Assembly: GCA_003116975.1 (NCBI GenBank) | Contig: BGKB01000131.1 | Location: 124,001-188,000, forward strand | Length of the DNA: 64,000 bases | Reading direction: 5' to 3' | Origin: Aurantiochytrium sp. KH105 | Taxonomy: Eukaryota; Sar; Bigyra; Thraustochytrida; Thraustochytriidae | Shown here: positions 1-64,000 of the stretch, in pieces | Layout of the letters: every line of letters starts with the position of its first letter | How positions within the stretch are numbered: the first letter of the stretch is position 1 | Program-made: the position numbers and the translations under genes | Notes under the pieces: generated by a model | What the model saw: the letters and a program-made list of their open reading frames with translations, nothing else | Databases searched by the model: none | Told to the model about the DNA's origin: nothing

Positions 1-3000
1 AATCTTTTGCGCCTGCAGCTGCTCCAATTCTGCGGCCTTGCGCACGAGCTCATCCACCACCTTTTCAGCTTCACCTTGCCACCGCGCATCGGCCGGGTCC
101 GTGGCACGAATATAGAGAGCCGGCTCTGAGAAAGTCAGCGAGATTGCGCGCCGCGTCTGGAGCTCGGACAGAACCCGTATGACACCTGACACGCTCATAC
201 CTTGCACATCCGCCACCTGCGCCAAGGCACATTTCCCAGAAGCATCAGCTAGCTCCAAGGCCTTCTTGAGCACTCCGTTCGAGCTAGCTGGGTCCTGCGA
301 TCGCAGCACGGAAATTGTGCAGCTCGCGTACCCTGAAGGCAGCAGCTGCACGAGACGCAGAGGCGGCAACGACAAGTGTACAATAAGGGTCTCTAGAACA
401 GCTTCCTTCATGTCGAGCTTGAGCGCAAGCTCGTCGAGGCGTAGTGCAATTTGCCTCTGAGAACGCCGTTCGCCGAGCGTCCGGAGCAAGCTGCGAATGG
501 GCATACGCCCGTCGACGCCTTCTGCGTGCGCAAGAGAGTGTAGTCGCATTGCGTCTACCTCGTCAAACATGCACACGCAAACTGCCTCGCGGCCATCGCG
601 ACCCGCACGCCCGACCTCTTGTACATAGTCCTCAATGGAACGCGGCATTCCCATGTGAACAACGCCGCGAATATTGGCCTTGTCAATACCCATGCCAAAT
701 GCCACAGTAGCCACGACAACGCGGAAGCTACCTTTCATGAAACCCGTCTGCACCGTCGAACGGTCGCTGCCAGACATGCTTCCGTGATAAGCGCGAGCAG
801 AGATGCCGTAGGAACGCAATCGTTCGGCAACCAGCTCTGTCTCGTTGCGTGTGCGAACATAGACAATGACGCTTGCTGGCTTGGCAAGTCGAGCTCCACT
901 TTCTTCGCGTGCGGATTTCTGGGGCTTGCCCTCACCATCCAGGAGAGTAAGCAGCTTTTTAAATCGATGCTCCCCATCGCTGGGGACGATGCAAGCTTCC
1001 AAATGGAGATTTTCGCGAAGCCATGAGCCTGCCTTGAGGCCGCTCTTCGCGTCAACGCCGAGCACGCCGCAAATGTCCCGCACAACCTTTCCTGTAGCGG
1101 TTGCCGTGAGGCCCAGCACACAGCGCGGTCGCAAGCACGCCAAATCGTGCCGTGTTTCGTCATTCTCGCTACTGCCGGTACCCGAGCGCGCAAGCAACTC
1201 GCGAAGGCGCAAGAATGCGGGGCGGAAGTTGTGGGACCACGACGAAATACAATGCGCCTCATCGACGCAAACCAGCGAGATCTCGGGAAGAAGACCAGGC
1301 GTTCGCACGAGTCGTTGAAAACTCGACGAAAAGAGTCGTTCAGGTGACACAAAGAGAACCTTGATGCGCCCGGCCTGCACCATTTTGATCGCCCGAGCCA
1401 TTTCACGCCCCGACTGCTGGTGCGAGAGAATGGCTCCGGGTATTGCCATGGGCAAACTTTTCAGCTGATCTTCCATGAGCGCCACCAGAGGAGAGATAAC
1501 GAGCGTGAGTCCTGGAAGAAGCAATGCAGGAAGCTGGTAGCAAAGTGACTTGCCGGACCCAGTTCCCTGTACCAGCAGACTGGACTTGCCTTGCATGATG
1601 CGTTTAATTGCCCATAGCTGATCCCCACGAAACTTCTCAAAGCCAAAGACATCTTCAAGAACACCTTCGAGGACCTCTTCGGAAGGTCCCTTGTCCGCGT
1701 CCATTTCGCGGAAAACGTGCTCGTGGGCGTCCTTGCGCTCTAATTCCCCAGCAGCTGCCTCGATGTTGCGCTCCACCAGATCGGCCTTTTTCCCGTTCAC
1801 AGAGAGTCCGCGTCGTTTTAAGGACTCCTTAAGCTGGGGCACAGACATTGCCGAAAAGGCGACGCGTGCATCAGCAAGACGTTCCTCCTCAAAGGCAACA
1901 TCTGAACTCGGCCGAAGAAGCTCCTCCGCGACGCGGTCAGACTGGTCGTCAGCCCACATGAAGAAATTGCATCCTCCGCGCCCGCCGCCGCCCCGATTTC
2001 GCCAAGCTTGCGGGCCGTTATTCTCACGGCCGACGCTGCAAGCATAAAATTGCTTGCCGCGGTTTTTGCCAGCCTTTTTCACGGTCAATAAGACTGCAGG
2101 CAGCTGATGGCCTGGGCAGAGCGGCGCATCGTCGATAGAGGGACGCGAAAGGAGTTTACTAGAGCCCTTCGGCGCATCAACTTGGACTGTGCCGTCCGAG
2201 CTCGCGGCTGCAAGGCGATCAACGATGCCCTCAAGCGCGTCACTTTGTGTGGCCACCATCTTGCGCTGAGATACCAGGCCGGACGATGCCCCATCGTGGT
2301 CGTTACCCTCTGAGGGGGCGTAACCTCTCGCGGACTCGTACATTTCTTTGCGAGCTTTGAGCCGGCCGCTGCCGCCCTTTTTCCTGTCACGCCATCGATT
2401 CTTGCGGAGATCAAGCTTGACAAAGTTCTGTGAAAGCTCGCGGCGTGCCGGCACTGCATTTGGCGCGGTCGCGGCGGATGGCTTTTTGCGTGTCTTTCCA
2501 GAAGACGAGGTAGCTTCCGCCTTGTCTGAGGACATGGGCTGAGGTGCAGACACATCTTCGCGAGGTTGACGTTTGCGGGGCGCCTCGGGGCTTGCCGGAA
2601 TCACCCCACTTCGACTGTTGTGCGCAACATCTTCTTCTTCATAAAGGTCATTTTCCTTTTCAGGTACCGGTCGCAAGGCGCGCAGCTTTTCGGAGATGTC
2701 TTCGCGCGACGCTTGCTGAGGAGAGCCAAAAAGACACTTCTTGACCACCGCGGAACTAGCCTTACGGGGGGGCGCTTCCGAAGCAGTCACGGCAGTTGCG
2801 CGTTCGCTATTTCCACTGCTGCTGTAATGGGAGCCAGGCGATGAAGCCACAGAAGCAGCATGCGCAGCTTGAGGCGAGCCAAGATGTGTGTTTGAGGAGT
2901 CCTTGAGAGGTGAGGCGACGCCTGGCGAGGCTAAAAGTGCTGCACGCCTCGAAGACATCGTGCTCGACGAACGAGTTAGACCCTTGTGGCGCGCTGCTGC

Positions 3001-3762
3001 GAGCGCAGCGCCAGCTACCACCCCAGACCCTCGCGACACTTTTTTGGCACCAAGCTCTCGCAATGCTTGACCTGGCTTGCGGCTGAGGACACTTTGGGAG
3101 CCGTAGGGTAAGGCACTTGCATTATGAACCTTGGAGACACCCTTTCCACCATGTCGACCCGCAGACACAGGCGGCAACCCTAGCGCTGCCCCTTTGCTAT
3201 TTGTGATGGGCGAGGCGCCGATCTCGTCTGCAGCAGCCCCTTGCCTCTTGTCGGGTGTAGCAGCAAGAATATCTTCCTCGTTGGAGTGCGCACGCTCTGG
3301 GGTCGAGCATGTGGACCCGCGACGAAATCGCTCCTCCACAAGAGGACTCGCGGCCACAGCATAGCGACGGCGTTTTAACAAGAGGGGCTGTTCCGGAGTG
3401 CCGGGTATAGCTCGCGCTGCATGGCCATCGCCGCGTTTACGTTTGAGCTCCGGCGACGCGGCCACGGCAAAAGCAGCTTCTTCGTTTCGCCCTCGTTTCT
3501 GCGGCGACTCGTGCAAGACCGATTGCGCCGCTTTATGTTGAACCGGCGCGTTGCGCGCTTCGCGCACGCGGAGCCCCTCGGCCTCCTTTTTCAGCATGCC
3601 ATAGCGCTTGTACTGCGTCTTGATGTGGACGAAGGTGTCCGCGTCCCGCGCCGTTGGTGGTCGCCCATGTTGGGCCTCGAACTGGGTCTCCCAGCGCCGC
3701 AGCCGCATCTCGATCTTACCGAGCCGCGCCTCCACCTCTGCCAGCCTTCCCTGCGTCGCCAT
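1..3762 (-). CDS. RECQ4: RecQ4-family DNA helicase (Sld2-like N-terminus, GRF zinc finger, SAP, RecQ core), 3' end outside the window
   Basis: A single open frame starts at the ATG at 3762 and stays open for 1254 codons to the left edge, so the C-terminus is missing from the window. Residues about 1-50 (motifs RLRRWETQFEAQHGRPP and YKRYGMLKKEA) match the Sld2/RECQL4 N-terminal replication-initiation domain. Residues about 549-602 form a GRF-type zinc finger (LCPGHQL, GKQFYACS, CNFFMWADD) with a Gly/Arg-rich insert. Residues about 639-670 form a SAP helix-loop-helix (MSVPQLKESLKRRGLSVNGK). The helicase core has Walker A GTGSGKSLCYQ (K738), DEAHCISSWSHNFRP (D834), LTATAT and VGRAGRDG. SWSHNFRP, plus HAEGVDG near the end, are RECQL4-type rather than BLM-type. 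The family acts in nuclear replication initiation and repair, unwinding DNA 3'-5'. The long middle, residues about 60-530, is Ser/Ala/Lys-rich and probably disordered. The gene is divergent from the AIF gene. Confidence 0.93.
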   Translation of the reverse strand, partial: MATQGRLAEVEARLGKIEMRLRRWETQFEAQHGRPPTARDADTFVHIKTQYKRYGMLKKEAEGLRVREARNAPVQHKAAQSVLHESPQKRGRNEEAAFAVAASPELKRKRGDGHAARAIPGTPEQPLLLKRRRYAVAASPLVEERFRRGSTCSTPERAHSNEEDILAATPDKRQGAAADEIGASPITNSKGAALGLPPVSAGRHGGKGVSKVHNASALPYGSQSVLSRKPGQALRELGAKKVSRGSGVVAGAALAAARHKGLTRSSSTMSSRRAALLASPGVASPLKDSSNTHLGSPQAAHAASVASSPGSHYSSSGNSERATAVTASEAPPRKASSAVVKKCLFGSPQQASREDISEKLRALRPVPEKENDLYEEEDVAHNSRSGVIPASPEAPRKRQPREDVSAPQPMSSDKAEATSSSGKTRKKPSAATAPNAVPARRELSQNFVKLDLRKNRWRDRKKGGSGRLKARKEMYESARGYAPSEGNDHDGASSGLVSQRKMVATQSDALEGIVDRLAAASSDGTVQVDAPKGSSKLLSRPSIDDAPLCPGHQLPAVLLTVKKAGKNRGKQFYACSVGRENNGPQAWRNRGGGGRGGCNFFMWADDQSDRVAEELLRPSSDVAFEEERLADARVAFSAMSVPQLKESLKRRGLSVNGKKADLVERNIEAAAGELERKDAHEHVFREMDADKGPSEEVLEGVLEDVFGFEKFRGDQLWAIKRIMQGKSSLLVQGTGSGKSLCYQLPALLLPGLTLVISPLVALMEDQLKSLPMAIPGAILSHQQSGREMARAIKMVQAGRIKVLFVSPERLFSSSFQRLVRTPGLLPEISLVCVDEAHCISSWSHNFRPAFLRLRELLARSGTGSSENDETRHDLACLRPRCVLGLTATATGKVVRDICGVLGVDAKSGLKAGSWLRENLHLEACIVPSDGEHRFKKLLTLLDGEGKPQKSAREESGARLAKPASVIVYVRTRNETELVAERLRSYGISARAYHGSMSGSDRSTVQTGFMKGSFRVVVATVAFGMGIDKANIRGVVHMGMPRSIEDYVQEVGRAGRDGREAVCVCMFDEVDAMRLHSLAHAEGVDGRMPIRSLLRTLGERRSQRQIALRLDELALKLDMKEAVLETLIVHLSLPPLRLVQLLPSGYASCTISVLRSQDPASSNGVLKKALELADASGKCALAQVADVQGMSVSGVIRVLSELQTRRAISLTFSEPALYIRATDPADARWQGEAEKVVDELVRKAAELEQLQAQKI

Positions 3763-4711
3763 CTCGCGCGCGCGCCGGCCGCTCGCACCTTGCGCCAGCG
3801 GCTGCGCCGACAGCGACCCCCGCCGCCCTCCGGCCCACCGAAAGGTTAATCGACTGCTCGACGCGCTGCACGCAGAGCGCGCCCGACTCGGTCTCGGTGC
3901 TCGACCTCGCAACCTAACCACCGCTGCGTCCCTTTCCCGTAACACTCGCACATTGGGCATCCGCCGTGTCTTCACGCCCAATCAGGTGTCTCCGCAACGC
4001 AAAATGTGGCCCAGCGTCTGCGACGCGCGGACCAATCGATGGGGGGCCCCGGCTTGATCCGGTAACGTCCGCACGCGCGCGACGCGCGGGGACGACGAAT
4101 CGGGTGTCTGCGCAACGCGAATCCGGCGGCTGTGAAGTCCGCGTTCAACGCCGCTCCGGCAAAGCGGCTCCGCGCCGAGTCCCGCGGCCGAGGCAGCGTA
4201 GCGAGCTCCGCGCGCGCGCGGGCGGGAAGGGAGCGCGCGGGCGAGCGCGCGCGAGCGCGCGGGCGTTTCTCTCTCTGCGGCCCGAGGCGATCCGGGTCGC
4301 GAAGAAGGCGCGGACGGAGATAAGGCAAGTCCCGAGACCGAGGTGAAGCAAAGCGCGGCCAAGATAAGATACTGCTGCTTCTGCTGCAGCTACGCGAGCT
4401 GCTGGTGGTGCTGCTGGTGGTGGTGCTGGTGCTGAGGCCCTTTTCGCTCCGCCCGGACGCGAGATTGCGACGCGAGAGACGCGACGCGGGATCGGGAGAG
4501 AATCGTGCGCGTAGAGTATCAGCCTTTCTTTCCGGCCGGTCTGCTGACCTGGCTTGCCTGTGACAAAGTCTTGGACGCGGCGAGGCTTACGCGCGCAGGT
4601 GGACGCGACGAACGAGAACACCTTCGCGAGTGACGCGACGTGATCAGAAGAGGGGCGCGGCTCTAGAAAAGGATTCTCGTACGGGTTTGTTTCGCAGCCG
4701 AGGTTGCAAGG
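3763..4711. promoter_or_regulatory. Divergent RECQ4/AIF intergenic region
   Basis: This 949-bp gap separates two head-to-head genes, so it probably carries both promoters and 5' UTRs (inference). It is very CpG-rich. Around 4205-4265 there is a dense run of alternating GC dinucleotides broken by GAGC and GGGC, a candidate Z-DNA-forming segment. At 4376-4432 a CTGCTG/GGTGCTG-rich triplet tract occurs. A CCTAACC motif lies at 3912-3918. I saw no TATA box at a sensible distance from either start and no convincing gene. Confidence 0.5.
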
Positions 4712-5949
4712 ATGGGGCTGGCACGAGGAATTTTGGCGTCAAGGCGAGCGGGCCCAGTCCTACGTGGGAGGCATTGGGGGACCCGCGGGCTGCATGGCAG
4801 CTCGCCACGGTATCAGCAGCAGCGGGAGTGGCGCCGTACCGCGAACGCCAAATCCAAGACGCTCGTGGCGACAGCTACGGCTGCGGCAGTTTCTATCGCT
4901 GGCGCCACCCTCTACTTTTCGCAAGGAGCAGAAGAAAATGTCGCACGCATGGACGAAGACCCTCTACTGACAAGAACGGAGAGCATTTTCAACCGACGGC
5001 GGATCAACAGCCGCCCGAAAAAACTCGTCGGCCAAGTCCACTACGAATATGTCATCGTGGGGTCCGGTACGGCGGCCTACACTGCGCTCGAGGCAATTCG
5101 GCAATCGCGGCCAAAGTCTTCTATTCTGCTCATCTCTGAGGAGCAACAGATGCCGCGCATTGACGTGGATACTTTTCAGGATCCGCTGCCCGACGAACTT
5201 TACGACGTGTACAACGATTGGCGTCGCCATATTGCCTGTAAACTGGACTCGAGTGAGAGCACCGAGCTCATTGGCCAGGGCATGCGCAAGTGGTCCACGC
5301 GGGGCTCGGGCGGATCCGCGAACGGAAAAAAGGCCCAGGCCGTTTCTCTTTTGGTCGAGGCTGCCGGCGACCTGAACGTGAATCCCGAGGACAAGACCAT
5401 TCAGCTATCAGACGGGAGCGTTCTTTCCTACGACAAGTGCCTGCTAGCGCCTCCCGGCAAGCCCCGGGAGTTGTACGTACTCAAGTCGAGCATTTCCTTC
5501 CTCCTGCGCGATCGCATCAACGCCTTGCGCGATTTCCAGGATTTTGATGACCTGCACAATGTCGTGAGCAAGGGAGGCAAGACCGTGCTGGTTGTGGGCG
5601 GAGGCTTTCTCGGAACGAGCATTTCCGCCGCGCTGCTCAACCTTAACAAGTCGCTGGAGCAGCCGAATCGCATTGTACAGGCATTTGTCGAGGCAACTGC
5701 GCTGCAACAATACTTTCCTGATTATCTGTGCTCTCACATCACGGCGGGTCTAGAAAAGCAAGGCCTGGAGCGCAAGCCTGATGTTCTTGTTACGGGCGTG
5801 TCGCGCAGCGAGCCTTCTGATTCGCCGGCGTCTCAGCCCGTGGAACAGCACCACGTCTCTTCGTCATCGCAAAGCGCACTTGCATCCGCCGCCGCCCCTG
5901 CCGCTGCTCCTGCTGCTGCTGCTGCTCCTGCTGCTGCTGCTGCTGCTGC

Positions 5950-5982
<33 letters not shown>

Positions 5983-6670
5983 GGGAAGCGGTCGCTTCGA
6001 TCGGGAGACGGGCCTGCCAGAACAGGTTTGCGTGACATTCATGCAAAACACAAAAAAAGAATTTCTTGACGCCGACCTGGTTGTGCTCGCGAGTACAAAT
6101 GTAGACCCCAACGTGGAAATTGCGCGAACGAGTGACCTCGAAGTCGACCCTCGCTCCGGAGGCATTGTCGTCAATCCATCTCTCGAGGCGTACGACGGTC
6201 TCTTTGTTGCCGGCAGCGCCGCTTCCTACTATGATGCCTCGCTGAACCGCCGTCGACGCAACGACTTTTACGACAATGCGCTCAATTCGGGTCTTTTGGC
6301 AGGCCAAAACATGGTGGCCGAGAATGGCCGTCTGTACCGCTACATGCATCAGCCCACCTTTCGGTTTTCGTTGCCGAACCTGGATCTATCGTTTGATGCT
6401 GTAGGCGAGATCAATTCGAACCTTCCCACCGTCGGCACATGGCTTGCAAAGCGGGACGATGCCGGCAGACCTACGCAGGACACTGCGTTTGAGCGCGGTA
6501 TTGTCTTTTATCTGCGCAACAATGTTGTGGTTGGCGTGCTATGTTGCAATGCCCCTGAGTGTCTCGATGTTGCGCGGGACGTTCTCCGCGCCCGCATGAA
6601 CTTTGAGGATGCTAGCAAGCTCATTCTCCTCGCGCCGACAAACTGGACAAAAACTTTAAAAACAAAATGA
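4712..6670 (+). CDS. AIFM1: Apoptosis-inducing-factor-type mitochondrial FAD/NADH oxidoreductase
   Basis: The frame encodes 652 residues. The N-terminus (MGLARGILASRRAGPV) is Arg-rich without acidic residues, a probable mitochondrial presequence. A hydrophobic stretch at about 50-69 could anchor it in the inner membrane, as in human AIF. The FAD dinucleotide fold starts at about 110 (YVIVGSGTAAYTALEAI), the NAD fold at about 289 (KTVLVVGGGFLGTSISAAL), and LLAPPGKPREL matches the AIF segment between them. Near the C-terminus VAGSAASYYD, LPTVGTW and GIVFYLRNNVVVG are AIF-specific and belong to the AIF C-terminal dimerisation domain. In animals AIF supports complex I assembly through CHCHD4/MIA40 and its cleaved form promotes chromatin degradation; which role applies here is unknown. 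The human segment VEHHDHA reads NDFYDNA here, so the flavin/NADH-side histidines may differ. A low-complexity Ala/Asp tract is inserted at about 390-425. The gene converges on GCN1. Confidence 0.9.
5902..5980 (+). repeat. Coding triplet microsatellite: (GCT)n then (GAC)n in the AIF gene
   Basis: A near-perfect GCTGCT array, interrupted by CCT codons, encodes polyalanine with a few prolines. It runs directly into ten GAC codons encoding polyaspartate. The tract sits between the NAD fold and the C-terminal domain of the AIF-like protein, where human AIF has no such sequence. Triplet purity implies recent slippage. Confidence 0.9.
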
Positions 6671-7075
6671 AGGAAGACCGACAGCCCCACCGGCACAGTG
6701 AGAAATCCGGCCTCTGCAATGCAATACAACACAATGCACACATTTTTTCTTTATTATTGACGAGCCTTGTATGTGGGTGCGATCCATGCCGTGCGCGAGT
6801 GACTGATAAGAACAGTGCGTAATGAGTGACTTTCTCATCAATTCCCTAGTTGAGAAGGAAGAGAAGTCTTGGGAGTAGGACCCAGGGAAGTCGAAAAGGC
6901 TGCCCGAGGTCTCGTATTGGGAGATACATTTCTCTTTCGATTTGCACCTTCTACTGCTCCTGCCATGTACAAAATCTCAAAAAAAAAACCAAACAGGACT
7001 TTTCATGAATTATACTTGCTTGCTTGCTTGCAGAAAAAACTTAGGCCTAGGCCGTACCTGATCGTCGGCTCACGT
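6671..7075. other. Convergent intergenic spacer AIF / GCN1
   Basis: This 405-bp spacer lies between two stop codons on opposite strands and should hold both 3' UTRs and polyadenylation sites. It contains A-rich and T-rich runs (for example 6967-6990) and a short CTTG tetranucleotide array at 7015-7032. No gene is seen. Confidence 0.6.
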
Positions 7076-10000
7076 TCAAAAGGCTTCTTCTACGGTATCC
7101 TCATCGACTCCGGCAAGAGTTTTACGGCAATACTCGCCCAGACTGCGGCCCACCGCGGCCGAGGAGATGCCCTTGATCACCGCCTTGAGCACTTCCGGGT
7201 CCGACCGCACTTGCGTCACAGCCAAGAGAGCCTGATCAGCTGCAACGCGCAACTTGGGCTCCTTGGTGGCGGCAAAGATATCTGGGGCCACGCGCGAACC
7301 ATATGCTTTCATCAGCTCCGGGTTCAGGCGCGAAGCACGCTTCAAAGCCTGCATCGCGCCAATGCGAACATCCATGAGCTTGTCCTTGAGACCACTCAAG
7401 AGCCTCTCCACGAGACTGTCGGTGACCTTGGGCGCAGTGTCAGCGCCGACGCTGGCGAGCCAGGCGCCACAGGCATTGAGCGCCTCCTCGCGCAACGTCG
7501 GGTTATCCAGCGAGACGCCATGCGCCCACGTCTCTTCGACAATGTCCTTGAACCAGCCCGGCGCATTCTCGCTTCCCAACAACAGGTCTGTGCAAGACGA
7601 TGCCGCCGCACCCACGAGCAGACACGGCGTGTGAACGCTGGCCCAAGATCCGGCGGACGGTGCCGCATCCTCGCGAAGCGAGTCGACGCGCTTTCGCACG
7701 GCGACCTCAAAAGCCTGCGCGCCCTGCTCAACATGCTTGAGCACACGCGCCAAACAGATGCTCGACTGCTTGCGGATTGCCGCGTGGCGGTTAAAGAGGA
7801 GATTCTCCGACTCCATCTTGCCCGCGCACTTGCCAAGCACGGGCTGCGTTGCCTTGGCGCCCGAGATGAGAAGCACGCCAGAAAGCGCCTCTAGAACCGA
7901 AAGGCGCACGCCGGAGTCCGTCTCGGGCGCCACTGCCGTGTTTCCAAGGTCGTTCACAAGAGGATCCACGCGTGTGCCAATCTTGATGAGCTTTTTCAAG
8001 GCAGCGGTGCCATTGTCCCGCACGCGCGTGTGCTCGCTGTTGAGCGCCTTGACAAAGGTCGTCTGTAACTGCGGGAGAAAAGGGCGCAAGAGAGGCCCTC
8101 CCTTGTCGAGGAGTTTGCTCAGCGTCTGCAAAATTGCGACCTTGACCTGCCAAGGAAAACGATCTCCGACGATACGAATAAGAGGACCCGTAATCTTGAT
8201 GACAAAGGGTCGAAGCGCTGCAGGCGAGGTCAAGTCAACGAGCTCGCCGAGTCCCAGCGCAGCGCTCTCGCGTTGCTCCGCAGAACCGTTCATGAGGGCG
8301 TGCTGGTAGAGAGGCAGCAGCGGCTCGAGACCCTTGGGCAGGCAAAGCCCGGGCAGCACGTAGTTGGCCGCCTCATTTCGATCCTTGAGGCGATACTTGG
8401 CGTCGGAGGCCACGCTCTTGAGCATGCTTCGAATGAAATCGAGCTGGCCCAGAAGGGTATCCTGCGGTGTCGCTTTGATGACGCTAGAAAAGGCCTTCCA
8501 GGACTCGGTGAGAAGGACCTTGTCCTCTTCCATGCTCGAAAAGCGCTTGATGAGCTCCTTGAGAATGGCGGCAAGGTGATCCGAAAAGTCTGCCTCAGTC
8601 GTTGCGCAAAAGGTGCCGAGCATGGCGACCACGACACGCTTCTCCTCTGTCGACTTTGACTCTACGAGGACGTTGAGGAGTCCGGGCACAAGCCAGGCCA
8701 CACGCTCCTCCTCAATGCTTTGCAGCATTGAACACGTGGCGTCCCAGACGTGAGTCATGTCCTCTTCGTGTGCGCCACCGGGGCCGCCCGCGCCCTTGAC
8801 GAGCTCGCGCAAGCAAAATCCCTGAATTTTGTCCACGTAAAAGTGCAGCACAGGCGAAATCGTTTCACACACTGCGCCGAGCGCCTTGGCATGGAACGGC
8901 GTCATGGGCGAGACCAAGAGCTTGGGCAGGAGCAGCGGCATAATCTCGCGACTGCGGAGCGCGAGGATCTTGGTGAGGCCCTCGAGCGCCCGCTCGCCTT
9001 CCTCGTTGTCCAGACCCGAGGCCTCGAGGCTCGTGAGCATGTTAGGAACGATTTCGTTCATTGCCACAGAGCCAACCTGGCGGTAGAGAGCGCCAAAGGC
9101 CTCGGCAGCGGCCTCCTGGACGTCCTCGTCCTCGTCGCTGAGACCGCTTTGCACCGCCGGGAGAAGACGCGGCACGAAGCCTTCGAGCTGCTTTCTGCTC
9201 GCGGCCTCGATAACGGCCAGCAAACCGAGCGCGATACCTGCGCGCGTGTCGGCATCGTCGCTCTTGAAACCATCCTGGATGATGGGAATAATATCGGGGA
9301 GAACGCGCTCTCCGAGCTTGCGCACGATGTCGCCAAGACTACGACCTGCAGCCATGCGCTTGTCATCCGACTCTCCGGACAGCCCGGCGACGATCTTGTC
9401 CATGAGCGGCTTGAGAATCTCCTTGAGCGCGCGACCGGTGTTGACGACGAGGTTCTTCCAGACCTTGAGAGCGCTTTGGCGCACGACGGCCGAACGATCC
9501 GTGCGCATAAGGTACACGGACGCAAGCACATCTTTGCGTTTTTCCTCGCCCAGGGCCTTGCCAAGAGCAGCATCAAAGTTCGCATCCACAACAGCCGTGG
9601 CGCGCCGCAGGGCGTGCTTACCGCCTTGGGCGCCGCCCTGGGCGCTGCCCTTGGTCTCCTCTTCATCCTCGCTGTCCGTCATGTCCGCGTCGTCCTCGTC
9701 GTCAGCCTCTTGGAAGGCCTCGCGCGCTTGACGCGCGGCCGCCACGGCCTCGGCACTTCCGCCGACGCGATACAGGAGATCGCCAAGCAAATGGACGGAG
9801 CTCTGGCGCACGCGCCACTTTTCGTCCTCGAGGCCTTCCTCCAACACAGGCAGGAGCATGTGTGTATGCTCGATCGCATGCTGTTCCACAATAACCTGAC
9901 CGGCGCGCATGGAGACGTCACGCACAAACTCGGACTCGTCCGCGAGGCCGTTGACCACAATGGGCAACTCGCGCGTCACAAACTGCTCGTTCTTCTTAAC

Positions 10001-13000
10001 GCCAAGTACAGGGGGCAGAAACACCATCACCCAAACCACGCCCTCGCGCACCGGAGGGGCGTTTGCGTAGGCCATGGGGAAAACGTTCTCGTTGAGCACG
10101 CGCAGCATGAACTCGTCACCAAGCGCAACAATGACCTCCACAAGACCTTGCGCACCGCCTGATCGCTCCACTGGGGAGGTGTCACTGCGCGAGGTCTCGA
10201 GCAGCCATTGCAGCAAGTTGGCAAAGTCAGGCAGGCCCTCGCCAAGACCGCTGGTGAGGGTGCCCAGGGCCTTTGCAGCAGTCGAGCGGACGCCCGGAAT
10301 GGGGTCCACAAGGACCTTGCGCAGAACAGGCATCAAGTCCTCAACGTAAGGGAGCACAGCTTTGACGTCCGAGATCATCGAGCACATATTGCCCGTGATA
10401 AGAGCTGCCTTCTTCTTTGTCTCGGCGGAGCGCTCGTTGAGTCCACGATCGAGAACAGGCACGATGAGAGCCAGCGATGGGGCATCGACCATATGCACGA
10501 AGCGCGTGCGGTGAAGAGCGTCGACGCACGGGGCTGTCTTGGTGTCTGGGTGTGTGAGCGCGCGCTTGAGGGTTGGCACCAACGCCTGGATCTCCGGGTT
10601 CTGAATCACAGATCCAATGTCCTTGAGCGCCTTGCTGCCCGCAGCGCGCACCTTGGCGTGCGTATCTGTGAGCGAGGAGACAAGCGTCGGGACAACCTGA
10701 GGGAGGGCCGCAGCAAGCTGCTTGCGCGCGCAAAAAGCCATGGATCCCAGCATACGGATCGCGGCTTGCTTGGTGCGCCATGCAGGATCGTCAATGGCTT
10801 TGAGAAGCGTCGGCAGGATGAGCTTGACACCGTGTCCGCTGAGACGCGCCATGATCGCGCGAGAGGCATCTTGCGCCGCGTTGCGCACGGGCTTTTTGGC
10901 ATCAGCAAAGCACTGGAGCAGCGAGGGCAGAACGCCAATCACGTACGGCTCAAAGAGCATGCCGAGAGACGAGCACAAGGCCTCGAGGACCATGAGGCCG
11001 CCCTGTCGGACCTCGGTGTGCGTGGACTTGCACGCGGCCTCAATACGAGGCACCACATTGTTCTTTTTCAGGACAGTGATGCCAAGACCCTTGACGACGC
11101 TTCCGACGCCAAGAGCGGCACCACGGCGCTCGGCGTACGAAGACTTGGCCGCTGCTTCAGTATCAAGAATGAAGGCCGGGCCATCGTCCTCGTCGTCCTC
11201 ATCCTCTCCTTCAGCGCCTGCCTCCTTTTCAGGTGCGGGCGCCACGAGGGTGGCGCGCAGCATAAGCAGGTCGACATATTCGGCGCCACGTTCTTTCACC
11301 TTGGCGGCCTTCATGAGCGGCGGCAAACACTTTGTCGCAGCGAGCTGGACAGCTTCATTTGGGGTTCGCAGAGCTTCCACAAGGCTCTCGGCAATGCGCG
11401 GGATGCGCTCGTCTGTCTTGTCAAGAAACGAGGCGAGCGAGCCAACGAGAATCACTGCGCCTTCGCGCTGCCAGTCCATCTCGGCCTCACCCGACTTTTG
11501 CTTTGCCCCCTTGCCTGATGCCTTGTCCTCGCGCAAGTAGGGCTCGAGCATGGGTAGCAGTTGGTCAATCATGTGCTTGCCGTACGTGCTTACAAGCTGC
11601 ATACCGGATTCCAAAAAGGTTTGGCGCACCAGGCCATCGTTGTCCCGAAGGCCTTGGTCGCAAATGAAGGCAAAGGCGCTCTTGGCCTGGTCTGCACTGA
11701 GCACGCCACCCTCTCCGTCTGAATCGGCGCACGCAAGAAGCGTCGTGGCTACACCCTGGCGCGGTCGCCTGCGCTTTTCCTGTTTGGCAAGCTTCTTTGC
11801 CTCGGCATCTCGGTCAATAAATTTGGGCTTACTGGACGCCTCATTGTCCTCCTCTTGGGCCAAGCGCAACTTTTCCGTGTAGAGAGACACGAGAGCTTCG
11901 ATCGCCTTTTCACCCGTGTCCGGATGCTCCTCGATACCGGCCGCAATCGATTTGGACGCCTGGCGGCGCACATGCGCGTACTCGTGCGAGAGAAGAGCCA
12001 CATAGGGTTCGAGGTAGGTGACAGGGAAGCGGGCCTGGGTCTGCTCGACCAGTTCACGTGCCAGCCCACGCGCCTCTTCATCGTCATCGACGGCAACAAG
12101 CCAGATGCGCGCAACCAGAGAGGCGTGCGCACGCGAGGAAAGACCCTGGGGGGACTTTGCCGCGGCCAAAAGAGCACCGAGCGTAGCACGGCGGACCTCA
12201 GGAGTCTCGGACAAGAGTCCATCTTCGGAGATAACGAGCTCGAAGAGATCTGTATCCATGAGAGGAGGCGGGGCACTGCAGAGACGGCTCATGACGTCTG
12301 CCGGGGAAGGCATGGCTCCGGGGAGCACGAGGCAAGCGCGCAAGAGGGCACGCATGGACTGCAGACGAAGGACATCGACGGCGGCCAGCGTGTTTGCGTG
12401 AAGATTGATGAGCCCAACGGCGCGCTCCACAGAATCCACCGGGGCTTCCATAATGTCCATGTAGCCCTCGTACGGGTTGCTTCGCTTGGTGGGCTTGACG
12501 GCGGCGGCGGGCTCCGATTCGGGACCATTGCCATTCTCGGGTGCTTCAGGCTCGTTCTTGCTGGCCTTGGTTTTCTTCTTATCCTTTTTCTTTTTGTCCT
12601 TGCCATCCTTGTCCTTGCCGTCCTTGTCCTTTTTCTTCTTCGATTTGGGCTTCTTTTCCTTTTCTTCGGCCTTTTCGTCGTCGTCATCATCGTCGGCATC
12701 ATCGTCATCGTCCTCGCCGCTCACCACAAAGGTTGCCCAGAGCACGAGAATCTCAGGATCGAGCGCAAGGCCCACGATGGTGAAGCGCATGACAGGAAAC
12801 AAGAGGTCAAGGAGACCAGCGGTGAGCGGCTGATGGTGGCCATCTTCGGCAAGGCCGCACGCTTCCGTGAAGAGAACGCGGCATGCCTCGCCCAGATGCA
12901 CGAGACAGCCAGGACGTGTGTCCTCGCGAAGTGCCATCTGCAGCGCGAGCGCCAAAAAGTCAGAATTGCGTTGGACCGCCTCATTGGGCCCGGTGGACAG

Positions 13001-16000
13001 GAGCGCGGAGAGAACATCTTGCATGTCATCCAAGACGAGCGGGGCGTTGCTAATGGGGAAACAGGCGTTGGCAAAGACATTCATGTCACGGTGAACAACC
13101 GCGGCAGAAACATCTCTGCAGAGGGCCGCAAGGAGGTCCAAGGCTTGACGCGCTGCCGCGGCAACGGGGGCCATACGCTCGCGAAGCTCGGTCTCGGCCT
13201 GGAGTTCGCGAGCGATGAGTTTTTCGTTAAAACGGTCCTCGAGGCTCGTCGCGGCGCCCTGGGCGCCGGCGCCGGCGGCGCCTTGCTCGGCGGCCTTCTT
13301 TTTTGCCTCGAGTTCCTCGCGAACCTGCATCTCCCAAATTTCATCCTCGGTCATGTAGCGCGTGTCCATCTTTTGCTTTCCAGCTGCGCCGGTCTTGGCT
13401 CCACCGGCGGACGAACCCTTTTTGTCTTTGGCCGAAGTGGCCGCTTCCAGCGCAGCCACACCCACCTCGGAGAGCGTGCCAGACGGCGCAGCGGCCACGA
13501 TACAATCTTGCGAGGAGAATGCGCCCACCGTAGTCGCGTCGAGAGCGCTTGTGATGGCCGGGACGAGTCCTGGAATAGACGCTGCACCCTTTTCGGCATG
13601 GGCCAAGAGCTGAGCAACGGCGGACCGCGCAGCCTCAATGACAGCTTTATTGGTGTTCTTTGGGGAAGAGAGACAGAGATCTTCGACGAGCTGGGTCTGG
13701 ACAGCGGCGCGCAAGCCTTCGTCACGAAGCATGTGCCGTTCTGGTCCCGTGCCGAGGTGCTCCGCGTACAATTTGCGTACCCGGTGCCAGATACGCAAGC
13801 TTCGGGCTGCCGGATGATGGCAGACAATGATGAGTTCAATAAGTGCCTCTGAGGACGGGGCGGCGTCGCTGTCTTTCACAGAAGCCTGCAGAACATGGAC
13901 AATATAGGCCTTGAGTCGTGAGCTTTCGAGCGGCGCCGAGGAAGGAACGCGCGAAAGGTAGACTTGAAGTCCTGCCATAGCAGCGCGCAGCGCACTTCTA
14001 CCATTCAATGAGGCGAAAGCATCACCGGCGACGGTGCGCGCGACGCGACGGACCTTGAAATGCGGACTCAACGCAAGAGATGCCAAGGTCAGCGCCGGGA
14101 TGCTCATTTTGCCTTCAGACGGTCCAAAGCGGTCCGCGCTGTCCGTGAGTACGCTGCGCAGCAGGCGCGCCAAGACGAGCTGCGTCTCGGCGCCGGCGTT
14201 CAATCCGACAACCGAGGAAGCCCATTCCGAAGCGCTTAGGTAGGACGGGATCTGAGCGTCCGGTGGCAGATTCTCGTCCGCATCGTCGTTGATACCAGCA
14301 ATCACGACTGAAGTTCGAGGCGTCCAGGAAACGTTGGCCTGGCGAGCGCTCTTGGCGACGAGTGAGGACCACACCTTTTTCTCGGCCGCAAGCAATGACC
14401 AGGGCTTGAACCCAGTTGATGACTCGAGCTCTGCAATAATGGCCGCTACCTTGGCGTCTACTGTGGCCAATAAAAGTGTTGCTGAAAGCGCATGGATGAG
14501 AATGGCATGGTGCTGCTTGAAGAAGAGCGCTCCTGAGGACAAGTTGTCGCCCACGAGAAGAGTATCGAAGAGTGCACCCACCACACCGTTTCCATTTTTT
14601 GCGCTGCCGACAGAACCTGCGCCGGATGAGGACGCACCGGGCCCAGAAGCTACGGAAGCAGCAGAAGATTTGTTCGCTGACTTTCCTGCGCCAGAAGACG
14701 CCGCGGCGCTCTTCTTCTTCTTGCTGCCTTTTGCACCCATGGCAAGCATTTCAGCTTCGAGGGCGTCGAGATCGCCGCCCTTCTTCTTTTTCTTTTTCGC
14801 CGCAGCAGCGCTTGATCCGGTTGCAGAAGATGAAGCGCCGGCTGCTTTTGCCTTTTTCGAGGCAGAAGTATCTGCGCTAGATGCATCGGTGACCGCCCCG
14901 GAAGAAGAAGAAGAAGCATCGTCGAGCACGCAAACATCATGAGGCCGGGAAGAGTTCTTGGTGGCAAGAACTGCCTTGGCGACTTGTTCTCGCACTGAAG
15001 TGCTCGCCGAAGCGAGAAGAAGTGAGAGCGCACGCACGTGCTCACGCGCCACAGGCGCCGCCTGAAGAACGCCTTTAACCAGGACGGAGACAAAGTCTGC
15101 GTTGGCGGTGGCGGCCTGCGATGCCTGAATCCAGTGCGCGCCTGCAATAAGGGCCTGGCCCAAGAGTGCCGGAGTCTTTTCTGTCTTGACATAGGCTGCA
15201 AGCTGTCCGCATGCAAAGTCGGCCACCTGGGCCGCTTCGTCGGCGTCGGTGACGCCGCCGTCGGAAACACTTTGCGCAAACACATCAATTGCGGAAAGCA
15301 CGGCCGCACGTTGAAAACTCTGCGCTACAGCGGTCTTGCCAAGCGGTCCGGTCCCGTCGAGGGTGGCGCCAAGACTAGAGAGAACAGCAAGCGCCACGGC
15401 CGAGCTCTTGCAGAGCGGGGTGAGAGCGGCCACGGCACTAATGGCAACATTGCGAGCAGCATCGTTGGAGCTGGTGACTGCCTTGCAAATGGGAGCCATG
15501 AGAAAGAGGTCGTCGGCGTAGGGTGAGAGATCTACGTTTGGGGTGTGCTCGAAGAGGGCGGCGACGGCACCGAGCTTTTCCTCGGCGCGAAGATTGAGCG
15601 CGGAAGCGATTTTGGGCTGCATGGTCTCATGAAAGAACTCGGGCGAGGTCTTGTGCAAGAGAGGTGCTGCAACCTCGAGCAGCTCGGATGGGGGCGCGCC
15701 GCGCGACTCGAGAATCGTCTTGACAAGAGGTGCCAAAAGGCGGTCGACCAAAAGGGTGCTCTCCTCGGGGTCCATGGCGAGCGCTACGGAGCTGACGCCG
15801 TAGCCAGCGAGGCTTGCAAGGTCGGAATCGCCAAGATCCTTGATGGCGTCCACGTAAGCGCTTCTGCGGGCAGGATCTGCGAGCTTGAGTTTAGAGACGG
15901 CGCGAGCGAGGGCGCGTTTTGACACCGTCGTGCGACCGAGCATCCCGAGCAGCTCAAGCTGTCTGCGCAGCAGCTTGGGAGGCGCTTCATCGAGCGACCC

Positions 16001-16300
16001 CGGTGCGCACGCCACTGCCAGTCGAAAGGTGGCATGGATCGACCTGCTCGAGATCGCGCGGCCCGACACGGGGAGCTCGACGACCTTGTCGCCGAGCTCG
16101 CGACGGAGGTCTGGGTTTCGTTGCAGCTCATTGGCGACATATTTAGCCGCGGCCGCATTCAGAGACCCTTCGAGAGCGCCGTGCGCGAGGGTCTTTGCGC
16201 CCTCCGCAAGACCTTGGGCCTCGCTGGTCTCTTGAAGCGCTGCGCTCAGGCCGTCTTGGCTCGGCGTGGCGCTGGCCAGCCAATCCTGCACGGCGCTCAT
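7076..16300 (-). CDS. GCN1: GCN1, HEAT-repeat activator of the eIF2alpha kinase GCN2
   Basis: A single uninterrupted frame encodes 3074 residues, against about 2670 in human and yeast. It is built almost wholly of HEAT repeats. Residues about 1710-1900 (for example KLILPTLLKAIDDPAWRTK, MLGSMAFCARKQLAAALP, TAPCVDALHRTRFVHMVDA) match the highly conserved eEF3-like centre of GCN1. The RWD-binding HEAT region lies C-terminal to this. In the family, GCN1 binds ribosomes, in particular collided ones, and delivers the uncharged-tRNA signal to GCN2 in the cytosol. Three low-complexity inserts account for much of the extra length: Ser/Ala/Lys-rich at about 458-570, Asp-run then Lys-rich at about 1195-1253, and a short acidic stretch near 1700. 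PheRS alpha lies just upstream on the same strand. Identification is firm; repeat boundaries are approximate. Confidence 0.96.
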   Translation of the reverse strand: MSAVQDWLASATPSQDGLSAALQETSEAQGLAEGAKTLAHGALEGSLNAAAAKYVANELQRNPDLRRELGDKVVELPVSGRAISSRSIHATFRLAVACAPGSLDEAPPKLLRRQLELLGMLGRTTVSKRALARAVSKLKLADPARRSAYVDAIKDLGDSDLASLAGYGVSSVALAMDPEESTLLVDRLLAPLVKTILESRGAPPSELLEVAAPLLHKTSPEFFHETMQPKIASALNLRAEEKLGAVAALFEHTPNVDLSPYADDLFLMAPICKAVTSSNDAARNVAISAVAALTPLCKSSAVALAVLSSLGATLDGTGPLGKTAVAQSFQRAAVLSAIDVFAQSVSDGGVTDADEAAQVADFACGQLAAYVKTEKTPALLGQALIAGAHWIQASQAATANADFVSVLVKGVLQAAPVAREHVRALSLLLASASTSVREQVAKAVLATKNSSRPHDVCVLDDASSSSSGAVTDASSADTSASKKAKAAGASSSATGSSAAAAKKKKKKGGDLDALEAEMLAMGAKGSKKKKSAAASSGAGKSANKSSAASVASGPGASSSGAGSVGSAKNGNGVVGALFDTLLVGDNLSSGALFFKQHHAILIHALSATLLLATVDAKVAAIIAELESSTGFKPWSLLAAEKKVWSSLVAKSARQANVSWTPRTSVVIAGINDDADENLPPDAQIPSYLSASEWASSVVGLNAGAETQLVLARLLRSVLTDSADRFGPSEGKMSIPALTLASLALSPHFKVRRVARTVAGDAFASLNGRSALRAAMAGLQVYLSRVPSSAPLESSRLKAYIVHVLQASVKDSDAAPSSEALIELIIVCHHPAARSLRIWHRVRKLYAEHLGTGPERHMLRDEGLRAAVQTQLVEDLCLSSPKNTNKAVIEAARSAVAQLLAHAEKGAASIPGLVPAITSALDATTVGAFSSQDCIVAAAPSGTLSEVGVAALEAATSAKDKKGSSAGGAKTGAAGKQKMDTRYMTEDEIWEMQVREELEAKKKAAEQGAAGAGAQGAATSLEDRFNEKLIARELQAETELRERMAPVAAAARQALDLLAALCRDVSAAVVHRDMNVFANACFPISNAPLVLDDMQDVLSALLSTGPNEAVQRNSDFLALALQMALREDTRPGCLVHLGEACRVLFTEACGLAEDGHHQPLTAGLLDLLFPVMRFTIVGLALDPEILVLWATFVVSGEDDDDDADDDDDDEKAEEKEKKPKSKKKKDKDGKDKDGKDKKKKDKKKTKASKNEPEAPENGNGPESEPAAAVKPTKRSNPYEGYMDIMEAPVDSVERAVGLINLHANTLAAVDVLRLQSMRALLRACLVLPGAMPSPADVMSRLCSAPPPLMDTDLFELVISEDGLLSETPEVRRATLGALLAAAKSPQGLSSRAHASLVARIWLVAVDDDEEARGLARELVEQTQARFPVTYLEPYVALLSHEYAHVRRQASKSIAAGIEEHPDTGEKAIEALVSLYTEKLRLAQEEDNEASSKPKFIDRDAEAKKLAKQEKRRRPRQGVATTLLACADSDGEGGVLSADQAKSAFAFICDQGLRDNDGLVRQTFLESGMQLVSTYGKHMIDQLLPMLEPYLREDKASGKGAKQKSGEAEMDWQREGAVILVGSLASFLDKTDERIPRIAESLVEALRTPNEAVQLAATKCLPPLMKAAKVKERGAEYVDLLMLRATLVAPAPEKEAGAEGEDEDDEDDGPAFILDTEAAAKSSYAERRGAALGVGSVVKGLGITVLKKNNVVPRIEAACKSTHTEVRQGGLMVLEALCSSLGMLFEPYVIGVLPSLLQCFADAKKPVRNAAQDASRAIMARLSGHGVKLILPTLLKAIDDPAWRTKQAAIRMLGSMAFCARKQLAAALPQVVPTLVSSLTDTHAKVRAAGSKALKDIGSVIQNPEIQALVPTLKRALTHPDTKTAPCVDALHRTRFVHMVDAPSLALIVPVLDRGLNERSAETKKKAALITGNMCSMISDVKAVLPYVEDLMPVLRKVLVDPIPGVRSTAAKALGTLTSGLGEGLPDFANLLQWLLETSRSDTSPVERSGGAQGLVEVIVALGDEFMLRVLNENVFPMAYANAPPVREGVVWVMVFLPPVLGVKKNEQFVTRELPIVVNGLADESEFVRDVSMRAGQVIVEQHAIEHTHMLLPVLEEGLEDEKWRVRQSSVHLLGDLLYRVGGSAEAVAAARQAREAFQEADDEDDADMTDSEDEEETKGSAQGGAQGGKHALRRATAVVDANFDAALGKALGEEKRKDVLASVYLMRTDRSAVVRQSALKVWKNLVVNTGRALKEILKPLMDKIVAGLSGESDDKRMAAGRSLGDIVRKLGERVLPDIIPIIQDGFKSDDADTRAGIALGLLAVIEAASRKQLEGFVPRLLPAVQSGLSDEDEDVQEAAAEAFGALYRQVGSVAMNEIVPNMLTSLEASGLDNEEGERALEGLTKILALRSREIMPLLLPKLLVSPMTPFHAKALGAVCETISPVLHFYVDKIQGFCLRELVKGAGGPGGAHEEDMTHVWDATCSMLQSIEEERVAWLVPGLLNVLVESKSTEEKRVVVAMLGTFCATTEADFSDHLAAILKELIKRFSSMEEDKVLLTESWKAFSSVIKATPQDTLLGQLDFIRSMLKSVASDAKYRLKDRNEAANYVLPGLCLPKGLEPLLPLYQHALMNGSAEQRESAALGLGELVDLTSPAALRPFVIKITGPLIRIVGDRFPWQVKVAILQTLSKLLDKGGPLLRPFLPQLQTTFVKALNSEHTRVRDNGTAALKKLIKIGTRVDPLVNDLGNTAVAPETDSGVRLSVLEALSGVLLISGAKATQPVLGKCAGKMESENLLFNRHAAIRKQSSICLARVLKHVEQGAQAFEVAVRKRVDSLREDAAPSAGSWASVHTPCLLVGAAASSCTDLLLGSENAPGWFKDIVEETWAHGVSLDNPTLREEALNACGAWLASVGADTAPKVTDSLVERLLSGLKDKLMDVRIGAMQALKRASRLNPELMKAYGSRVAPDIFAATKEPKLRVAADQALLAVTQVRSDPEVLKAVIKGISSAAVGRSLGEYCRKTLAGVDEDTVEEAF

Positions 16301-17148
16301 GGCGCTGCGCGCGCCCTTCGGGGCGGGAGAGCCGATGACCGAGCCGTTCCGGAAGGCTCGCGCCTCACTGCGTAAGCGCTCCAGCGAGCGCGAGTCTGCC
16401 TCGCGCGCGCGTCCTCCTTGTCGTCTCGCTCGTCGTCGTATTCCTCCTCGTCGTTGGTGTCTGCTCTCTCAGCAAGGAGGACTCGGGATACTTTTTTTTT
16501 GTTTTGTTTTTGTGAGGATCAATCTGCGGCTGCGCGGGACTTTGACTGCCCTGGTTGATTTTTTATATTTGCGGCCCCAATTGTTGACTTGTATAGCGCG
16601 AAAGTTTGACTTGCAGCGTTGTGTGGCCATCGCGCGTTCTGCGACCGTTCCTTGCCACCAAGTTTGAGCAAGTTGAATCAAGACTTATACACTTGCCTCT
16701 GCGTACGAGAGACCTTGGTCCGAATCTGAAAACCGAGATCGTTACGCGGATGTGTGCTACCGGCGACGCTCACGATCTACATTTGATCGCGTAGATTCAC
16801 ACGCAGTTTAAAAGCGACGAAGATAGGAATGGATGGCTTCTAGTTTTTCTCACTTGCGACGACGACATTGACGATCATGAGGTGTTTAGTCAGAAAGAGA
16901 CGGATCGCATCGGCGTGTTCACTTCACGCGAGAATGAGAACAATTTCAATCCTCTTTTGTCTTGGCCTCGGCGAAAGCAAGCTTGGTGGATAATGTCATA
17001 CAAATGATGTGCTTTATAGATTTTTTTGGGGGGGATGTTGTTGTTGTTGTCTTTTTCCATCTTTATCCTCGTTTTTCCTTCATTTTCTTCGTCTTCTTCT
17101 TTCGTTCGGATTCTTTTTTCAAAAGTCAAGAAATAACAGAGTGCGATA
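16301..17148. promoter_or_regulatory. Spacer between PheRS alpha 3' end and GCN1 start
   Basis: Both flanking genes are on the minus strand, so this 848-bp spacer must carry the PheRS alpha 3' UTR at the high-coordinate end and the GCN1 promoter at the low-coordinate end. The part from 16480 to 17150 is clearly AT-richer than the genes. It contains T-runs at 16492-16511 and 17019-17110. No ORF with coding character is present. Confidence 0.5.
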
Positions 17149-18651
17149 TCACTTTTCCGAAGAAGCATTGACATGCTTTTTGAAGAGCGGAAGCTGGCTG
17201 GTGCGGGACTTTTCTAAGCTGATCTTGTGGCCGAAAAGCTCCTTGATCTTGCGGACACGGAACTTGATCATGGTCGGGCGCTCGAGTGCAAGACCCCAAG
17301 CAATGACACGCACGCCCTCGGGAAGACCCAGAGGCTTGAGCATTTCTGGGCGGAACATGCCACTGTTGCCGATCTCGGTCCACTTTTTCAGATCCGGGTG
17401 GTAACCAAAGATCTCCATGGAAGGCTCTGTGTACGGGTTGTAGGCAGGCTTGAAGCGGACGTTATCAATGCCGATTGCAGAAAAGAAGTTCTTGATGACG
17501 CCAATGAGGTCACCGAGCGAGAGGTTGTAGTCGGCCACAAGACCCTCGACCTGGTGGAACTCGGCCAAGTGGGTTGCGTCAACGGTCTCGTTGCGGAAGA
17601 CGCGGTCAATACTAAAGTACTTTGCTGGCTGAAAGGGTTTGTTCTTGGCGAGCTCGTGGAGCATGCGCGAGGACACAGCGGTAGTGTGCGTGCGCAGAAT
17701 GTTCTTCTTGGCCTCGTCGAGGCTCCAGTCGTAGCGGTAGCCAATGGAGCCACCGCCACCGTGTTCGTGCATGTCCTTGACGTCTTCCACAAGGGTCGGG
17801 TCGACATTCGCCAGCGAGGCCTCGGCAGGTTCCTTGACGAAAAAGGTGTCGTGGGCATCGCGGGCCGGGTGTTGCTGCGGCTGGAAAAGCGCGTCAAAGT
17901 TCCAAAACGAGGATTCAACCCAACGGTTGGTGGGCATTTCCTCGAAGCCCATGCCAATGAGAATCTTGCGGAACTCGGTGCGCACCTGCATGAGCGGGTG
18001 CAGGTAGCCAGCAGAGCTGGTGACGCCCAAACTCCGGAGGTTGACAGGTTTGAACTGCGTCGAGGCCCAGGAGCCCGAGTCGAGCATCTCCTTGGTGAGT
18101 GCGACCTCCTTTTTGACGCGCTGCGTGGCCCATTGAGGGCCCTTGCTCATGTCCCATGAGACGGTTTTGATCACAGTGACCTGGTTACGCTTCTTCAGGG
18201 TCTTGGCCTCGTCGGCCGAGATGCTGTCCTCGGCGAAGCTGCCAGCCTGGACGCGCTTGAGGATGTCCGCGAGCTCATCGGCCACGCGAGTAGGGTCGGC
18301 GACGGGCTTAACCATGCCATCCTGTGCCTGGATCCACTTTTTCTTCATGCAGTGGCCCATGCCCACCTTGTGCGCCTTTTTGATCTCTGCCAGCGGGGCG
18401 CCTTCGGCAGGGAGAGTCTGAAGAAGGATCATTTCCGGGGACCCCTTGGCCAGGGTTTCCTCGCCGTCCTTTGTCAGCGCGAAGCACTTGGACTCCTTTT
18501 GGTCCATCGTCACCATCTCGTCGGCGGCCAGCGTGCGCACAACGCCGGACGTCACCGCATGCTCCACGCCCTTTTCCGTGGCCAGGTCCAGCGTGTTAAG
18601 CGTCTCGCCGGCGCCCACGCGCCGGAGGACCTCCAGCTCCAGCTCCGACAT
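17149..18651 (-). CDS. FARSA: Cytosolic phenylalanyl-tRNA synthetase alpha subunit
   Basis: From the ATG at 18651 the protein has 500 residues, close to human FARSA (508). The frame stays open to 18789, but the extra N-terminal 46 residues are Arg/Ala/Gln-rich and unlike the family; MSELELEVLRR is the natural start. The N-terminal quarter is the winged-helix/tRNA-binding region typical of eukaryotic alpha subunits (for example MKKKWIQAQDG). The C-terminal class II catalytic core has FRNETVDATHLAEFHQVEG (motif 2 region) and AWGLALERPTMIKFRVRKI (motif 3). With the beta subunit it forms the alpha2beta2 enzyme that attaches Phe to tRNA-Phe in the cytosol. Its gene lies upstream of GCN1, which senses uncharged tRNA through GCN2. 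This proximity is noted, not proof of co-regulation. Confidence 0.95.
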   Translation of the reverse strand: MSELELEVLRRVGAGETLNTLDLATEKGVEHAVTSGVVRTLAADEMVTMDQKESKCFALTKDGEETLAKGSPEMILLQTLPAEGAPLAEIKKAHKVGMGHCMKKKWIQAQDGMVKPVADPTRVADELADILKRVQAGSFAEDSISADEAKTLKKRNQVTVIKTVSWDMSKGPQWATQRVKKEVALTKEMLDSGSWASTQFKPVNLRSLGVTSSAGYLHPLMQVRTEFRKILIGMGFEEMPTNRWVESSFWNFDALFQPQQHPARDAHDTFFVKEPAEASLANVDPTLVEDVKDMHEHGGGGSIGYRYDWSLDEAKKNILRTHTTAVSSRMLHELAKNKPFQPAKYFSIDRVFRNETVDATHLAEFHQVEGLVADYNLSLGDLIGVIKNFFSAIGIDNVRFKPAYNPYTEPSMEIFGYHPDLKKWTEIGNSGMFRPEMLKPLGLPEGVRVIAWGLALERPTMIKFRVRKIKELFGHKISLEKSRTSQLPLFKKHVNASSEK

Positions 18652-18835
18652 TTTCTCTGTTGTCTGTCGCTGCGCTTCTCCGCGCTCTTGCGTCTGCGCC
18701 CGCGCGTGCTCTGCCGCGCCTTCTGCCTCGCGCGCGCTCGCTCGCAAGCAATGCCGCTTTCCGGATTCGTTCGCTCGAATCGTGTTCACGCATTTCGGGG
18801 GCCCAGGTGTAATCGGGGGTCCCCCGCCCGGCCCC

Positions 18836-18868
18836 GGTTAGGGTCGGTCGGCCTAGGTTAGGTTAGGG
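18836..18868 (+). promoter_or_regulatory. Telomere-repeat-like (telo-box) cluster upstream of PheRS alpha
   Basis: The sequence carries GGTTAGGG at 18836-18843 and AGGTTAGGTTAGGG at 18855-18868, with CGGTCGG between them. It lies about 185-217 bp upstream of the PheRS alpha start. Read on the gene's strand it gives CCCTAACCTAACCT. In plants, short AAACCCTAA telo-boxes occur in promoters of translation genes; a similar role here is inference. An alternative is a relic of interstitial telomeric sequence. Confidence 0.4.
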
Positions 18869-20140
18869 CGCCGCCTTTGCGTGCCGCAAAAACATTGCGT
18901 TGTCCTGCGTTCGTCAACGCTGGATTTGATTTAAGATTAGAGCTAAGCTGACAGCGACTGATGGGGTGAGCGATGACGAAGTCGACCCGTCAAACTTGAT
19001 TCTGCAGAGGTTTTTTTCACCAGAAGGAATCGTTTCTTCGACGAGGTCACAACAATCAGCATAGCGCAGACTTTCCAATGACTCGCTTTGCAAATAAAAA
19101 TCAACGTGAAAAAAAAAACTTTGTCGTTTCGCACTTGTAATGGTCTAAAATTCGTAGCGCCGCGACCGCAAATTACTAGGACCCTTAACATACTTCTACT
19201 GTAAACTCTCGCGTAATGGTCTAAATGACGCGCGACGTGCCGGCCGCCGTAAAAACACGCACGGCGCTCCGCAGCGCGGTCTGAGGCCGGTCAGTCAATG
19301 TGAACCTCCAAATATCTGGCGCTTCTTTCGTAGACTCAGGGTCACTCAGGTTCGAGTATGAATTCCAGGTTTCGAGAGCTCTCTGATGGCCACTTTACGA
19401 TGTGGTATCCTCGAATGTACATAGAAAGAACATGGGCCGAGGTACAAGCCTCTTTTGGTTGAATGAAAGCTATTCCTGAACGGCGCATTTCTTGTCCGAA
19501 TTCAAGCTCAAGATTGAGAACAGAAACTTTAAAATGCCAAGGACTGCGAGTCTGTGCTGCTATTCAAAGCCGAGGTTGTGCAACGAAAGCCGGAGTTGCA
19601 CAAGTGGTTGTGTCTGTAAGAACTGGTTTGTATACCCCCTCAATTTCATCGTGAGGCCTATATGTACCTTCGCTGTTTGCCACTTTTAAGCTGCTTAAAT
19701 GGAACGTGGTCAGGTACGAAGACTTTTATCATGAGACTCGTAGCATTTGGTATGTGACTTTAATATAGGAATAAAGTTCCAACCTACTCCCCTCTAGTTC
19801 GAGGAGTGAAAAAAAAGTGCTCGCATGTTTCGCACGCTCGCGAGCCTCTGCTTAGCGTCCAATTGATTTTTTACTCCGCAAGCCTCTGCTTAGCCTCTAA
19901 TAGTTTTTTTTGATAGGGGCGCAATAGGGGGAGAAGAGGTATATAGTCAATAAATGCTTTTTGTGAAAAGAGGAGGATTCAGGGCGAGCATTGGAGGGAA
20001 ACACTCACTTGGTCTTGTCTCATCCTGACTCACCACGACTCGCCTCGCTGCTTGTTTCTCGCACATAGATTCTTGGTCGTGAGGAAAAAAAAATGGACAA
20101 AATGGACTGGCCAAGCACATAGAAACCAAAAAAAAAAGGT
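18869..20140. other. AT-richer gene-free region with short internal repeats
   Basis: This stretch is markedly AT-richer than the flanking genes and has no ORF with recognisable protein. Two exact copies of GTAATGGTCTAAA occur at 19137-19149 and 19213-19225. An imperfect pair of about 33 bp, centred on AGCCTCTGCTTAGC, lies at 19843-19873 and 19881-19911. Poly-A/T runs are frequent. It could be degenerated transposon DNA or simply regulatory spacer. Confidence 0.4.
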
Positions 20141-20157
20141 CATGGGGCCCATATGTG

Positions 20158-20250
20158 TACATCCTGGCTCAGAGGTAGAGGGTGTCCGCGCATGTACCAA
20201 TGTGCTAGCTGCTGAACTAGTCTTTTCCGCGGGGTCGAACCCGGGAGTGA
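20158..20250 (+). mobile_element. tRNA-derived SINE-like sequence or tRNA pseudogene
   Basis: TGGCTCAGAGGTAGAGG at 20165-20181 matches a tRNA D-arm / Pol III A box (tRNA-Ala-like), and GGGGTCGAACCCGGG at about 20231-20245 resembles a B box with one T missing. The spacing of about 50 bp fits an internal Pol III promoter. I could not fold a complete cloverleaf: the T-stem pairs poorly and no acceptor partner was found. A poly-A run lies just 5' of it (20129-20138). An inverted pair GCATGAGG / CCTCATGATGC follows at 20262-20305. Boundaries are uncertain. Confidence 0.4.
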
Positions 20251-20951
20251 TTGTGCATTGTGCATGAGGTCTTTCTGTGGGTGTGAGATCCCCGCCTCAT
20301 GATGCAAACCGTGGCTTCGGGGCCCGGTGATGGAGCGCTTGGTTGCGTACTGCTTATATAGATGACTAATGAGGTTGCCTTCGTGTAAGGAATAAGGCAA
20401 TCATGATGGAGACGGACCGCAAGAATCGCGAAAAAGAAAAATCGAGATGTCTAAGCTCGTGGACACGTTCATGAGAAAGATGCGCGCACGAGCGAAAGGT
20501 ACGGCGTCTAGGGCAATGAAGACGCGCTCAAGCTGGAATTATTGAGCAAAGTATGTTTGGGTTTAGTTGAGTGAGCTTTTGACCATGATTCAAAATACGA
20601 GATTGAGCTTGTAGCTTTGCTCCTTCCGATGCCGCCTACAATGTTCTTTATAATACGCAATGTTGTTGCACATCGGGAAGGCACAAAAAGGAGTGAACTA
20701 GCGATGCCGTCCTGCGCAAAACCCGCCATGGTTGCCAAGTCGACGCCGCTGGCACCCCGATTCCATGCACATTTGTTAGGGACGGCGTCGGCGCCGGTGG
20801 CGGGCTGACCGGACTCCATTTCCTGCCAGGTCGGTCACCTTTCTTTTCTCTTCCCGTATTATCCTCCTCCTCGCCGCCAAAACCGCCCCCGCCACGCGTG
20901 CAGAATCCCTGGCAAGCCCAGCCAGCGAGCCAGCGAGCCAGCGAGCCAGCC

Positions 20952-20952
<1 letters not shown>

Positions 20953-21020
<68 letters not shown>
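20953..21020 (+). repeat. (GCAA)17 microsatellite
   Basis: Seventeen uninterrupted GCAA tetranucleotides, preceded by degenerate CAGCGAGC units from about 20916. The complementary strand reads CTTG. It is intergenic. The long minus-strand frame across it is low-complexity (repeated Leu-Ala-Cys) and not a gene. Confidence 0.95.
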
Positions 21021-21021
<1 letters not shown>

Positions 21022-22014
21022 TAAGCAAGGCAGACAAACAAACAACGAAAGAAAGCGCCAACCAAGTCTGCAAGCTGCCCCCTCCAAAAACCGCGTAGTT
21101 GCAGCTGCCCTCGGGGGAAGCTTCTGTGCCCAACACGGCACAACGTCTCCCGGTCTCGTGCGCCGTCGCACATACCGGACCCCGCGCGACACGGGGCGCC
21201 TGCTCGGCCGGGTGCGCGCGGACTCCCCGGCTGCCCCGCGCGGGTCCGCCGTGCTCTTGAGGCCGCGCCACACGAGCGCCCACTGTGCCCTCCCTCCGGC
21301 CGTGCCAGGCGCGCAGGTGCGGCCGCGCGCGCTCTGGGCAGGCCCACCGCAGGCCCCCGCCGCTCCTGCGGAGGCTTCCCTTGCCTCGGGGACGCGCGCT
21401 CGCTCGGGGCGCCGTGCCGACCTGGGCAGCGACCAATGGCTAGTGGCGGCGAGCGAGGAGGGCGTCGCTGGGAAAGAAGGCGACAGACAGCCTGGGGGAG
21501 GAGTTTTGGCGAAGATCTTGAAGAGATGAGAGATGCGAGGATGAGGATGACGCGTGCAGCCATGGCCGCAGCGTTCACACGCCACCGTTGCAAACCTTGG
21601 GAAGGAGCGGCGAGGGGAGTTGGCTGCTGGCTGCTGGCTGCTGCCACTGGCTGGTTGGCGGCCGGTGCAACGAATCGATCGAGGGAGCGAGCGAGGCCAG
21701 CTGGACGAGCGGCGTCTGTGCGACAATGGCAACGGACGGACGATCGAAAGCGGCAAGGCGCGCGCGCAGAGAGAGAGAATGATGAGAGATCGATGTCGGA
21801 ATCTTTATCAGCGGAGGTCGATCATTTCGGTCGTCCACCTATGGGTAACTAACGCCGTCAGCATGCATCGCAGTCGCATCGACCTGGCTGGCGACAGCAA
21901 GCAGTGACCGGTGATGTCACAGTGCAAGTCAAGTTGGAGGCCAGACTCCATCACACATCGTACAATACATCGCAGTTGGTTGCAGCCACAGGTGCATCTC
22001 CAGTGCGCTGCTGC

Positions 22015-22049
<35 letters not shown>

Positions 22050-22457
22050 CGTCCACCACTGCTGGCACAACCTCACGAAATTGACATGTGAATCATGGGG
22101 GCCAAGCACGCCCGCATCGGCCACGTGATGGCGAGCACGAGCACGATGGCCACGGAGTTGCTTTGTTGGTTGGAGCTGGGCCCGGTCAGTCGGGACCCCC
22201 CCTTGTTAAAGGGGACCCCCTGTCGCAGTGCGGCGGCGCGAGGGCGGCATGACGTCATCGACGGCGCGTGGTCCGTCTTCGCGAGGCGTCTTCCTCCACG
22301 AAGGCGACGCGGCCAAGGCGAACGCGGCCAGGGCGAACGCGGCGGCACGGGGAAGAGCGAGTCGGCGACCGAGAGCAAAGGCGGAACTAAAAAGGGCGAC
22401 GGCGACGGTCAGCAAGCAGAGCAGGCAAAGAGGCAAGAAAGCAAGCGAGCGAGCAAG
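21021..22457. other. GC-rich upstream region of the Rossmann-like gene
   Basis: About 1.4 kb with no convincing gene. Several frames are open on both strands, but only because of high GC; they are Ala/Arg/Pro-rich and share nothing with known proteins. It includes a (CTG)n tract at 22007-22048 and GCAAGCGAGC-type repeats just before the ATG at 22458. The 3' part is presumably promoter and 5' UTR of that gene. Confidence 0.45.
22007..22048 (+). repeat. (CTG)n trinucleotide tract, intergenic
   Basis: About fourteen CTG/CTGC units with one CCG interruption, some 410 bp upstream of the next start codon. It is outside any credible coding frame, unlike the CAG/CTG tracts in the MYB gene. Confidence 0.85.
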
Positions 22458-23954
22458 ATGGAGTTTGGGCCTGAGCGCGGCGCGAGCGGGTCCGATGCCG
22501 TGAAGGATGTCCTCGCGCGCAGCGTAGAGGCCGCGGGCGCACAGGAACTCGCGCACGCGATTCGGACGGAGCGCAAGTGGCGTGATAACTACGTTGGGCA
22601 CCTCCTTGCTGTGCAAGAGTTCATGCTCGCGAGCGACGAAACATGCAAGGAGACGGCGCGCGCAGGACTCGAAGCGCTCTATGACACCATGCACTGGAAG
22701 GGAACTCGCCTGGCCGACGTGCACGTCGAGCCCGCGACAACACGCTTCGGAACCGGGTCCGTCAAGGGCAAGGGCCGCGTCGACGAGTTTTGGCTCCCGG
22801 TGCCACGCGTTTCCTCTGCGCAGACGGTTCTGGCCGCCGACAGGACAAAAGAGGTCAAGCGTATCGAGAGCGTCGAGGCCATTCTCGATGAGATCAAGGA
22901 CTGGATCAAACAGGGAATCGCAGAACCCAACGTCCTCGATAACATGACGCGCATGCTTCGGGACCACCCGGAATGGCTCGACCTGCGCGGCCAGCGCTTT
23001 GTCGTTCTCGGTGCCTCGTCCCAAATGGGTCCCACGCGCGCACTCCTGCGTCTCGGCGCCACCGTTATTGCCGTCGACCTTCCTGGGGCGCGCATCTGGG
23101 ACAAGCTCATCTCTTTTGCAGAAAACTCGGGCGGAGAACTCATCTTTCCCACCGACCAAGAGGGTAACCCGGGAGCCAATGTCATCAACGACATGCCAGA
23201 CCTGGTCTCTTGGATTGTCAGCTGCATTCCCGAAGGCGAGCGCGCGGTCCTCGGATCGTACTTGTACATGGACGGAGCTTCCTTTGTGCGCGTTGTGGTT
23301 GCTTCGGATTACATTGCTCGCGAAGTCCAGCGCCTGCGCCCCGAGGTCGTGCTCTCGTATCTTTGCTCGCCTACTGAGCCCTTTTGCCTTCCCGAAGAAG
23401 CTCTTGAGTTTGCGCAACAAACTGCCAAAGCACGTGCCTGGACGCATCCTGGCGACAAATTGCTTCGCGCGCTCACGCTCGGATACACTTTGCTTCCCAA
23501 CGAGGCGATACGCGAGCCCAAATCCTCACGCCTTCTCCAAGACAGCTATGTTCCAGAGCAAGGCCCAAACTATGCCTTTGCAAAGCTTGTTCAGCGATGG
23601 CGCACAATTCTTTCGGGACCGACCAAAGCCATTGCCAACGTCGCCCCTGCATCGCTCACGCGCTCGGTCATGAGCAACCGCCTCTTGCGCTGGGGTATTC
23701 TTGGTTGCGAACGCTTTGGCGTCGTCCCCTTTTTGCCGGAAACTGCCAATGCAATCATGACTGCCCTCATGCTGCACGACCTTAATTTTCATGATGACAA
23801 GATTAAAGCTTATGCGGTCCATCCCATGGTCACCTACCAATCGTCTGCGGTGCATGGCGGGACCTGGCGCTGCGCATTCAAGACGAGCTCCGCGACAAAG
23901 ATTTCTGTCCTTGTCTTTGCTTACAACCGCATTAATCCCATGAGTCGGCTCTAA
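22458..23954 (+). CDS. Unrecognised protein with a Rossmann-like nucleotide-binding segment
   Basis: From ATG 22458 (MEFGPERGASG) the frame gives 498 residues. An in-frame ATG at 22095 would add 121 residues of Arg/Gly/Lys-rich low-complexity sequence, so the internal start is preferred. Residues about 177-205 (GQRFVVLGASSQMGPTRALL followed by GATVIAVDLP) look like the beta-alpha-beta start of an NAD(P)-binding Rossmann fold, with a Gly-rich turn and an acidic residue at the end of strand 2. Upstream is a helical, charged region (about 20-165). Downstream, LCSPTEPFCLPEEAL and YVPEQGPNYAFAKLVQRW suggest a folded single-domain enzyme. No catalytic YxxxK of short-chain dehydrogenases is evident. 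I do not recognise the family and assign no reaction. It is convergent with the Sec6-like gene 190 bp away. Confidence 0.8.
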   Translation: MEFGPERGASGSDAVKDVLARSVEAAGAQELAHAIRTERKWRDNYVGHLLAVQEFMLASDETCKETARAGLEALYDTMHWKGTRLADVHVEPATTRFGTGSVKGKGRVDEFWLPVPRVSSAQTVLAADRTKEVKRIESVEAILDEIKDWIKQGIAEPNVLDNMTRMLRDHPEWLDLRGQRFVVLGASSQMGPTRALLRLGATVIAVDLPGARIWDKLISFAENSGGELIFPTDQEGNPGANVINDMPDLVSWIVSCIPEGERAVLGSYLYMDGASFVRVVVASDYIAREVQRLRPEVVLSYLCSPTEPFCLPEEALEFAQQTAKARAWTHPGDKLLRALTLGYTLLPNEAIREPKSSRLLQDSYVPEQGPNYAFAKLVQRWRTILSGPTKAIANVAPASLTRSVMSNRLLRWGILGCERFGVVPFLPETANAIMTALMLHDLNFHDDKIKAYAVHPMVTYQSSAVHGGTWRCAFKTSSATKISVLVFAYNRINPMSRL

Positions 23955-24144
23955 GTGAGCACCTCGTTGGCTGCTAGTAACAGATCATGTCGTCCGCTAT
24001 CCTACTCATGACCTACCAGTTTTCGTCTTCTTGTGAGGCCACCGCCAACATCATCACTTGACTCTAGAATTGACCCTGGGAGAAAAACAGTCCCGCGTTA
24101 CTTTCCTGACAAGAAAACATAGGTTGCTTTCAAACATCTATTAC

Positions 24145-27100
24145 TTACATTGTTGAAGAAAAAAAGTGGGCAAGTCTGGATCGAGGTGCAGGATTGTTCT
24201 TCTGATGAAGCTCCTCGCGGAGCATCTGGATGCGGTCCGAGAATACGAGAGACTTACTCTTGGTGTCATACTCGACAAGACAGCGAATTGCATCCTCGTA
24301 GCCCTGCGCGGAGCGAAAGAGCTCCGAGGCATCCAAGATGCAAGTCTTCGCATCCGATTTCTCACCCGCAGTCCAAAACATGTTACTCGCCATCTCAAAC
24401 ATCATGGGCGCAGCATCGCGACGGTCGTCAGAACATACATACGCCGAAGCCAAACCATGGATAGCGCGCGCTTCCACGAGCCCGAGTCCGAGCTCGCGAG
24501 CCTCACGGGCCACGCGCTCAAAGATACCAATGGCTATGTCCAAGCGCTCTGCAGAAGATGCCTGGCCGGCTTCCTGACTCATGTCCTCCTCCTCGAGCAG
24601 CGTCAATCCGCGCACAACCAGCTGTCGTAGCTGGGCTTCCTTCTCTTGATCTGATCCGACCTCGTCGCCACCCTGGTTTGCCAAGAGACGCACCAGGTCC
24701 GACTTTTCCGCGCAGCCCGACATGTCGAGACCCAGACGGTGGCACTCGGCCCGCAAGTCCGCAATGGAACGTGTCAGCAGAATCTTTTCCTTTTCCTCGG
24801 TATGTGCGCTTTCAGCTGCTGTCGCCTTGTCCAATGTTGGCGCTTGCAGCTGCTTGAGATTTCCAATGAGCTCTTCGCGCGTCATTTCAGGCGTTGTGCG
24901 AAATCCATTTGCCTCGCATACTGCGCACAACTGGCCCATATCAAGCTTGGCGAAATCCTCGTCCGTCGGGTTATTGCCAAGGATGGCACGCGCGCTCGGT
25001 GCGCGTTTGATCAGTGTCTGCAGCCTCTTGGCCTCGCGACTTCCCTTGTTCAGCCCATTGACCCAGGTCACCGTCTCCGACATGGACAGAGCTCGAAACA
25101 CATAGGTGCGTGCCTGCGTCACCACCTGGAACTCGTATCGGCCCGATTCTGTCACCGTTGAGCCCTCGTCATCCACTTGAGATTTTACAAGAACAAGCGA
25201 AATTCCGTCCGCGGCGATGCGCACCGGCAACTTGCTCAATACCTCGATGCGCAAAATCTGGTCCAAGAAGATGCGTCCCTTCATGGGTGAGTTGTGCGAC
25301 TTGTGCCACGAGAGTGCCAGCTTCCACACGTTCGCCTGAACATCCAGCGCCTTATGAACAAGAAACCAGCGCCGCTGCCATACATATGCCGCCGAAGGAC
25401 TCTTCTTTTCCAGATATCCGTGGAGGTCAATGTCGCGAATGTCTTCAGTCATGTCGAGCTTTTCGTGACGATTCTGCTTACGCGCCAGCACAGCCTCATC
25501 GGAGATATCAAGCGAAACATTGTTCAAGAGCTTGTCTGCCCGAGCTTGTGTCTCGCTGTCCACGCTGCCGGCGCTGCTCTTGCTCGCCCCCATCCGCGTG
25601 CCATTTGCGGTCTTTCCCACGGTTCCCCGCGGGCTTGTCCCATCCTTGGCCTCCGACATCTCGCCTTCGCGGATCTTCGATGCTGCCGACGACGGACTTG
25701 GATTTCCGGCAGCTGTGGGCACTGCCTTGCTCGCGGCCGCCGGCGCTGTCGCAGGAGCTCTCGATGCGCTCTCAGTCGTCACTGTGCGCGTCGACGCCGA
25801 CCGCTTTGTCACCTTGGGCCACACACGCGCGTAAATGGCCGAACCTTCACGGTGTACCTGCTTCGCTTCCTCGAGTTTCTGCATGAATTCCGCCTCGCGC
25901 ATGCTCGAAGTGATGGCATGCACGATTTCGCCTGCTTGAGCCGCCGAGACGTCTTCGCGCAGACCCAGGCAGGCAATCGCTGTGGCGATGACGGCGCGCT
26001 GGCCCGTTTTTGACCACTCAATTGACATTTTGGATACAGCAGATGCAAAGAACTCTGGCGATACCGCCAAGAGGTCGAGGATATTATTCCACAAGAGCAT
26101 TTCAACGCCAAGTAGCTTTTCTGCGTTGTTGGTGAAGAGCCCCAAGGTGCGCATCATACCTTCCTTGTCCGCGCGAATGTGAAAGACGTCGTCCAAAGAA
26201 ATCTTTTGCCGCCCCATGATGCCATCCATACGCGGTGTCGAAGTGTAGCTCACCCGCTCCGGCAACACCGTGTCCACCCAGGCATTCGGGTTTGTACGGA
26301 CAGGGGAGAGATCCAAAAGAGAGGCGCAGTACGTGACGCAAATGTCGCGCGTGAGCAAACGCAGCAACTTCTTAAAGTATGGCAAAATGAGAAACGCCTT
26401 GATGTCCCCCAGATAGTCTTGTACCGTCGCCGCAACCCGGACCATAATATTTCCAGCAAGGTCATGGGGTCCGACGCGAAGGTGCGCGGGCGAAAACAGC
26501 TTGCCATAAAAGTCCTCGCAATCAGCATGAATCATATCCAGCGTGATTTGCACAAAGGAGACCACCGCCTGGCTGTACTTGCTGCGCACCGGGTTCCAAT
26601 CAACGTTCAGCGAGGCGTTCCCGAGGCCCATACGTCCGCTATCGAGATCATCAATGTGGTCCTGAATCGTCGCGCAATCGTTGGTGATGGCGCACATGAA
26701 ACGTAGATCCGTCATGAGCGTCCTGCCGCGCTCGGTTTCATGCAGCTCGTTGCGAAAGGTGGTAATGTAGTCAGCCACCGTCACAAGACAGCATTGCATC
26801 ACGGCCACCTGGACCTGCGGCACACCGCTTGCTTTGGCCATGATGAGCGTCTCGTTGATCATGTTAAACATGTCGACGGGCGCGCTCGTGGCCAGCTCAG
26901 ATTGGCCGCGCCGAATGACTTCAACGCAATCTTCGCCCCGCGTGAGATTCGTGCGGATAATGTTCTCCACCCACGTTCCAAGGGATTCTTGCAGCTCTAC
27001 CAGATACCGCGCGGCCATCATGTCAATATTATCCTCCATGGTAAAGGGGGGCAGCGTATCCGCCAGGTTCTTACAGCGTTCATCCTGCAGAATCCGATCT

Positions 27101-28869
27101 CGGAACTCAGAGTACGCCGAGATCAAATCCATGATCCGCAGCATGTCGTGAATCGTAAGCGACTCGTACCGATCGCCCACCAGAAACACGCTGACCTCGT
27201 GCTCAAAACGGACCTGGTAGGCGCGCATATAAAGAGTCATGACGTCGACGCGATCGTGCTCGCCGAGGCAGACGGTGGCAAGCTCGTCAAGCTCCTCGAC
27301 CATGCGGGTCGCGGCAGACAAGGTGTCCTCGAGGCTGGAGACCTTGGCGAATTTACTGTCCAGGTTCGTCTCGAGCCTTTGCACGCGTGAGGCCTCGTCA
27401 ACGAGATCCCAAAAGACAATCCAGTCTGGTAGCTTTGGACCCGCCATGACTGAGTCATGGCCCTCGCCGCTCGCAAGGGATCGTGCAGAGTCGCCTGCTG
27501 CTTTGGCAGTTGTCTTTGCAATTTCCTCTTGTCTGCGCTCCTCCATGGCGGCGCAGTGGTGCTCGAGCTCGGCGACCCAGTCCTTCATGATTTGTTCCGA
27601 CTCGGCCTTGAATTCAAAAGTACGAAAGGGCGTGACAATGTGGAAGACTGCAGGATCGTCGCTAGGGGCAGGGAGGAAGCTTGTACCTTTGCTCAGAATG
27701 ATCTGACCCTGAAAATCGCCCCATGATTGCTTCTCGCTCTTGTAATAGTACAGACTGCCTTCGATGATGCGGCAGAAGCGAGACTGCCAGGCCTTGAAGC
27801 GACTCGGAGACTTTTTCAGCAGCGAGCCGTCTTTGACACAGGATTCCTGCGCGCGTTCCTCCCACTCAATATCGCGCGCTTTGACGGCCGTCTGCTTTTT
27901 CCTACTCAGTCGCTTGGTTTTAGAGGCGTCGCTTCCACCGCTCTCGGATTCGGGGTGTGATTCCGCATCAGAATTACCCGACTTCTGCGACGACGCAGAC
28001 AGGGTGCGTCTCAAGCTCATGCGTTTTTGAGGCGCTGCGTTGCGGGTAGATCCAGACTCACTCGAACTTTCTTCCTTGGTCGTGCCCACGGCAGCTGCCA
28101 ACACCGACTGCACATTTGGGTGCCGCGGCGGAATTACGCTCCCTGACCCGGTCCCGGGGCTCGAAGGCGACTCGGGGCCAGCCTTGGCTGACTCGTCTTT
28201 ACCCTTGGATGAAGCGGGAGCCTCTTTGGGCGAAGGCGGGCTCGACGGCGATGTGAAGGATCGCGTCAAGATTGATCTCGTCTTTGACGCGGGCTTGGCG
28301 ACCTCATTTTCCTTTCCCGAGGGCGGCGCATCACTGTCCGTCTTGGCGCGACTGCTTGTCGTGCGAATGGGCGCGACTTTGACATCCACAGGTGGTGCGG
28401 CCATTGGCGAGGCGGGTTCGGCTTCGTCGGTCATGGACGAGATCATGTCAGCGCCGACGCCATCCTCAAAGTACTCTTGGCGTTCCTTGAGACAGCGTAC
28501 CCAATTGGTGGCCTCGGCGACCGACTTGGCTTTGAGGTAGACGTCGCCGCTTTTGAGCGGGATCACGAATTCGCCAAATCTGCCTTCCACATAGGGTTCA
28601 TCTGTCAAATCTGTCAAGTCGCAGCTCGCGCGAAGCTTGTGCATCTTGCGGTCCAGAAAGTAGTTCAAGTACTGGTTGTTCACGATAAAGTAGCGCTTCT
28701 GCCATGACCCACGGCTGTTACGCTTCATCAGATAGCCTTGGAGAAGCTCCAGGTTGGTCCGGTCGGTGCCCAGCACCGCCCGGGAGTCCACCTCCGTGCC
28801 CTTGTGCATGGTTGACTTGCTTAATTTTTGCTTCGTCCGCAACGATGCTCCTCGCACCGCCGCCGCCAC
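24145..28869 (-). CDS. PH-PH-Sec6(exocyst)-PH-HEH-TPR multidomain protein
   Basis: One frame encodes 1574 residues. PH domain 1 is at about 44-136 (LQGYLMKRNSRGSWQKRYF ... NWVRCL), PH 2 at about 343-455 (DGSLLKKSPSRFKAWQSRF ... DWVAELEHH) and PH 3 at about 1146-1280 (LHGYLEKKSPSAAYVWQRRW ... TWVNGLNK). Residues about 493-985 are all-helical and resemble exocyst Sec6/EXOC3 (LGTWVENIIRT, APVDMFNMINETL, VAATVQDYLGDIKAFLILPY). A MUN/Munc13-type CATCHR fold is the main alternative. Two short helix-extended-loop-helix (SAP-like) segments follow at about 1295-1390 (LRAECHRLGLDMSG), then TPR-like helices to the end. Sec6 is a core subunit of the complex tethering secretory vesicles to the plasma membrane. 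The PH domains would add phosphoinositide binding (inference). Linkers at about 150-340 and 1010-1130 are Ser/Pro-rich. Confidence 0.75.
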   Translation of the reverse strand: MAAAVRGASLRTKQKLSKSTMHKGTEVDSRAVLGTDRTNLELLQGYLMKRNSRGSWQKRYFIVNNQYLNYFLDRKMHKLRASCDLTDLTDEPYVEGRFGEFVIPLKSGDVYLKAKSVAEATNWVRCLKERQEYFEDGVGADMISSMTDEAEPASPMAAPPVDVKVAPIRTTSSRAKTDSDAPPSGKENEVAKPASKTRSILTRSFTSPSSPPSPKEAPASSKGKDESAKAGPESPSSPGTGSGSVIPPRHPNVQSVLAAAVGTTKEESSSESGSTRNAAPQKRMSLRRTLSASSQKSGNSDAESHPESESGGSDASKTKRLSRKKQTAVKARDIEWEERAQESCVKDGSLLKKSPSRFKAWQSRFCRIIEGSLYYYKSEKQSWGDFQGQIILSKGTSFLPAPSDDPAVFHIVTPFRTFEFKAESEQIMKDWVAELEHHCAAMEERRQEEIAKTTAKAAGDSARSLASGEGHDSVMAGPKLPDWIVFWDLVDEASRVQRLETNLDSKFAKVSSLEDTLSAATRMVEELDELATVCLGEHDRVDVMTLYMRAYQVRFEHEVSVFLVGDRYESLTIHDMLRIMDLISAYSEFRDRILQDERCKNLADTLPPFTMEDNIDMMAARYLVELQESLGTWVENIIRTNLTRGEDCVEVIRRGQSELATSAPVDMFNMINETLIMAKASGVPQVQVAVMQCCLVTVADYITTFRNELHETERGRTLMTDLRFMCAITNDCATIQDHIDDLDSGRMGLGNASLNVDWNPVRSKYSQAVVSFVQITLDMIHADCEDFYGKLFSPAHLRVGPHDLAGNIMVRVAATVQDYLGDIKAFLILPYFKKLLRLLTRDICVTYCASLLDLSPVRTNPNAWVDTVLPERVSYTSTPRMDGIMGRQKISLDDVFHIRADKEGMMRTLGLFTNNAEKLLGVEMLLWNNILDLLAVSPEFFASAVSKMSIEWSKTGQRAVIATAIACLGLREDVSAAQAGEIVHAITSSMREAEFMQKLEEAKQVHREGSAIYARVWPKVTKRSASTRTVTTESASRAPATAPAAASKAVPTAAGNPSPSSAASKIREGEMSEAKDGTSPRGTVGKTANGTRMGASKSSAGSVDSETQARADKLLNNVSLDISDEAVLARKQNRHEKLDMTEDIRDIDLHGYLEKKSPSAAYVWQRRWFLVHKALDVQANVWKLALSWHKSHNSPMKGRIFLDQILRIEVLSKLPVRIAADGISLVLVKSQVDDEGSTVTESGRYEFQVVTQARTYVFRALSMSETVTWVNGLNKGSREAKRLQTLIKRAPSARAILGNNPTDEDFAKLDMGQLCAVCEANGFRTTPEMTREELIGNLKQLQAPTLDKATAAESAHTEEKEKILLTRSIADLRAECHRLGLDMSGCAEKSDLVRLLANQGGDEVGSDQEKEAQLRQLVVRGLTLLEEEDMSQEAGQASSAERLDIAIGIFERVAREARELGLGLVEARAIHGLASAYVCSDDRRDAAPMMFEMASNMFWTAGEKSDAKTCILDASELFRSAQGYEDAIRCLVEYDTKSKSLVFSDRIQMLREELHQKNNPAPRSRLAHFFSSTM

Positions 28870-30219
28870 AGCGGCTTCGTCTGCGCTCCGGTATTGCTTG
28901 CCACCTTGATCCCTTCTTGCTCGCTGTCGCTTGCGTGCGTTTGCAGGTACTACTTTGCTGAGCTAAGCAGAGCAGAGCTTAAGAGAGCAGAGCAGAGAGT
29001 AGAGCAGAGCAGAGCAGAGCAGAGCTGAGCAGAGCTGAGCTGCGCGAGCGAGCGAGCGATCGAGAGATCGAGCTGAGCTGAGCTGAGCTGAGCTGCACGC
29101 ACGCAAGGTTCAGGACCTTGGGCCTCGCGCGCTTGCTGCTCGTACTCTGTCAGCTTCTCTCTCGCCCGCAAGAGACCGCTCGCTCGACCGCTCGCTCTGA
29201 CAAGCCGAGCAGCCTGGCTCGCCCGGGTATCCGGCGTCCCCCGGCCCGCGCGCGAGGACTCCAGCCAGCGGCCGGGTTGCTTGGTCTCTCCGCTGCGGCG
29301 CGCCGCGGCCATGCACGCCCCGCGAATGCAGATGTGGTTTTGGGTGTCTGGATGTGGTTTCAAACGAGGCTTGGATCCAGCCCGACAGCGCCGCGCGCGA
29401 CCGCGCGACCGGGCGGGCGGGCGTCTGCAAGCAGCGGCGAGCCGCGCAGCCCGGGCCTCGCCTGGCCGGCCTCGCCTGGCCTCGCCTCGCGCGGCGGCCG
29501 CTGCGCAGACTGGAGTGGAGCGGAGCGGCGTGGAGTGGAGCAAGTGGATTTGCGCGTCTGACTGACACTGCGAGTCTAGCACTGCGTTCGTAGTTGGTGC
29601 ACTTGCGCCGGCACATTGTCGGCTTTCGAGGCAGGAGTTTCACTTGCGCGTTTCCGAACTTTCACTTGTGCGCCGTTGCACAAGCCGAAGTCCCGCCGGC
29701 CCAAAAGGTTGACCCTTGCAAGGGTCGGTTTATTTACGATAGGCCTTTTTCAGCCTTGTCAGAGGCCAACGGATACATGCATGCGAGGTCGAAGTCGAGG
29801 TCTTCAACGCGTGCACGCGCTGCGCAAGAGATGGACAGGAGAAATACACACGCATACACAGAGATAGAGGAAGGGAGAGAGTATAGACAAGGCTTAGAGT
29901 AGAGGCCGCTGTGGCTGGACTGGTCGGACTGTGAGGACGATAACGTCTACTCGTAGCGGTTCGATTTCTTGTTGATTTGGACTTTCATTTTCGTTTGCTG
30001 GCCGGCCGGCGCCTTGCGCAGGCGGCGCCTGGCCTGCACCGCGGAACGAGGAGGAGGCGAGACGTGTGACAAGGTCGCGTCTCCGTCTCTCTCTCTCTCT
30101 CTCTCTCTCTTTCGTATACACGTATACACTCTCGCGTTCGCGTTAGCGTCGTCACCGGACCCTCGTCAGGAGCTGTCTGCGCAAGGGCGCGAAGAGCAGA
30201 CGATTACAACGCAGCTTTC
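28870..30219. promoter_or_regulatory. Divergent intergenic region, Sec6-like / EF-hand-ARM genes
   Basis: This 1.35-kb head-to-head spacer contains AGAGC pentamer arrays at about 28966-29040, then GAGCTGAGCT repeats to 29092, and a GC-rich block (29200-29530) rich in GGCCTCGCC. A pure (CT)n tract at 30085-30111 and a doubled CGTATACA motif (30113-30128) sit about 90-135 bp before the ATG at 30220. No gene is convincing. Confidence 0.5.
30085..30111 (+). repeat. (CT)n homopyrimidine tract just upstream of a start codon
   Basis: About thirteen CT dinucleotides in the presumed promoter or 5' UTR of the plus-strand gene starting at 30220. Such tracts can act as GAGA/CT core-promoter elements in other eukaryotes; function here is unproven. 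Confidence 0.8.
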
Positions 30220-32775
30220 GTGCACTTGCAAAAGATGGAGATCGCTCGCGTGCACCTCAAGGCAGACTTTCGAGAAAGCAAGGTGCGAGAATGGGGCATC
30301 AACGTGCTCGAAAGAGCCCGCGTGAGCTTTGCGCGCGAGGCTGCACCAGGAGAGCTCACCATGAACGTCGACACCTTTGTACAACTTTTCCAAGAGCTCA
30401 GCACCAAAGACGCTGTGCGTTTGTTCAAACAGTTCAGCGAGCGTGCTTCTGTGCGAGACATGACGCGCGCACGATCGGCAAGAGGCAGCGCGCTGACCAT
30501 ATTTACGGGCATGTGTCTCTTGTGCGGCGCATCGCCGCTCGAGAAATTGCGTTTCCTCTTTGACGTTTTTGATCTCAGCAAAAGCGCCTCGCTATGGGCA
30601 GACGAGTGCGCAATCTTCCTCACGTGCATTCTTCGTGCCTTTGGCACGCTTGCGGATCACGCTCCAGCGCTTTTGAAAAAGAATCCGCAGGTTCTTGACG
30701 CCATTGTCCAGAGGCCCTTTCAGGAGCACGCCATTCTTTATCTTTCTTGGCCCATGTTCCGCGACTGGGCATTTCAGGTCATGCAAGACCTCGTGGTCGA
30801 CCGCGACCACACTATTGACACGCCTTCGAATCCGATGCACAGAAAAACGACAAAGCGACGAGCACGATCTGGCGTCGCCATTCCTGACGCCGAGCAAGAT
30901 CGTGAGTCCCAAACAGACCAACCCCGAGCCGACGAGGAGGAGACTGCCTTCGGCGCTCGAGCCAACAACCAAATGAGTCCATGCGAGTGCGGCGTCGAAA
31001 GTGGCGCCAGTGAGGAAAGCGAATTTCCTGTTCGGCGTGGCAGCTCACGACTGGGAGGGAGCAACAAATTGACGCGAGGGCCAGAGATTATTGGACCCGA
31101 AGAAGATAGCACCCTAGAAGATGTGTCCGCAAGCGTGGACATTTTGAGTCTCGAAGAAGACGAGCAACAAGATGAAGAAGGAGCAAGGAGAGTGGAGGAA
31201 AGAACTTACGCAAAAGCTGCCCCGGAGTCCAGCCCTCGGGGCGAAGGCGACTGTGAGGACATTCAGCATGGTCAAGATGACATGGACGAGGAAGGGGACG
31301 CCGACGATTTCCTGGATGCGAACCAGGCCATGGATCAGATCTTGAGCTGTTTGCCCGAGATTGACGCTGGCGATCTCTCAAGTTTGCCGTGGCTGCTCAA
31401 CGCGACACGCATGCTTGCAGAGCATGACGAATGTGCGACGCTGGGCAATATCGTGCCACAGATTCTTCCCTTGGTATGCAATGTAGCCGCCTGCGAGGAT
31501 CCTGATCTGGCCATGCAAGCTTTCCAGGTTCTTGGTGCAATTATCGACGGCGCTCCTGAAAAGGTCTGCGAAAGCAGTGATACTGTGAATGAGCGCGCAT
31601 TACTAGAAATGTGTCTTGTTCGTAGCGTGGACGCGGATCCCCTCATCGGAGCCGCCGCTAGTACGTGTTTGTACCGCATCGCCGAAAAGCAGCCATATGG
31701 CTTTGGGCGCACATTGGCAGCCCTCCTTGAGGCTGGCACTTTGCATGATCTTTCGAGCGTCATCTTGCAGTGCGCAAACACGCTGGAACAGCTCTTGGAC
31801 TGCATGCCTCCGCCAGAGGAACTCGATGTTGGGATGGATGGCCGTCTCGGACTTTTACTCTCAGCGCTCTGTTTATGGGCGCATGGGTCGCTGGAAGACT
31901 GCAAACACACGGCCAAGATTCTTGTTGTCAAGCTTGGCATTCGCTACAGTGGAGATCCGCAATGGGACGAAGCCATTGCCAAGACGGAATCGGTTCTTTT
32001 GCAGGCTTGGAACCAGGGCATGGATCCGACTCCCGAAGAGGAAGCCGCAATGGAGCAAGAGCAGGAGCAACGCCGACGACGTGAAGAAATGATGGCGAAA
32101 CTTGGTGAGGACGACGAGGCGGGAGCAATTGAGCGAGACTTGGCAGAACGCGGCTGGCTCGTCCCTGCGGGCAGAGTCCCACGACCTTGCAATGCCGATG
32201 AGGCGTGCATGTACCCGCAGGTTTTTGCCATCCTGGGGTACAGAGGCCGCGGCGGTCCCAGCGTTGGCGTTCCTCCACAAAGCACCTTTGATCGCTCGGG
32301 GACCTTTCGCAGGCGAGAAGTGGTCAAGGAGTCGCGTACGGTAGAGTTCATGAAGGTGTTATGGAACGGCAGTGTTCAAGTTTGGGAGGAAACGGAGGAA
32401 ACTGTCAAGGAGACGACGCATCTAGAGGCGGCAAATGGCGAGTTTGCACATCGTGAAAAGGTCAAGCTCACTCAGAGGGAAGCCGTCAATGGAGAGTCGA
32501 CCAAGGAGGACAAGTCTCGTCGTGACTATGTGCATCTCAAGAACACCACGGGAGAATTTGCCACATATGTGGACTGCGCCTCACCGACAAGTCCCCAGAT
32601 CGCTGCAACTTCGCCGGACTGGTCATCATTTGGCTTTGGCACTGGAGGCCCGCAAATTTCATCTTCTACCCACGTCGCCTCTCTCTTTGACACAGCGTCT
32701 GGGCCGCAGCAAGCTGAGGAAAATCATGAGTCCACCGTTACTTACGTTGTTCATGAACCCGAATCCCCGTTATGA
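30220..32775 (+). CDS. Large protein with EF-hand-like N-terminus and ARM/HEAT-like middle, function unknown
   Basis: The frame encodes 851 residues. Residues about 48-145 are helical and EF-hand-like. LRFLFDVFDLSKSASLWADE fits an EF loop (D, S, S, S, L, W, E at the ligand positions), although oxygen ligands at 3, 5 and 7 are Ser rather than Asp/Asn, so calcium binding is doubtful. Residues about 215-360 are acidic and disordered. Residues about 370-600 form short helical repeats resembling armadillo/HEAT units (for example IVPQILPLVCNVAACEDPD). A charged coiled-coil stretch (about 605-650, EEEAAMEQEQEQRRRREEMM) follows, then a repetitive E/K/T-rich tail. The start MHLQKMEIARVHLKAD is chosen because upstream sequence is simple repeat; Met6 is also possible. 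I do not recognise an orthologue. It is convergent with TypA. Confidence 0.8.
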   Translation: MHLQKMEIARVHLKADFRESKVREWGINVLERARVSFAREAAPGELTMNVDTFVQLFQELSTKDAVRLFKQFSERASVRDMTRARSARGSALTIFTGMCLLCGASPLEKLRFLFDVFDLSKSASLWADECAIFLTCILRAFGTLADHAPALLKKNPQVLDAIVQRPFQEHAILYLSWPMFRDWAFQVMQDLVVDRDHTIDTPSNPMHRKTTKRRARSGVAIPDAEQDRESQTDQPRADEEETAFGARANNQMSPCECGVESGASEESEFPVRRGSSRLGGSNKLTRGPEIIGPEEDSTLEDVSASVDILSLEEDEQQDEEGARRVEERTYAKAAPESSPRGEGDCEDIQHGQDDMDEEGDADDFLDANQAMDQILSCLPEIDAGDLSSLPWLLNATRMLAEHDECATLGNIVPQILPLVCNVAACEDPDLAMQAFQVLGAIIDGAPEKVCESSDTVNERALLEMCLVRSVDADPLIGAAASTCLYRIAEKQPYGFGRTLAALLEAGTLHDLSSVILQCANTLEQLLDCMPPPEELDVGMDGRLGLLLSALCLWAHGSLEDCKHTAKILVVKLGIRYSGDPQWDEAIAKTESVLLQAWNQGMDPTPEEEAAMEQEQEQRRRREEMMAKLGEDDEAGAIERDLAERGWLVPAGRVPRPCNADEACMYPQVFAILGYRGRGGPSVGVPPQSTFDRSGTFRRREVVKESRTVEFMKVLWNGSVQVWEETEETVKETTHLEAANGEFAHREKVKLTQREAVNGESTKEDKSRRDYVHLKNTTGEFATYVDCASPTSPQIAATSPDWSSFGFGTGGPQISSSTHVASLFDTASGPQQAEENHESTVTYVVHEPESPL

Positions 32776-33222
32776 CGTCATGACGACGACGCTGAACGAA
32801 CATGCAGTTAGCCGACCTCTTGCGAGATCAGCCGCAGACGATAAGAACCGTATGACCACAATGCCAACAATCCAACTCTTTCTGTTTCTGTTTTTTGGAG
32901 AGGAGAAGGGGGGAGACGGAGAGAATATTTTTTTTCGTTTGTTTTCTTATGTTGATGTGGTGGGATGGTATAGACTTGATGGAGAGGTTGCGCGTACATG
33001 AGTTGGGTGGAGTGAGACGAGGAGGCTATTTCCGCCGCTTTACATCCCAAATTTTACGCGAGACCTCGGTTGGTTTCTGACATTCAAATAGTTTTTTTAA
33101 CGCCACCTTGTCTTGGACTTGCCGTTGTGCGAAGCAAGAAGAGCTCTTGAGACAACTCAAATTCAAGACGACAGGAGGAGAAGTGGAAGCTGCGTCCCGG
33201 AAAGGAACAAACTTTGGGCTGC
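32776..33222. other. Convergent spacer before TypA stop
   Basis: A 447-bp convergent spacer, AT-richer than the genes, with T-rich runs at 32875-32945. It should contain the 3' UTRs of both neighbours. No gene seen. Confidence 0.55.
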
Positions 33223-35229
33223 TTAGTTCTTCCTGGCCTTGCGCACGCTGCCGAGCACACTCTTGCGCAGACGAATGGCATGTGGGGTCACCTCGATGAT
33301 TTCATCCGAGTTGATGTATCCGATGGCGTCCTCAAGTGTCAAGACACGGGGCGGCGTGAGACGAACAGTGTCATCCTTGCCCGCAGCGCGAATGTTGGTG
33401 AGCTTCTTGGTCTTGGTGATGTTGACCTCGATGTCCTCACTTCGCGAGTTCTCGCCGATGATCATGCCCTGGTACACGTCCGTGTTGGGGCCAATGAAGA
33501 GCTCACCGCGTGCCTCTGCAGAGTCGAGCGCATACGAGGTGGCAATACCCGCAGCGGAAGAGAGAATGACGCCCTTGCGGGAATCGCCAATGCGACCCTT
33601 GTGGGGCTGGTACTCGAAGAAGACCGAGTTGACGATGCAGTCACCGCGGCACATGCGCGTGATCTCAGCACGCAGACCGACCATGCCACGGGATGGGATG
33701 TGAAAGGACATCTTGCGGCGCGAGCCCTCCTCATTGAGTGACGCATCTGTGAGGTCGCCCTTGCGGCCGATCACGAGTTCCATGACCTTGCCGGCAATCT
33801 CCTCGGGAACGTCAATGCTTATCTCCTCGACAGGTTCGAGCTTCTTGCCCTCGTCGTCCTCGATGAAGAGAGCCTTGGGCGGCGACACACTGAGCTCAAA
33901 GCCCTCACGACGCATGGACTCGATGAGAATGCCGAGCTGCATCTCACCACGGCCGTGCACCTCAAAGGACTCGCGTCCGTCAATATTGCGCGTCTCCTTT
34001 TCGATCTGAATGGCGACGTTGGTCAGCGCTTCGCTGTGAAGGCGCTCCATGAGCATTTGCTGCGTAAGCTTGCTGCCACCGCTGCTCTCCTTGTTGCCCG
34101 CGAGTGGGGAGTCGTTGACGGCAAAGAACATGCTAATGGTTGCCGGGTCCAGCTTGGGGGCCTTGAGAGGGCCGTGGGAGGCAGCGCTTTGAGCGCAGAT
34201 CGTGTCACCGACGCGGCCATCAAGGATGCCAGCAATGGTTACAAGATCGCCAGCCGTGGAACCGTCAATCTCGTAGCGCGCGGTACCGACACGCTTCATG
34301 AGCTTGACGACAGTCGCAGCGTCGTCGACCGTCTTTCCGTCCGGGTTCATAACGTGCACCGTATCGCCGGTCTTGAGGCTACCGCTGAGGATGCGACCCG
34401 TGAGCAGGAGCTTGCCAAGATGAATACTAGGGTCGGATTCCATGATGCTCACGAGCATGCGGAGGTCCGACGTGGTCTTATCGATGCGCGGGGACGGGAT
34501 GGTACCGACGATGGTGTCCAACAGCGGGGTCATATCGCCCTTGAAGGACTCAAGTTCACCCTCGGACGGCAGCGCAAGCGAAGACCAGCCGTCTTTGCCG
34601 GAAGTGTAGATGGTCTTGTACTCGAGCTGGTCGTCGTTGGCATCGAGCGAGCAAAAGAGATCAAAGACCTCGTTTTCGACTTCGGCGACGCGGGCCGTGG
34701 GGCGATCGACCTTGTTGATGACAACCACGGGCAAGAGTCCGAGCGCGAGGGCCTTACTGAGGACGTACTTTGTCTGGGGCATGGGGCCTTCGGTGGCGCA
34801 CACGACGAGACAGATGCCGTCGACCATGGAGAGCACGCGCTCCACTTCGCCGGAGAAATCACTGTGTCCCGGGGTATCGACGAGGTTGATAGTCTTTTCG
34901 CCGTGGGGCATGCTGGTGACCTTGGAAAGAATAGTGATGCCGCGCTCGCGCTCGAGGTCGTTGGAGTCCATCACGCGGTCGTTCAGAGCCGTGCGGGCGT
35001 CGGTCGACGACAGCAGGGCGTCCACAAGCGTGGTCTTGCCGTGGTCGACGTGCGCCACGATGGCCACATTGCGGAACTTGTCCCCCTCGGGCGCCGTCGC
35101 GAGTCCCCGCGCAAACCCTGCTGCTGCGCTGGGGCCCGCCCTTGCCGCGAGGCCCGTCCTCGCGGCAGGAGCTGCCGCCGCCGGCAGCCTCCACGCGCCC
35201 GCCGCGGCGCGCAGCATGGCCGTCCTCAT
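33223..35229 (-). CDS. typA: TypA/BipA-family translational GTPase, probably mitochondrial
   Basis: The frame encodes 668 residues; bacterial TypA/BipA is about 605. The extra N-terminal 45-50 residues (MRTAMLRAAAGAWRLP...) are Arg/Ala-rich without acidic residues, a probable mitochondrial presequence. G motifs are complete: G1 AHVDHGKTT (59-67), RGITI switch, G3 DTPGHSDF (D118, catalytic-type H122), G4 NKVD (172-175). The C-terminal half has the BipA-specific signatures GRGEMQLGILIESMRREGFE and PSRGMVGLRAEIT. In bacteria TypA binds the 70S ribosome and supports assembly and stress growth; an organellar ribosome role is inferred. It resembles bacterial and organellar TypA rather than cytosolic eEF2, so the gene is of endosymbiotic type. 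TTAGGG-like motifs lie about 580 bp upstream. Confidence 0.95.
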   Translation of the reverse strand: MRTAMLRAAAGAWRLPAAAAPAARTGLAARAGPSAAAGFARGLATAPEGDKFRNVAIVAHVDHGKTTLVDALLSSTDARTALNDRVMDSNDLERERGITILSKVTSMPHGEKTINLVDTPGHSDFSGEVERVLSMVDGICLVVCATEGPMPQTKYVLSKALALGLLPVVVINKVDRPTARVAEVENEVFDLFCSLDANDDQLEYKTIYTSGKDGWSSLALPSEGELESFKGDMTPLLDTIVGTIPSPRIDKTTSDLRMLVSIMESDPSIHLGKLLLTGRILSGSLKTGDTVHVMNPDGKTVDDAATVVKLMKRVGTARYEIDGSTAGDLVTIAGILDGRVGDTICAQSAASHGPLKAPKLDPATISMFFAVNDSPLAGNKESSGGSKLTQQMLMERLHSEALTNVAIQIEKETRNIDGRESFEVHGRGEMQLGILIESMRREGFELSVSPPKALFIEDDEGKKLEPVEEISIDVPEEIAGKVMELVIGRKGDLTDASLNEEGSRRKMSFHIPSRGMVGLRAEITRMCRGDCIVNSVFFEYQPHKGRIGDSRKGVILSSAAGIATSYALDSAEARGELFIGPNTDVYQGMIIGENSRSEDIEVNITKTKKLTNIRAAGKDDTVRLTPPRVLTLEDAIGYINSDEIIEVTPHAIRLRKSVLGSVRKARKN

Positions 35230-35801
35230 GACGCGCCGCCGCCAAATCGCGCGACCCTGCGCCGCGATCTATCCAATCCAATCCGATCCAGCCCGCCGCG
35301 CCGCGACGCCGCTCGACGCGGCCGCCGCCCTGCCTGCCCGCCCGCCCGCCCGCCGCGACAGGCCTCGCTGGTCGCGCTCGCTCGCTCGCTCCGAGCGGCT
35401 TGCGTTGCGAGAATGGGTGAAGGCCGCGGCCGGAGGAAGAGAGGAGGAGCAGAGCAGAGATGCAAGCATCGGGAGAGATGCGATGGCGGCGTGGCGACCA
35501 CCCAATCGCGGAAGACGCCCCGGCCGCGAAACGCGCGAGCCCGCGCCGGAGAGGCCGCTCGCGGCGGGCGGGCGCGGCGCGCAGATGCGGCGAGGCTGCG
35601 GCAGGCCCCGCGCGGGTTTTCGGGGGAAGAGCGCGAGGTCCCGGGCCTCGCGCAGAAATGGCCGCGGAGAGTAGATACGCTTGCTTGCTTGCTGTTTTTA
35701 TGATGTGATGGGATGTGTGATTATGGGATGGGATGTGTGTGATGTTAGACGAAGCCGTGTGGTTCGCGGTGACCCTGGCTGTTGCAAAAAGCCGTCGCAG
35801 A

Positions 35802-35815
35802 TTAGGTTAGGGTAA
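35802..35815 (+). promoter_or_regulatory. Telo-box-like motif upstream of TypA
   Basis: TTAGGTTAGGGTAA, about 573-586 bp upstream of the TypA start codon. It shares AGGTTAGGG with the cluster upstream of PheRS alpha. On the TypA strand it reads TTACCCTAACCTAA. A regulatory role is inference from the plant telo-box analogy and from both targets being translation genes. Confidence 0.3.
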
Positions 35816-36600
35816 TGAGAGCGGCTTGCCCGCCTCGCCGGACTTGCATGGCTGCTTCTAGTTTTGTGTTTGCATGCCAAGGATACCTGAGCGCGGCGGT
35901 AGCAGACTCGGATAAGAAGTCCACGCGAAGAGTTCATGTGATTGCAACAAACCAAGTGCCGTGCTGCACCGGAGCGACGAAAACGGCCGAAGGACGTTCG
36001 ACTGAGCAAGGTCTGACGCACGCCACGCTGTGACGCTTGGATGCACAAGACTAAGTCTTTGCAGAGGTCGCACTCTGACCCGCCCAGTGGGATGGGACGG
36101 CCACGTTCGTGTACGAAAAGCCTCCATCTCCTCATTTTGTTCAGAACGCTCCACAAACTGACGACATTTTCCTGCCTGCCTGCCGGCTATTCCAGCTCGC
36201 CGCACCGGCAAAGAAAGAGAAGCGAGACGAGCAAAATCTAATGGCAGCGCGACAAGACTTGTGCACGCACTTCGCCTCAACGTGATAGTAGGCCTTTGTC
36301 CTTGTCGCCAACATGTATGCACACCTTGGTCCGACTCTGGGTCCGATGAAGTTCGCACACCCTGCATAGCTAGTTATTGAATTAGATGCAAGGCCACAAG
36401 ACACGGGGGAGATGAAACCACTTCGCCTTCCCCCCTCAGGGACAGAACACCCCTCGTACATAAGGCAGAAAGAGCAGACCCGCTTTGAGACGACAGGCGC
36501 GCGACGCGGCGAGCGCGCGGCAGCTGACGAGGAGCTGCTCGGCCCGGCCTCGTGCCTCTGCCTGCCCCCCCGCTCCCCCCCCCGCCCCCCCCCCTCCCCC

Positions 36601-36625
36601 NNNNNNNNNNNNNNNNNNNNNNNNN
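36601..36625. other. Assembly gap (25 N) within a poly-C tract
   Basis: Twenty-five Ns flanked by long cytosine runs (36569-36600 and about 36634-36680). The homopolymer is the likely reason assembly failed; the true gap length is unknown. Frames reading through it should not be trusted. Confidence 0.97.
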
Positions 36626-36734
36626 CCTCTGCCCGCCCCCCCCCTCCCCCCCCCCCCCCCCCCCCTCCCCCTCCCCCCCCTTGCTCGAGGCCGCGCGTGC
36701 AGGACCAGGGGCCGAGTACGTACCGTGCACGAAG

Positions 36735-36783
36735 ACGTCCACGTCCACGTCCACGTCCCCGCCAACGTCTACGTCCACGTCCC
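36735..36783 (+). repeat. ACGTCC hexamer array upstream of the PqiA-like start
   Basis: Five or six ACGTCC/ACGTCT units with one CCGCCA interruption end about 42 bp before the ATG at 36825. Each unit holds an ACGT core like bZIP target sites. It is in the presumed 5' UTR or proximal promoter. Confidence 0.6.
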
Positions 36784-36824
36784 GAGCTCAAGTTCACGTT
36801 TACGTGGACTACCCGACGGGCAGA

Positions 36825-38681
36825 ATGGAGAACGTGGACCTCAATTCGAAGCACTCGCTGCATCATGTGTACCCGCAGCGCGTGAGCATTGTGACGCTGC
36901 TGTTCTTGCTGGGCAATGTCGGGCTGCAAATTTACTCGCATGTTGGCTTGAGTGCCGTGGTGCTGTCGAACCAGAACCCAGGGGAAAGCGACTCTTTTTC
37001 GGGGATCGCAGAATCCGGAGCCGCTGTCAATGACACAGAGTTTCAGATTTACTTTTGCGAGACGGGCCAGTACAATTACCCTGACGTCATGGAGGAATGT
37101 GTTTTTAGCTTTTCCGCGGCGAGTCTGCGAACGTGTCTGCGCGAACAGGGTGTTGAGGGCACTGATGACACCGTAGACTGTCTAGGCGTTGCTACTTCTT
37201 GCGTGCGCAACACTTGCGGAGGAATATGCGCCTGCGTCAGATATCCAACAGAGGGCGCAGAGTGCGATGAGGAAGCATGCAACTCGTGCGTGTCCGACGA
37301 CTGCATTGCCCCGCTCGAGGTGTGCTGGGGCGTCTCGGTAGATGCTTTCGAGGACACTGATTGCTCGACGATCGGCACCGAGACGGAGCGGCGTGTGTTG
37401 GATGAATTTGAAGCCTCTGAGAGCCGCGCACTCGCCGACGAACCTGAAGATGGTCTGTACGTGGTCTACGAGGTGAGCTTTATCTCGTCGGTCAAGGATG
37501 CGATCAACGGAGAAGCTTATGGCATTGCGGTGGTCATTCTGATTTGCTCAGGCATCTGGCCTTATACAAAGAACATCATCATGTTTGTGGCATGGTTCGT
37601 GCCCATGACAGCCGCCACCCGAAGCTCGATCCTCAAGAACTTGACGCGCCTGGCCAAGTGGTCCATGGTGGATGTTTTTGCCGTAGTCATTATCGTGTGC
37701 GGCGTGCGTATCGAGAAAACGATCGGAGCGGGCGAACTCGTGGTGCTTGCGGAGCCGCGCATTGCCATCGTAACTTTTGCAATCGCAGCAGTTTGGGATT
37801 TGGTCCAAGGCGAGTATATGCGTGCCAAGCATCTCGAGCTGCTGGAGCGCTGCTCGGACCAAGCCCCAGGCACGAACTCCAACAAAGCCCTGGTGAAATC
37901 GCTGCGCTTCTCACTCGAAGGCTCGTACGATGCAACGTGCAGCCTCTTTGGCAAGTTGTTCTGGTTCATGTGGTGCTTTGCCCAAGTGGGTCTCGCCTTT
38001 GCTGGTGTCGCAGTGCCGTGCATGTCGTTTTCCATTACGGGTTTGGCTGCCTCTCTCGAAGGCACGAACGGTTACGAGTACTCCGCAGGCAACATCTTTT
38101 CCACATTGGTGTCGCAAGAGCGCCTCGACTTGATGCGTGAGCCAGGAATGAGCGTGGTGCTCATGATTTTCTATCTTGTTATGGTCTTTCTCGTGCCTAT
38201 TGCGCAATACATTGTAATCGCGGTGGCATCTTTTGTGGGCTGGAACAAGCCTCTGGCCACGGCCACGGACATTGTGGGTGGTTTCGCATGCCTCGACGTC
38301 TTTGTCCTCTCCTTTGGCGTCGTCATTGCGGAGTGGGATATGTTCATCAACAAGGCCATCGGCACTCAAGCTCAGGATCTCTGTCCCACGGACGACGTTG
38401 TCTGCCTCGGTATGCAGTCCGAGATTCTCGTGGGCTTTTATCTCCTCGTCGTTGCCGTCATCCTTGGCTGGGTAAGCGAAATCTTTTTCACATATGGATT
38501 TGCTCAGGCCTTTCATCCCGTCGAGCACATTTGGATTGCGGACGTTCTCTTTGGCAAGCCGGCGACAGCATGTCTCACAAAGGCCGCGGCATTGCCAGAC
38601 GCTGAGAATCAAGGGCCCGATGTGCCTCCGACCGCAAAGGTTGCCGAAATCCCTGTCGCTTCGACCGCAACCATGAACTAG
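36825..38681 (+). CDS. Eukaryotic PqiA-like integral membrane protein with Cys-rich loop
   Basis: From ATG 36825 (MENVDLNSKHSLHH) the protein has 618 residues. The frame stays open upstream through proline-rich sequence across the assembly gap, which I exclude. A first membrane helix at about 18-40 is followed by a soluble Cys-rich loop (about 80-200, fourteen Cys, for example SCVRNTCGGICACV), probably disulphide-bonded in an extracytosolic space. Two modules then resemble bacterial PqiA: GIWPYTKNIIMFVAWFVP ... AKWSMVDVFAVVIIVCGVRI (about 243-297) and GGFACLDVFVLSFGVVIAEW (about 485-505). Each lies among several hydrophobic helices, ending in a short polar tail. In E. coli PqiA works with the MCE protein PqiB in transport between inner and outer membranes; the substrate here is unknown. 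It is convergent with eEF3. Confidence 0.85.
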   Translation: MENVDLNSKHSLHHVYPQRVSIVTLLFLLGNVGLQIYSHVGLSAVVLSNQNPGESDSFSGIAESGAAVNDTEFQIYFCETGQYNYPDVMEECVFSFSAASLRTCLREQGVEGTDDTVDCLGVATSCVRNTCGGICACVRYPTEGAECDEEACNSCVSDDCIAPLEVCWGVSVDAFEDTDCSTIGTETERRVLDEFEASESRALADEPEDGLYVVYEVSFISSVKDAINGEAYGIAVVILICSGIWPYTKNIIMFVAWFVPMTAATRSSILKNLTRLAKWSMVDVFAVVIIVCGVRIEKTIGAGELVVLAEPRIAIVTFAIAAVWDLVQGEYMRAKHLELLERCSDQAPGTNSNKALVKSLRFSLEGSYDATCSLFGKLFWFMWCFAQVGLAFAGVAVPCMSFSITGLAASLEGTNGYEYSAGNIFSTLVSQERLDLMREPGMSVVLMIFYLVMVFLVPIAQYIVIAVASFVGWNKPLATATDIVGGFACLDVFVLSFGVVIAEWDMFINKAIGTQAQDLCPTDDVVCLGMQSEILVGFYLLVVAVILGWVSEIFFTYGFAQAFHPVEHIWIADVLFGKPATACLTKAAALPDAENQGPDVPPTAKVAEIPVASTATMN

Positions 38682-39026
38682 CCAGCTCACTTTGTAAGAG
38701 CAACCTTTTTGTCTTTTTCTACTGTTTGATCTTCTCGCAACAATTTTGGTGTGATTCCCGAGTCATGTCGTGTGGTGGTCTCGAGGTGACGTGCAACCAA
38801 AGATGCGATACAAAATTGAGAGCTCCACAGCAACCACAGCGCCGCCGAGTGCTTGGACCCCAACTTTGCACATCGCATCGTTGCAGGTTTTCCCCTCATT
38901 TCATTCCTACAATACAACCGACAGCGGGTCCGGAAAAATCGTTCACAACTGGGAGAAAAAAAAAAAGTAAAGAATACATCAGAATCCAAAAAACACAGAT
39001 TTGTTTGTGAAAGGTTAATGTCAAAT
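38682..39026. other. Convergent spacer PqiA-like / eEF3
   Basis: A 345-bp spacer between two opposing stop codons, with an A-run at 38957-38967. It should hold both 3' UTRs. Nothing else seen. Confidence 0.6.
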
Positions 39027-40540
39027 TTAGGCAGAGAAGAGGCCCCACTCCATGGCGCACTCCTCCTCAAACTCGGTCATGTCGTCCTCCTCCTTGATCT
39101 TCTTCTTGAGGGCCTTGATCATCTTCTTCTTGTCCTTGGCGTTGACATCGCTGGGAGTGCGCTTCTTCTCGATCTTGTTACCGGAAGCATCGACCTGCTC
39201 CTCCTCGGCCGCGAGCTCGAGAGCCTCGGCGGCGTAGGCGGCCCAGTCGGCATCACCCTTGATGTCGCAGCGGTGGTTGGCGACGACCCAGGTCTCGCGG
39301 GTGGTCACATCAGCGAACTCCTGGTTGTGCGTAATGAGAAGCACACCACCCTCGAAGTTGTTGATGGCGGTGGCGAGAGCACCGAGGGCCTCGCGATCGA
39401 GGTAGTTGGTGGGCTCATCGAGAATGATGAGATGGGGCTGATCCCACATGGCGGCGGCGAGCACGACCTTGACCTTTTGGCCACCCGAGAGGGAGCGGAT
39501 GCGGTTGTGCGTACCGAGCTCACGGTCAAGACCGACGTCCTCGAGATGCTTCTCGACGTTGGCCTGCGAGAGGACACGCTGGAAGGCACCCTCGGCGGCG
39601 GCCTTGCGGCGATCGACCTCGTCGAGGAGCTTCTTGAAGCCGAGGTCCTCGAGCTTGTCGCGGGGGAACCAGGTGTTCATGTCTTGGGACTTGCCAACCC
39701 ACTTGACCTCGTACTCGAGGGTCTTGCCGTTCTTGCGGCGCGAAAGAATGCGGTCGACGACGCGCTTCTCCTTGATGGTCTTGCCGTCCTCGGTCTCGAC
39801 GTTGACGGTCATGGGCTCCTTCATCTTGGCGGCTTCCTCGTCGGAGATCTTGACGGTCTCCTTGCGAAGAGCCTCCTTGTCCTCACCACCCTGGTAGCGC
39901 CACTGGATGTACTCGTTGGCGGTCTTGTCGAGATGCTGCTCGATGTGGTGGAAGGCATGCTGGGCGACGTACGCGAACTTGCAGTTCGGGTGCTTGAAGA
40001 CGGTTCCGTGCGAGGCCTTGAACTCGCCGGTGAGGAGCTTGATCATGGTGGACTTGCCAGCACCGTTGGCACCGACGCAGGCAATGCGCGAGGCCATCGA
40101 GACACGGACGTTGATGTGCTCGAGCTGGGGCTTCTCGCAACCCGGGTAGGTGAACGAGACGTCAGTCATGGACATGATGGGGCGACCCTTGGACTTGACA
40201 CCGTCGAGAGGACCAGGCTTGGGGAACTTGAAGGCCAGCTTGGAGGCGGTAAGATCGTAGTAGGCCTTGGCCTCGGGGAAGCGCTCGACGAACTTGGACA
40301 GGTTGCCCTTGTAGTTGTTGAGCTTGAGGGTGTCAAAGTGGATAATGTGGGTGGCGACGTTGTCGAGGAACTTGGTGTCGTGCGAGACAATGAGCGAGGT
40401 CACGTTCTTGCAGGGTTCGCCCATGAGGTAGTNTCGACGCCGGCCTCCTTGACCTCGGCGGCGAGCTGGTCGGCGACCTCCTTGAGCGCCTCGTTGGACT
40501 CAGCCTTGAGCAGCTTCTGGCACAGCTCCTGCGACACCAT
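39027..40540 (-). CDS. TEF3: Translation elongation factor eEF3 (ABC-F type), with central part missing at an assembly join
   Basis: The first 35 residues (MVSQELCQKLLKAESNEALK...) start at 40540 and run to the single N at 40433. After it, in another frame, the sequence resumes near the end of the first ABC domain (SLIVSHDTKFLDNV, LKLNNYKGNLSKFVERFPEA). It then continues to the stop through the whole second ABC domain: Walker A GANGAGKSTMIKLL, signature LSGGQKVKVVLAAAMW, Walker B HLIILDEPTNYLD. The eEF3-specific chromodomain insert is present (VVDRILSRRKNGKTLEYEVK), as is a Lys-rich C-terminal tail. The part after the join is about the length expected from that point in yeast eEF3, so roughly 550 residues (HEAT, four-helix, most of ABC1) are absent. 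eEF3 releases E-site tRNA on cytosolic ribosomes. I judge the loss an assembly collapse rather than a pseudogene. Confidence 0.9.
40433..40433. other. Ambiguous base marking a collapsed join inside eEF3
   Basis: A lone N lies exactly where the eEF3 reading frame changes and where about 1.6-1.7 kb of expected coding sequence is missing. On either side the protein is normal. It is best explained as a scaffolding or contig-overlap join. Confidence 0.8.
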
Positions 40541-42409
40541 CTTGCTTGGCTTCGCTGTTGTCTTCTTGCTTCCTTCGACACAGACACAGAGAGAGAGAGT
40601 TCGCGGCGGGCCAACGAGCACGACTGCACGAGCGAGTCGGGGTTGGGGTTTTGCGGCGCCCGCCCGAGGTCTGCCGCCGCCGCTGCTCGCCGCCATCCAT
40701 CCGTCCACCCGCCGCCGGCCCGCGCGGTCCCGTATCCGCGGCCCACCCCCGCTTCTTTCGAGCGCTCCCGCCGGGTCCGGTACGCCGCCTCCGCCTCGAA
40801 GCACCTTGTGGAGCTAGCTCAAAGACAGACACACGGACAGACGCCGCGCGCCCGCCCTCCCTCCCGCCCGCCCGAGGGAGCGGGCTCGGCCTGGCTGCCC
40901 GTCTCCGCGGCGCAGGGCGGGCGGGCGCGGGCGCCAGGAGCGGCTCCGCGGGGCGGCGAGGGAGGGCGCGAGGGAGCGAGGGGGAGGGAGGACCGGCCGG
41001 CGGGGGCAGCGCGCGCGTGCACGCATGACGCGGCGAATGGGTGGCGCCGCGCGCTGCGGGGGAAGGAGCTCGGAGGGGGCCCTCGCGCGCCACTGGGGGA
41101 GGTAGGTGGTTCTGGCGGAGGTGAGTTTGAAACGGAAAGAGCAGGGGTTGAGGAGGTGCGGGAGAGTGGAGAGAAGGAGCGGGCGCGTGGGGGAGGGCAC
41201 GCGCACTGAGATGTGCGGGGGGCGGACGAGCGAGTGGAGAAGAGGGGGGGAAAGCGACGCCGGGGAGCGGAGGTGCAGACTGGGGCTCCACTGGGCGGTG
41301 CGGCAACCGCCGGCGCGTCAGAGGTCGGTCGATCGGTCGGTCCGCAGAAAAACAGGACCAGAGAAAAAAAAATGTAAAAGAAAGAAAGAAAAAAAGAAAG
41401 AAAGAAAGAAAAGAAAACACGGCGCGGGTGCAGCCAGTGCTAATCAGCCAGCAGCCGCAGCTGCAGCAGCAGCTGCCAACGTGGCCGAGGCGGAATGAAT
41501 GAAATGAAATGAATGGCGCGGTTGAACGGATGAATGAGTGAAGGAATGAGCGAGTGAATGTACAGCCAGCAGGTTGAACGCGGACTCGGACTCGGACTCG
41601 GACTCGGTCTCGGACCCGGACTCGCCAATGAGCAAGATGAGCAAGATGATTGGTTTATTTGCGACGCCGATGGCCGGGCGGCGGGCGAGCAGCAGCAGTG
41701 CAGCAGCTGCAGCTGCAGCTGCAGCGTGGAGGAGAGTTTTGTTGGGTGGATGACACGCCGGGCTCGAAGATGCGAAGTTCACATGAAGGTGCCCCAGAGC
41801 TCGGCGGGGTCTGGACGACCGCGAAGCGACAGTTGACATCGTATAACCATCGTGAGTTGGTGGATGTTTCGTGAAGACTTCGAGGATGGTCTGCCACGCG
41901 CTGCCCTGCTCATCATCGACGATCAGTTGGCTGCTGCAGAGTGAGCGACGGTGATGTTTGTGTTAGGAGGAGCGACCCCGGGGTCAATTGTGAAGATGTG
42001 GCCCACTGTTTGTTGCTTGCAGTGCAGACGCACTTGCTCGACGGTGCGAGGCGGCTCTGCATCTCATGCCAACGCGAACCTGCCAGCTGGTCTACATCGT
42101 CGCGTCTCGAGAGGGGATAGGCTAGCGAGAAACCTCTTTCGCTGCCGCAACAACCAGCGGCACGGCGACTGCGCCGCGTGCGCCCATGGCGACCTGCACG
42201 CTTCGCATGAGTCCTCGATCTAGACGCGACTAGTTCCGGGACTGTGCAGCGAGAGCAAGCGCGCGCGAACGAGAAGCGGACGCACCAGAACAGCTCGGCG
42301 CGGAGGGAGGTGGCTTCCGCGCGGCGCGAGCGCAGAGCGAGGAGGCGACCCCGCGCGCAACTAGCCAGGCAGGCAGGCAGGCGAGGAGGCAAGGCGAGGA
42401 GCAGAGACC
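40541..42409. promoter_or_regulatory. Divergent intergenic region eEF3 / MFS carrier
   Basis: A 1.87-kb head-to-head spacer. 40600-41300 is GC-rich and purine-skewed on the plus strand. 41366-41415 is an (AAAG)n-like purine run. 41581-41624 is a CGGACT hexamer array of about seven units. 41700-41730 repeats CAGCTG/CTGCAG. A short (GGCA)n run (42367-42382) precedes the MFS start. Open frames in the GC-rich part are low-complexity and rejected as genes. Confidence 0.5.
41581..41624 (+). repeat. CGGACT hexanucleotide array
   Basis: Roughly seven CGGACT units with two single-base changes (CGGTCT, CGGACC), in the eEF3/MFS divergent spacer. Confidence 0.85.
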
Positions 42410-43909
42410 ATGTCGAGCGGGGCGCGGTCCCGGCTCGCGCAGAGCGAGGAGGCCCGGCTCCTGGGCGTGCGGGGCGACGCCGGCGCGGACGACCTCGGAC
42501 ACAACGCGAGCCCGCGCGGCGAGGAGATCGAGGACGGGCTCGACGCGGAGACCAACGCGCGCTCGAGGGAGAGACAGTCGAGCAGCGGCAAGCTGAGCAT
42601 CCTGGAAGAGGCAGAGGAACGCCTCGTGACCTTCATCGAGCTCCTCGTCATGAACTCCTTTGTGGGCGCCTACGGACTCATCCAGGTGAGCATGTTTATG
42701 CTTGTTCTCCCCAAACAATGCGCCACGCTCTTCCCGGGAAGCCAGGCCGTTGGCCTCGCCTCGCTTCTCGGACTCGCAGGCAGCACGCAGCTCATCTGCC
42801 CCGTGGCCGGTCTCTTTTCCGACCGCATGTCTTCCCCCTTTGGCCGGCGAAGGCCCTTCATCGTCGTCGGGACCGTGGTGTCGCTTCTGTCGCTCGCAGT
42901 TCTCTGGTACGTCTCGCACCATCTGGGCGAAGACGAGACGGCTCTGGAGGCCGCCGAAACCGGCGAGGTCTCCTCGGACCTTGCTGCTGCTCGCAACCTC
43001 TATGTGATTGCCTTTGTCATGCTCAACCTCTCGCTCAACGTGTGTTTTGCGGCGTATGCGGGCCTCATCCCTGACCTCGTCGGCGAGAGCCAGATTGGAC
43101 AAGCGAGCGGCACCATGGCGGTCATGAACGCCGTCGGATCGCTCGTTGGCGTCTGGATGGTCGGCTTCCTCAAGGTGGAGCCTTTCACCATGTACGCCGT
43201 GTGGCTCATCGTTTGCTGCGCCGTCACGCTACTCATCGTCAGCGAGACGCCCCGCGCACGCCCTACGGACTCAATTGCTTGCCGAGACATTTTCAACGTG
43301 TACTTTGAGTCGCTCGAGACGAACCCGGACTTTAAATGGGTGTGGGTCTCGCGCCTGTTGTACTACATGGGCATCTCTGTTCAGGTTTTCATGCAATACT
43401 TTATTCGCGACATTATTGGCGTTTCTGCGGATGAGGCCAAGCAGGAGACCGCCATGGTGTCAATCATTATGCTCGTGTGCGCTGCCATCGTGGCCGTGCC
43501 GTGTGGCTCGTTCAGCGATCGCGTTGGCCGCAAATCGCTCGTCTACCTTTCTTGTATTCTCATGGCACTCGTCTATCTCGGTTGGTCGTTCGCCTTTCAG
43601 CTTTGGCACATTTTTGCCTTTAGCGCGCTCTTTGGCGTGGCGAACGGCACCTACCTGAGCGTTGACTACGCGCTCGGATGCGACAAGATTCCAGATCGCG
43701 ATGAGGGTGCTGCGCAGGCTCTCGGAGTCTGGGGCGTCGCTGCCTTTCTCGGCTCGACGCTAGGGCCTGTCATTTCCGGCCCGCTCTTGTACTTTCTCGG
43801 ATCCACCTCGGATCCCGATGTATACTCGCACACGGGTTATGTGGCTCTCCTTGCTGTTGGCGCCTTTTTCGTGCTGCTGTCTACGCTCGCACTGCGCAAC
43901 GTGAGTTAA
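42410..43909 (+). CDS. MFS sugar carrier of the SLC45 / sucrose-transporter (GPH) type
   Basis: The frame encodes 499 residues. A polar N-terminus of about 70 residues (probably cytosolic) is followed by about twelve hydrophobic helices. The loop between helices 2 and 3, SDRMSSPFGRRRPFIVVG (about 138-155), is the hallmark of the SLC45/plant SUT group within the GPH-like major facilitators. The pseudo-repeat SDRVGRKSLVYLSC (about 367-380) is the corresponding loop of the second half. Members of this group are usually proton-coupled sucrose or glucoside symporters at plasma or vacuolar membranes; the actual substrate cannot be read from the sequence. The helix-rich C-terminus ends shortly after the last segment. 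The start at 42410 (MSSGARSRLAQ) is the first Met in frame. The gene is divergent from eEF3. Confidence 0.87.
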   Translation: MSSGARSRLAQSEEARLLGVRGDAGADDLGHNASPRGEEIEDGLDAETNARSRERQSSSGKLSILEEAEERLVTFIELLVMNSFVGAYGLIQVSMFMLVLPKQCATLFPGSQAVGLASLLGLAGSTQLICPVAGLFSDRMSSPFGRRRPFIVVGTVVSLLSLAVLWYVSHHLGEDETALEAAETGEVSSDLAAARNLYVIAFVMLNLSLNVCFAAYAGLIPDLVGESQIGQASGTMAVMNAVGSLVGVWMVGFLKVEPFTMYAVWLIVCCAVTLLIVSETPRARPTDSIACRDIFNVYFESLETNPDFKWVWVSRLLYYMGISVQVFMQYFIRDIIGVSADEAKQETAMVSIIMLVCAAIVAVPCGSFSDRVGRKSLVYLSCILMALVYLGWSFAFQLWHIFAFSALFGVANGTYLSVDYALGCDKIPDRDEGAAQALGVWGVAAFLGSTLGPVISGPLLYFLGSTSDPDVYSHTGYVALLAVGAFFVLLSTLALRNVS

Positions 43910-44090
43910 TCAGACGTCTTTGCATCCCTTTTATCTCTTTGTACGGGTTGTGAGTGCAAACTTTGATTCTAAAAATATGACAAGGTGACCGCTGCCTATT
44001 TTACATGCCGAGACTGCCCCGTCTTCATTTCCTCCTTATTTCTCATTTTCTCCTTCATCATCATCATCTTCTTCTTCTTAGATGGGGCTG

Positions 44091-44480
44091 CGGCTGCGGC
44101 TGTTTTTGGCGGGCCTGCTGGACTTTGCGCGGACGTGTCTCATCCTAGAGAGCTTTGATCATGAGTGAGCAAATGTGTATCTTTTTGTCAGCAGTAAGAT
44201 ATATCCATTCTTTCTCGTATGAACAAGTGTTGGCCCGTCACTTTTTCCGCCAACGTAATTTTACACAGCAAGCTTTCAGCTTTCGCAGCCGCGGCCGTTT
44301 TTGGCGGACCTGCTGGACTTCGCTCGGACGTGTCTCATCCTAGAGAGCTTTGATCATGAGTGAGCAAGTGTGTTTCTTTTCTGTCAGCAGTAAGACTTTT
44401 TCGTATGAACAAGTGTTGGCTTCTTGATGACGTCACTTTTTCCGCCAACGTAATTTTACACAGCAAGCTTTCAGCTTTCT
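44091..44480 (+). repeat. 195-bp tandem duplication
   Basis: Two adjacent copies (about 44091-44285 and 44286-44480) with identical 195-bp spacing measured at both ends (TTTTTGGCGG at 44102/44297 and CAGCAAGCTTTCAGCTTT at 44266/44461). They share GTGTCTCATCCTAGAGAGCT and TTTTTCCGCCAACGTAATTT. They differ in the middle: copy 1 has ATATATCCATTC and copy 2 instead has TTCTTGATGACGT, which creates a TGACGTCA site at 44428-44435. It is non-coding. Confidence 0.92.
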
Positions 44481-45910
44481 TTGTGCGAACTAAAGCGAGG
44501 ACCCACCCTCGTCAAATCGTGAGTCTCACTCTTTCTTTTATTATGGTTGCAGTACAAGCTATTAATTCGTACGCCTTGCCTCGGAAAGATGCAGTGTGGA
44601 ATCTCGCAAAGTTCTCCGAAGACCTCACTTCACTCGTCTTGCACACACTTAGTAGTACTTCCTCGCGGTGAAGCGCTCGCTCGTCATCATCCTGCAGCTG
44701 GCTGTTGCCTGACGAAGCGGGTCGATCCTCTCGGTTCTCCACCCCTCTCACCCAGTCAAGAAACCCACGTCCGATCGTCGACTCGTACTTCTTCGTTCTC
44801 CTCCGTCGACGTCTTCGACCTCGGCAAGGTCCCCGACGTCCACGACCTGCTGTTGTAGCGAGCAGAATCGTATTCGACCCCTCTCTCCCCCCCCCCCCAA
44901 AAAAAACGCGAACCTGCTCGCACGGCAACCCTCCACCATCCTTTCGCGTCTCCGGTGCGGGGATGGCGTACGCGCCGTTCGTTGCACGCGCTATCCTTGC
45001 CACCGGCCAGCAAAGACTGCGCGCCGGGAAGCCCACGGCTTCCTCCGAGGCGGCCTGACATGTGCGTGGCTGCGTGAATGCGTGCTTGCGTCCTCCTCGA
45101 CGGCGGCATCGGCCGGCTCGTACGCGGCGGCGTGGTACGCGATGGTGTACGCGGCGAATGAGGGCGATGGATGTTCCGTCGTCCATTTTGCAGACGGCCA
45201 AGGTCCCCAAGAGAGGTGCAATACATGCACGCAGACGTGCATACAAACATACACGCATCGCGCGGGCTTAGACACACGTCCATCGCGCCATCGACAACAC
45301 CCGGGCGAGGGCGCGAGCAAGAGAGCGAGCGCGAGCGAGAGCAGACGCGAGCGGGAGCGCAGGCAGGCCGGGGCCGGCGCGAGGCTGGGCCCGGGCAGGA
45401 GAGGCGAGGTGGGGGTCGCACCTTGGCGTCCCAAGTGCATTCCGCGCCTCGTTCCGGCGAAGCTGTGATCAACCAACTCGTCAGGCTATCCCGCGCGACG
45501 CGAGGCCACGCGAGACAGACGCCACGCGAGGCCACGCGAGACGCGCGGCGGGAAGAGCGCGGGAAGCGGCGGAGGCGTCCGCGGCGCAAGGCCTGGCGTG
45601 ATCGCTTTAGAGTCGCCACTATCGTCCGCAGGGTCCGGCCACGCCCGCGCGCGACGCGCAGGACAGGCAGAAGCTGGCGAGCTCGGCGCGAGCCTCGCGC
45701 GAGCGAGCGAGCGAGCGAGCGGGCAGGCGGGCAGGCGAGCAGGCGAGCAGGCGCCGCCGTCCCGGGCACGAAGCGCTCTTCATCGTCGCGTTTCCTCGCT
45801 AGATTCAAAACCAGATTCAAAACCATCCGAACGCGCTGCCGCGCCCAGCACAGCGCAGCGCCGCCCGGCCAGGCGCGAGGCCGCCCGGCGCGCCTCTCCT
45901 CCCGTCCCCG

Positions 45911-45969
45911 CTCCTCTCCTCTCCTCTCCTCTCCTCTCCTCTCCTCTCCTCTCCTCTCCTCTCCTCTCC
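45911..45969 (+). repeat. (CTCCT)n homopyrimidine array upstream of the histidine kinase
   Basis: About twelve CTCCT pentamers, ending some 155 bp before the ATG at 46126. The tract is a perfect polypurine/polypyrimidine sequence capable in principle of triplex (H-DNA) formation. Confidence 0.9.
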
Positions 45970-46125
45970 GCGCGCCGCGCCGCGCCGCACCGCGGGGCCC
46001 CTCCCGCGCGGCGGCCGGGAAACCGGGCTTCCCAGCGCCTCGCTCTTGGGCGATCTCGCGCGCGCGGCGTGACGGCCCCGGCGGCGGTCGCGGTGCTGCT
46101 CGCGAGGAGGTGTTTTGCGTGCGCC

Positions 46126-48495
46126 ATGGACGGCCTCGAGGGAGACCCGCTGGTGCCGCGGCAGACGCAGGAGTGGAGCCAGTACGTGAGCGTCGAGGAC
46201 GTTAAGGCAGTCCTGCTGGGCTGCCTCGTGCCGCTCGTGCTGCGCGAGGTGGGCGCCCGCTTCGTGCAGAAACGGCTCGAAGTCCTGGCGCGACGCCGCC
46301 CGCCATGGTTCGTCACTCTACAGGCCGGGCTGGCCCTCGTCACGAGCACGGGCCGTTTTCACGAAAAACTCCTCGCCGGCGCGCCGCAGCGCGTCGACGC
46401 CGCGCTAGGCCTCGTCAGCAAGTACAGACGCCATCCGGTGTACATGGCGGAGCTGCATCAGACGCGGGCGATGGCAGGGTGGTCCTTCATGCTGCTGCTG
46501 ACGTTCATCTTCCTGGTCGCTTCGCCCGCGCTCTACTTTCCCTCGCCCGACGTGACCACGTACGCGAAGAAAACAGTCATCTTTGCGTGCATCGGCTTCT
46601 TGCAGTCCTTGCTCACGCAGATCCAGGACGACTTTTCAATATGGCTCGCATCCTGGCCAGACTTTCTCCGCGCAAGCATCGCCGTCGAAGCGTTCTCGCA
46701 CTCCAACGCCCCGGGGAATGCCGGCGTCTTCTTTACCATCGCCATGTGCCGTCAGCTGTACATGGCGCTCTACTTTGAGAGCTTTTCCGCTTTTTTCCTC
46801 TACTCGCTCGGCTTCTTGGCCATACCCATGCTCAGGAGCGAGTGGTTTTGGCACCGAGAGGTTGGTTTCCCGCTGTCCATGCTCGCCATCTCCATCGGAC
46901 TTGTACTGCCAGCAATGCAGGAGCGCGTGCTGCGCCTCGAAGCCAAGGTCGAAGAGTACGAGCGCGAGCGAATCTTTCAAGAAAACATTGATGAGCTTGA
47001 GCGCGTGCAAATTGCGCATGAGGTCGATATCAAACGAAGACATGCGTCGTACATCGAAGCCTTGCAAAACAAGCACAAGGAAAGTACGCAAAAACTTCAC
47101 ATGGTGCTCTCCTACACGGCACACGAATACCGCAATCACTTTTTCCAAGCCCGGGGCGCCCTCGAGGACCTCCAGTGCGTCGCCGAAGGCGCCGTCACCT
47201 CTGATGAGCTCGTTGCCTCCATCATGGATGCCGCGAAAACCCTAGGCCGCGCGCACAGCATGATCCAGAGCCTTTTTGACGATGTCTTGCAAATGCACCG
47301 CCTCGAGACTGCCGGCGAGGTCGATTGGCGTGGATCCGCGCGCCCCTTTTGCGTTGGGGTCGATCTCTTTGAGCGTGCAAGAGACTACGGCAAGGAGAGC
47401 GTACGGCGAAACATTGATCTGGACTTTGAAGCGTCTGCGCACGGTTCTCTCAACGTAGAGATTATGGGAAATCCGGAAAAGTTCATGCAGGTCGTTACAA
47501 ATATCATATCCAACGCAGTCAAATTTACCACCTCGGGGGCGATTCGGCTCCACGTCTCATGCTCTCCCGTGCCGGATTCATCGTCAGATATGGAACTAGT
47601 CTTCTCTGTTAGTGACACAGGCTGCGGGATGACCGAGGACAAGCTTGGCAAACTCTTTCAGCCCTTTGCGCAGGCACGGTCTGCGGACGAGTTCGGCTAC
47701 GGGGGCTCGGGGCTTGGTCTCTATTTCGCTAGGAACATCATGCGAGCCTACCCACACGGAGCTCTCGAGGTTCGCTCACAGCGCGGACATGGCACGACCT
47801 TTACGGGTCGTGCACGTCTTCCTCTTAATCCGAATGCGACGACATCTCTTTCTCCCGAGACTGCTGAGAATACTGAAAAATCGATGGAACCGGTACTCAA
47901 GGCTGCATCTCAATTTGATGCAAAGGTGAAACATCCACCAGCAAGCAAGCATTCCGACTGGAAAGAGGCCAATGTTCTCATCGTTGACGATTCGCCAGTA
48001 AACAGGGCGCTCCTTCGGCGTATGCTGACCAGGCGTTGCGGCCCAAGAACAGCTTTTTACGAGGCCCCGAATGGTCAAGAGGCTGTCAAGCTTGCTTCAA
48101 CCAAAGGCAAAAATATCTCTGTCATCCTTATGGATCGCCACATGCCAATCATGGACGGTATTGAAGCAACGAAACGCATCCGTGAATTTGACAAGAGTTC
48201 GCTGATCATCGCCGTGACAGGCAATGCTGACGATGAGACGCAATCGAGCTTTCTCTCGGCGGGATGTGACTGCGTATGGCACAAGGGATCGACAATCGAG
48301 TCTCTGTTTGCGCTCGTTCATCAGGCGCGAAAGAATAAATCTTCCCGTATCCAAGTAATCAAAGAGATCCCTGTGGCGGACTCTCTCGACAACGCTGAAC
48401 AACGCACTGTAGGTCTCTCAAACGAGTCGCCAACGACATCAGAGTCTCAGAGTCTGAGTGACCAAGAGGCTTGTGCGCGGGGTGAGGATCGCTGA
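46126..48495 (+). CDS. Membrane-bound hybrid histidine kinase with receiver domain
   Basis: From ATG 46126 (MDGLEGDPLVPRQTQ) the protein has 789 residues; the open frame begins earlier but is low-complexity there. The N-terminal 270 residues hold several hydrophobic helices (for example FMLLLTFIFLVASPALYF, FFLYSLGFLAIPML), then a coiled coil (RLEAKVEEYERERIFQEN). The phospho-accepting H-box is LSYTAHEYRNHFF with H333. The ATPase part has N-box NIISNAVKFT, G1 SDTGCGM, and G2 GGSGLGLYFARNIM. A receiver follows (VLIVDDSPVNRALLRRML, phospho-acceptor D670 in ILMDRHMPIMDG, T in AVTGNA); the conserved Lys is in HKGS rather than KP. It would sense a signal at a membrane and relay phosphate to an HPt protein. 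The input is unknown, and no PAS, GAF or CHASE domain is recognisable. Confidence 0.9.
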   Translation: MDGLEGDPLVPRQTQEWSQYVSVEDVKAVLLGCLVPLVLREVGARFVQKRLEVLARRRPPWFVTLQAGLALVTSTGRFHEKLLAGAPQRVDAALGLVSKYRRHPVYMAELHQTRAMAGWSFMLLLTFIFLVASPALYFPSPDVTTYAKKTVIFACIGFLQSLLTQIQDDFSIWLASWPDFLRASIAVEAFSHSNAPGNAGVFFTIAMCRQLYMALYFESFSAFFLYSLGFLAIPMLRSEWFWHREVGFPLSMLAISIGLVLPAMQERVLRLEAKVEEYERERIFQENIDELERVQIAHEVDIKRRHASYIEALQNKHKESTQKLHMVLSYTAHEYRNHFFQARGALEDLQCVAEGAVTSDELVASIMDAAKTLGRAHSMIQSLFDDVLQMHRLETAGEVDWRGSARPFCVGVDLFERARDYGKESVRRNIDLDFEASAHGSLNVEIMGNPEKFMQVVTNIISNAVKFTTSGAIRLHVSCSPVPDSSSDMELVFSVSDTGCGMTEDKLGKLFQPFAQARSADEFGYGGSGLGLYFARNIMRAYPHGALEVRSQRGHGTTFTGRARLPLNPNATTSLSPETAENTEKSMEPVLKAASQFDAKVKHPPASKHSDWKEANVLIVDDSPVNRALLRRMLTRRCGPRTAFYEAPNGQEAVKLASTKGKNISVILMDRHMPIMDGIEATKRIREFDKSSLIIAVTGNADDETQSSFLSAGCDCVWHKGSTIESLFALVHQARKNKSSRIQVIKEIPVADSLDNAEQRTVGLSNESPTTSESQSLSDQEACARGEDR

Positions 48496-48820
48496 TGTCA
48501 AGCAGGGTTTTATAGCGTCTTGCTCGCGGTTGCAAGCTTGGCCCTCGGTGACTGTAGCGTTTGCCGTCCACATATTTTCTCGCTGTCTGTCGGGGCAGAA
48601 GAGTACTGTCGCTTATAAGACGTGGCGGCGAAAGTATGTTCTAATGAACGTGAAGGTCAAGACCGGAGTTCAGCCAGTGTCCTGACAATCAAATAATACA
48701 CAATCGCTGTAAGACCGCCAAGGGAGGCTGCATCAAGAGAAGATATTATCAGTAGTTGCTGAGTGAATAATGTACAATGACGAGCTAAATACAGTGAAAT
48801 TGACCAGGTCCATATCACGC
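48496..48820. other. Convergent spacer histidine kinase / BUB2
   Basis: A 325-bp spacer between opposing stop codons, moderately AT-rich. No gene or repeat seen. Confidence 0.6.
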
Positions 48821-49792
48821 TTATTTTCCTCGGGCGTGTGCGCGCAGCCGCTTGACCAGATCTGGATCAAGCTTGAAGAGGAAAGGAAAGGCAACTGCAA
48901 TGAGTCTGCTAGCGTCCATTTGCGGAAAATCTCGTCCACTCACATACTGTTTGGCCATTTCATTCGTCTCGTCCATGAGCTCGTATCGCAATAACATCAT
49001 TTGCGAGGCGTAAAAAATGATGTTCAAATGCACACCGGCAGCAAAATAAATGTCCCAGAGATGCAAGATGCTGTCCAGCGGAGGACAGCAGGCGCTCAAC
49101 GTCATGATGGGCGCGAATGCGTACACTTGAGTACTGGCACGCATCTTGTCAATTAAATAGTCGGCCAGCTGCGGGTCGAGCGCACGAAGGCACTCCTCGA
49201 AAAGCGCACAGCCCTCGGAGACGCCATCCAGATTCTTGCTCATGTATGCGGGCACGAGCTTGGTGATGAGTGCGTCAAAACAGAAAAAAGCGTCCAACTC
49301 GGGCATCACATAGAGAAGCACACCACAAATGACATTCATGCCCTGCACGTAGGTGAACTCATCTTGTCGGTACGAATGTACAAAGGCGTTGAGCACCCGC
49401 ACGATGCGCGCCTCCGGAACGACGTCCTCGAACGCTTTGCAGTTTTTGAACGTGCGAAAGGTATCATTTCTGATCTTTGCGCCTAGCCGGGGGTGCTCTC
49501 CGCGACGCACGAGCTCTACGTAATGCTCTGCGTCCAACTTTCGCACGCCCAGCAAGAGTTTCCACGCACGCGCTCGTTGCGACAGGTGCTGTTCTTGGCC
49601 CGCCGGGTTTCCGCGCGACTTTTGCTGCGACTCTTGCTGCGGCGTCGGCTGCGATTTTGCCGCCGCTCCCGCGTCCTCCTCCGCAACCCCGTACACCACG
49701 AGGAGCCTGCGCAGCTCCTGCACGCTGGCCTCGGCGTCCTCGGGGGTCTTGGCGGTCTCGGCGAGCTCGAGGGCGCGCTCGATGCGGTCCAT
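48821..49792 (-). CDS. BUB2: BUB2/Cdc16-type TBC-domain Rab/Tem1-like GTPase-activating protein
   Basis: The frame encodes 323 residues, close to BUB2 family length (about 300). The TBC core runs from about 74 to 290. It carries the arginine finger in IRNDTFRTF (R113) and the glutamine finger in YVQGMN (Q150), so catalysis should be intact. KIRNDTFRTF, RVLNAF, YVQGMNVICGVLLYV, TLSACCPPL and LHLWDIYFAAGVHLNI are BUB2/Cdc16-like rather than generic TBC. In yeasts BUB2 with BFA1/Byr4 inactivates the GTPase Tem1/Spg1 at spindle poles to delay mitotic exit or septation. The N-terminal 70 residues (Ala/Gln-rich) are lineage-specific. It is divergent from the EF-hand/RGS gene across 1.1 kb. Confidence 0.88.
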   Translation of the reverse strand: MDRIERALELAETAKTPEDAEASVQELRRLLVVYGVAEEDAGAAAKSQPTPQQESQQKSRGNPAGQEQHLSQRARAWKLLLGVRKLDAEHYVELVRRGEHPRLGAKIRNDTFRTFKNCKAFEDVVPEARIVRVLNAFVHSYRQDEFTYVQGMNVICGVLLYVMPELDAFFCFDALITKLVPAYMSKNLDGVSEGCALFEECLRALDPQLADYLIDKMRASTQVYAFAPIMTLSACCPPLDSILHLWDIYFAAGVHLNIIFYASQMMLLRYELMDETNEMAKQYVSGRDFPQMDASRLIAVAFPFLFKLDPDLVKRLRAHARGK

Positions 49793-50910
49793 GTCGCCTC
49801 CGCGAGGGCCTCGCCGCGCGCACGTCTTTTCTCTCCGGGCTGCCGCGACACGGGGCTGCCGCCTCCGCTCTTCACCTGCGCCGCCGCGACGTTTGCGCCG
49901 CGCGCAGCCGGACTTCTGCGCGGCCGCCGCCGCCGCTGCGCATGGTCCGCCCGGGGCGGTTTCTGGCGGTTTCGTTCTGCCTGCTGTTTCCGAAGCCGAG
50001 TCCGAGTTCGGGTCGTCTAATTATACAGTCAACGTAACACGGGGCATGCGTGCATGCGTGCATGCGTGCGTGCGTGCACCTCTTTGGCATTCCCGGCGGC
50101 AGCAAGATCGCGCGCTATGGCAGCCGCCAAGACGTCTCTTAAGAAGGTATGCATGGATACGGCAGCAGCAGCAAGAAGAGCAGCAGTGCAGCTGCAGCTA
50201 GGATTGCAGGGGTTAACGCGGTCTGAACTTGGTTCAACTTGGACTCGGAAGTCAGTCACAGCACCTGCCTGATGAGGTCGCGCGGTTCACCGTCGGCGCA
50301 GAAGGCGTCCGTCGAGAGATCGCGCCGGGGTGAAGAGAATCGTTTGTTTCTTTTTTTAAGGGTTATGATGTCGTTGCTGTGTGAGCGTAAATGAGGCGAG
50401 GTCGGTGCAGCCAGCACGTTGCGGCACCGAAGAGGCGAGACTGGAGCGATTCGGAATGTGTCACGTGGCGGCTGTTTCACGGCTTTTCTTTGCAGGCGAC
50501 ACGCGCACAGACGCGCAGGCATGCCCAGTTACAGTTGGTCGCCTTGCTTTGACAATGACCTGGAGTATGGAGCTCATCACAGCCACCGCATCCGCCGTTC
50601 CCCACCCCAACGGACATCAAATGACCCTTGCAGGAGGTGCAGTGTGGGAACAAGGACGAGCGTGGCGCGCCAAAGCCAAAAAATTGAAGCGGGCGCGCCA
50701 GCGTGCGAGCTGGCGTCTTGGCGTGTCGCGGTACGTGCGTGTGTGCGTGCTCGAACGCGCCAGGACATCAGTTTGCAAGCAAGCTTGCACGCTCGTGACG
50801 CTGCATACATAGCAGAGCCTGTCTGAAAGCCTGAAGAGCAGGACAGCGCGAACTTGCTTGCGTCGAGTGATTAAGCCTGAACAGCAAAAGGACATTACAA
50901 AGTCGCGGCG
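49793..50910. promoter_or_regulatory. Divergent intergenic region BUB2 / EF-hand-RGS
   Basis: 1.1 kb with no credible gene. 50044-50079 is a 36-bp perfect purine-pyrimidine alternation (GCATGCGTGCATGCGTGC...), and a shorter similar run lies at about 50731-50748. Both are candidate Z-DNA segments. The remainder is mixed, without a clear TATA box. Confidence 0.5.
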
Positions 50911-52041
50911 ATGGGCGGGGCGCTCGTCACCGGCACCTCTGGGCGAAAAACGAGTGAATGGAGTTCCCGCAATGGTTCAAGCATGATGAAAAGCGGCAGC
51001 TTATTTGAGAACGGAGAACGAGTTGGGAGTCGACGCCTGAGCGCCCTCGGCAGATTGAACTGGTTCCAAACGAAGAAGACGGAGTACATGCGAGACAATG
51101 CACAAGAGGCTGAAGAAAGTGCTGCAGGCATTGAAAGGCGACTACGTGCTCTCGTCTCCAAGTCACGAATTCTAGCTCTGCAGGAAAACAACTGTGAGAT
51201 GCTGGACAAAGACCAGCTACGCAAGTTTTTTGATGAGAATGGAGTCCGGTTTGAACCGATAATTTTTGAGCGACTTTATCAGATGATGGACGTCGACAAG
51301 CAAGGTTTCATTTCTGTGAGCAAACTCGCGCTCACCTTTGCGATCTTGATTCAGTCTGGATCAGTGGCCAAGGATAATGTGGAGCTTGCGTTCCGTCTTT
51401 TTGATTCGAATCAAGACGGGAGCATAGATCAGCACGAGTTTCAGGAAATGGTCATTGCTCTTGTCGGAAAGCGGGTCTCGCATCTGTACGAAATTCCTGC
51501 AGGCATGACCTACTTTCGGGAATTTGTGAAGAGTGAGTTCGCGAGCGAGTTGCTGGAGTTTCTCGATGCTTTGCGCGCAGGACAATCGTCATTGCTTTCG
51601 TCTCCGCTCAAAATTGAGGATGCAAGGACACTATTCAAAGTTTTTCTTGAAAAAGACGCAGAAAAACAGGTCAACGTCTCGGATCAGGTCCGCGAGGCGT
51701 GTCGCGAACAGGTCGAACAGGCGAGTACAAAAGAATTGAAGACACTTGCATCGAATGCATCCTTTGAAGCCGCACAATACGAAGCGGTTAAGATGATCGA
51801 GCAAGGTCCTTTGCTTCGCTTCAAAAGCCGACTGCGCAGTGACACGAATTGCTTTCCGCTTGGCGAATCTGTTTGGGATCATCTTGAGTTGCAACACTCC
51901 GAGCAAATGACGCTTGAACAATTTCGTATGTGGGCAAGTCTAGCTCCAGATCTTTTCAATTTTCTCGATGAGTTGCAGAAGCTCATCAAGGCAACGGACG
52001 AAAAGCTCAGTAATGAGGTAATTTCGATCCAAGAAGATTAG
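50911..52041 (+). CDS. EF-hand plus RGS-domain protein
   Basis: The frame encodes 376 residues. It begins MGGALVTG, so N-myristoylation at Gly2 is possible but the context is not ideal. A basic, Ser-rich region (about 8-60) and a helix precede an EF-hand pair. Loop 1 (D127-VDKQGFISVSK) has Lys at position 12 and probably binds calcium poorly. Loop 2 (D165-SNQDGSIDQHE) has every consensus ligand. Residues about 200-320 (YFREFVKSEFASELLEFLDA, ARTLFKVFLEKDAEKQVNV, FEAAQYEAVKMIEQGPLLRF) follow the pattern of an RGS domain, the GTPase-accelerating fold for G-alpha subunits. The combination suggests calcium-tuned control of heterotrimeric G-protein signalling (inference). The C-terminal helix is charged. 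It is convergent with the PARP-like/TLDc gene. Confidence 0.8.
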   Translation: MGGALVTGTSGRKTSEWSSRNGSSMMKSGSLFENGERVGSRRLSALGRLNWFQTKKTEYMRDNAQEAEESAAGIERRLRALVSKSRILALQENNCEMLDKDQLRKFFDENGVRFEPIIFERLYQMMDVDKQGFISVSKLALTFAILIQSGSVAKDNVELAFRLFDSNQDGSIDQHEFQEMVIALVGKRVSHLYEIPAGMTYFREFVKSEFASELLEFLDALRAGQSSLLSSPLKIEDARTLFKVFLEKDAEKQVNVSDQVREACREQVEQASTKELKTLASNASFEAAQYEAVKMIEQGPLLRFKSRLRSDTNCFPLGESVWDHLELQHSEQMTLEQFRMWASLAPDLFNFLDELQKLIKATDEKLSNEVISIQED

Positions 52042-52790
52042 CCTCCTCAGCCACAATTCGTTTTTTTTTTAATACTTTCCATCTGTAGCGCTATCCTTGT
52101 ATCTGATTTTAAGGAAAGAAAAACACAGACAGACGCTCTTTATCAAAGCAGTGCTGACATCGTCTCTCGTCCTTTCGGGGAACTCATTATGCATTCCTCT
52201 CTCTCACTTGAAAGGCCAAAAAGCTAAAAAGGAGGAAGTTGCTGAGCGCGGAACCATCGCGGATCCTTTTTGGCACCGAGCAGAAGAAGAGATGTCTTTA
52301 TAGGCTGGACAAATAGGTCTCTGCAGCGTGAGCCGCGCCGGCTGCAAGTAATGCCGAAAACGCCCAAACTTGTTGGCAATAGGGGAGCTACGGACTACGC
52401 TACTAGCTACGGCTACGAGAAGGAGGAACCTTTCCTTCCGTATAAGCGTAGTTCGCCCCACTCGCAGACGGCACTTCGACACTCGCGACCTTCATTTTTT
52501 TGTCCCCCTCGGGACGGTCTACCGCGATGCATGACATTCTTTTGTTGCAATACATCCAAGACACCTGGTCTTTATAGGCCTAACAAGTCAGCCAATGCAG
52601 CGTGGGCCTTTTAATTTTTAAAAGTAAAAACAAAGAACACAAACATCATCTTTTTTTAAACGTTTTTGATGATTGACGCAAGTATTCTGTGATTAGAAGG
52701 CGAAGAGCAGCTCCATCTCCTAGACGCAAGACTTGCTTGTAACGTCAATACGACGACACAAATGCATGTGTGTACGAGGCAATCAAGTGC
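52042..52790. other. Convergent spacer with a divergent 40-bp direct repeat
   Basis: A 749-bp spacer between opposing stop codons, AT-richer than the genes. An imperfect direct repeat of about 41 bp occurs at 52293-52334 and 52568-52608 (shared GTCTTTATAGGC, ACAA, TGCAGCGTG, GCC), 275 bp apart. T/A homopolymers occur at 52060-52072 and 52649-52660. No gene is supported. Confidence 0.55.
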
Positions 52791-55586
52791 TTAAACGGCT
52801 GCCCTATCATCGTCATCGTCGTAGTCCAATGCCCACAGCTCGAGCTCATCAACAGCAAAGGTGCTCTGGCCTGCGAGCAAGGTACTGGCCTCCTCACTCG
52901 CGCGCGCGGCACCAACTCCAAATGTGTGTTCGAGGTCGGTCGAGCACGACGAGAAATCATCGCGAAGAACAAGGTCGCGCGTGCCGAACTGCATAACGGA
53001 GGAGTTTGACTTGCAGACAGCGAATCTACGACGGAGCTCTTCAAGGGTCTCCTCGTCGAGCTCGTCGAAGTCCTCAATGTAGTCGCTGTCTGGGGGTGGT
53101 GTGTGGGCCTCGCGGCCTTGAAAGGGGATTTTGATGTCGAGGCTGATGGAAAAGAGGAAACATTTCGCGGTTCCAAAAGTGTGGCCATCGGCACGCCACG
53201 GTTCGTCAGCAAAACCGCCAAAGACCTTGCCGTTGGACTTGATAATGACAAATGTCTTGGTGTCGGCCAGAATGTACTTTGGCTGTCGCGGGCGCCGCTG
53301 CTCCGAATCGCGGCCGTTGGTGGTGTCCTCTTCTTCCTCGTCCTCGTCGGCCTCCGAGTACCGCTCATTAAACAGAGAAGGCAGGCGATTGACCAAGGCG
53401 TCAACAGAGCGGTCTGCGTCATTCCATGTGGCATAGAGAAGCTTGGTGCGCGGCAGTTCGCGACGACGCTGCATGGGAGCGCACAAAAGGAGGGACAGTC
53501 CCTCGGAATACACTTTGGGTAACTTGGTCTTGGCCGGTTTTTTGTTCCTGCGACCGCGCACCCTTCTTCGGCCCGGTCCCCCGCGCGCATTTTCAGCTTC
53601 TTCCTCCTCTTCGAGCTGCCGTTCCTCTTCTTCTTCTTGCTGGGCGAGAGCGGCCGTCTCGGCTTCAACATCTGGGTGCGAGAGGATGCGCGACTCCTCA
53701 AAGGCAGCCTCGGCCATTTTCAGCGACCGCCGGTCATCGATGGCGAGCTGGCGCAGGCGACGCACGGCCTCGGCGCGCAGAGAGTACTGCGCATATTTTG
53801 CGGGTGTGGCTTTGGACATGATGGATAAGGAAAGGGGCTGTGGGGGCTCGGGCGAGGTTGCCACCATGCGGTCCGACTTTTCCTCACCACTGCCATAATC
53901 GTCCATCGCCGGGCTCGAGGGCGACGTCGGCGAACCTTGCAAGGACGAGGAGCTCGCGAGCTTGGAGAGATCGGGCAATGTGTCAAGGCTTGTGAGAGCA
54001 AGAGGCGCGGTCTTACCAATATTGTTGTCAGCCAGCTCGCGCGTCATGGCGTCAGTCTTTGATTCTGCAGCAGCCGTGGGGGGCGCGGCTTCGCCCCCCG
54101 CGGGCGATGCCTCGGAATCAAGGTTGAGAGACTGCATGAGCGACTGAATTTGCTCTTGGCCGCGTGTCATTTGCGAAGGGCGCCGGGAAATTTCGCCTTG
54201 CAAATGTTGTTGCTGTTGTTCATGCTGCTGCGGCTGCTGGCCAGCAAAGCCTGGACCTGAATCCGCGAAATTGCGAGCTTGATGATCCTGGAACTGTTGG
54301 TGACTACGACTATTCGCTGCGGCTGCGGCAGCTGCGCGACTCTGGATGTGCAAATCACCAACGAGCTCCAAGTCCGAGGTAATGCCGTCGAGCACGTTGG
54401 CCGTGCGCAACGGCGTGCGCGCGAGATCAGCGCGAAGTTGTACGTGGCACTTCCAGCCGTTGAGAAAGTCGACTTGAGAGGCATGCTCGCGCTGCTGGTC
54501 AAGATAGGCCTCCATCCATTCCATTTGCTGAAGCTGGCGTCGCAGCTCCACCTCTTCGGCGAGAAGAGCGCTCATTTTGCTCTGGGTAATGTCCTGTAGG
54601 CGAAAGAGCGCTTCCTGGAGGGTCTTGTAGATGCGCTCCTCGACCACGGCGGCGTTACGATTGACGTCGCGGAGCTTGGCGTCCGTGGCGCGGAGCTGCG
54701 CCTTGATATCCTCTTGGCGGACGGCGAGAATTGGGTCGACTTTGAGGCTTTCGTTGACGGCCGATTCGTAGGCGTCACCGATCCCGATGAGCTTATGCTG
54801 AGCAAGCTTACCGGATGAATGCGAGCCAACCATTTTGTCGCGAACACTCACCGGCATGTAGAGGATCGGATCAAAAAAGTCGTGGCGGTCGTACAGCTTG
54901 TCGATGGACGTGGGCGTGCGGTCATCGATGCGGTTTGCAGCGCCGAAGTCCGTCTCGGAGTTGCGGCCGTCCGGGTCAACAAAGAACTGCACAAGGTACA
55001 TGGGGAGGGCTTGTTGCGCGTCCATGACGGTGTAATCGTGACGGTAGCCAAAGCCCCCATCCGGCGCGTCACCGCCCGCGCCGTCGATGCTCGTGGAGAG
55101 CGCAAGGTAGAGGGAGTCGTAGCCCTCGGGGACGATGGCCTGCTCGCTCGGGTCATCGACGACAAAGGCGCGGCCGACGCCGACCTGGCAGAGCAGGAAG
55201 CGATGCGCAGTGCCCTCGTTCGGGTCGAGGTCGAGGTCGCCCGTGGTAAAGGTCATCCCATCTCCCGAAGAGGGCAAGGTGAAGCCCTTGGTGTGCAGGG
55301 CCTCGAGCGTGTTGAGTTCGTTAAGCCTTCGCGTGCTGAGCCACGCGGGCGTGCACAGCATTCCGCGCGTGCGCCTTTCGAACTGCACGGCCTGGTGCGC
55401 GTTGCCGAGGTGCCACACGCAGACGTCTGTGAGCGCAAAGTTGCGCGTGCTCATCTGGAGCAGGTACTCCACGCGCTTGAACTCGTCGGACTTCTCCGAC
55501 AGCGGCGTGGCCGCGCTCGCGCTCGCGCCGCCGCCGCCGCCGGGCCTGGCCGCCGCGCCGCGCCCGAGCCGAGGGCCCGTCTCCAT
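52791..55586 (-). CDS. PARP-like ADP-ribosyltransferase fold, coiled coil and C-terminal TLDc domain
   Basis: The frame encodes 931 residues. Residues about 90-205 (LLCQVGVGRAFVV, PEGYDSLYLA, YRHDYTVMDAQQALPMYLVQF) follow the second half of a PARP catalytic fold. The first half (LHTKGFTLPSSGDGM) is weak and I cannot see a clear H-Y-E triad, so activity is uncertain. A helical, coiled-coil-rich stretch follows (about 262-375, for example LLAEEVELRRQLQQMEWMEA), then a long disordered Gln/Ser/Pro-rich linker. Residues about 693-905 form a TLDc domain: LPRTKLLYATWNDADRSVD, KTFVIIKSNGKVFGGFADEPW, CFLFSISLDIKIPF, VMQFGTRDLVLRDDFS. TLDc proteins (OXR1, TBC1D24, NCOA7) act in oxidative-stress resistance and V-ATPase regulation. 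An acidic insert splits the TLDc near residue 745. The start Met lies right after a GC-rich leader. Confidence 0.78.
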   Translation of the reverse strand: METGPRLGRGAAARPGGGGGASASAATPLSEKSDEFKRVEYLLQMSTRNFALTDVCVWHLGNAHQAVQFERRTRGMLCTPAWLSTRRLNELNTLEALHTKGFTLPSSGDGMTFTTGDLDLDPNEGTAHRFLLCQVGVGRAFVVDDPSEQAIVPEGYDSLYLALSTSIDGAGGDAPDGGFGYRHDYTVMDAQQALPMYLVQFFVDPDGRNSETDFGAANRIDDRTPTSIDKLYDRHDFFDPILYMPVSVRDKMVGSHSSGKLAQHKLIGIGDAYESAVNESLKVDPILAVRQEDIKAQLRATDAKLRDVNRNAAVVEERIYKTLQEALFRLQDITQSKMSALLAEEVELRRQLQQMEWMEAYLDQQREHASQVDFLNGWKCHVQLRADLARTPLRTANVLDGITSDLELVGDLHIQSRAAAAAAANSRSHQQFQDHQARNFADSGPGFAGQQPQQHEQQQQHLQGEISRRPSQMTRGQEQIQSLMQSLNLDSEASPAGGEAAPPTAAAESKTDAMTRELADNNIGKTAPLALTSLDTLPDLSKLASSSSLQGSPTSPSSPAMDDYGSGEEKSDRMVATSPEPPQPLSLSIMSKATPAKYAQYSLRAEAVRRLRQLAIDDRRSLKMAEAAFEESRILSHPDVEAETAALAQQEEEEERQLEEEEEAENARGGPGRRRVRGRRNKKPAKTKLPKVYSEGLSLLLCAPMQRRRELPRTKLLYATWNDADRSVDALVNRLPSLFNERYSEADEDEEEEDTTNGRDSEQRRPRQPKYILADTKTFVIIKSNGKVFGGFADEPWRADGHTFGTAKCFLFSISLDIKIPFQGREAHTPPPDSDYIEDFDELDEETLEELRRRFAVCKSNSSVMQFGTRDLVLRDDFSSCSTDLEHTFGVGAARASEEASTLLAGQSTFAVDELELWALDYDDDDDRAAV

Positions 55587-56382
55587 GGCGCCGCACGCGC
55601 AGGCCGCAAGCCAAAATCCCAGCCGCCCGAGAGGCCGCGCCAGAGGCCGCGCCGCTGCGCCGCGATGCGCGCCGCCGCGCTGCGATGCGCCGCGATGCTG
55701 CGCCGCCGCCGCGCGTCTGCTCGCCGCTCGCTCGCTCGCGCGCGCGCGCCAGGCTTGGGGCTGGTTGGGGTTTCGAGTTTCTGCGCCTGCAGCGCCAGCG
55801 CGGCCGAGCGCGCGTGTCTACGCTGGTGTCTACGTTGCCGAGCCCCGCCGCGAGCGTTTCTTTCCTCAGCCTGGTCACAGCGAGACTCGGGTGCAGATAG
55901 ATGGCATGGCGCGGTGGGCTCGCATGGACTCGGGGGCTGGCTGGACGAGGACCCTCGGGAGGCAATGCAAGTCGCTGTCGCGCCGGGATATTGCACCGCC
56001 GTGGTGAGGTGGATTTCGTGGGTTGCGAGCACTGATGGACAGCGAGGCAAATTTCATGGCGGAGGGTGTTTGAGACGTGCAAAGCGACGTGAAGAAAGAG
56101 AGAAAGCACATCTAGCTTGAGGACGCTGGCAGTGCAGATGTGCTCGGAAGAAAGAGAACAAGGGGGCGAGACCAACCGAATAGTACGTGGAGTTAAATTT
56201 CGTTAAAAACACTTAGGTGTACTGAATGAATGTAAGCAATTATGTAAGGGATAGTGAAAATTGTGACAGACAGATGTGCGGCCCCAGGGAGCAGGAACGA
56301 GTGCGTGCTGCTGCGCTAGGGCCGCCCGAGGCAACGGAAAGGCTCAATGACGTGGTGAGTCGTCAGATGCGATATATCGCGG
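55587..56382. promoter_or_regulatory. Spacer between MYB 3' end and PARP-like/TLDc start
   Basis: Both neighbours are on the minus strand, so this 796-bp stretch holds the promoter of the PARP-like/TLDc gene (high-GC, 55587-55900, with an alternating GC run at 55736-55750) and the MYB gene's 3' region (AT-richer, 56160-56382). No gene seen. Confidence 0.5.
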
Positions 56383-58022
56383 TTAGTTCTGCACTGGCGA
56401 AGTGGCTGTGCCACGCTTGAGACTTTCGATGCGCCACTTAATGGTGTACCAGGAGCGGTGGGGCATCTCCTTTTGAATACTAGCCCAGCGGTTGCCATGG
56501 CGAGCATGCGCGTCAAGCACAAACTTGTCTTCATCGGCGGTCCAAGGCCCTTGTTTAAGCTCGGGGTCGAGACGCGAGAGATAGCGGTCTCTGCACTGTT
56601 TTCCAGTACGACCCTTGATGATGGTGGCAATGACGCGCCACTTTTTGCCGTGTTCGTTGACGGCCTCGCGCAGGCGTTCGTCTTCCTCCGAGGTCCATTT
56701 GCCCTTGCGAATATCAGGGTGCAAGGCCTTGAGCCATCGCTGCGAGCATTGGTTGGCAGATTTGCCAGGAATTCTCTCGGCGACCTTTGCCCAGTGCCGC
56801 GCACCCATTTCTTGTACGGCGCGGATGAGCGTCTGATCCTCCTCGTCGGTCCACGCTCGTCGGTAAAAAACCTTTGTAGAAGCCGACGACGATGCCATGG
56901 ACTGCTCTTCCTCCGAGGGAGGAGGTTGCGCTGGAGCATGTGGATGTATGGGCATCATGGCAGCGTTCCGAGGTCCGGACGCTTGTGGGTTTTGGTGGGC
57001 CTGGCCGTGGTCATCCGGGCGTCGCTGCTGTGCAAACTGCGGATTTTGAGGTGGTCTTGCGCCCGCAGCTTCCATGGAATAACGCGAGCGTTTGCTACCA
57101 GGCAAGGGCGCAGCTTGGTTCATCATGGGCTGAAAATGTGAATGGGGAATCTGTGGTACCCACGGGTGCCCATGCATATCCATTTGATATTGCATGGCAA
57201 GGTTCGCGGGATGGGGATACGGTTGATGGTTTCCCATTTGATAGGCCGCAGCGGCCGCCATAGCTGCAGCAGCCTGTTGGTTAAAAGCGGCGTATGGAGG
57301 CCAGTACTGTTGCTGTTGCTGCTGTTGCTGTTGCTGCTGCTGCTGCTGAATCGAAAGGGGCTGTTGATGCTCATACGCCATAGGACCAGCTGGGGCAGGG
57401 ACGTTGGGAAATGACGGAGACGAGAAATGATGGATCTGCTGACCAGGGACGCTATGCTCTGGGTCATTTTGCTGTTGCTGTTGCTGTTGCTGTTGCGGGC
57501 GTCGCCGGCGTTGCTGCGGTTGCCGCTGCGATGGGCGACGCATGTTCTGTGGCGCGGATGGCTCAGAGCGAGCACGACGCGCCTCAGATACGGGCTGGAC
57601 CGAAGGCGCGTTTGCACTTCGCAAGGTCGGCGAGGCCGACGGCACTCTCGTGTAATGCGAAGGCGCTTCCATGGTGAATCCCTGCGTCGCACCATCCGTA
57701 TGAATCACGTGAGAGCTCTCGCCCGCGTGCGTGCCCTTTCCGTTGGACTCTTCTGACGAGCCATCATCATCTCTGTCATCACTATCATCGGCATTACCAC
57801 TACTCCTGATACCACCGCTGCTCCCACCATTATGATCATCTTCAACGTCTGTGTTCCCTCGAGGGACTTGCTGAATTTGAAGCGAGGGCTGCTGACGGGC
57901 ATAGGCATGTTCGGATGAGGCATGCGTGGGTATTGCGTTTGATGTGGACCATGTTGAATGGCCAGTCGATACGGATGCGCCGACGTTGGTGCCAGGTGGG
58001 TGGTTTACGTTTGCTGACCATG

Positions 58023-58054
<32 letters not shown>

Positions 58055-58621
58055 GCATGGTTGGGCGGCAGGGCTTGTGACGCGTGCGTGGAAGACGAGT
58101 GACGTTGGTGTTGCTGCGTGGGTGGATCATAGGCTTCGCGCAAAAAGAAGTTGAGGTTCCTGAGTTCGGACTCGGGATCTAGTTCCGCGTCCACGTCGCA
58201 GTAGTCGTCGTCCACATTAACGGGAGGGTTCAGGGTTGCTGTGTTATGAGCTCCCACATTGGAGTGGTCTGCCATTCTATGCCAACCAGGGTCAACGTCG
58301 CCAACTGCCATGGTCCGCCGTCGCGTATGTTGATCGGGATACCGGTATGGATAGGAGCGTTTACCGGGGGCGGCTCGGGGAGCCGCCACCTCGTGTTGTT
58401 CTTTCGTGTTCGTTTCCTTGGCCTTGTTTCGAGTTCTGCCGCGCCTTTTGACGCCTGGGACGAACAGCGTTCCGCCCGAGGGCAGGGGCGGCGGTGGGCT
58501 TGTGTCGCCTTCGCCTTGGTCGCTCGCAAGAACCGTTTTGTTGGTGCTCGTACTTGCGCTCGTGCTATCGCAGGCAGTGCTTTCGCTCGCGACGCTCTGC
58601 CGTTCCTGCCGCAGGCGCTGG

Positions 58622-58653
<32 letters not shown>

Positions 58654-59310
58654 TGGCGGTGTGCGGTGTGCGTTTGACAATAGGTTTTGCTGCTGCTGGT
58701 GTTGCTGTTCTCGCTGGCTTGCGTTCTGGGTGCGTCGGCGTTGCTTGGCAGGCTCTCTTCGCTGTCTTTTCGGTCCTCTCTCTTTGGAGTTTCGCTCTTC
58801 TGCGAAGACTTCTTGGTGCTGGTGCTGGTGCTGCTGCTGCGCAAGCCGCGCGATGGGTCTAAAGGCGTGCGCCGGTTCTAGCAGAAGCGCCACGTCGTCG
58901 TCCTCGTCGTCCTCCTCGTCGTCGCCCTCGTCCAGGTTCGCCAGCGCGTCTGGCCCAAGGCTCGCAAGGCTCGCAAGGTCTACGCTTTCGTCTTCTGCCG
59001 TGCTGTGTCCCTGCCGCCACTGCTGCTGCTGCTGCTGCTGCTGCTGTCCTCCGCGGGGCCCAGGTCCTCCAGGTCCTCCGGGTCTGCTGCGCTTGGCCCT
59101 CTGCCGCTGCCGCTGCTGCTGCTGCTGCTGCCCGGCGGCGTGCGCGCGGCCGCTGCTGGCGCTGCGCGGGGCCGAGTGCGCCTGGGTCCGGGTCTGCTGC
59201 TGCTGCCGCCGCTGCTGCTGCCAGCCGCCGGCCTCGGAGTTCTGCGCGCTTTCTGCCTGCGTTGGCCGCGCGACTGCCCGAGCGTTCCTGCCCTGGTGCT
59301 CAGCGACCAT
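56383..59310 (-). CDS. R1R2R3-MYB transcription factor with long polyglutamine-rich N-terminus
   Basis: From ATG 59310 (MVAEHQGRNARAV) the protein has 975 residues. The frame stays open to 59649, but that part is encoded by a TTTTC microsatellite (Lys/Arg/Glu repeats) and is excluded. Three MYB repeats end the protein: R1 about 818-866 (WTDEEDQTLIRAVQEMGARH), R2 about 870-918 (WTSEEDERLREAVNEHGKKW, GRTGKQCRDRYLSRL), R3 about 922-965 (WTADEDKFVLDAHARHGNRW, IKWRIES). Each has the usual spaced Trp residues, so sequence-specific DNA binding in the nucleus is expected. The N-terminal 800 residues are Gln/His/Ser/Pro-rich with at least six CAG/CTG-encoded Gln runs and an acidic patch near 135 (DEGDDEEDDEDDD), resembling an activation region. 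Animal c-MYB has its MYB repeats at the N-terminus; here they are C-terminal. Confidence 0.9.
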
Positions 59311-59360
59311 GGCGCTCTCCGACCTGCTTTTCCCTTCTTTTCTTCCTTTCCTTTCCTTTC

Positions 59361-59426
59361 TTTCTTTTCTTTTCTTTTCTTTTCTTTTCTTTTCTTTTCT
59401 TTTCTTTTCTTTTCTTTTCTTTTCTT
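59361..59426 (+). repeat. (TTTTC)n pentanucleotide array upstream of the MYB start
   Basis: About thirteen TTTTC units (GAAAA on the mRNA strand), 51-116 bp upstream of the chosen MYB ATG. It lies in the 5' UTR or proximal promoter and forms a polypurine tract on the sense strand. Confidence 0.93.
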
Positions 59427-59841
59427 CCCGTCTTCTTTCTTCGCCTGCTGCTCCGCTCGCTCGCACGCGCGAGAGAGGAAGGCCGGGACTCGCGGTCGCG
59501 CGCGAATAGCTCGGGCGCGGCGCGAGGAGCTCGGGCGCGGCGCGAGGAGGCAGCGAGGAGGACAGGAGGGAGGGAAAGACAGAGGAAAGAAAGAGGGGCG
59601 AGAAGGGAGAAGAACGAGGAGACCGTGGGTGGGTGAGGCTGGCCTTCACTTCGAGTCTTCCGCGAGACTTCCGCCGCCCGCAAGGAGGGCGCGGGTCCCC
59701 ACGGCGTTCCAGCAGCAGCTCGCGCGGAGGGGTTCTGTGGGGGGACCCGTTCCGGCGCGCGCTCGCTTTGGGGACGTGTGCGCGCGGCCTATCTGTCTGC
59801 CTAGCCGTCTGCCTATCTCTGTCTGTCTGCCTACCTGTCTA

Positions 59842-59874
59842 CCTGTCTGTCTGTCTGTCTGTCTGTCTGTCTGA
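59842..59874 (+). repeat. (CTGT)n microsatellite
   Basis: About eight uninterrupted CTGT units, preceded by degenerate CTGTCTGCCTAC units from about 59788. Confidence 0.9.
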
Positions 59875-59929
59875 CAGTGAATATGTAAGGAGCTCGAGTT
59901 CCGAGGAGCACAACCGATGGAAAGGGGAT

Positions 59930-59997
59930 GGACACACGCGTTCGCCGGCTGGCTCTGTTTCGTGGACACACGCGTTCGCCGGCTGGCTCTGTTTCGT
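59930..59997 (+). repeat. Perfect 34-bp tandem duplication
   Basis: Two identical, directly adjacent copies (59930-59963 and 59964-59997) beginning GGACACACGCGTTCGCC and ending CTCTGTTTCGT. The identity suggests a recent event. Non-coding. Confidence 0.95.
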
Positions 59998-62900
59998 AGG
60001 CCCGGTTGGCCGCGCCGCGCGCAGCTCGGATCAGGTCAGGTCAGCGCAAAAGGGGCTGGCTGGGTGGCCGGCTGGCTGGCTGGCTGGCGGAAAGGGGGCT
60101 GGCGGCGGCCGGCTGAAAGACAAGCCTGGCGGAGAAGGGACCACAGCTGAGGCCTTGGCGTTCGATTTGCGAGGTACACACTGATCCGCTGAGAGGGCGG
60201 GTGCGCGCGGTCACTCGTTTCTGGGGACTAGATGTGACCTTGCCTTGCGCTCCTTCTGCGACCACTGAGGCGTCGCTGCCGCTACGGCCCGAGGCTTTGT
60301 TTGGCGGTCTGTCTGCTCTGTTCTGCTCCGCTCTGCGTTGCTTTGCCTGCCGCTCTTTTTGTTGGGTGTGCCCGCCGGAGCCGGAGCCGGAGCCGGAGCC
60401 GGGGCCGAGGCCTGCGCAAGCTGGTCAGGGAAAAGAAGAAGGGGAGAAGAAGGGGGGAAGAAAGAGGGGCTGGTTGGCGCGAATAAGCAGGCAGACCAAA
60501 AGGCCAAATGCCCGCAGCAGGGTCAACCGCGGGCCCCTCAGTACGCAGCGACTCGCCGCTTGCCCGTTCTGTTCCTCCGGGAACTATGGCCGAACACCGG
60601 CGCAAGGCCAGCGGAACGCGCGGAACCGCCGCGAAACACCTGCCTCTTCGGGGGTAGTCTGCGCGAAGCTGCGCGGGGAGAAAGGAAGGGAAAGAAAAGA
60701 AAAAGAAAAGGAAAAGCTGACGGGTCCCCGTTCCCTTGCCGGGGGGTCCGCGGGGCCGCGATAGAACGTCGCTGTGGAACGTTCTTGAGACCGTTCCGAA
60801 GAGGCGTCGGGGTGTTCTTTCACAAGAGGGGCCGCTGACTTTGCGAAACAGCGGGAGCAGTGGGGCCTCGCCGGCGCTTTGTTGCTGTGCGGCTGCGCTC
60901 CCACTCTCACTCGCGCTTCTCTCGAATCAGAGCGCGCTGCGGCGCCCTGCTTTCCCCCGCTTGACTCGGCACTCGGCTTGTCCTGTCCTTGTCTGCGCGT
61001 ATCTCGCCGGCCGCACGCGCGTCCGTGTCTTCAAGAGAGACGACGAGCGCGCCGCGCGTCCGCGAGCGGGCCTTGGCGGCGCGGGCTTGCGCGCGCTCGA
61101 GTGGGGCGCCACGAAATTCGCCGGCTGCAGAGAGAGCGCCGAGCGCGCGCTGAGTGGCGGGTCGTGCTGGTCGTCCGCCCTGGAGTCTTCCCGCAGACGG
61201 CGACTGCTACCCACAGATACGAAAAAACAAAGCCGCAGCAAAGCCACCTGACTCCAGCGTAGCTTATGCTGGATTGCTGTGGGGCGGCCCGGTTGGGGGG
61301 AGCCCAACAGGTCCTGCGCCACGCTGCGGGTTTGCCGTGCTGTGCTAGCGAACCGGCGGATCGAGGCGGGATACGCCGCGCCGAGGAGGGTCCTCTGCTT
61401 TTCTGCCTTTACTCGCCCCGCTAGATAGCTGCGCGTCCACTGCGCGGCGGCGCTCCGGCGTCCGCTCTCTCTGGCGTCCGCGCGCTGCGTGCGGCGCGAG
61501 GCGGCGAGCTGCCCTGCCCGTGCCCGCCTTGCCCTGCCTGCCTTGCCCTGCCCTGCCCTGCCCAACACTTGCTTGCTTGCTTGCTTGCTTGCTTGTAGGA
61601 GGAAGGATGGAGGCGTCGAAAAATTCTCTACGCCAGGACGATGCAACGATCTCGCGCGGCCGCGCGAACGTGGAGACGCGCGCTCGCTCGCTCGCTGCGG
61701 CGGCTGCCGACGAGAGTTCGAGCGCGAGCGCGGCCAGCTGTGCCTGCTCGCTCGCCCTCCTTTCGAAAGGCGCCGCGCGCGAGTGGATGGGTTGGATCAG
61801 CCGCGGGCAAGGTGGCCTTGGGGCGACCGAACGGCCCGCCGGCCGCCCCTTGTGCCGTGGACCTTGGACCTCGCCGCTCCTCCTCTCTCCCGCCCCTCGC
61901 TCGCCGAAGTCTACCCCGCGCGCCCAATCGTGCCGGCCTCCTCGCCGCTCGCGCGCGCGTCTCGGGCGCTGCGAGCGCGGCCGCCTGAGCGCCGCCAGGC
62001 GCGTCTGCGAGGGATGGCTGCCGCCTTTCCCGCTTTCCCGTCCTTGCCTGCTTGCTGCTTGCTTTCCCGCTCTGCCGCCGCCGCGCCCCTGGCTCCCGCG
62101 GCTCCCGCTGCTGCTGCTCCTGGCTCCCGCTGCGCTGCTCTGCGCCGCTCCGCGCCGCGCCGCGCCCGCCTCGCGTGGTCTCGCCCGGCGCAGGCGCTGC
62201 GATCTGCGTGCGCTCTGATGCCGCTTTGCTCCTGCTTTCTGCTTTCTGCTCTCTGCTTCCCGCCTTCCGCTCTGCTCTGCTCTGCTCTGCTCTGCTCTGC
62301 TCTCCTGCGCGGCCCTGCCAGGCGGCTGCGCGCTGCGCCGCGGCCGGTCGGGCGCCGCCGCGGCTGCGAGGCGGCGGCGCGGCGCGGGCGCGGCGAGGCG
62401 AGCTCGCGGAGCTGCGTTGGCTTGGCTTGGCTTGGCTGGCTGGCTGGCTGGGCCTGGCCGGGCTGCGCGCGGGAGGGATGAGGACGAGGAGGGATGCCGG
62501 CGAGAGGCGGGCCCCCGCGGCGGCTCGCGTGGTCTCTCCGGAGACAGACGGCCTGGCTGCGCAGGACGGACGCTGCGCAGGACGGACGCTGCTGGCTCGT
62601 CTGGCGCGGCGAGGGGCTGCGCTGCGCAGGGCCGGGCAGGGCAGACGGAGACCGAGGAGGCTGACTGACAGACAGACAGTCAGCTCCTGCTTTTCTCCAG
62701 CTTTTTACCTTGCTTGCCTGCCGACTGTACCCAAGTTGCGACTCACGCTCGCGCCGTTCCGCTCAGAGGAGGCCTTTACCGCGGCGCTGCTCGCAAGTGG
62801 CAGAATTGCGAGTCGAGGCGAGTCGTGATCGCCTCGCCTTGTCCAGCCGTGGCCGTCGATCGATCGATTGATTGATCGCTCGACCCGGCCAGTGAGACCA

Positions 62901-63783
62901 GGGTGTGCGCCGCTCGCTTGCTCTTCCAGCTTTTCTTGCTTGCTTCTGTACCTCGCCGCGCTGCTGCTTGGGACCCCGTGGCCACGAGCCGGGGCCGGCC
63001 GGAAGCAGCCGCGCCTCGCCGCCGGGAAGCGAGGCGAGCGAGGACGCAAGCGAGCGAGGCGGCGGCGGAGGCGAGGAGCGACGCGCGAGGGGCTCGCGGG
63101 CGGCGCGCGTCGGTTTGGCGCGCGGGTTCTTGCGCAAGAAGCTGGAGCGGAGCTGGCAGCTTAGCGTAGCTCGGATGGTAGGTGCGGGGGCTGCGAAGTC
63201 CTCTCAGCCCGGGAAGCGCTAGCTTGCCGAGACCAAGCTACGGCGGCCGGGTGCGGGCCGCAGCGGGTCTCGCGGCGCGCGTCTACTTTGCGCGAGCCGG
63301 GCCGTGTGATCTTGCGCGCCCCGCCAGCCGCAAATGGCCGCGCTGTCGCTCCCGGCTAGTCGTGACGGCGCGAAAAAACGAGCGCCTCGACTTCTTCCTC
63401 GCGACGCGGCGCGACGCGACTCGCTCGGTGTCGGCAGGAAGCAAGAGAGCTCGGCTTCCGTTCCTCCCTCCGTTTCGCACGTGTCTGCCGCTCGCCATGT
63501 CACGGTCGCGCGCTGGCATGTATGTATGTATGTATACGCCGCCATGCGTCCGGGCCCGTGCCGCCCGTCCATCGTCCCTGTCACGCTTTTCGGCGGAGCG
63601 CAGCGCACCACGCTGGCCAGTGCAGTGCTGCTGTGCAGATAATAAATACGCGCGTGCACGTGCCTGCTACGTGGATGCGTGGATAGATAGACGCATGCAC
63701 CCGGCCCTCTTTGCCCGAGGCGACCGACGCCCTCGCCCTCGGCCACCCGCTCCGTGCCTTGCACTTGCTCGCGCCAGTCTCCT

Positions 63784-63839
63784 TCCCTCCCTCCCTCCCT
63801 CCCTCCCTCCCTCCCTCCCTCCCTCCCTCCCTCCCTCCC
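63784..63839 (+). repeat. (CCCT)n homopyrimidine array
   Basis: About fourteen CCCT units, a pure polypyrimidine tract about 160 bp from the right edge. Confidence 0.95.
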
Positions 63840-64000
63840 GGCGGAAGTGAAGTGGCCAGCGCGGCCCCTGCTCGTCCGCTCCCGCTCGGCGTCGCTCGTG
63901 CCACCTCGCGCACTTCGCGGGCGGAGGCAGAACACCGGCAACCTGCACGGCGACAGAGCCAGGCTGCGAGAGCGAGGTAAGGCGGCTCGAGGACAAGGAT

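Follow-up and report, generated by a model that had tools for sequence, protein, structure and literature searches.

A PH domain-Sec6 fusion protein encoded in addition to an ordinary Sec6 in the thraustochytrid Aurantiochytrium sp. KH105

Aurantiochytrium sp. KH105 encodes a protein of most likely 1554 residues in which three predicted PH domains share a chain with a Sec6-type core. A single minus-strand frame, without interruption, carries the order PH-PH-Sec6-PH-HEH/SAP-like-TPR-like (Table 1). The fusion is a real gene under constraint, because all 1554 codons are kept without an indel in both of its copies and dN/dS between them is 0.062. By sequence, the protein is an extra, divergent Sec6 paralogue that stands beside the ordinary Sec6 of the same genome. 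The original prediction had placed three PH domains and a Sec6-like core in one frame, and Pfam bears this out (three PH stretches, 118.1 bits; Sec6, 68.7 bits). It had further supposed that lipid-binding modules were moved onto the organism's Sec6. That part of the proposal is not supported: lipid binding was not simply moved onto Sec6, because the genome holds a separate, PH-less and better-scoring Sec6 (95.4 bits) together with matches to the other seven exocyst subunits.

Gene structure and constraint

The window, the whole stretch of DNA analysed here, comprises 64 kb (positions 124001-188000) of contig C131 (BGKB01000131.1) of Aurantiochytrium sp. KH105, whose assembly amounts to 76 Mb in 367 contigs. 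The frame predicted at 24145-28869 on the minus strand is indeed open, with 1574 codons from a GTG at 28869, and upstream it stays open to a stop at 28963-28965. The start, by contrast, is probably a different one. The first ATG of the frame lies at 28809, has an A at -3 and gives a product of 1554 amino acids. It is most likely the translation start, because the 50 aligned codons upstream of it contain two gaps relative to the second copy and show a dN/dS of 0.44 (on only 7 changes) against 0.062 downstream. Residue numbers nevertheless follow the frame counted from GTG 28869.

The second copy of the gene lies on contig C20 (locus L005), where 1554 codons are again open from the ATG without an indel. 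Pfam gives it the same domain architecture, with 119.7 bits for PH and 69.5 bits for Sec6. Of the changes between the two copies, 86.5 are synonymous and 18.5 non-synonymous (dS 0.084, dN 0.0052), and the substitutions at codon positions 1/2/3 number 14/6/85 (P about 1.5e-23). Several segments hold only a few changes, and the segmental dN/dS values are to be read with this in mind: 0.0 for PH1, 0.13 for the first linker, 0.04 for PH2 and 0.025 for the Sec6 core in the N-terminal half, and 0.14 for the second linker, 0.08 for PH3, 0.0 for the HEH region and 0.05 for the TPR block in the C-terminal half. An excess of third-position changes is found in 8 of 9 separately tested segments (P<0.05, uncorrected), including every named domain, PH1 having 3 changes only. 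The lone segment without a significant excess is the 40-residue linker 441-480 (P 0.32).

Duplication is not peculiar to this gene. Both PfaD-type genes and the best match to each exocyst family are likewise present twice, on different contigs. PfaD-type genes encode PUFA synthase subunits in thraustochytrids (Labyrinthulomycetes); here the PfaD-type domain is found in two different genes, each with two copies (710.6 and 682.3 bits). The pattern of duplicate copies, with dS 0.084 for the PH-Sec6 gene, is as in a diploid with two diverged haplotypes, or as in a hybrid. The two copies of a Vps52-type gene (L010/L011, contigs C35/C161) differ in length, with 1180 and only 853 open codons; the frame of L011 is split, perhaps through a frameshift or an error of assembly.

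Several other genes can be recognized in the window. One (7076-16300, minus strand) is an unbroken frame of 3074 amino acids with GCN1-type HEAT domains. A PqiA (paraquat-inducible protein A) domain, of a family known mainly from bacteria, is matched with 33.4 bits at 36552-38681 on the plus strand. One plus-strand frame at 45598-48495 combines histidine-kinase-type ATPase and response-regulator domains, and another at 50911-52041, with a pair of EF-hands ahead of an RGS domain, possibly encodes a calcium-controlled G-protein regulator. On the minus strand, a RabGAP-TBC protein (48821-49792) and a TLDc-domain protein (52791-55586) are encoded. ARAGORN found no tRNA in the 64-kb window.

Table 1. 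Features of the PH-Sec6 gene, in window positions; residues are numbered from GTG 28869
Feature	Position	Strand	Remarks
Whole CDS	24145..28809	-	1554 codons and stop TAA from likely ATG; indel-free in second copy
PH domain 1 (PH1)	28480..28752	-	About residues 40-130; PF00169, PH_8 at 50-129
PH domain 2 (PH2)	27553..27837	-	Residues 345-439; best PF00169 stretch
Sec6-family helical core, as delimited here	25690..27429	-	Residues 481-1060
Pfam Sec6 PF06046 match	26317..27240	-	Residues 544-851, profile 137-443 of 537
PH domain 3 (PH3)	25045..25434	-	About residues 1146-1275; third PF00169 stretch; borders by eye
First HEH/SAP-like helix-turn-helix	24835..24972	-	Residues 1300-1345; by eye, sequence only
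Second HEH/SAP-like motif	24664..24780	-	Residues 1364-1402; GCAEKSDLV
TPR-like/alpha-SNAP-like helical block	24190..24636	-	Residues 1412-1560

Domains of the fusion protein

Searched with the whole protein, the Pfam PH family (PF00169) is matched in three stretches well above its curated cut-off (118.1 bits, E 3e-34; cut-off 25.1). The closest PDB sequences are ORP11 (E 1.7e-4) and DAPP1 (E 8.8e-4) for PH1, and SKAP55 (1u5d, E 1.6e-5) and centaurin-delta 1 (E 2.1e-5) for PH2. PH3, whose start DLHGYLEKK..WQRRWF was read from the sequence, has an additional sub-threshold PH_6 match at 1236-1274; it is longer than PH1 and PH2 and probably carries an insert. The canonical phosphoinositide motif of PH domains is K-x(n)-[KR]-x-R. 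By eye, all three domains have W-Q-x-R and lack the basic residue right after W, an arrangement that we take to be like that of PI4P-binding PH domains of the FAPP/CERT type. Naming a lipid ligand from this motif was considered and rejected, the motif evidence being too weak. Many PH domains do not bind lipid; the three predicted here may do so.

The Sec6 family is matched by the core with 68.7 bits against a cut-off of 29.7, and when the core is searched alone Sec6 (71.1 bits) is the sole family over threshold. The other families listed up to E 10, namely XPD_arch, Spectrin_Dys-1 and DLIC, each remain well under their own cut-offs. Both borders of the core, residues 481-543 and 861-1060, are drawn where there is no significant match. 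Comparison with the genome's own Sec6 gives a blastp match at residues 659-822 (E 2.8e-6, 23.9% identity), and a Smith-Waterman score of 97 that none of 300 shuffles reached (mean 42.4, maximum 69). By contrast, alignment of thin profiles of the two proteins by hhalign gives a probability of only 7.5%, with an E-value of 0.0047. Identity is 23-24%, the forced alignment included. Homology with the own-genome Sec6 is thereby demonstrated pairwise for about residues 659-860 only; residues 440-660 and 862-1075 align with it no better than shuffles (460/1000 and 434/1000 as good, respectively). The likely Sec6 homology of residues 544-658 is based on the Pfam match, and that of 861-1060 on position and the forced alignment.

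Searches of the PDB with phmmer returned only a ribosomal protein for the core (E 1.3, listed up to E 10), and 19 sequences with 0 exocyst chains for the own-genome Sec6 (up to E 1), the best of which hit an acidic stretch. As the core and the own-genome Sec6 both lack an exocyst match, phmmer against the PDB is too weak to argue for or against Sec6. Overall, sequence comparison favours Sec6 over Munc13 for the core, which would then adopt a CATCHR fold.

The N-terminal side of the core deserves separate attention. According to passages of PMC11555703, every exocyst subunit contributes a CorEx helix, 67-115 residues long, at its N-terminus, and passages of another source place the binding of Sec9 and Sec1 at N-terminal sites of Sec6 (PMC3849599). 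In the fusion protein, the stretch from PH2 to the Sec6 match is only 104 residues long, and about 60 of these look helical by eye. The best alignment of residues 440-560 with the N-terminal 230 residues of the own-genome Sec6 is equalled by 43 of 1000 shuffles. The sequence thus appears to leave little room for a CorEx helix, and a short CorEx-like helix may be present at 481-543.

The C-terminal blocks are less clear-cut. The TPR-like block of the original prediction is present in the frame, but its family matches stay below their curated cut-offs (TPR_12, 16.0 of 30.1 bits, E 0.014; SNAP, 16.7 of 25 bits, E 0.0052). Likewise, the HEH label finds a sub-threshold SAP match (12.1 bits, E 0.16) and a motif that a second protein of the genome also carries, but the curated cut-off of 23.9 bits is missed. 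The two HEH-like motifs show no pairwise likeness beyond that of shuffles (588/1000 as good). The shared motif, GCxEKxDL, recurs in a 348-codon frame (L043/L045, contigs C23/C45) which by eye has the look of an acyl-protein thioesterase/carboxylesterase. An alpha-SNAP sequence in the PDB is matched by the C-terminus locally, over some 50 residues, with an E-value of 0.008 for the whole sequence and 0.43 for the best stretch by itself, and the PH-Sec6 locus is absent from the 92 SNAP matches found in the genome at E<=1. An alpha-SNAP identity was therefore rejected, the match being local and under the Pfam cut-off, and serves as no more than a lead. Elsewhere in the same genome, a 380-codon frame is similar in part to the TPR block.

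The separate Sec6 and the other exocyst subunits

A separate, ordinary Sec6, which the original prediction proposed to look for in related genomes, was found in the same genome. Four places, from 8 candidates scored, match the Sec6 family: the two copies of the PH-Sec6 gene and two copies of another gene (contigs C49 and C90). The latter scores 95.4 bits, above the 68.7 bits of the PH-Sec6 protein, has no PH match up to E 1, and encodes 1031 amino acids from an ATG on C49, with 1031 open codons on C90. When the core is used as query, its own two copies are followed by the C49/C90 pair (E 0.07 and 0.18), and the last of the 5 matches from 7 candidates is a chance-level hit in a 4943-codon frame (E 0.98). 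The PH-Sec6 protein is neither the sole nor the best Sec6 of the genome; these searches treated each frame separately and scored only the best candidates, and a third Sec6 of still greater divergence would escape them.

The remaining seven exocyst subunits, namely Sec3, an Exo84-like protein, Exo70, Sec8, Sec15, Sec5 and Sec10, are all matched, with two copies each. In passages of PMC11555703, all eight subunits are said to tend to be retained across eukaryotes. Sec3 is matched by its coiled coil (63.6 bits) and by Sec3_C-term (32.1 bits). The assignment of the Exo84-like protein is weak: Exo84_C is sub-threshold (28.0 of 32 bits), and VPS51_Exo84_N, matched with 29.0 bits against a cut-off of 24.2, is a family common to Exo84, Vps51 and COG1. 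Neither Sec3 nor the Exo84-like protein (L030 and L031, on contigs C50 and C57) has a Pfam PH or Sec3-PIP2_bind match up to E 10. For Sec3 this may reflect limited sensitivity of Pfam, and its N-terminus, by eye, looks like the Sec3 PH-like domain. For T. brucei, too, passages of PMC11555703 report that no PH domain is predicted on Exo84.

The idea of a second, PH-bearing exocyst set was considered on the strength of two Sec5-type genes, and was rejected after Pfam searches and identification by eye. One gene (C11/C18) matches Sec5 only, with no PH match at an E-value of 0.01 or below. The second gene (C78/C169) has a further match, to VPS51_Exo84_N, and was identified by eye as the Vps51 of GARP. 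Side matches of Sec3_CC and Sec8_N were likewise set aside, being Vps52, Vps54, Vps53 and coiled-coil proteins where Pfam names them. In stramenopiles, a limited number of expansions has been described, mainly of Sec3, Sec5 and Sec6 (PMC6784791, section 6), so the presence of a further Sec6 is not in itself novel. PH domains in the exocyst are described on Sec3 and Exo84 only, as far as the passages of the same source go (PMC6784791).

Proposed role and relation to known systems

On balance, we lean towards a protein that would be anchored to lipid and, as a single chain, would tether vesicles or handle SNAREs, working beside the ordinary exocyst and not inside it. The two N-terminal PH domains, together with PH3 after the core, would hold the protein at a membrane marked by phosphoinositides. 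Contact with SNAREs, a GTPase or the exocyst would fall to the Sec6-type helical rod, and cargo or a partner protein would be brought in by the HEH/SAP-like and TPR-like blocks at the C-terminus. Partner binding, the marked membrane and independence from the octamer are all inferred here. Action as one chain seems most likely because the PH domains occupy the place of the CorEx and N-terminal region, and the Sec6 match follows PH2 at a distance of only 104 residues.

Alternatively, the protein could replace the ordinary Sec6 in some octamers, for instance at a special membrane, and thereby equip them with PH domains. Its core is of the Sec6 family by Pfam and blastp, and stramenopile expansions principally concern Sec3, Sec5 and Sec6 (PMC6784791, section 6). 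Moreover, the lack of a Pfam PH match up to E 10 in Sec3 and the Exo84-like protein might mean that lipid contacts come partly from PH-Sec6. However, a Sec3 N-terminus that is PH-like by eye suggests that Pfam may miss the Sec3 PH domain. The little room for CorEx, the absence of a clear alignment with the N-terminal part of the own-genome Sec6 (43/1000 shuffles as good) and the identity of only 23-24% to that Sec6 also weigh against an alternative subunit, which we regard as unlikely. At the far end of the scale, an artefact or broken gene, with adjoining genes read as one frame, is scarcely credible, given that both copies run through 1554 codons with neither a stop nor an indel and that every named domain shows the third-position excess.

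Two further readings draw on proteins outside the exocyst. The original prediction had offered a Munc13/MUN-type tether as its alternative, and the core could be a MUN domain in a Munc13/CAPS-type priming factor, the PH domains playing the role of the CAPS PH domain. A profile built from the four Sec6-type segments of the genome gave, as its sole PDB matches up to E 1, four Munc13-1 (unc-13 homolog A) entries, and the Munc13-1 MUN domain and Sec6 are structurally alike according to passages of PMC3849599. Yet these matches are non-significant (E 0.13-0.30), and since the profile included the ordinary Sec6 they may reflect a general Sec6-MUN kinship. In Pfam, on the other hand, the score for Sec6 is 68.7-71.1 bits, and neither a MUN nor a C2 family is listed up to E 10. 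This alternative is thus quite improbable. The remaining reading, an M-Sec-like factor that shapes membrane extensions such as the ectoplasmic net instead of tethering vesicles, has only a slim chance of being right. Thraustochytrids do make ectoplasmic nets, and M-Sec has a similar plan, with a Sec6-like rod and a phosphoinositide-binding N-terminus (passages of PMC5024327). Against it, the main text of one paper on candidate net proteins contains none of the terms 'PH domain', 'pleckstrin' and 'Sec6' (PMC12221091).

The single-chain tether, which we prefer, can be taken further, in a form that is admittedly a long shot: a labyrinthulomycete tether/SNARE machine in which three PH domains would act in coincidence detection, the Sec6 rod would work off the octamer and an alpha-SNAP-like tail would act on SNARE bundles, at a secretory site peculiar to the lineage, for instance the bothrosome and its ectoplasmic net. 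If true, it would be an independent counterpart of CAPS, derived from an exocyst subunit. A Sec6 paralogue with three PH domains of its own would imply that a CATCHR rod can be removed from the octamer and remade as a one-chain, membrane-reading tether, as in CAPS, and it would provide a handle on lineage-specific secretion in thraustochytrids, the builders of ectoplasmic nets. No description of a PH-Sec6 fusion was found among the papers listed in literature searches, as judged by titles and abstract openings, nor in the passages of PMC6784791 (including section 6), PMC11555703, PMC5024327, PMC3849599, PMC12221091 and PMC5091641. The contig collections scanned for relatives of the full protein are viral and prokaryotic, and the 0 relatives there (3 and 21 pattern-matching stretches, respectively, none confirmed) say nothing about other eukaryotes.

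Compared with known systems, the protein shares features with several. Sec3 and Exo84 are exocyst subunits described with PH domains (passages of PMC6784791), whereas the core of the fusion protein is Sec6-type and has neither a Sec3 nor an Exo84 family among its Pfam matches up to E 10. With Sec6/EXOC3 it shares a core over the PF06046 cut-off and partial homology to the own-genome Sec6, but it differs in its three PH domains, its HEH/SAP-like and TPR-like blocks and its little room for CorEx. In CAPS, one chain carries both a PH domain, which binds PIP2, and a Sec6-like CATCHR region (MHD1), which binds SNAREs (passages of PMC3849599). The fusion protein differs from CAPS/Munc13 in that its PH domains flank the core and that MUN and C2 are not among its matches up to E 10. 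As with the M-Sec-like paralogues, an extra Sec6-family gene exists beside the ordinary Sec6 (2 genes here, two copies each). The EXOC3L proteins, like M-Sec/TNFAIP2, are vertebrate Sec6 paralogues that also occur beside ordinary Sec6. M-Sec/TNFAIP2, according to passages of PMC5024327, is similar in sequence to Sec6 and binds PI(4,5)P2 via its N-terminus and RalA via its C-terminus, the N-terminal phosphoinositide-binding part having its parallel here in the predicted PH domains. M-Sec, however, uses a polybasic stretch and was solved in a near-full-length form of residues 67-650 (PMC5024327), whereas the fusion protein has PH domains and 1554 residues. By anatomy, it resembles CAPS or M-Sec/TNFAIP2 more closely than it does a subunit of the octamer.
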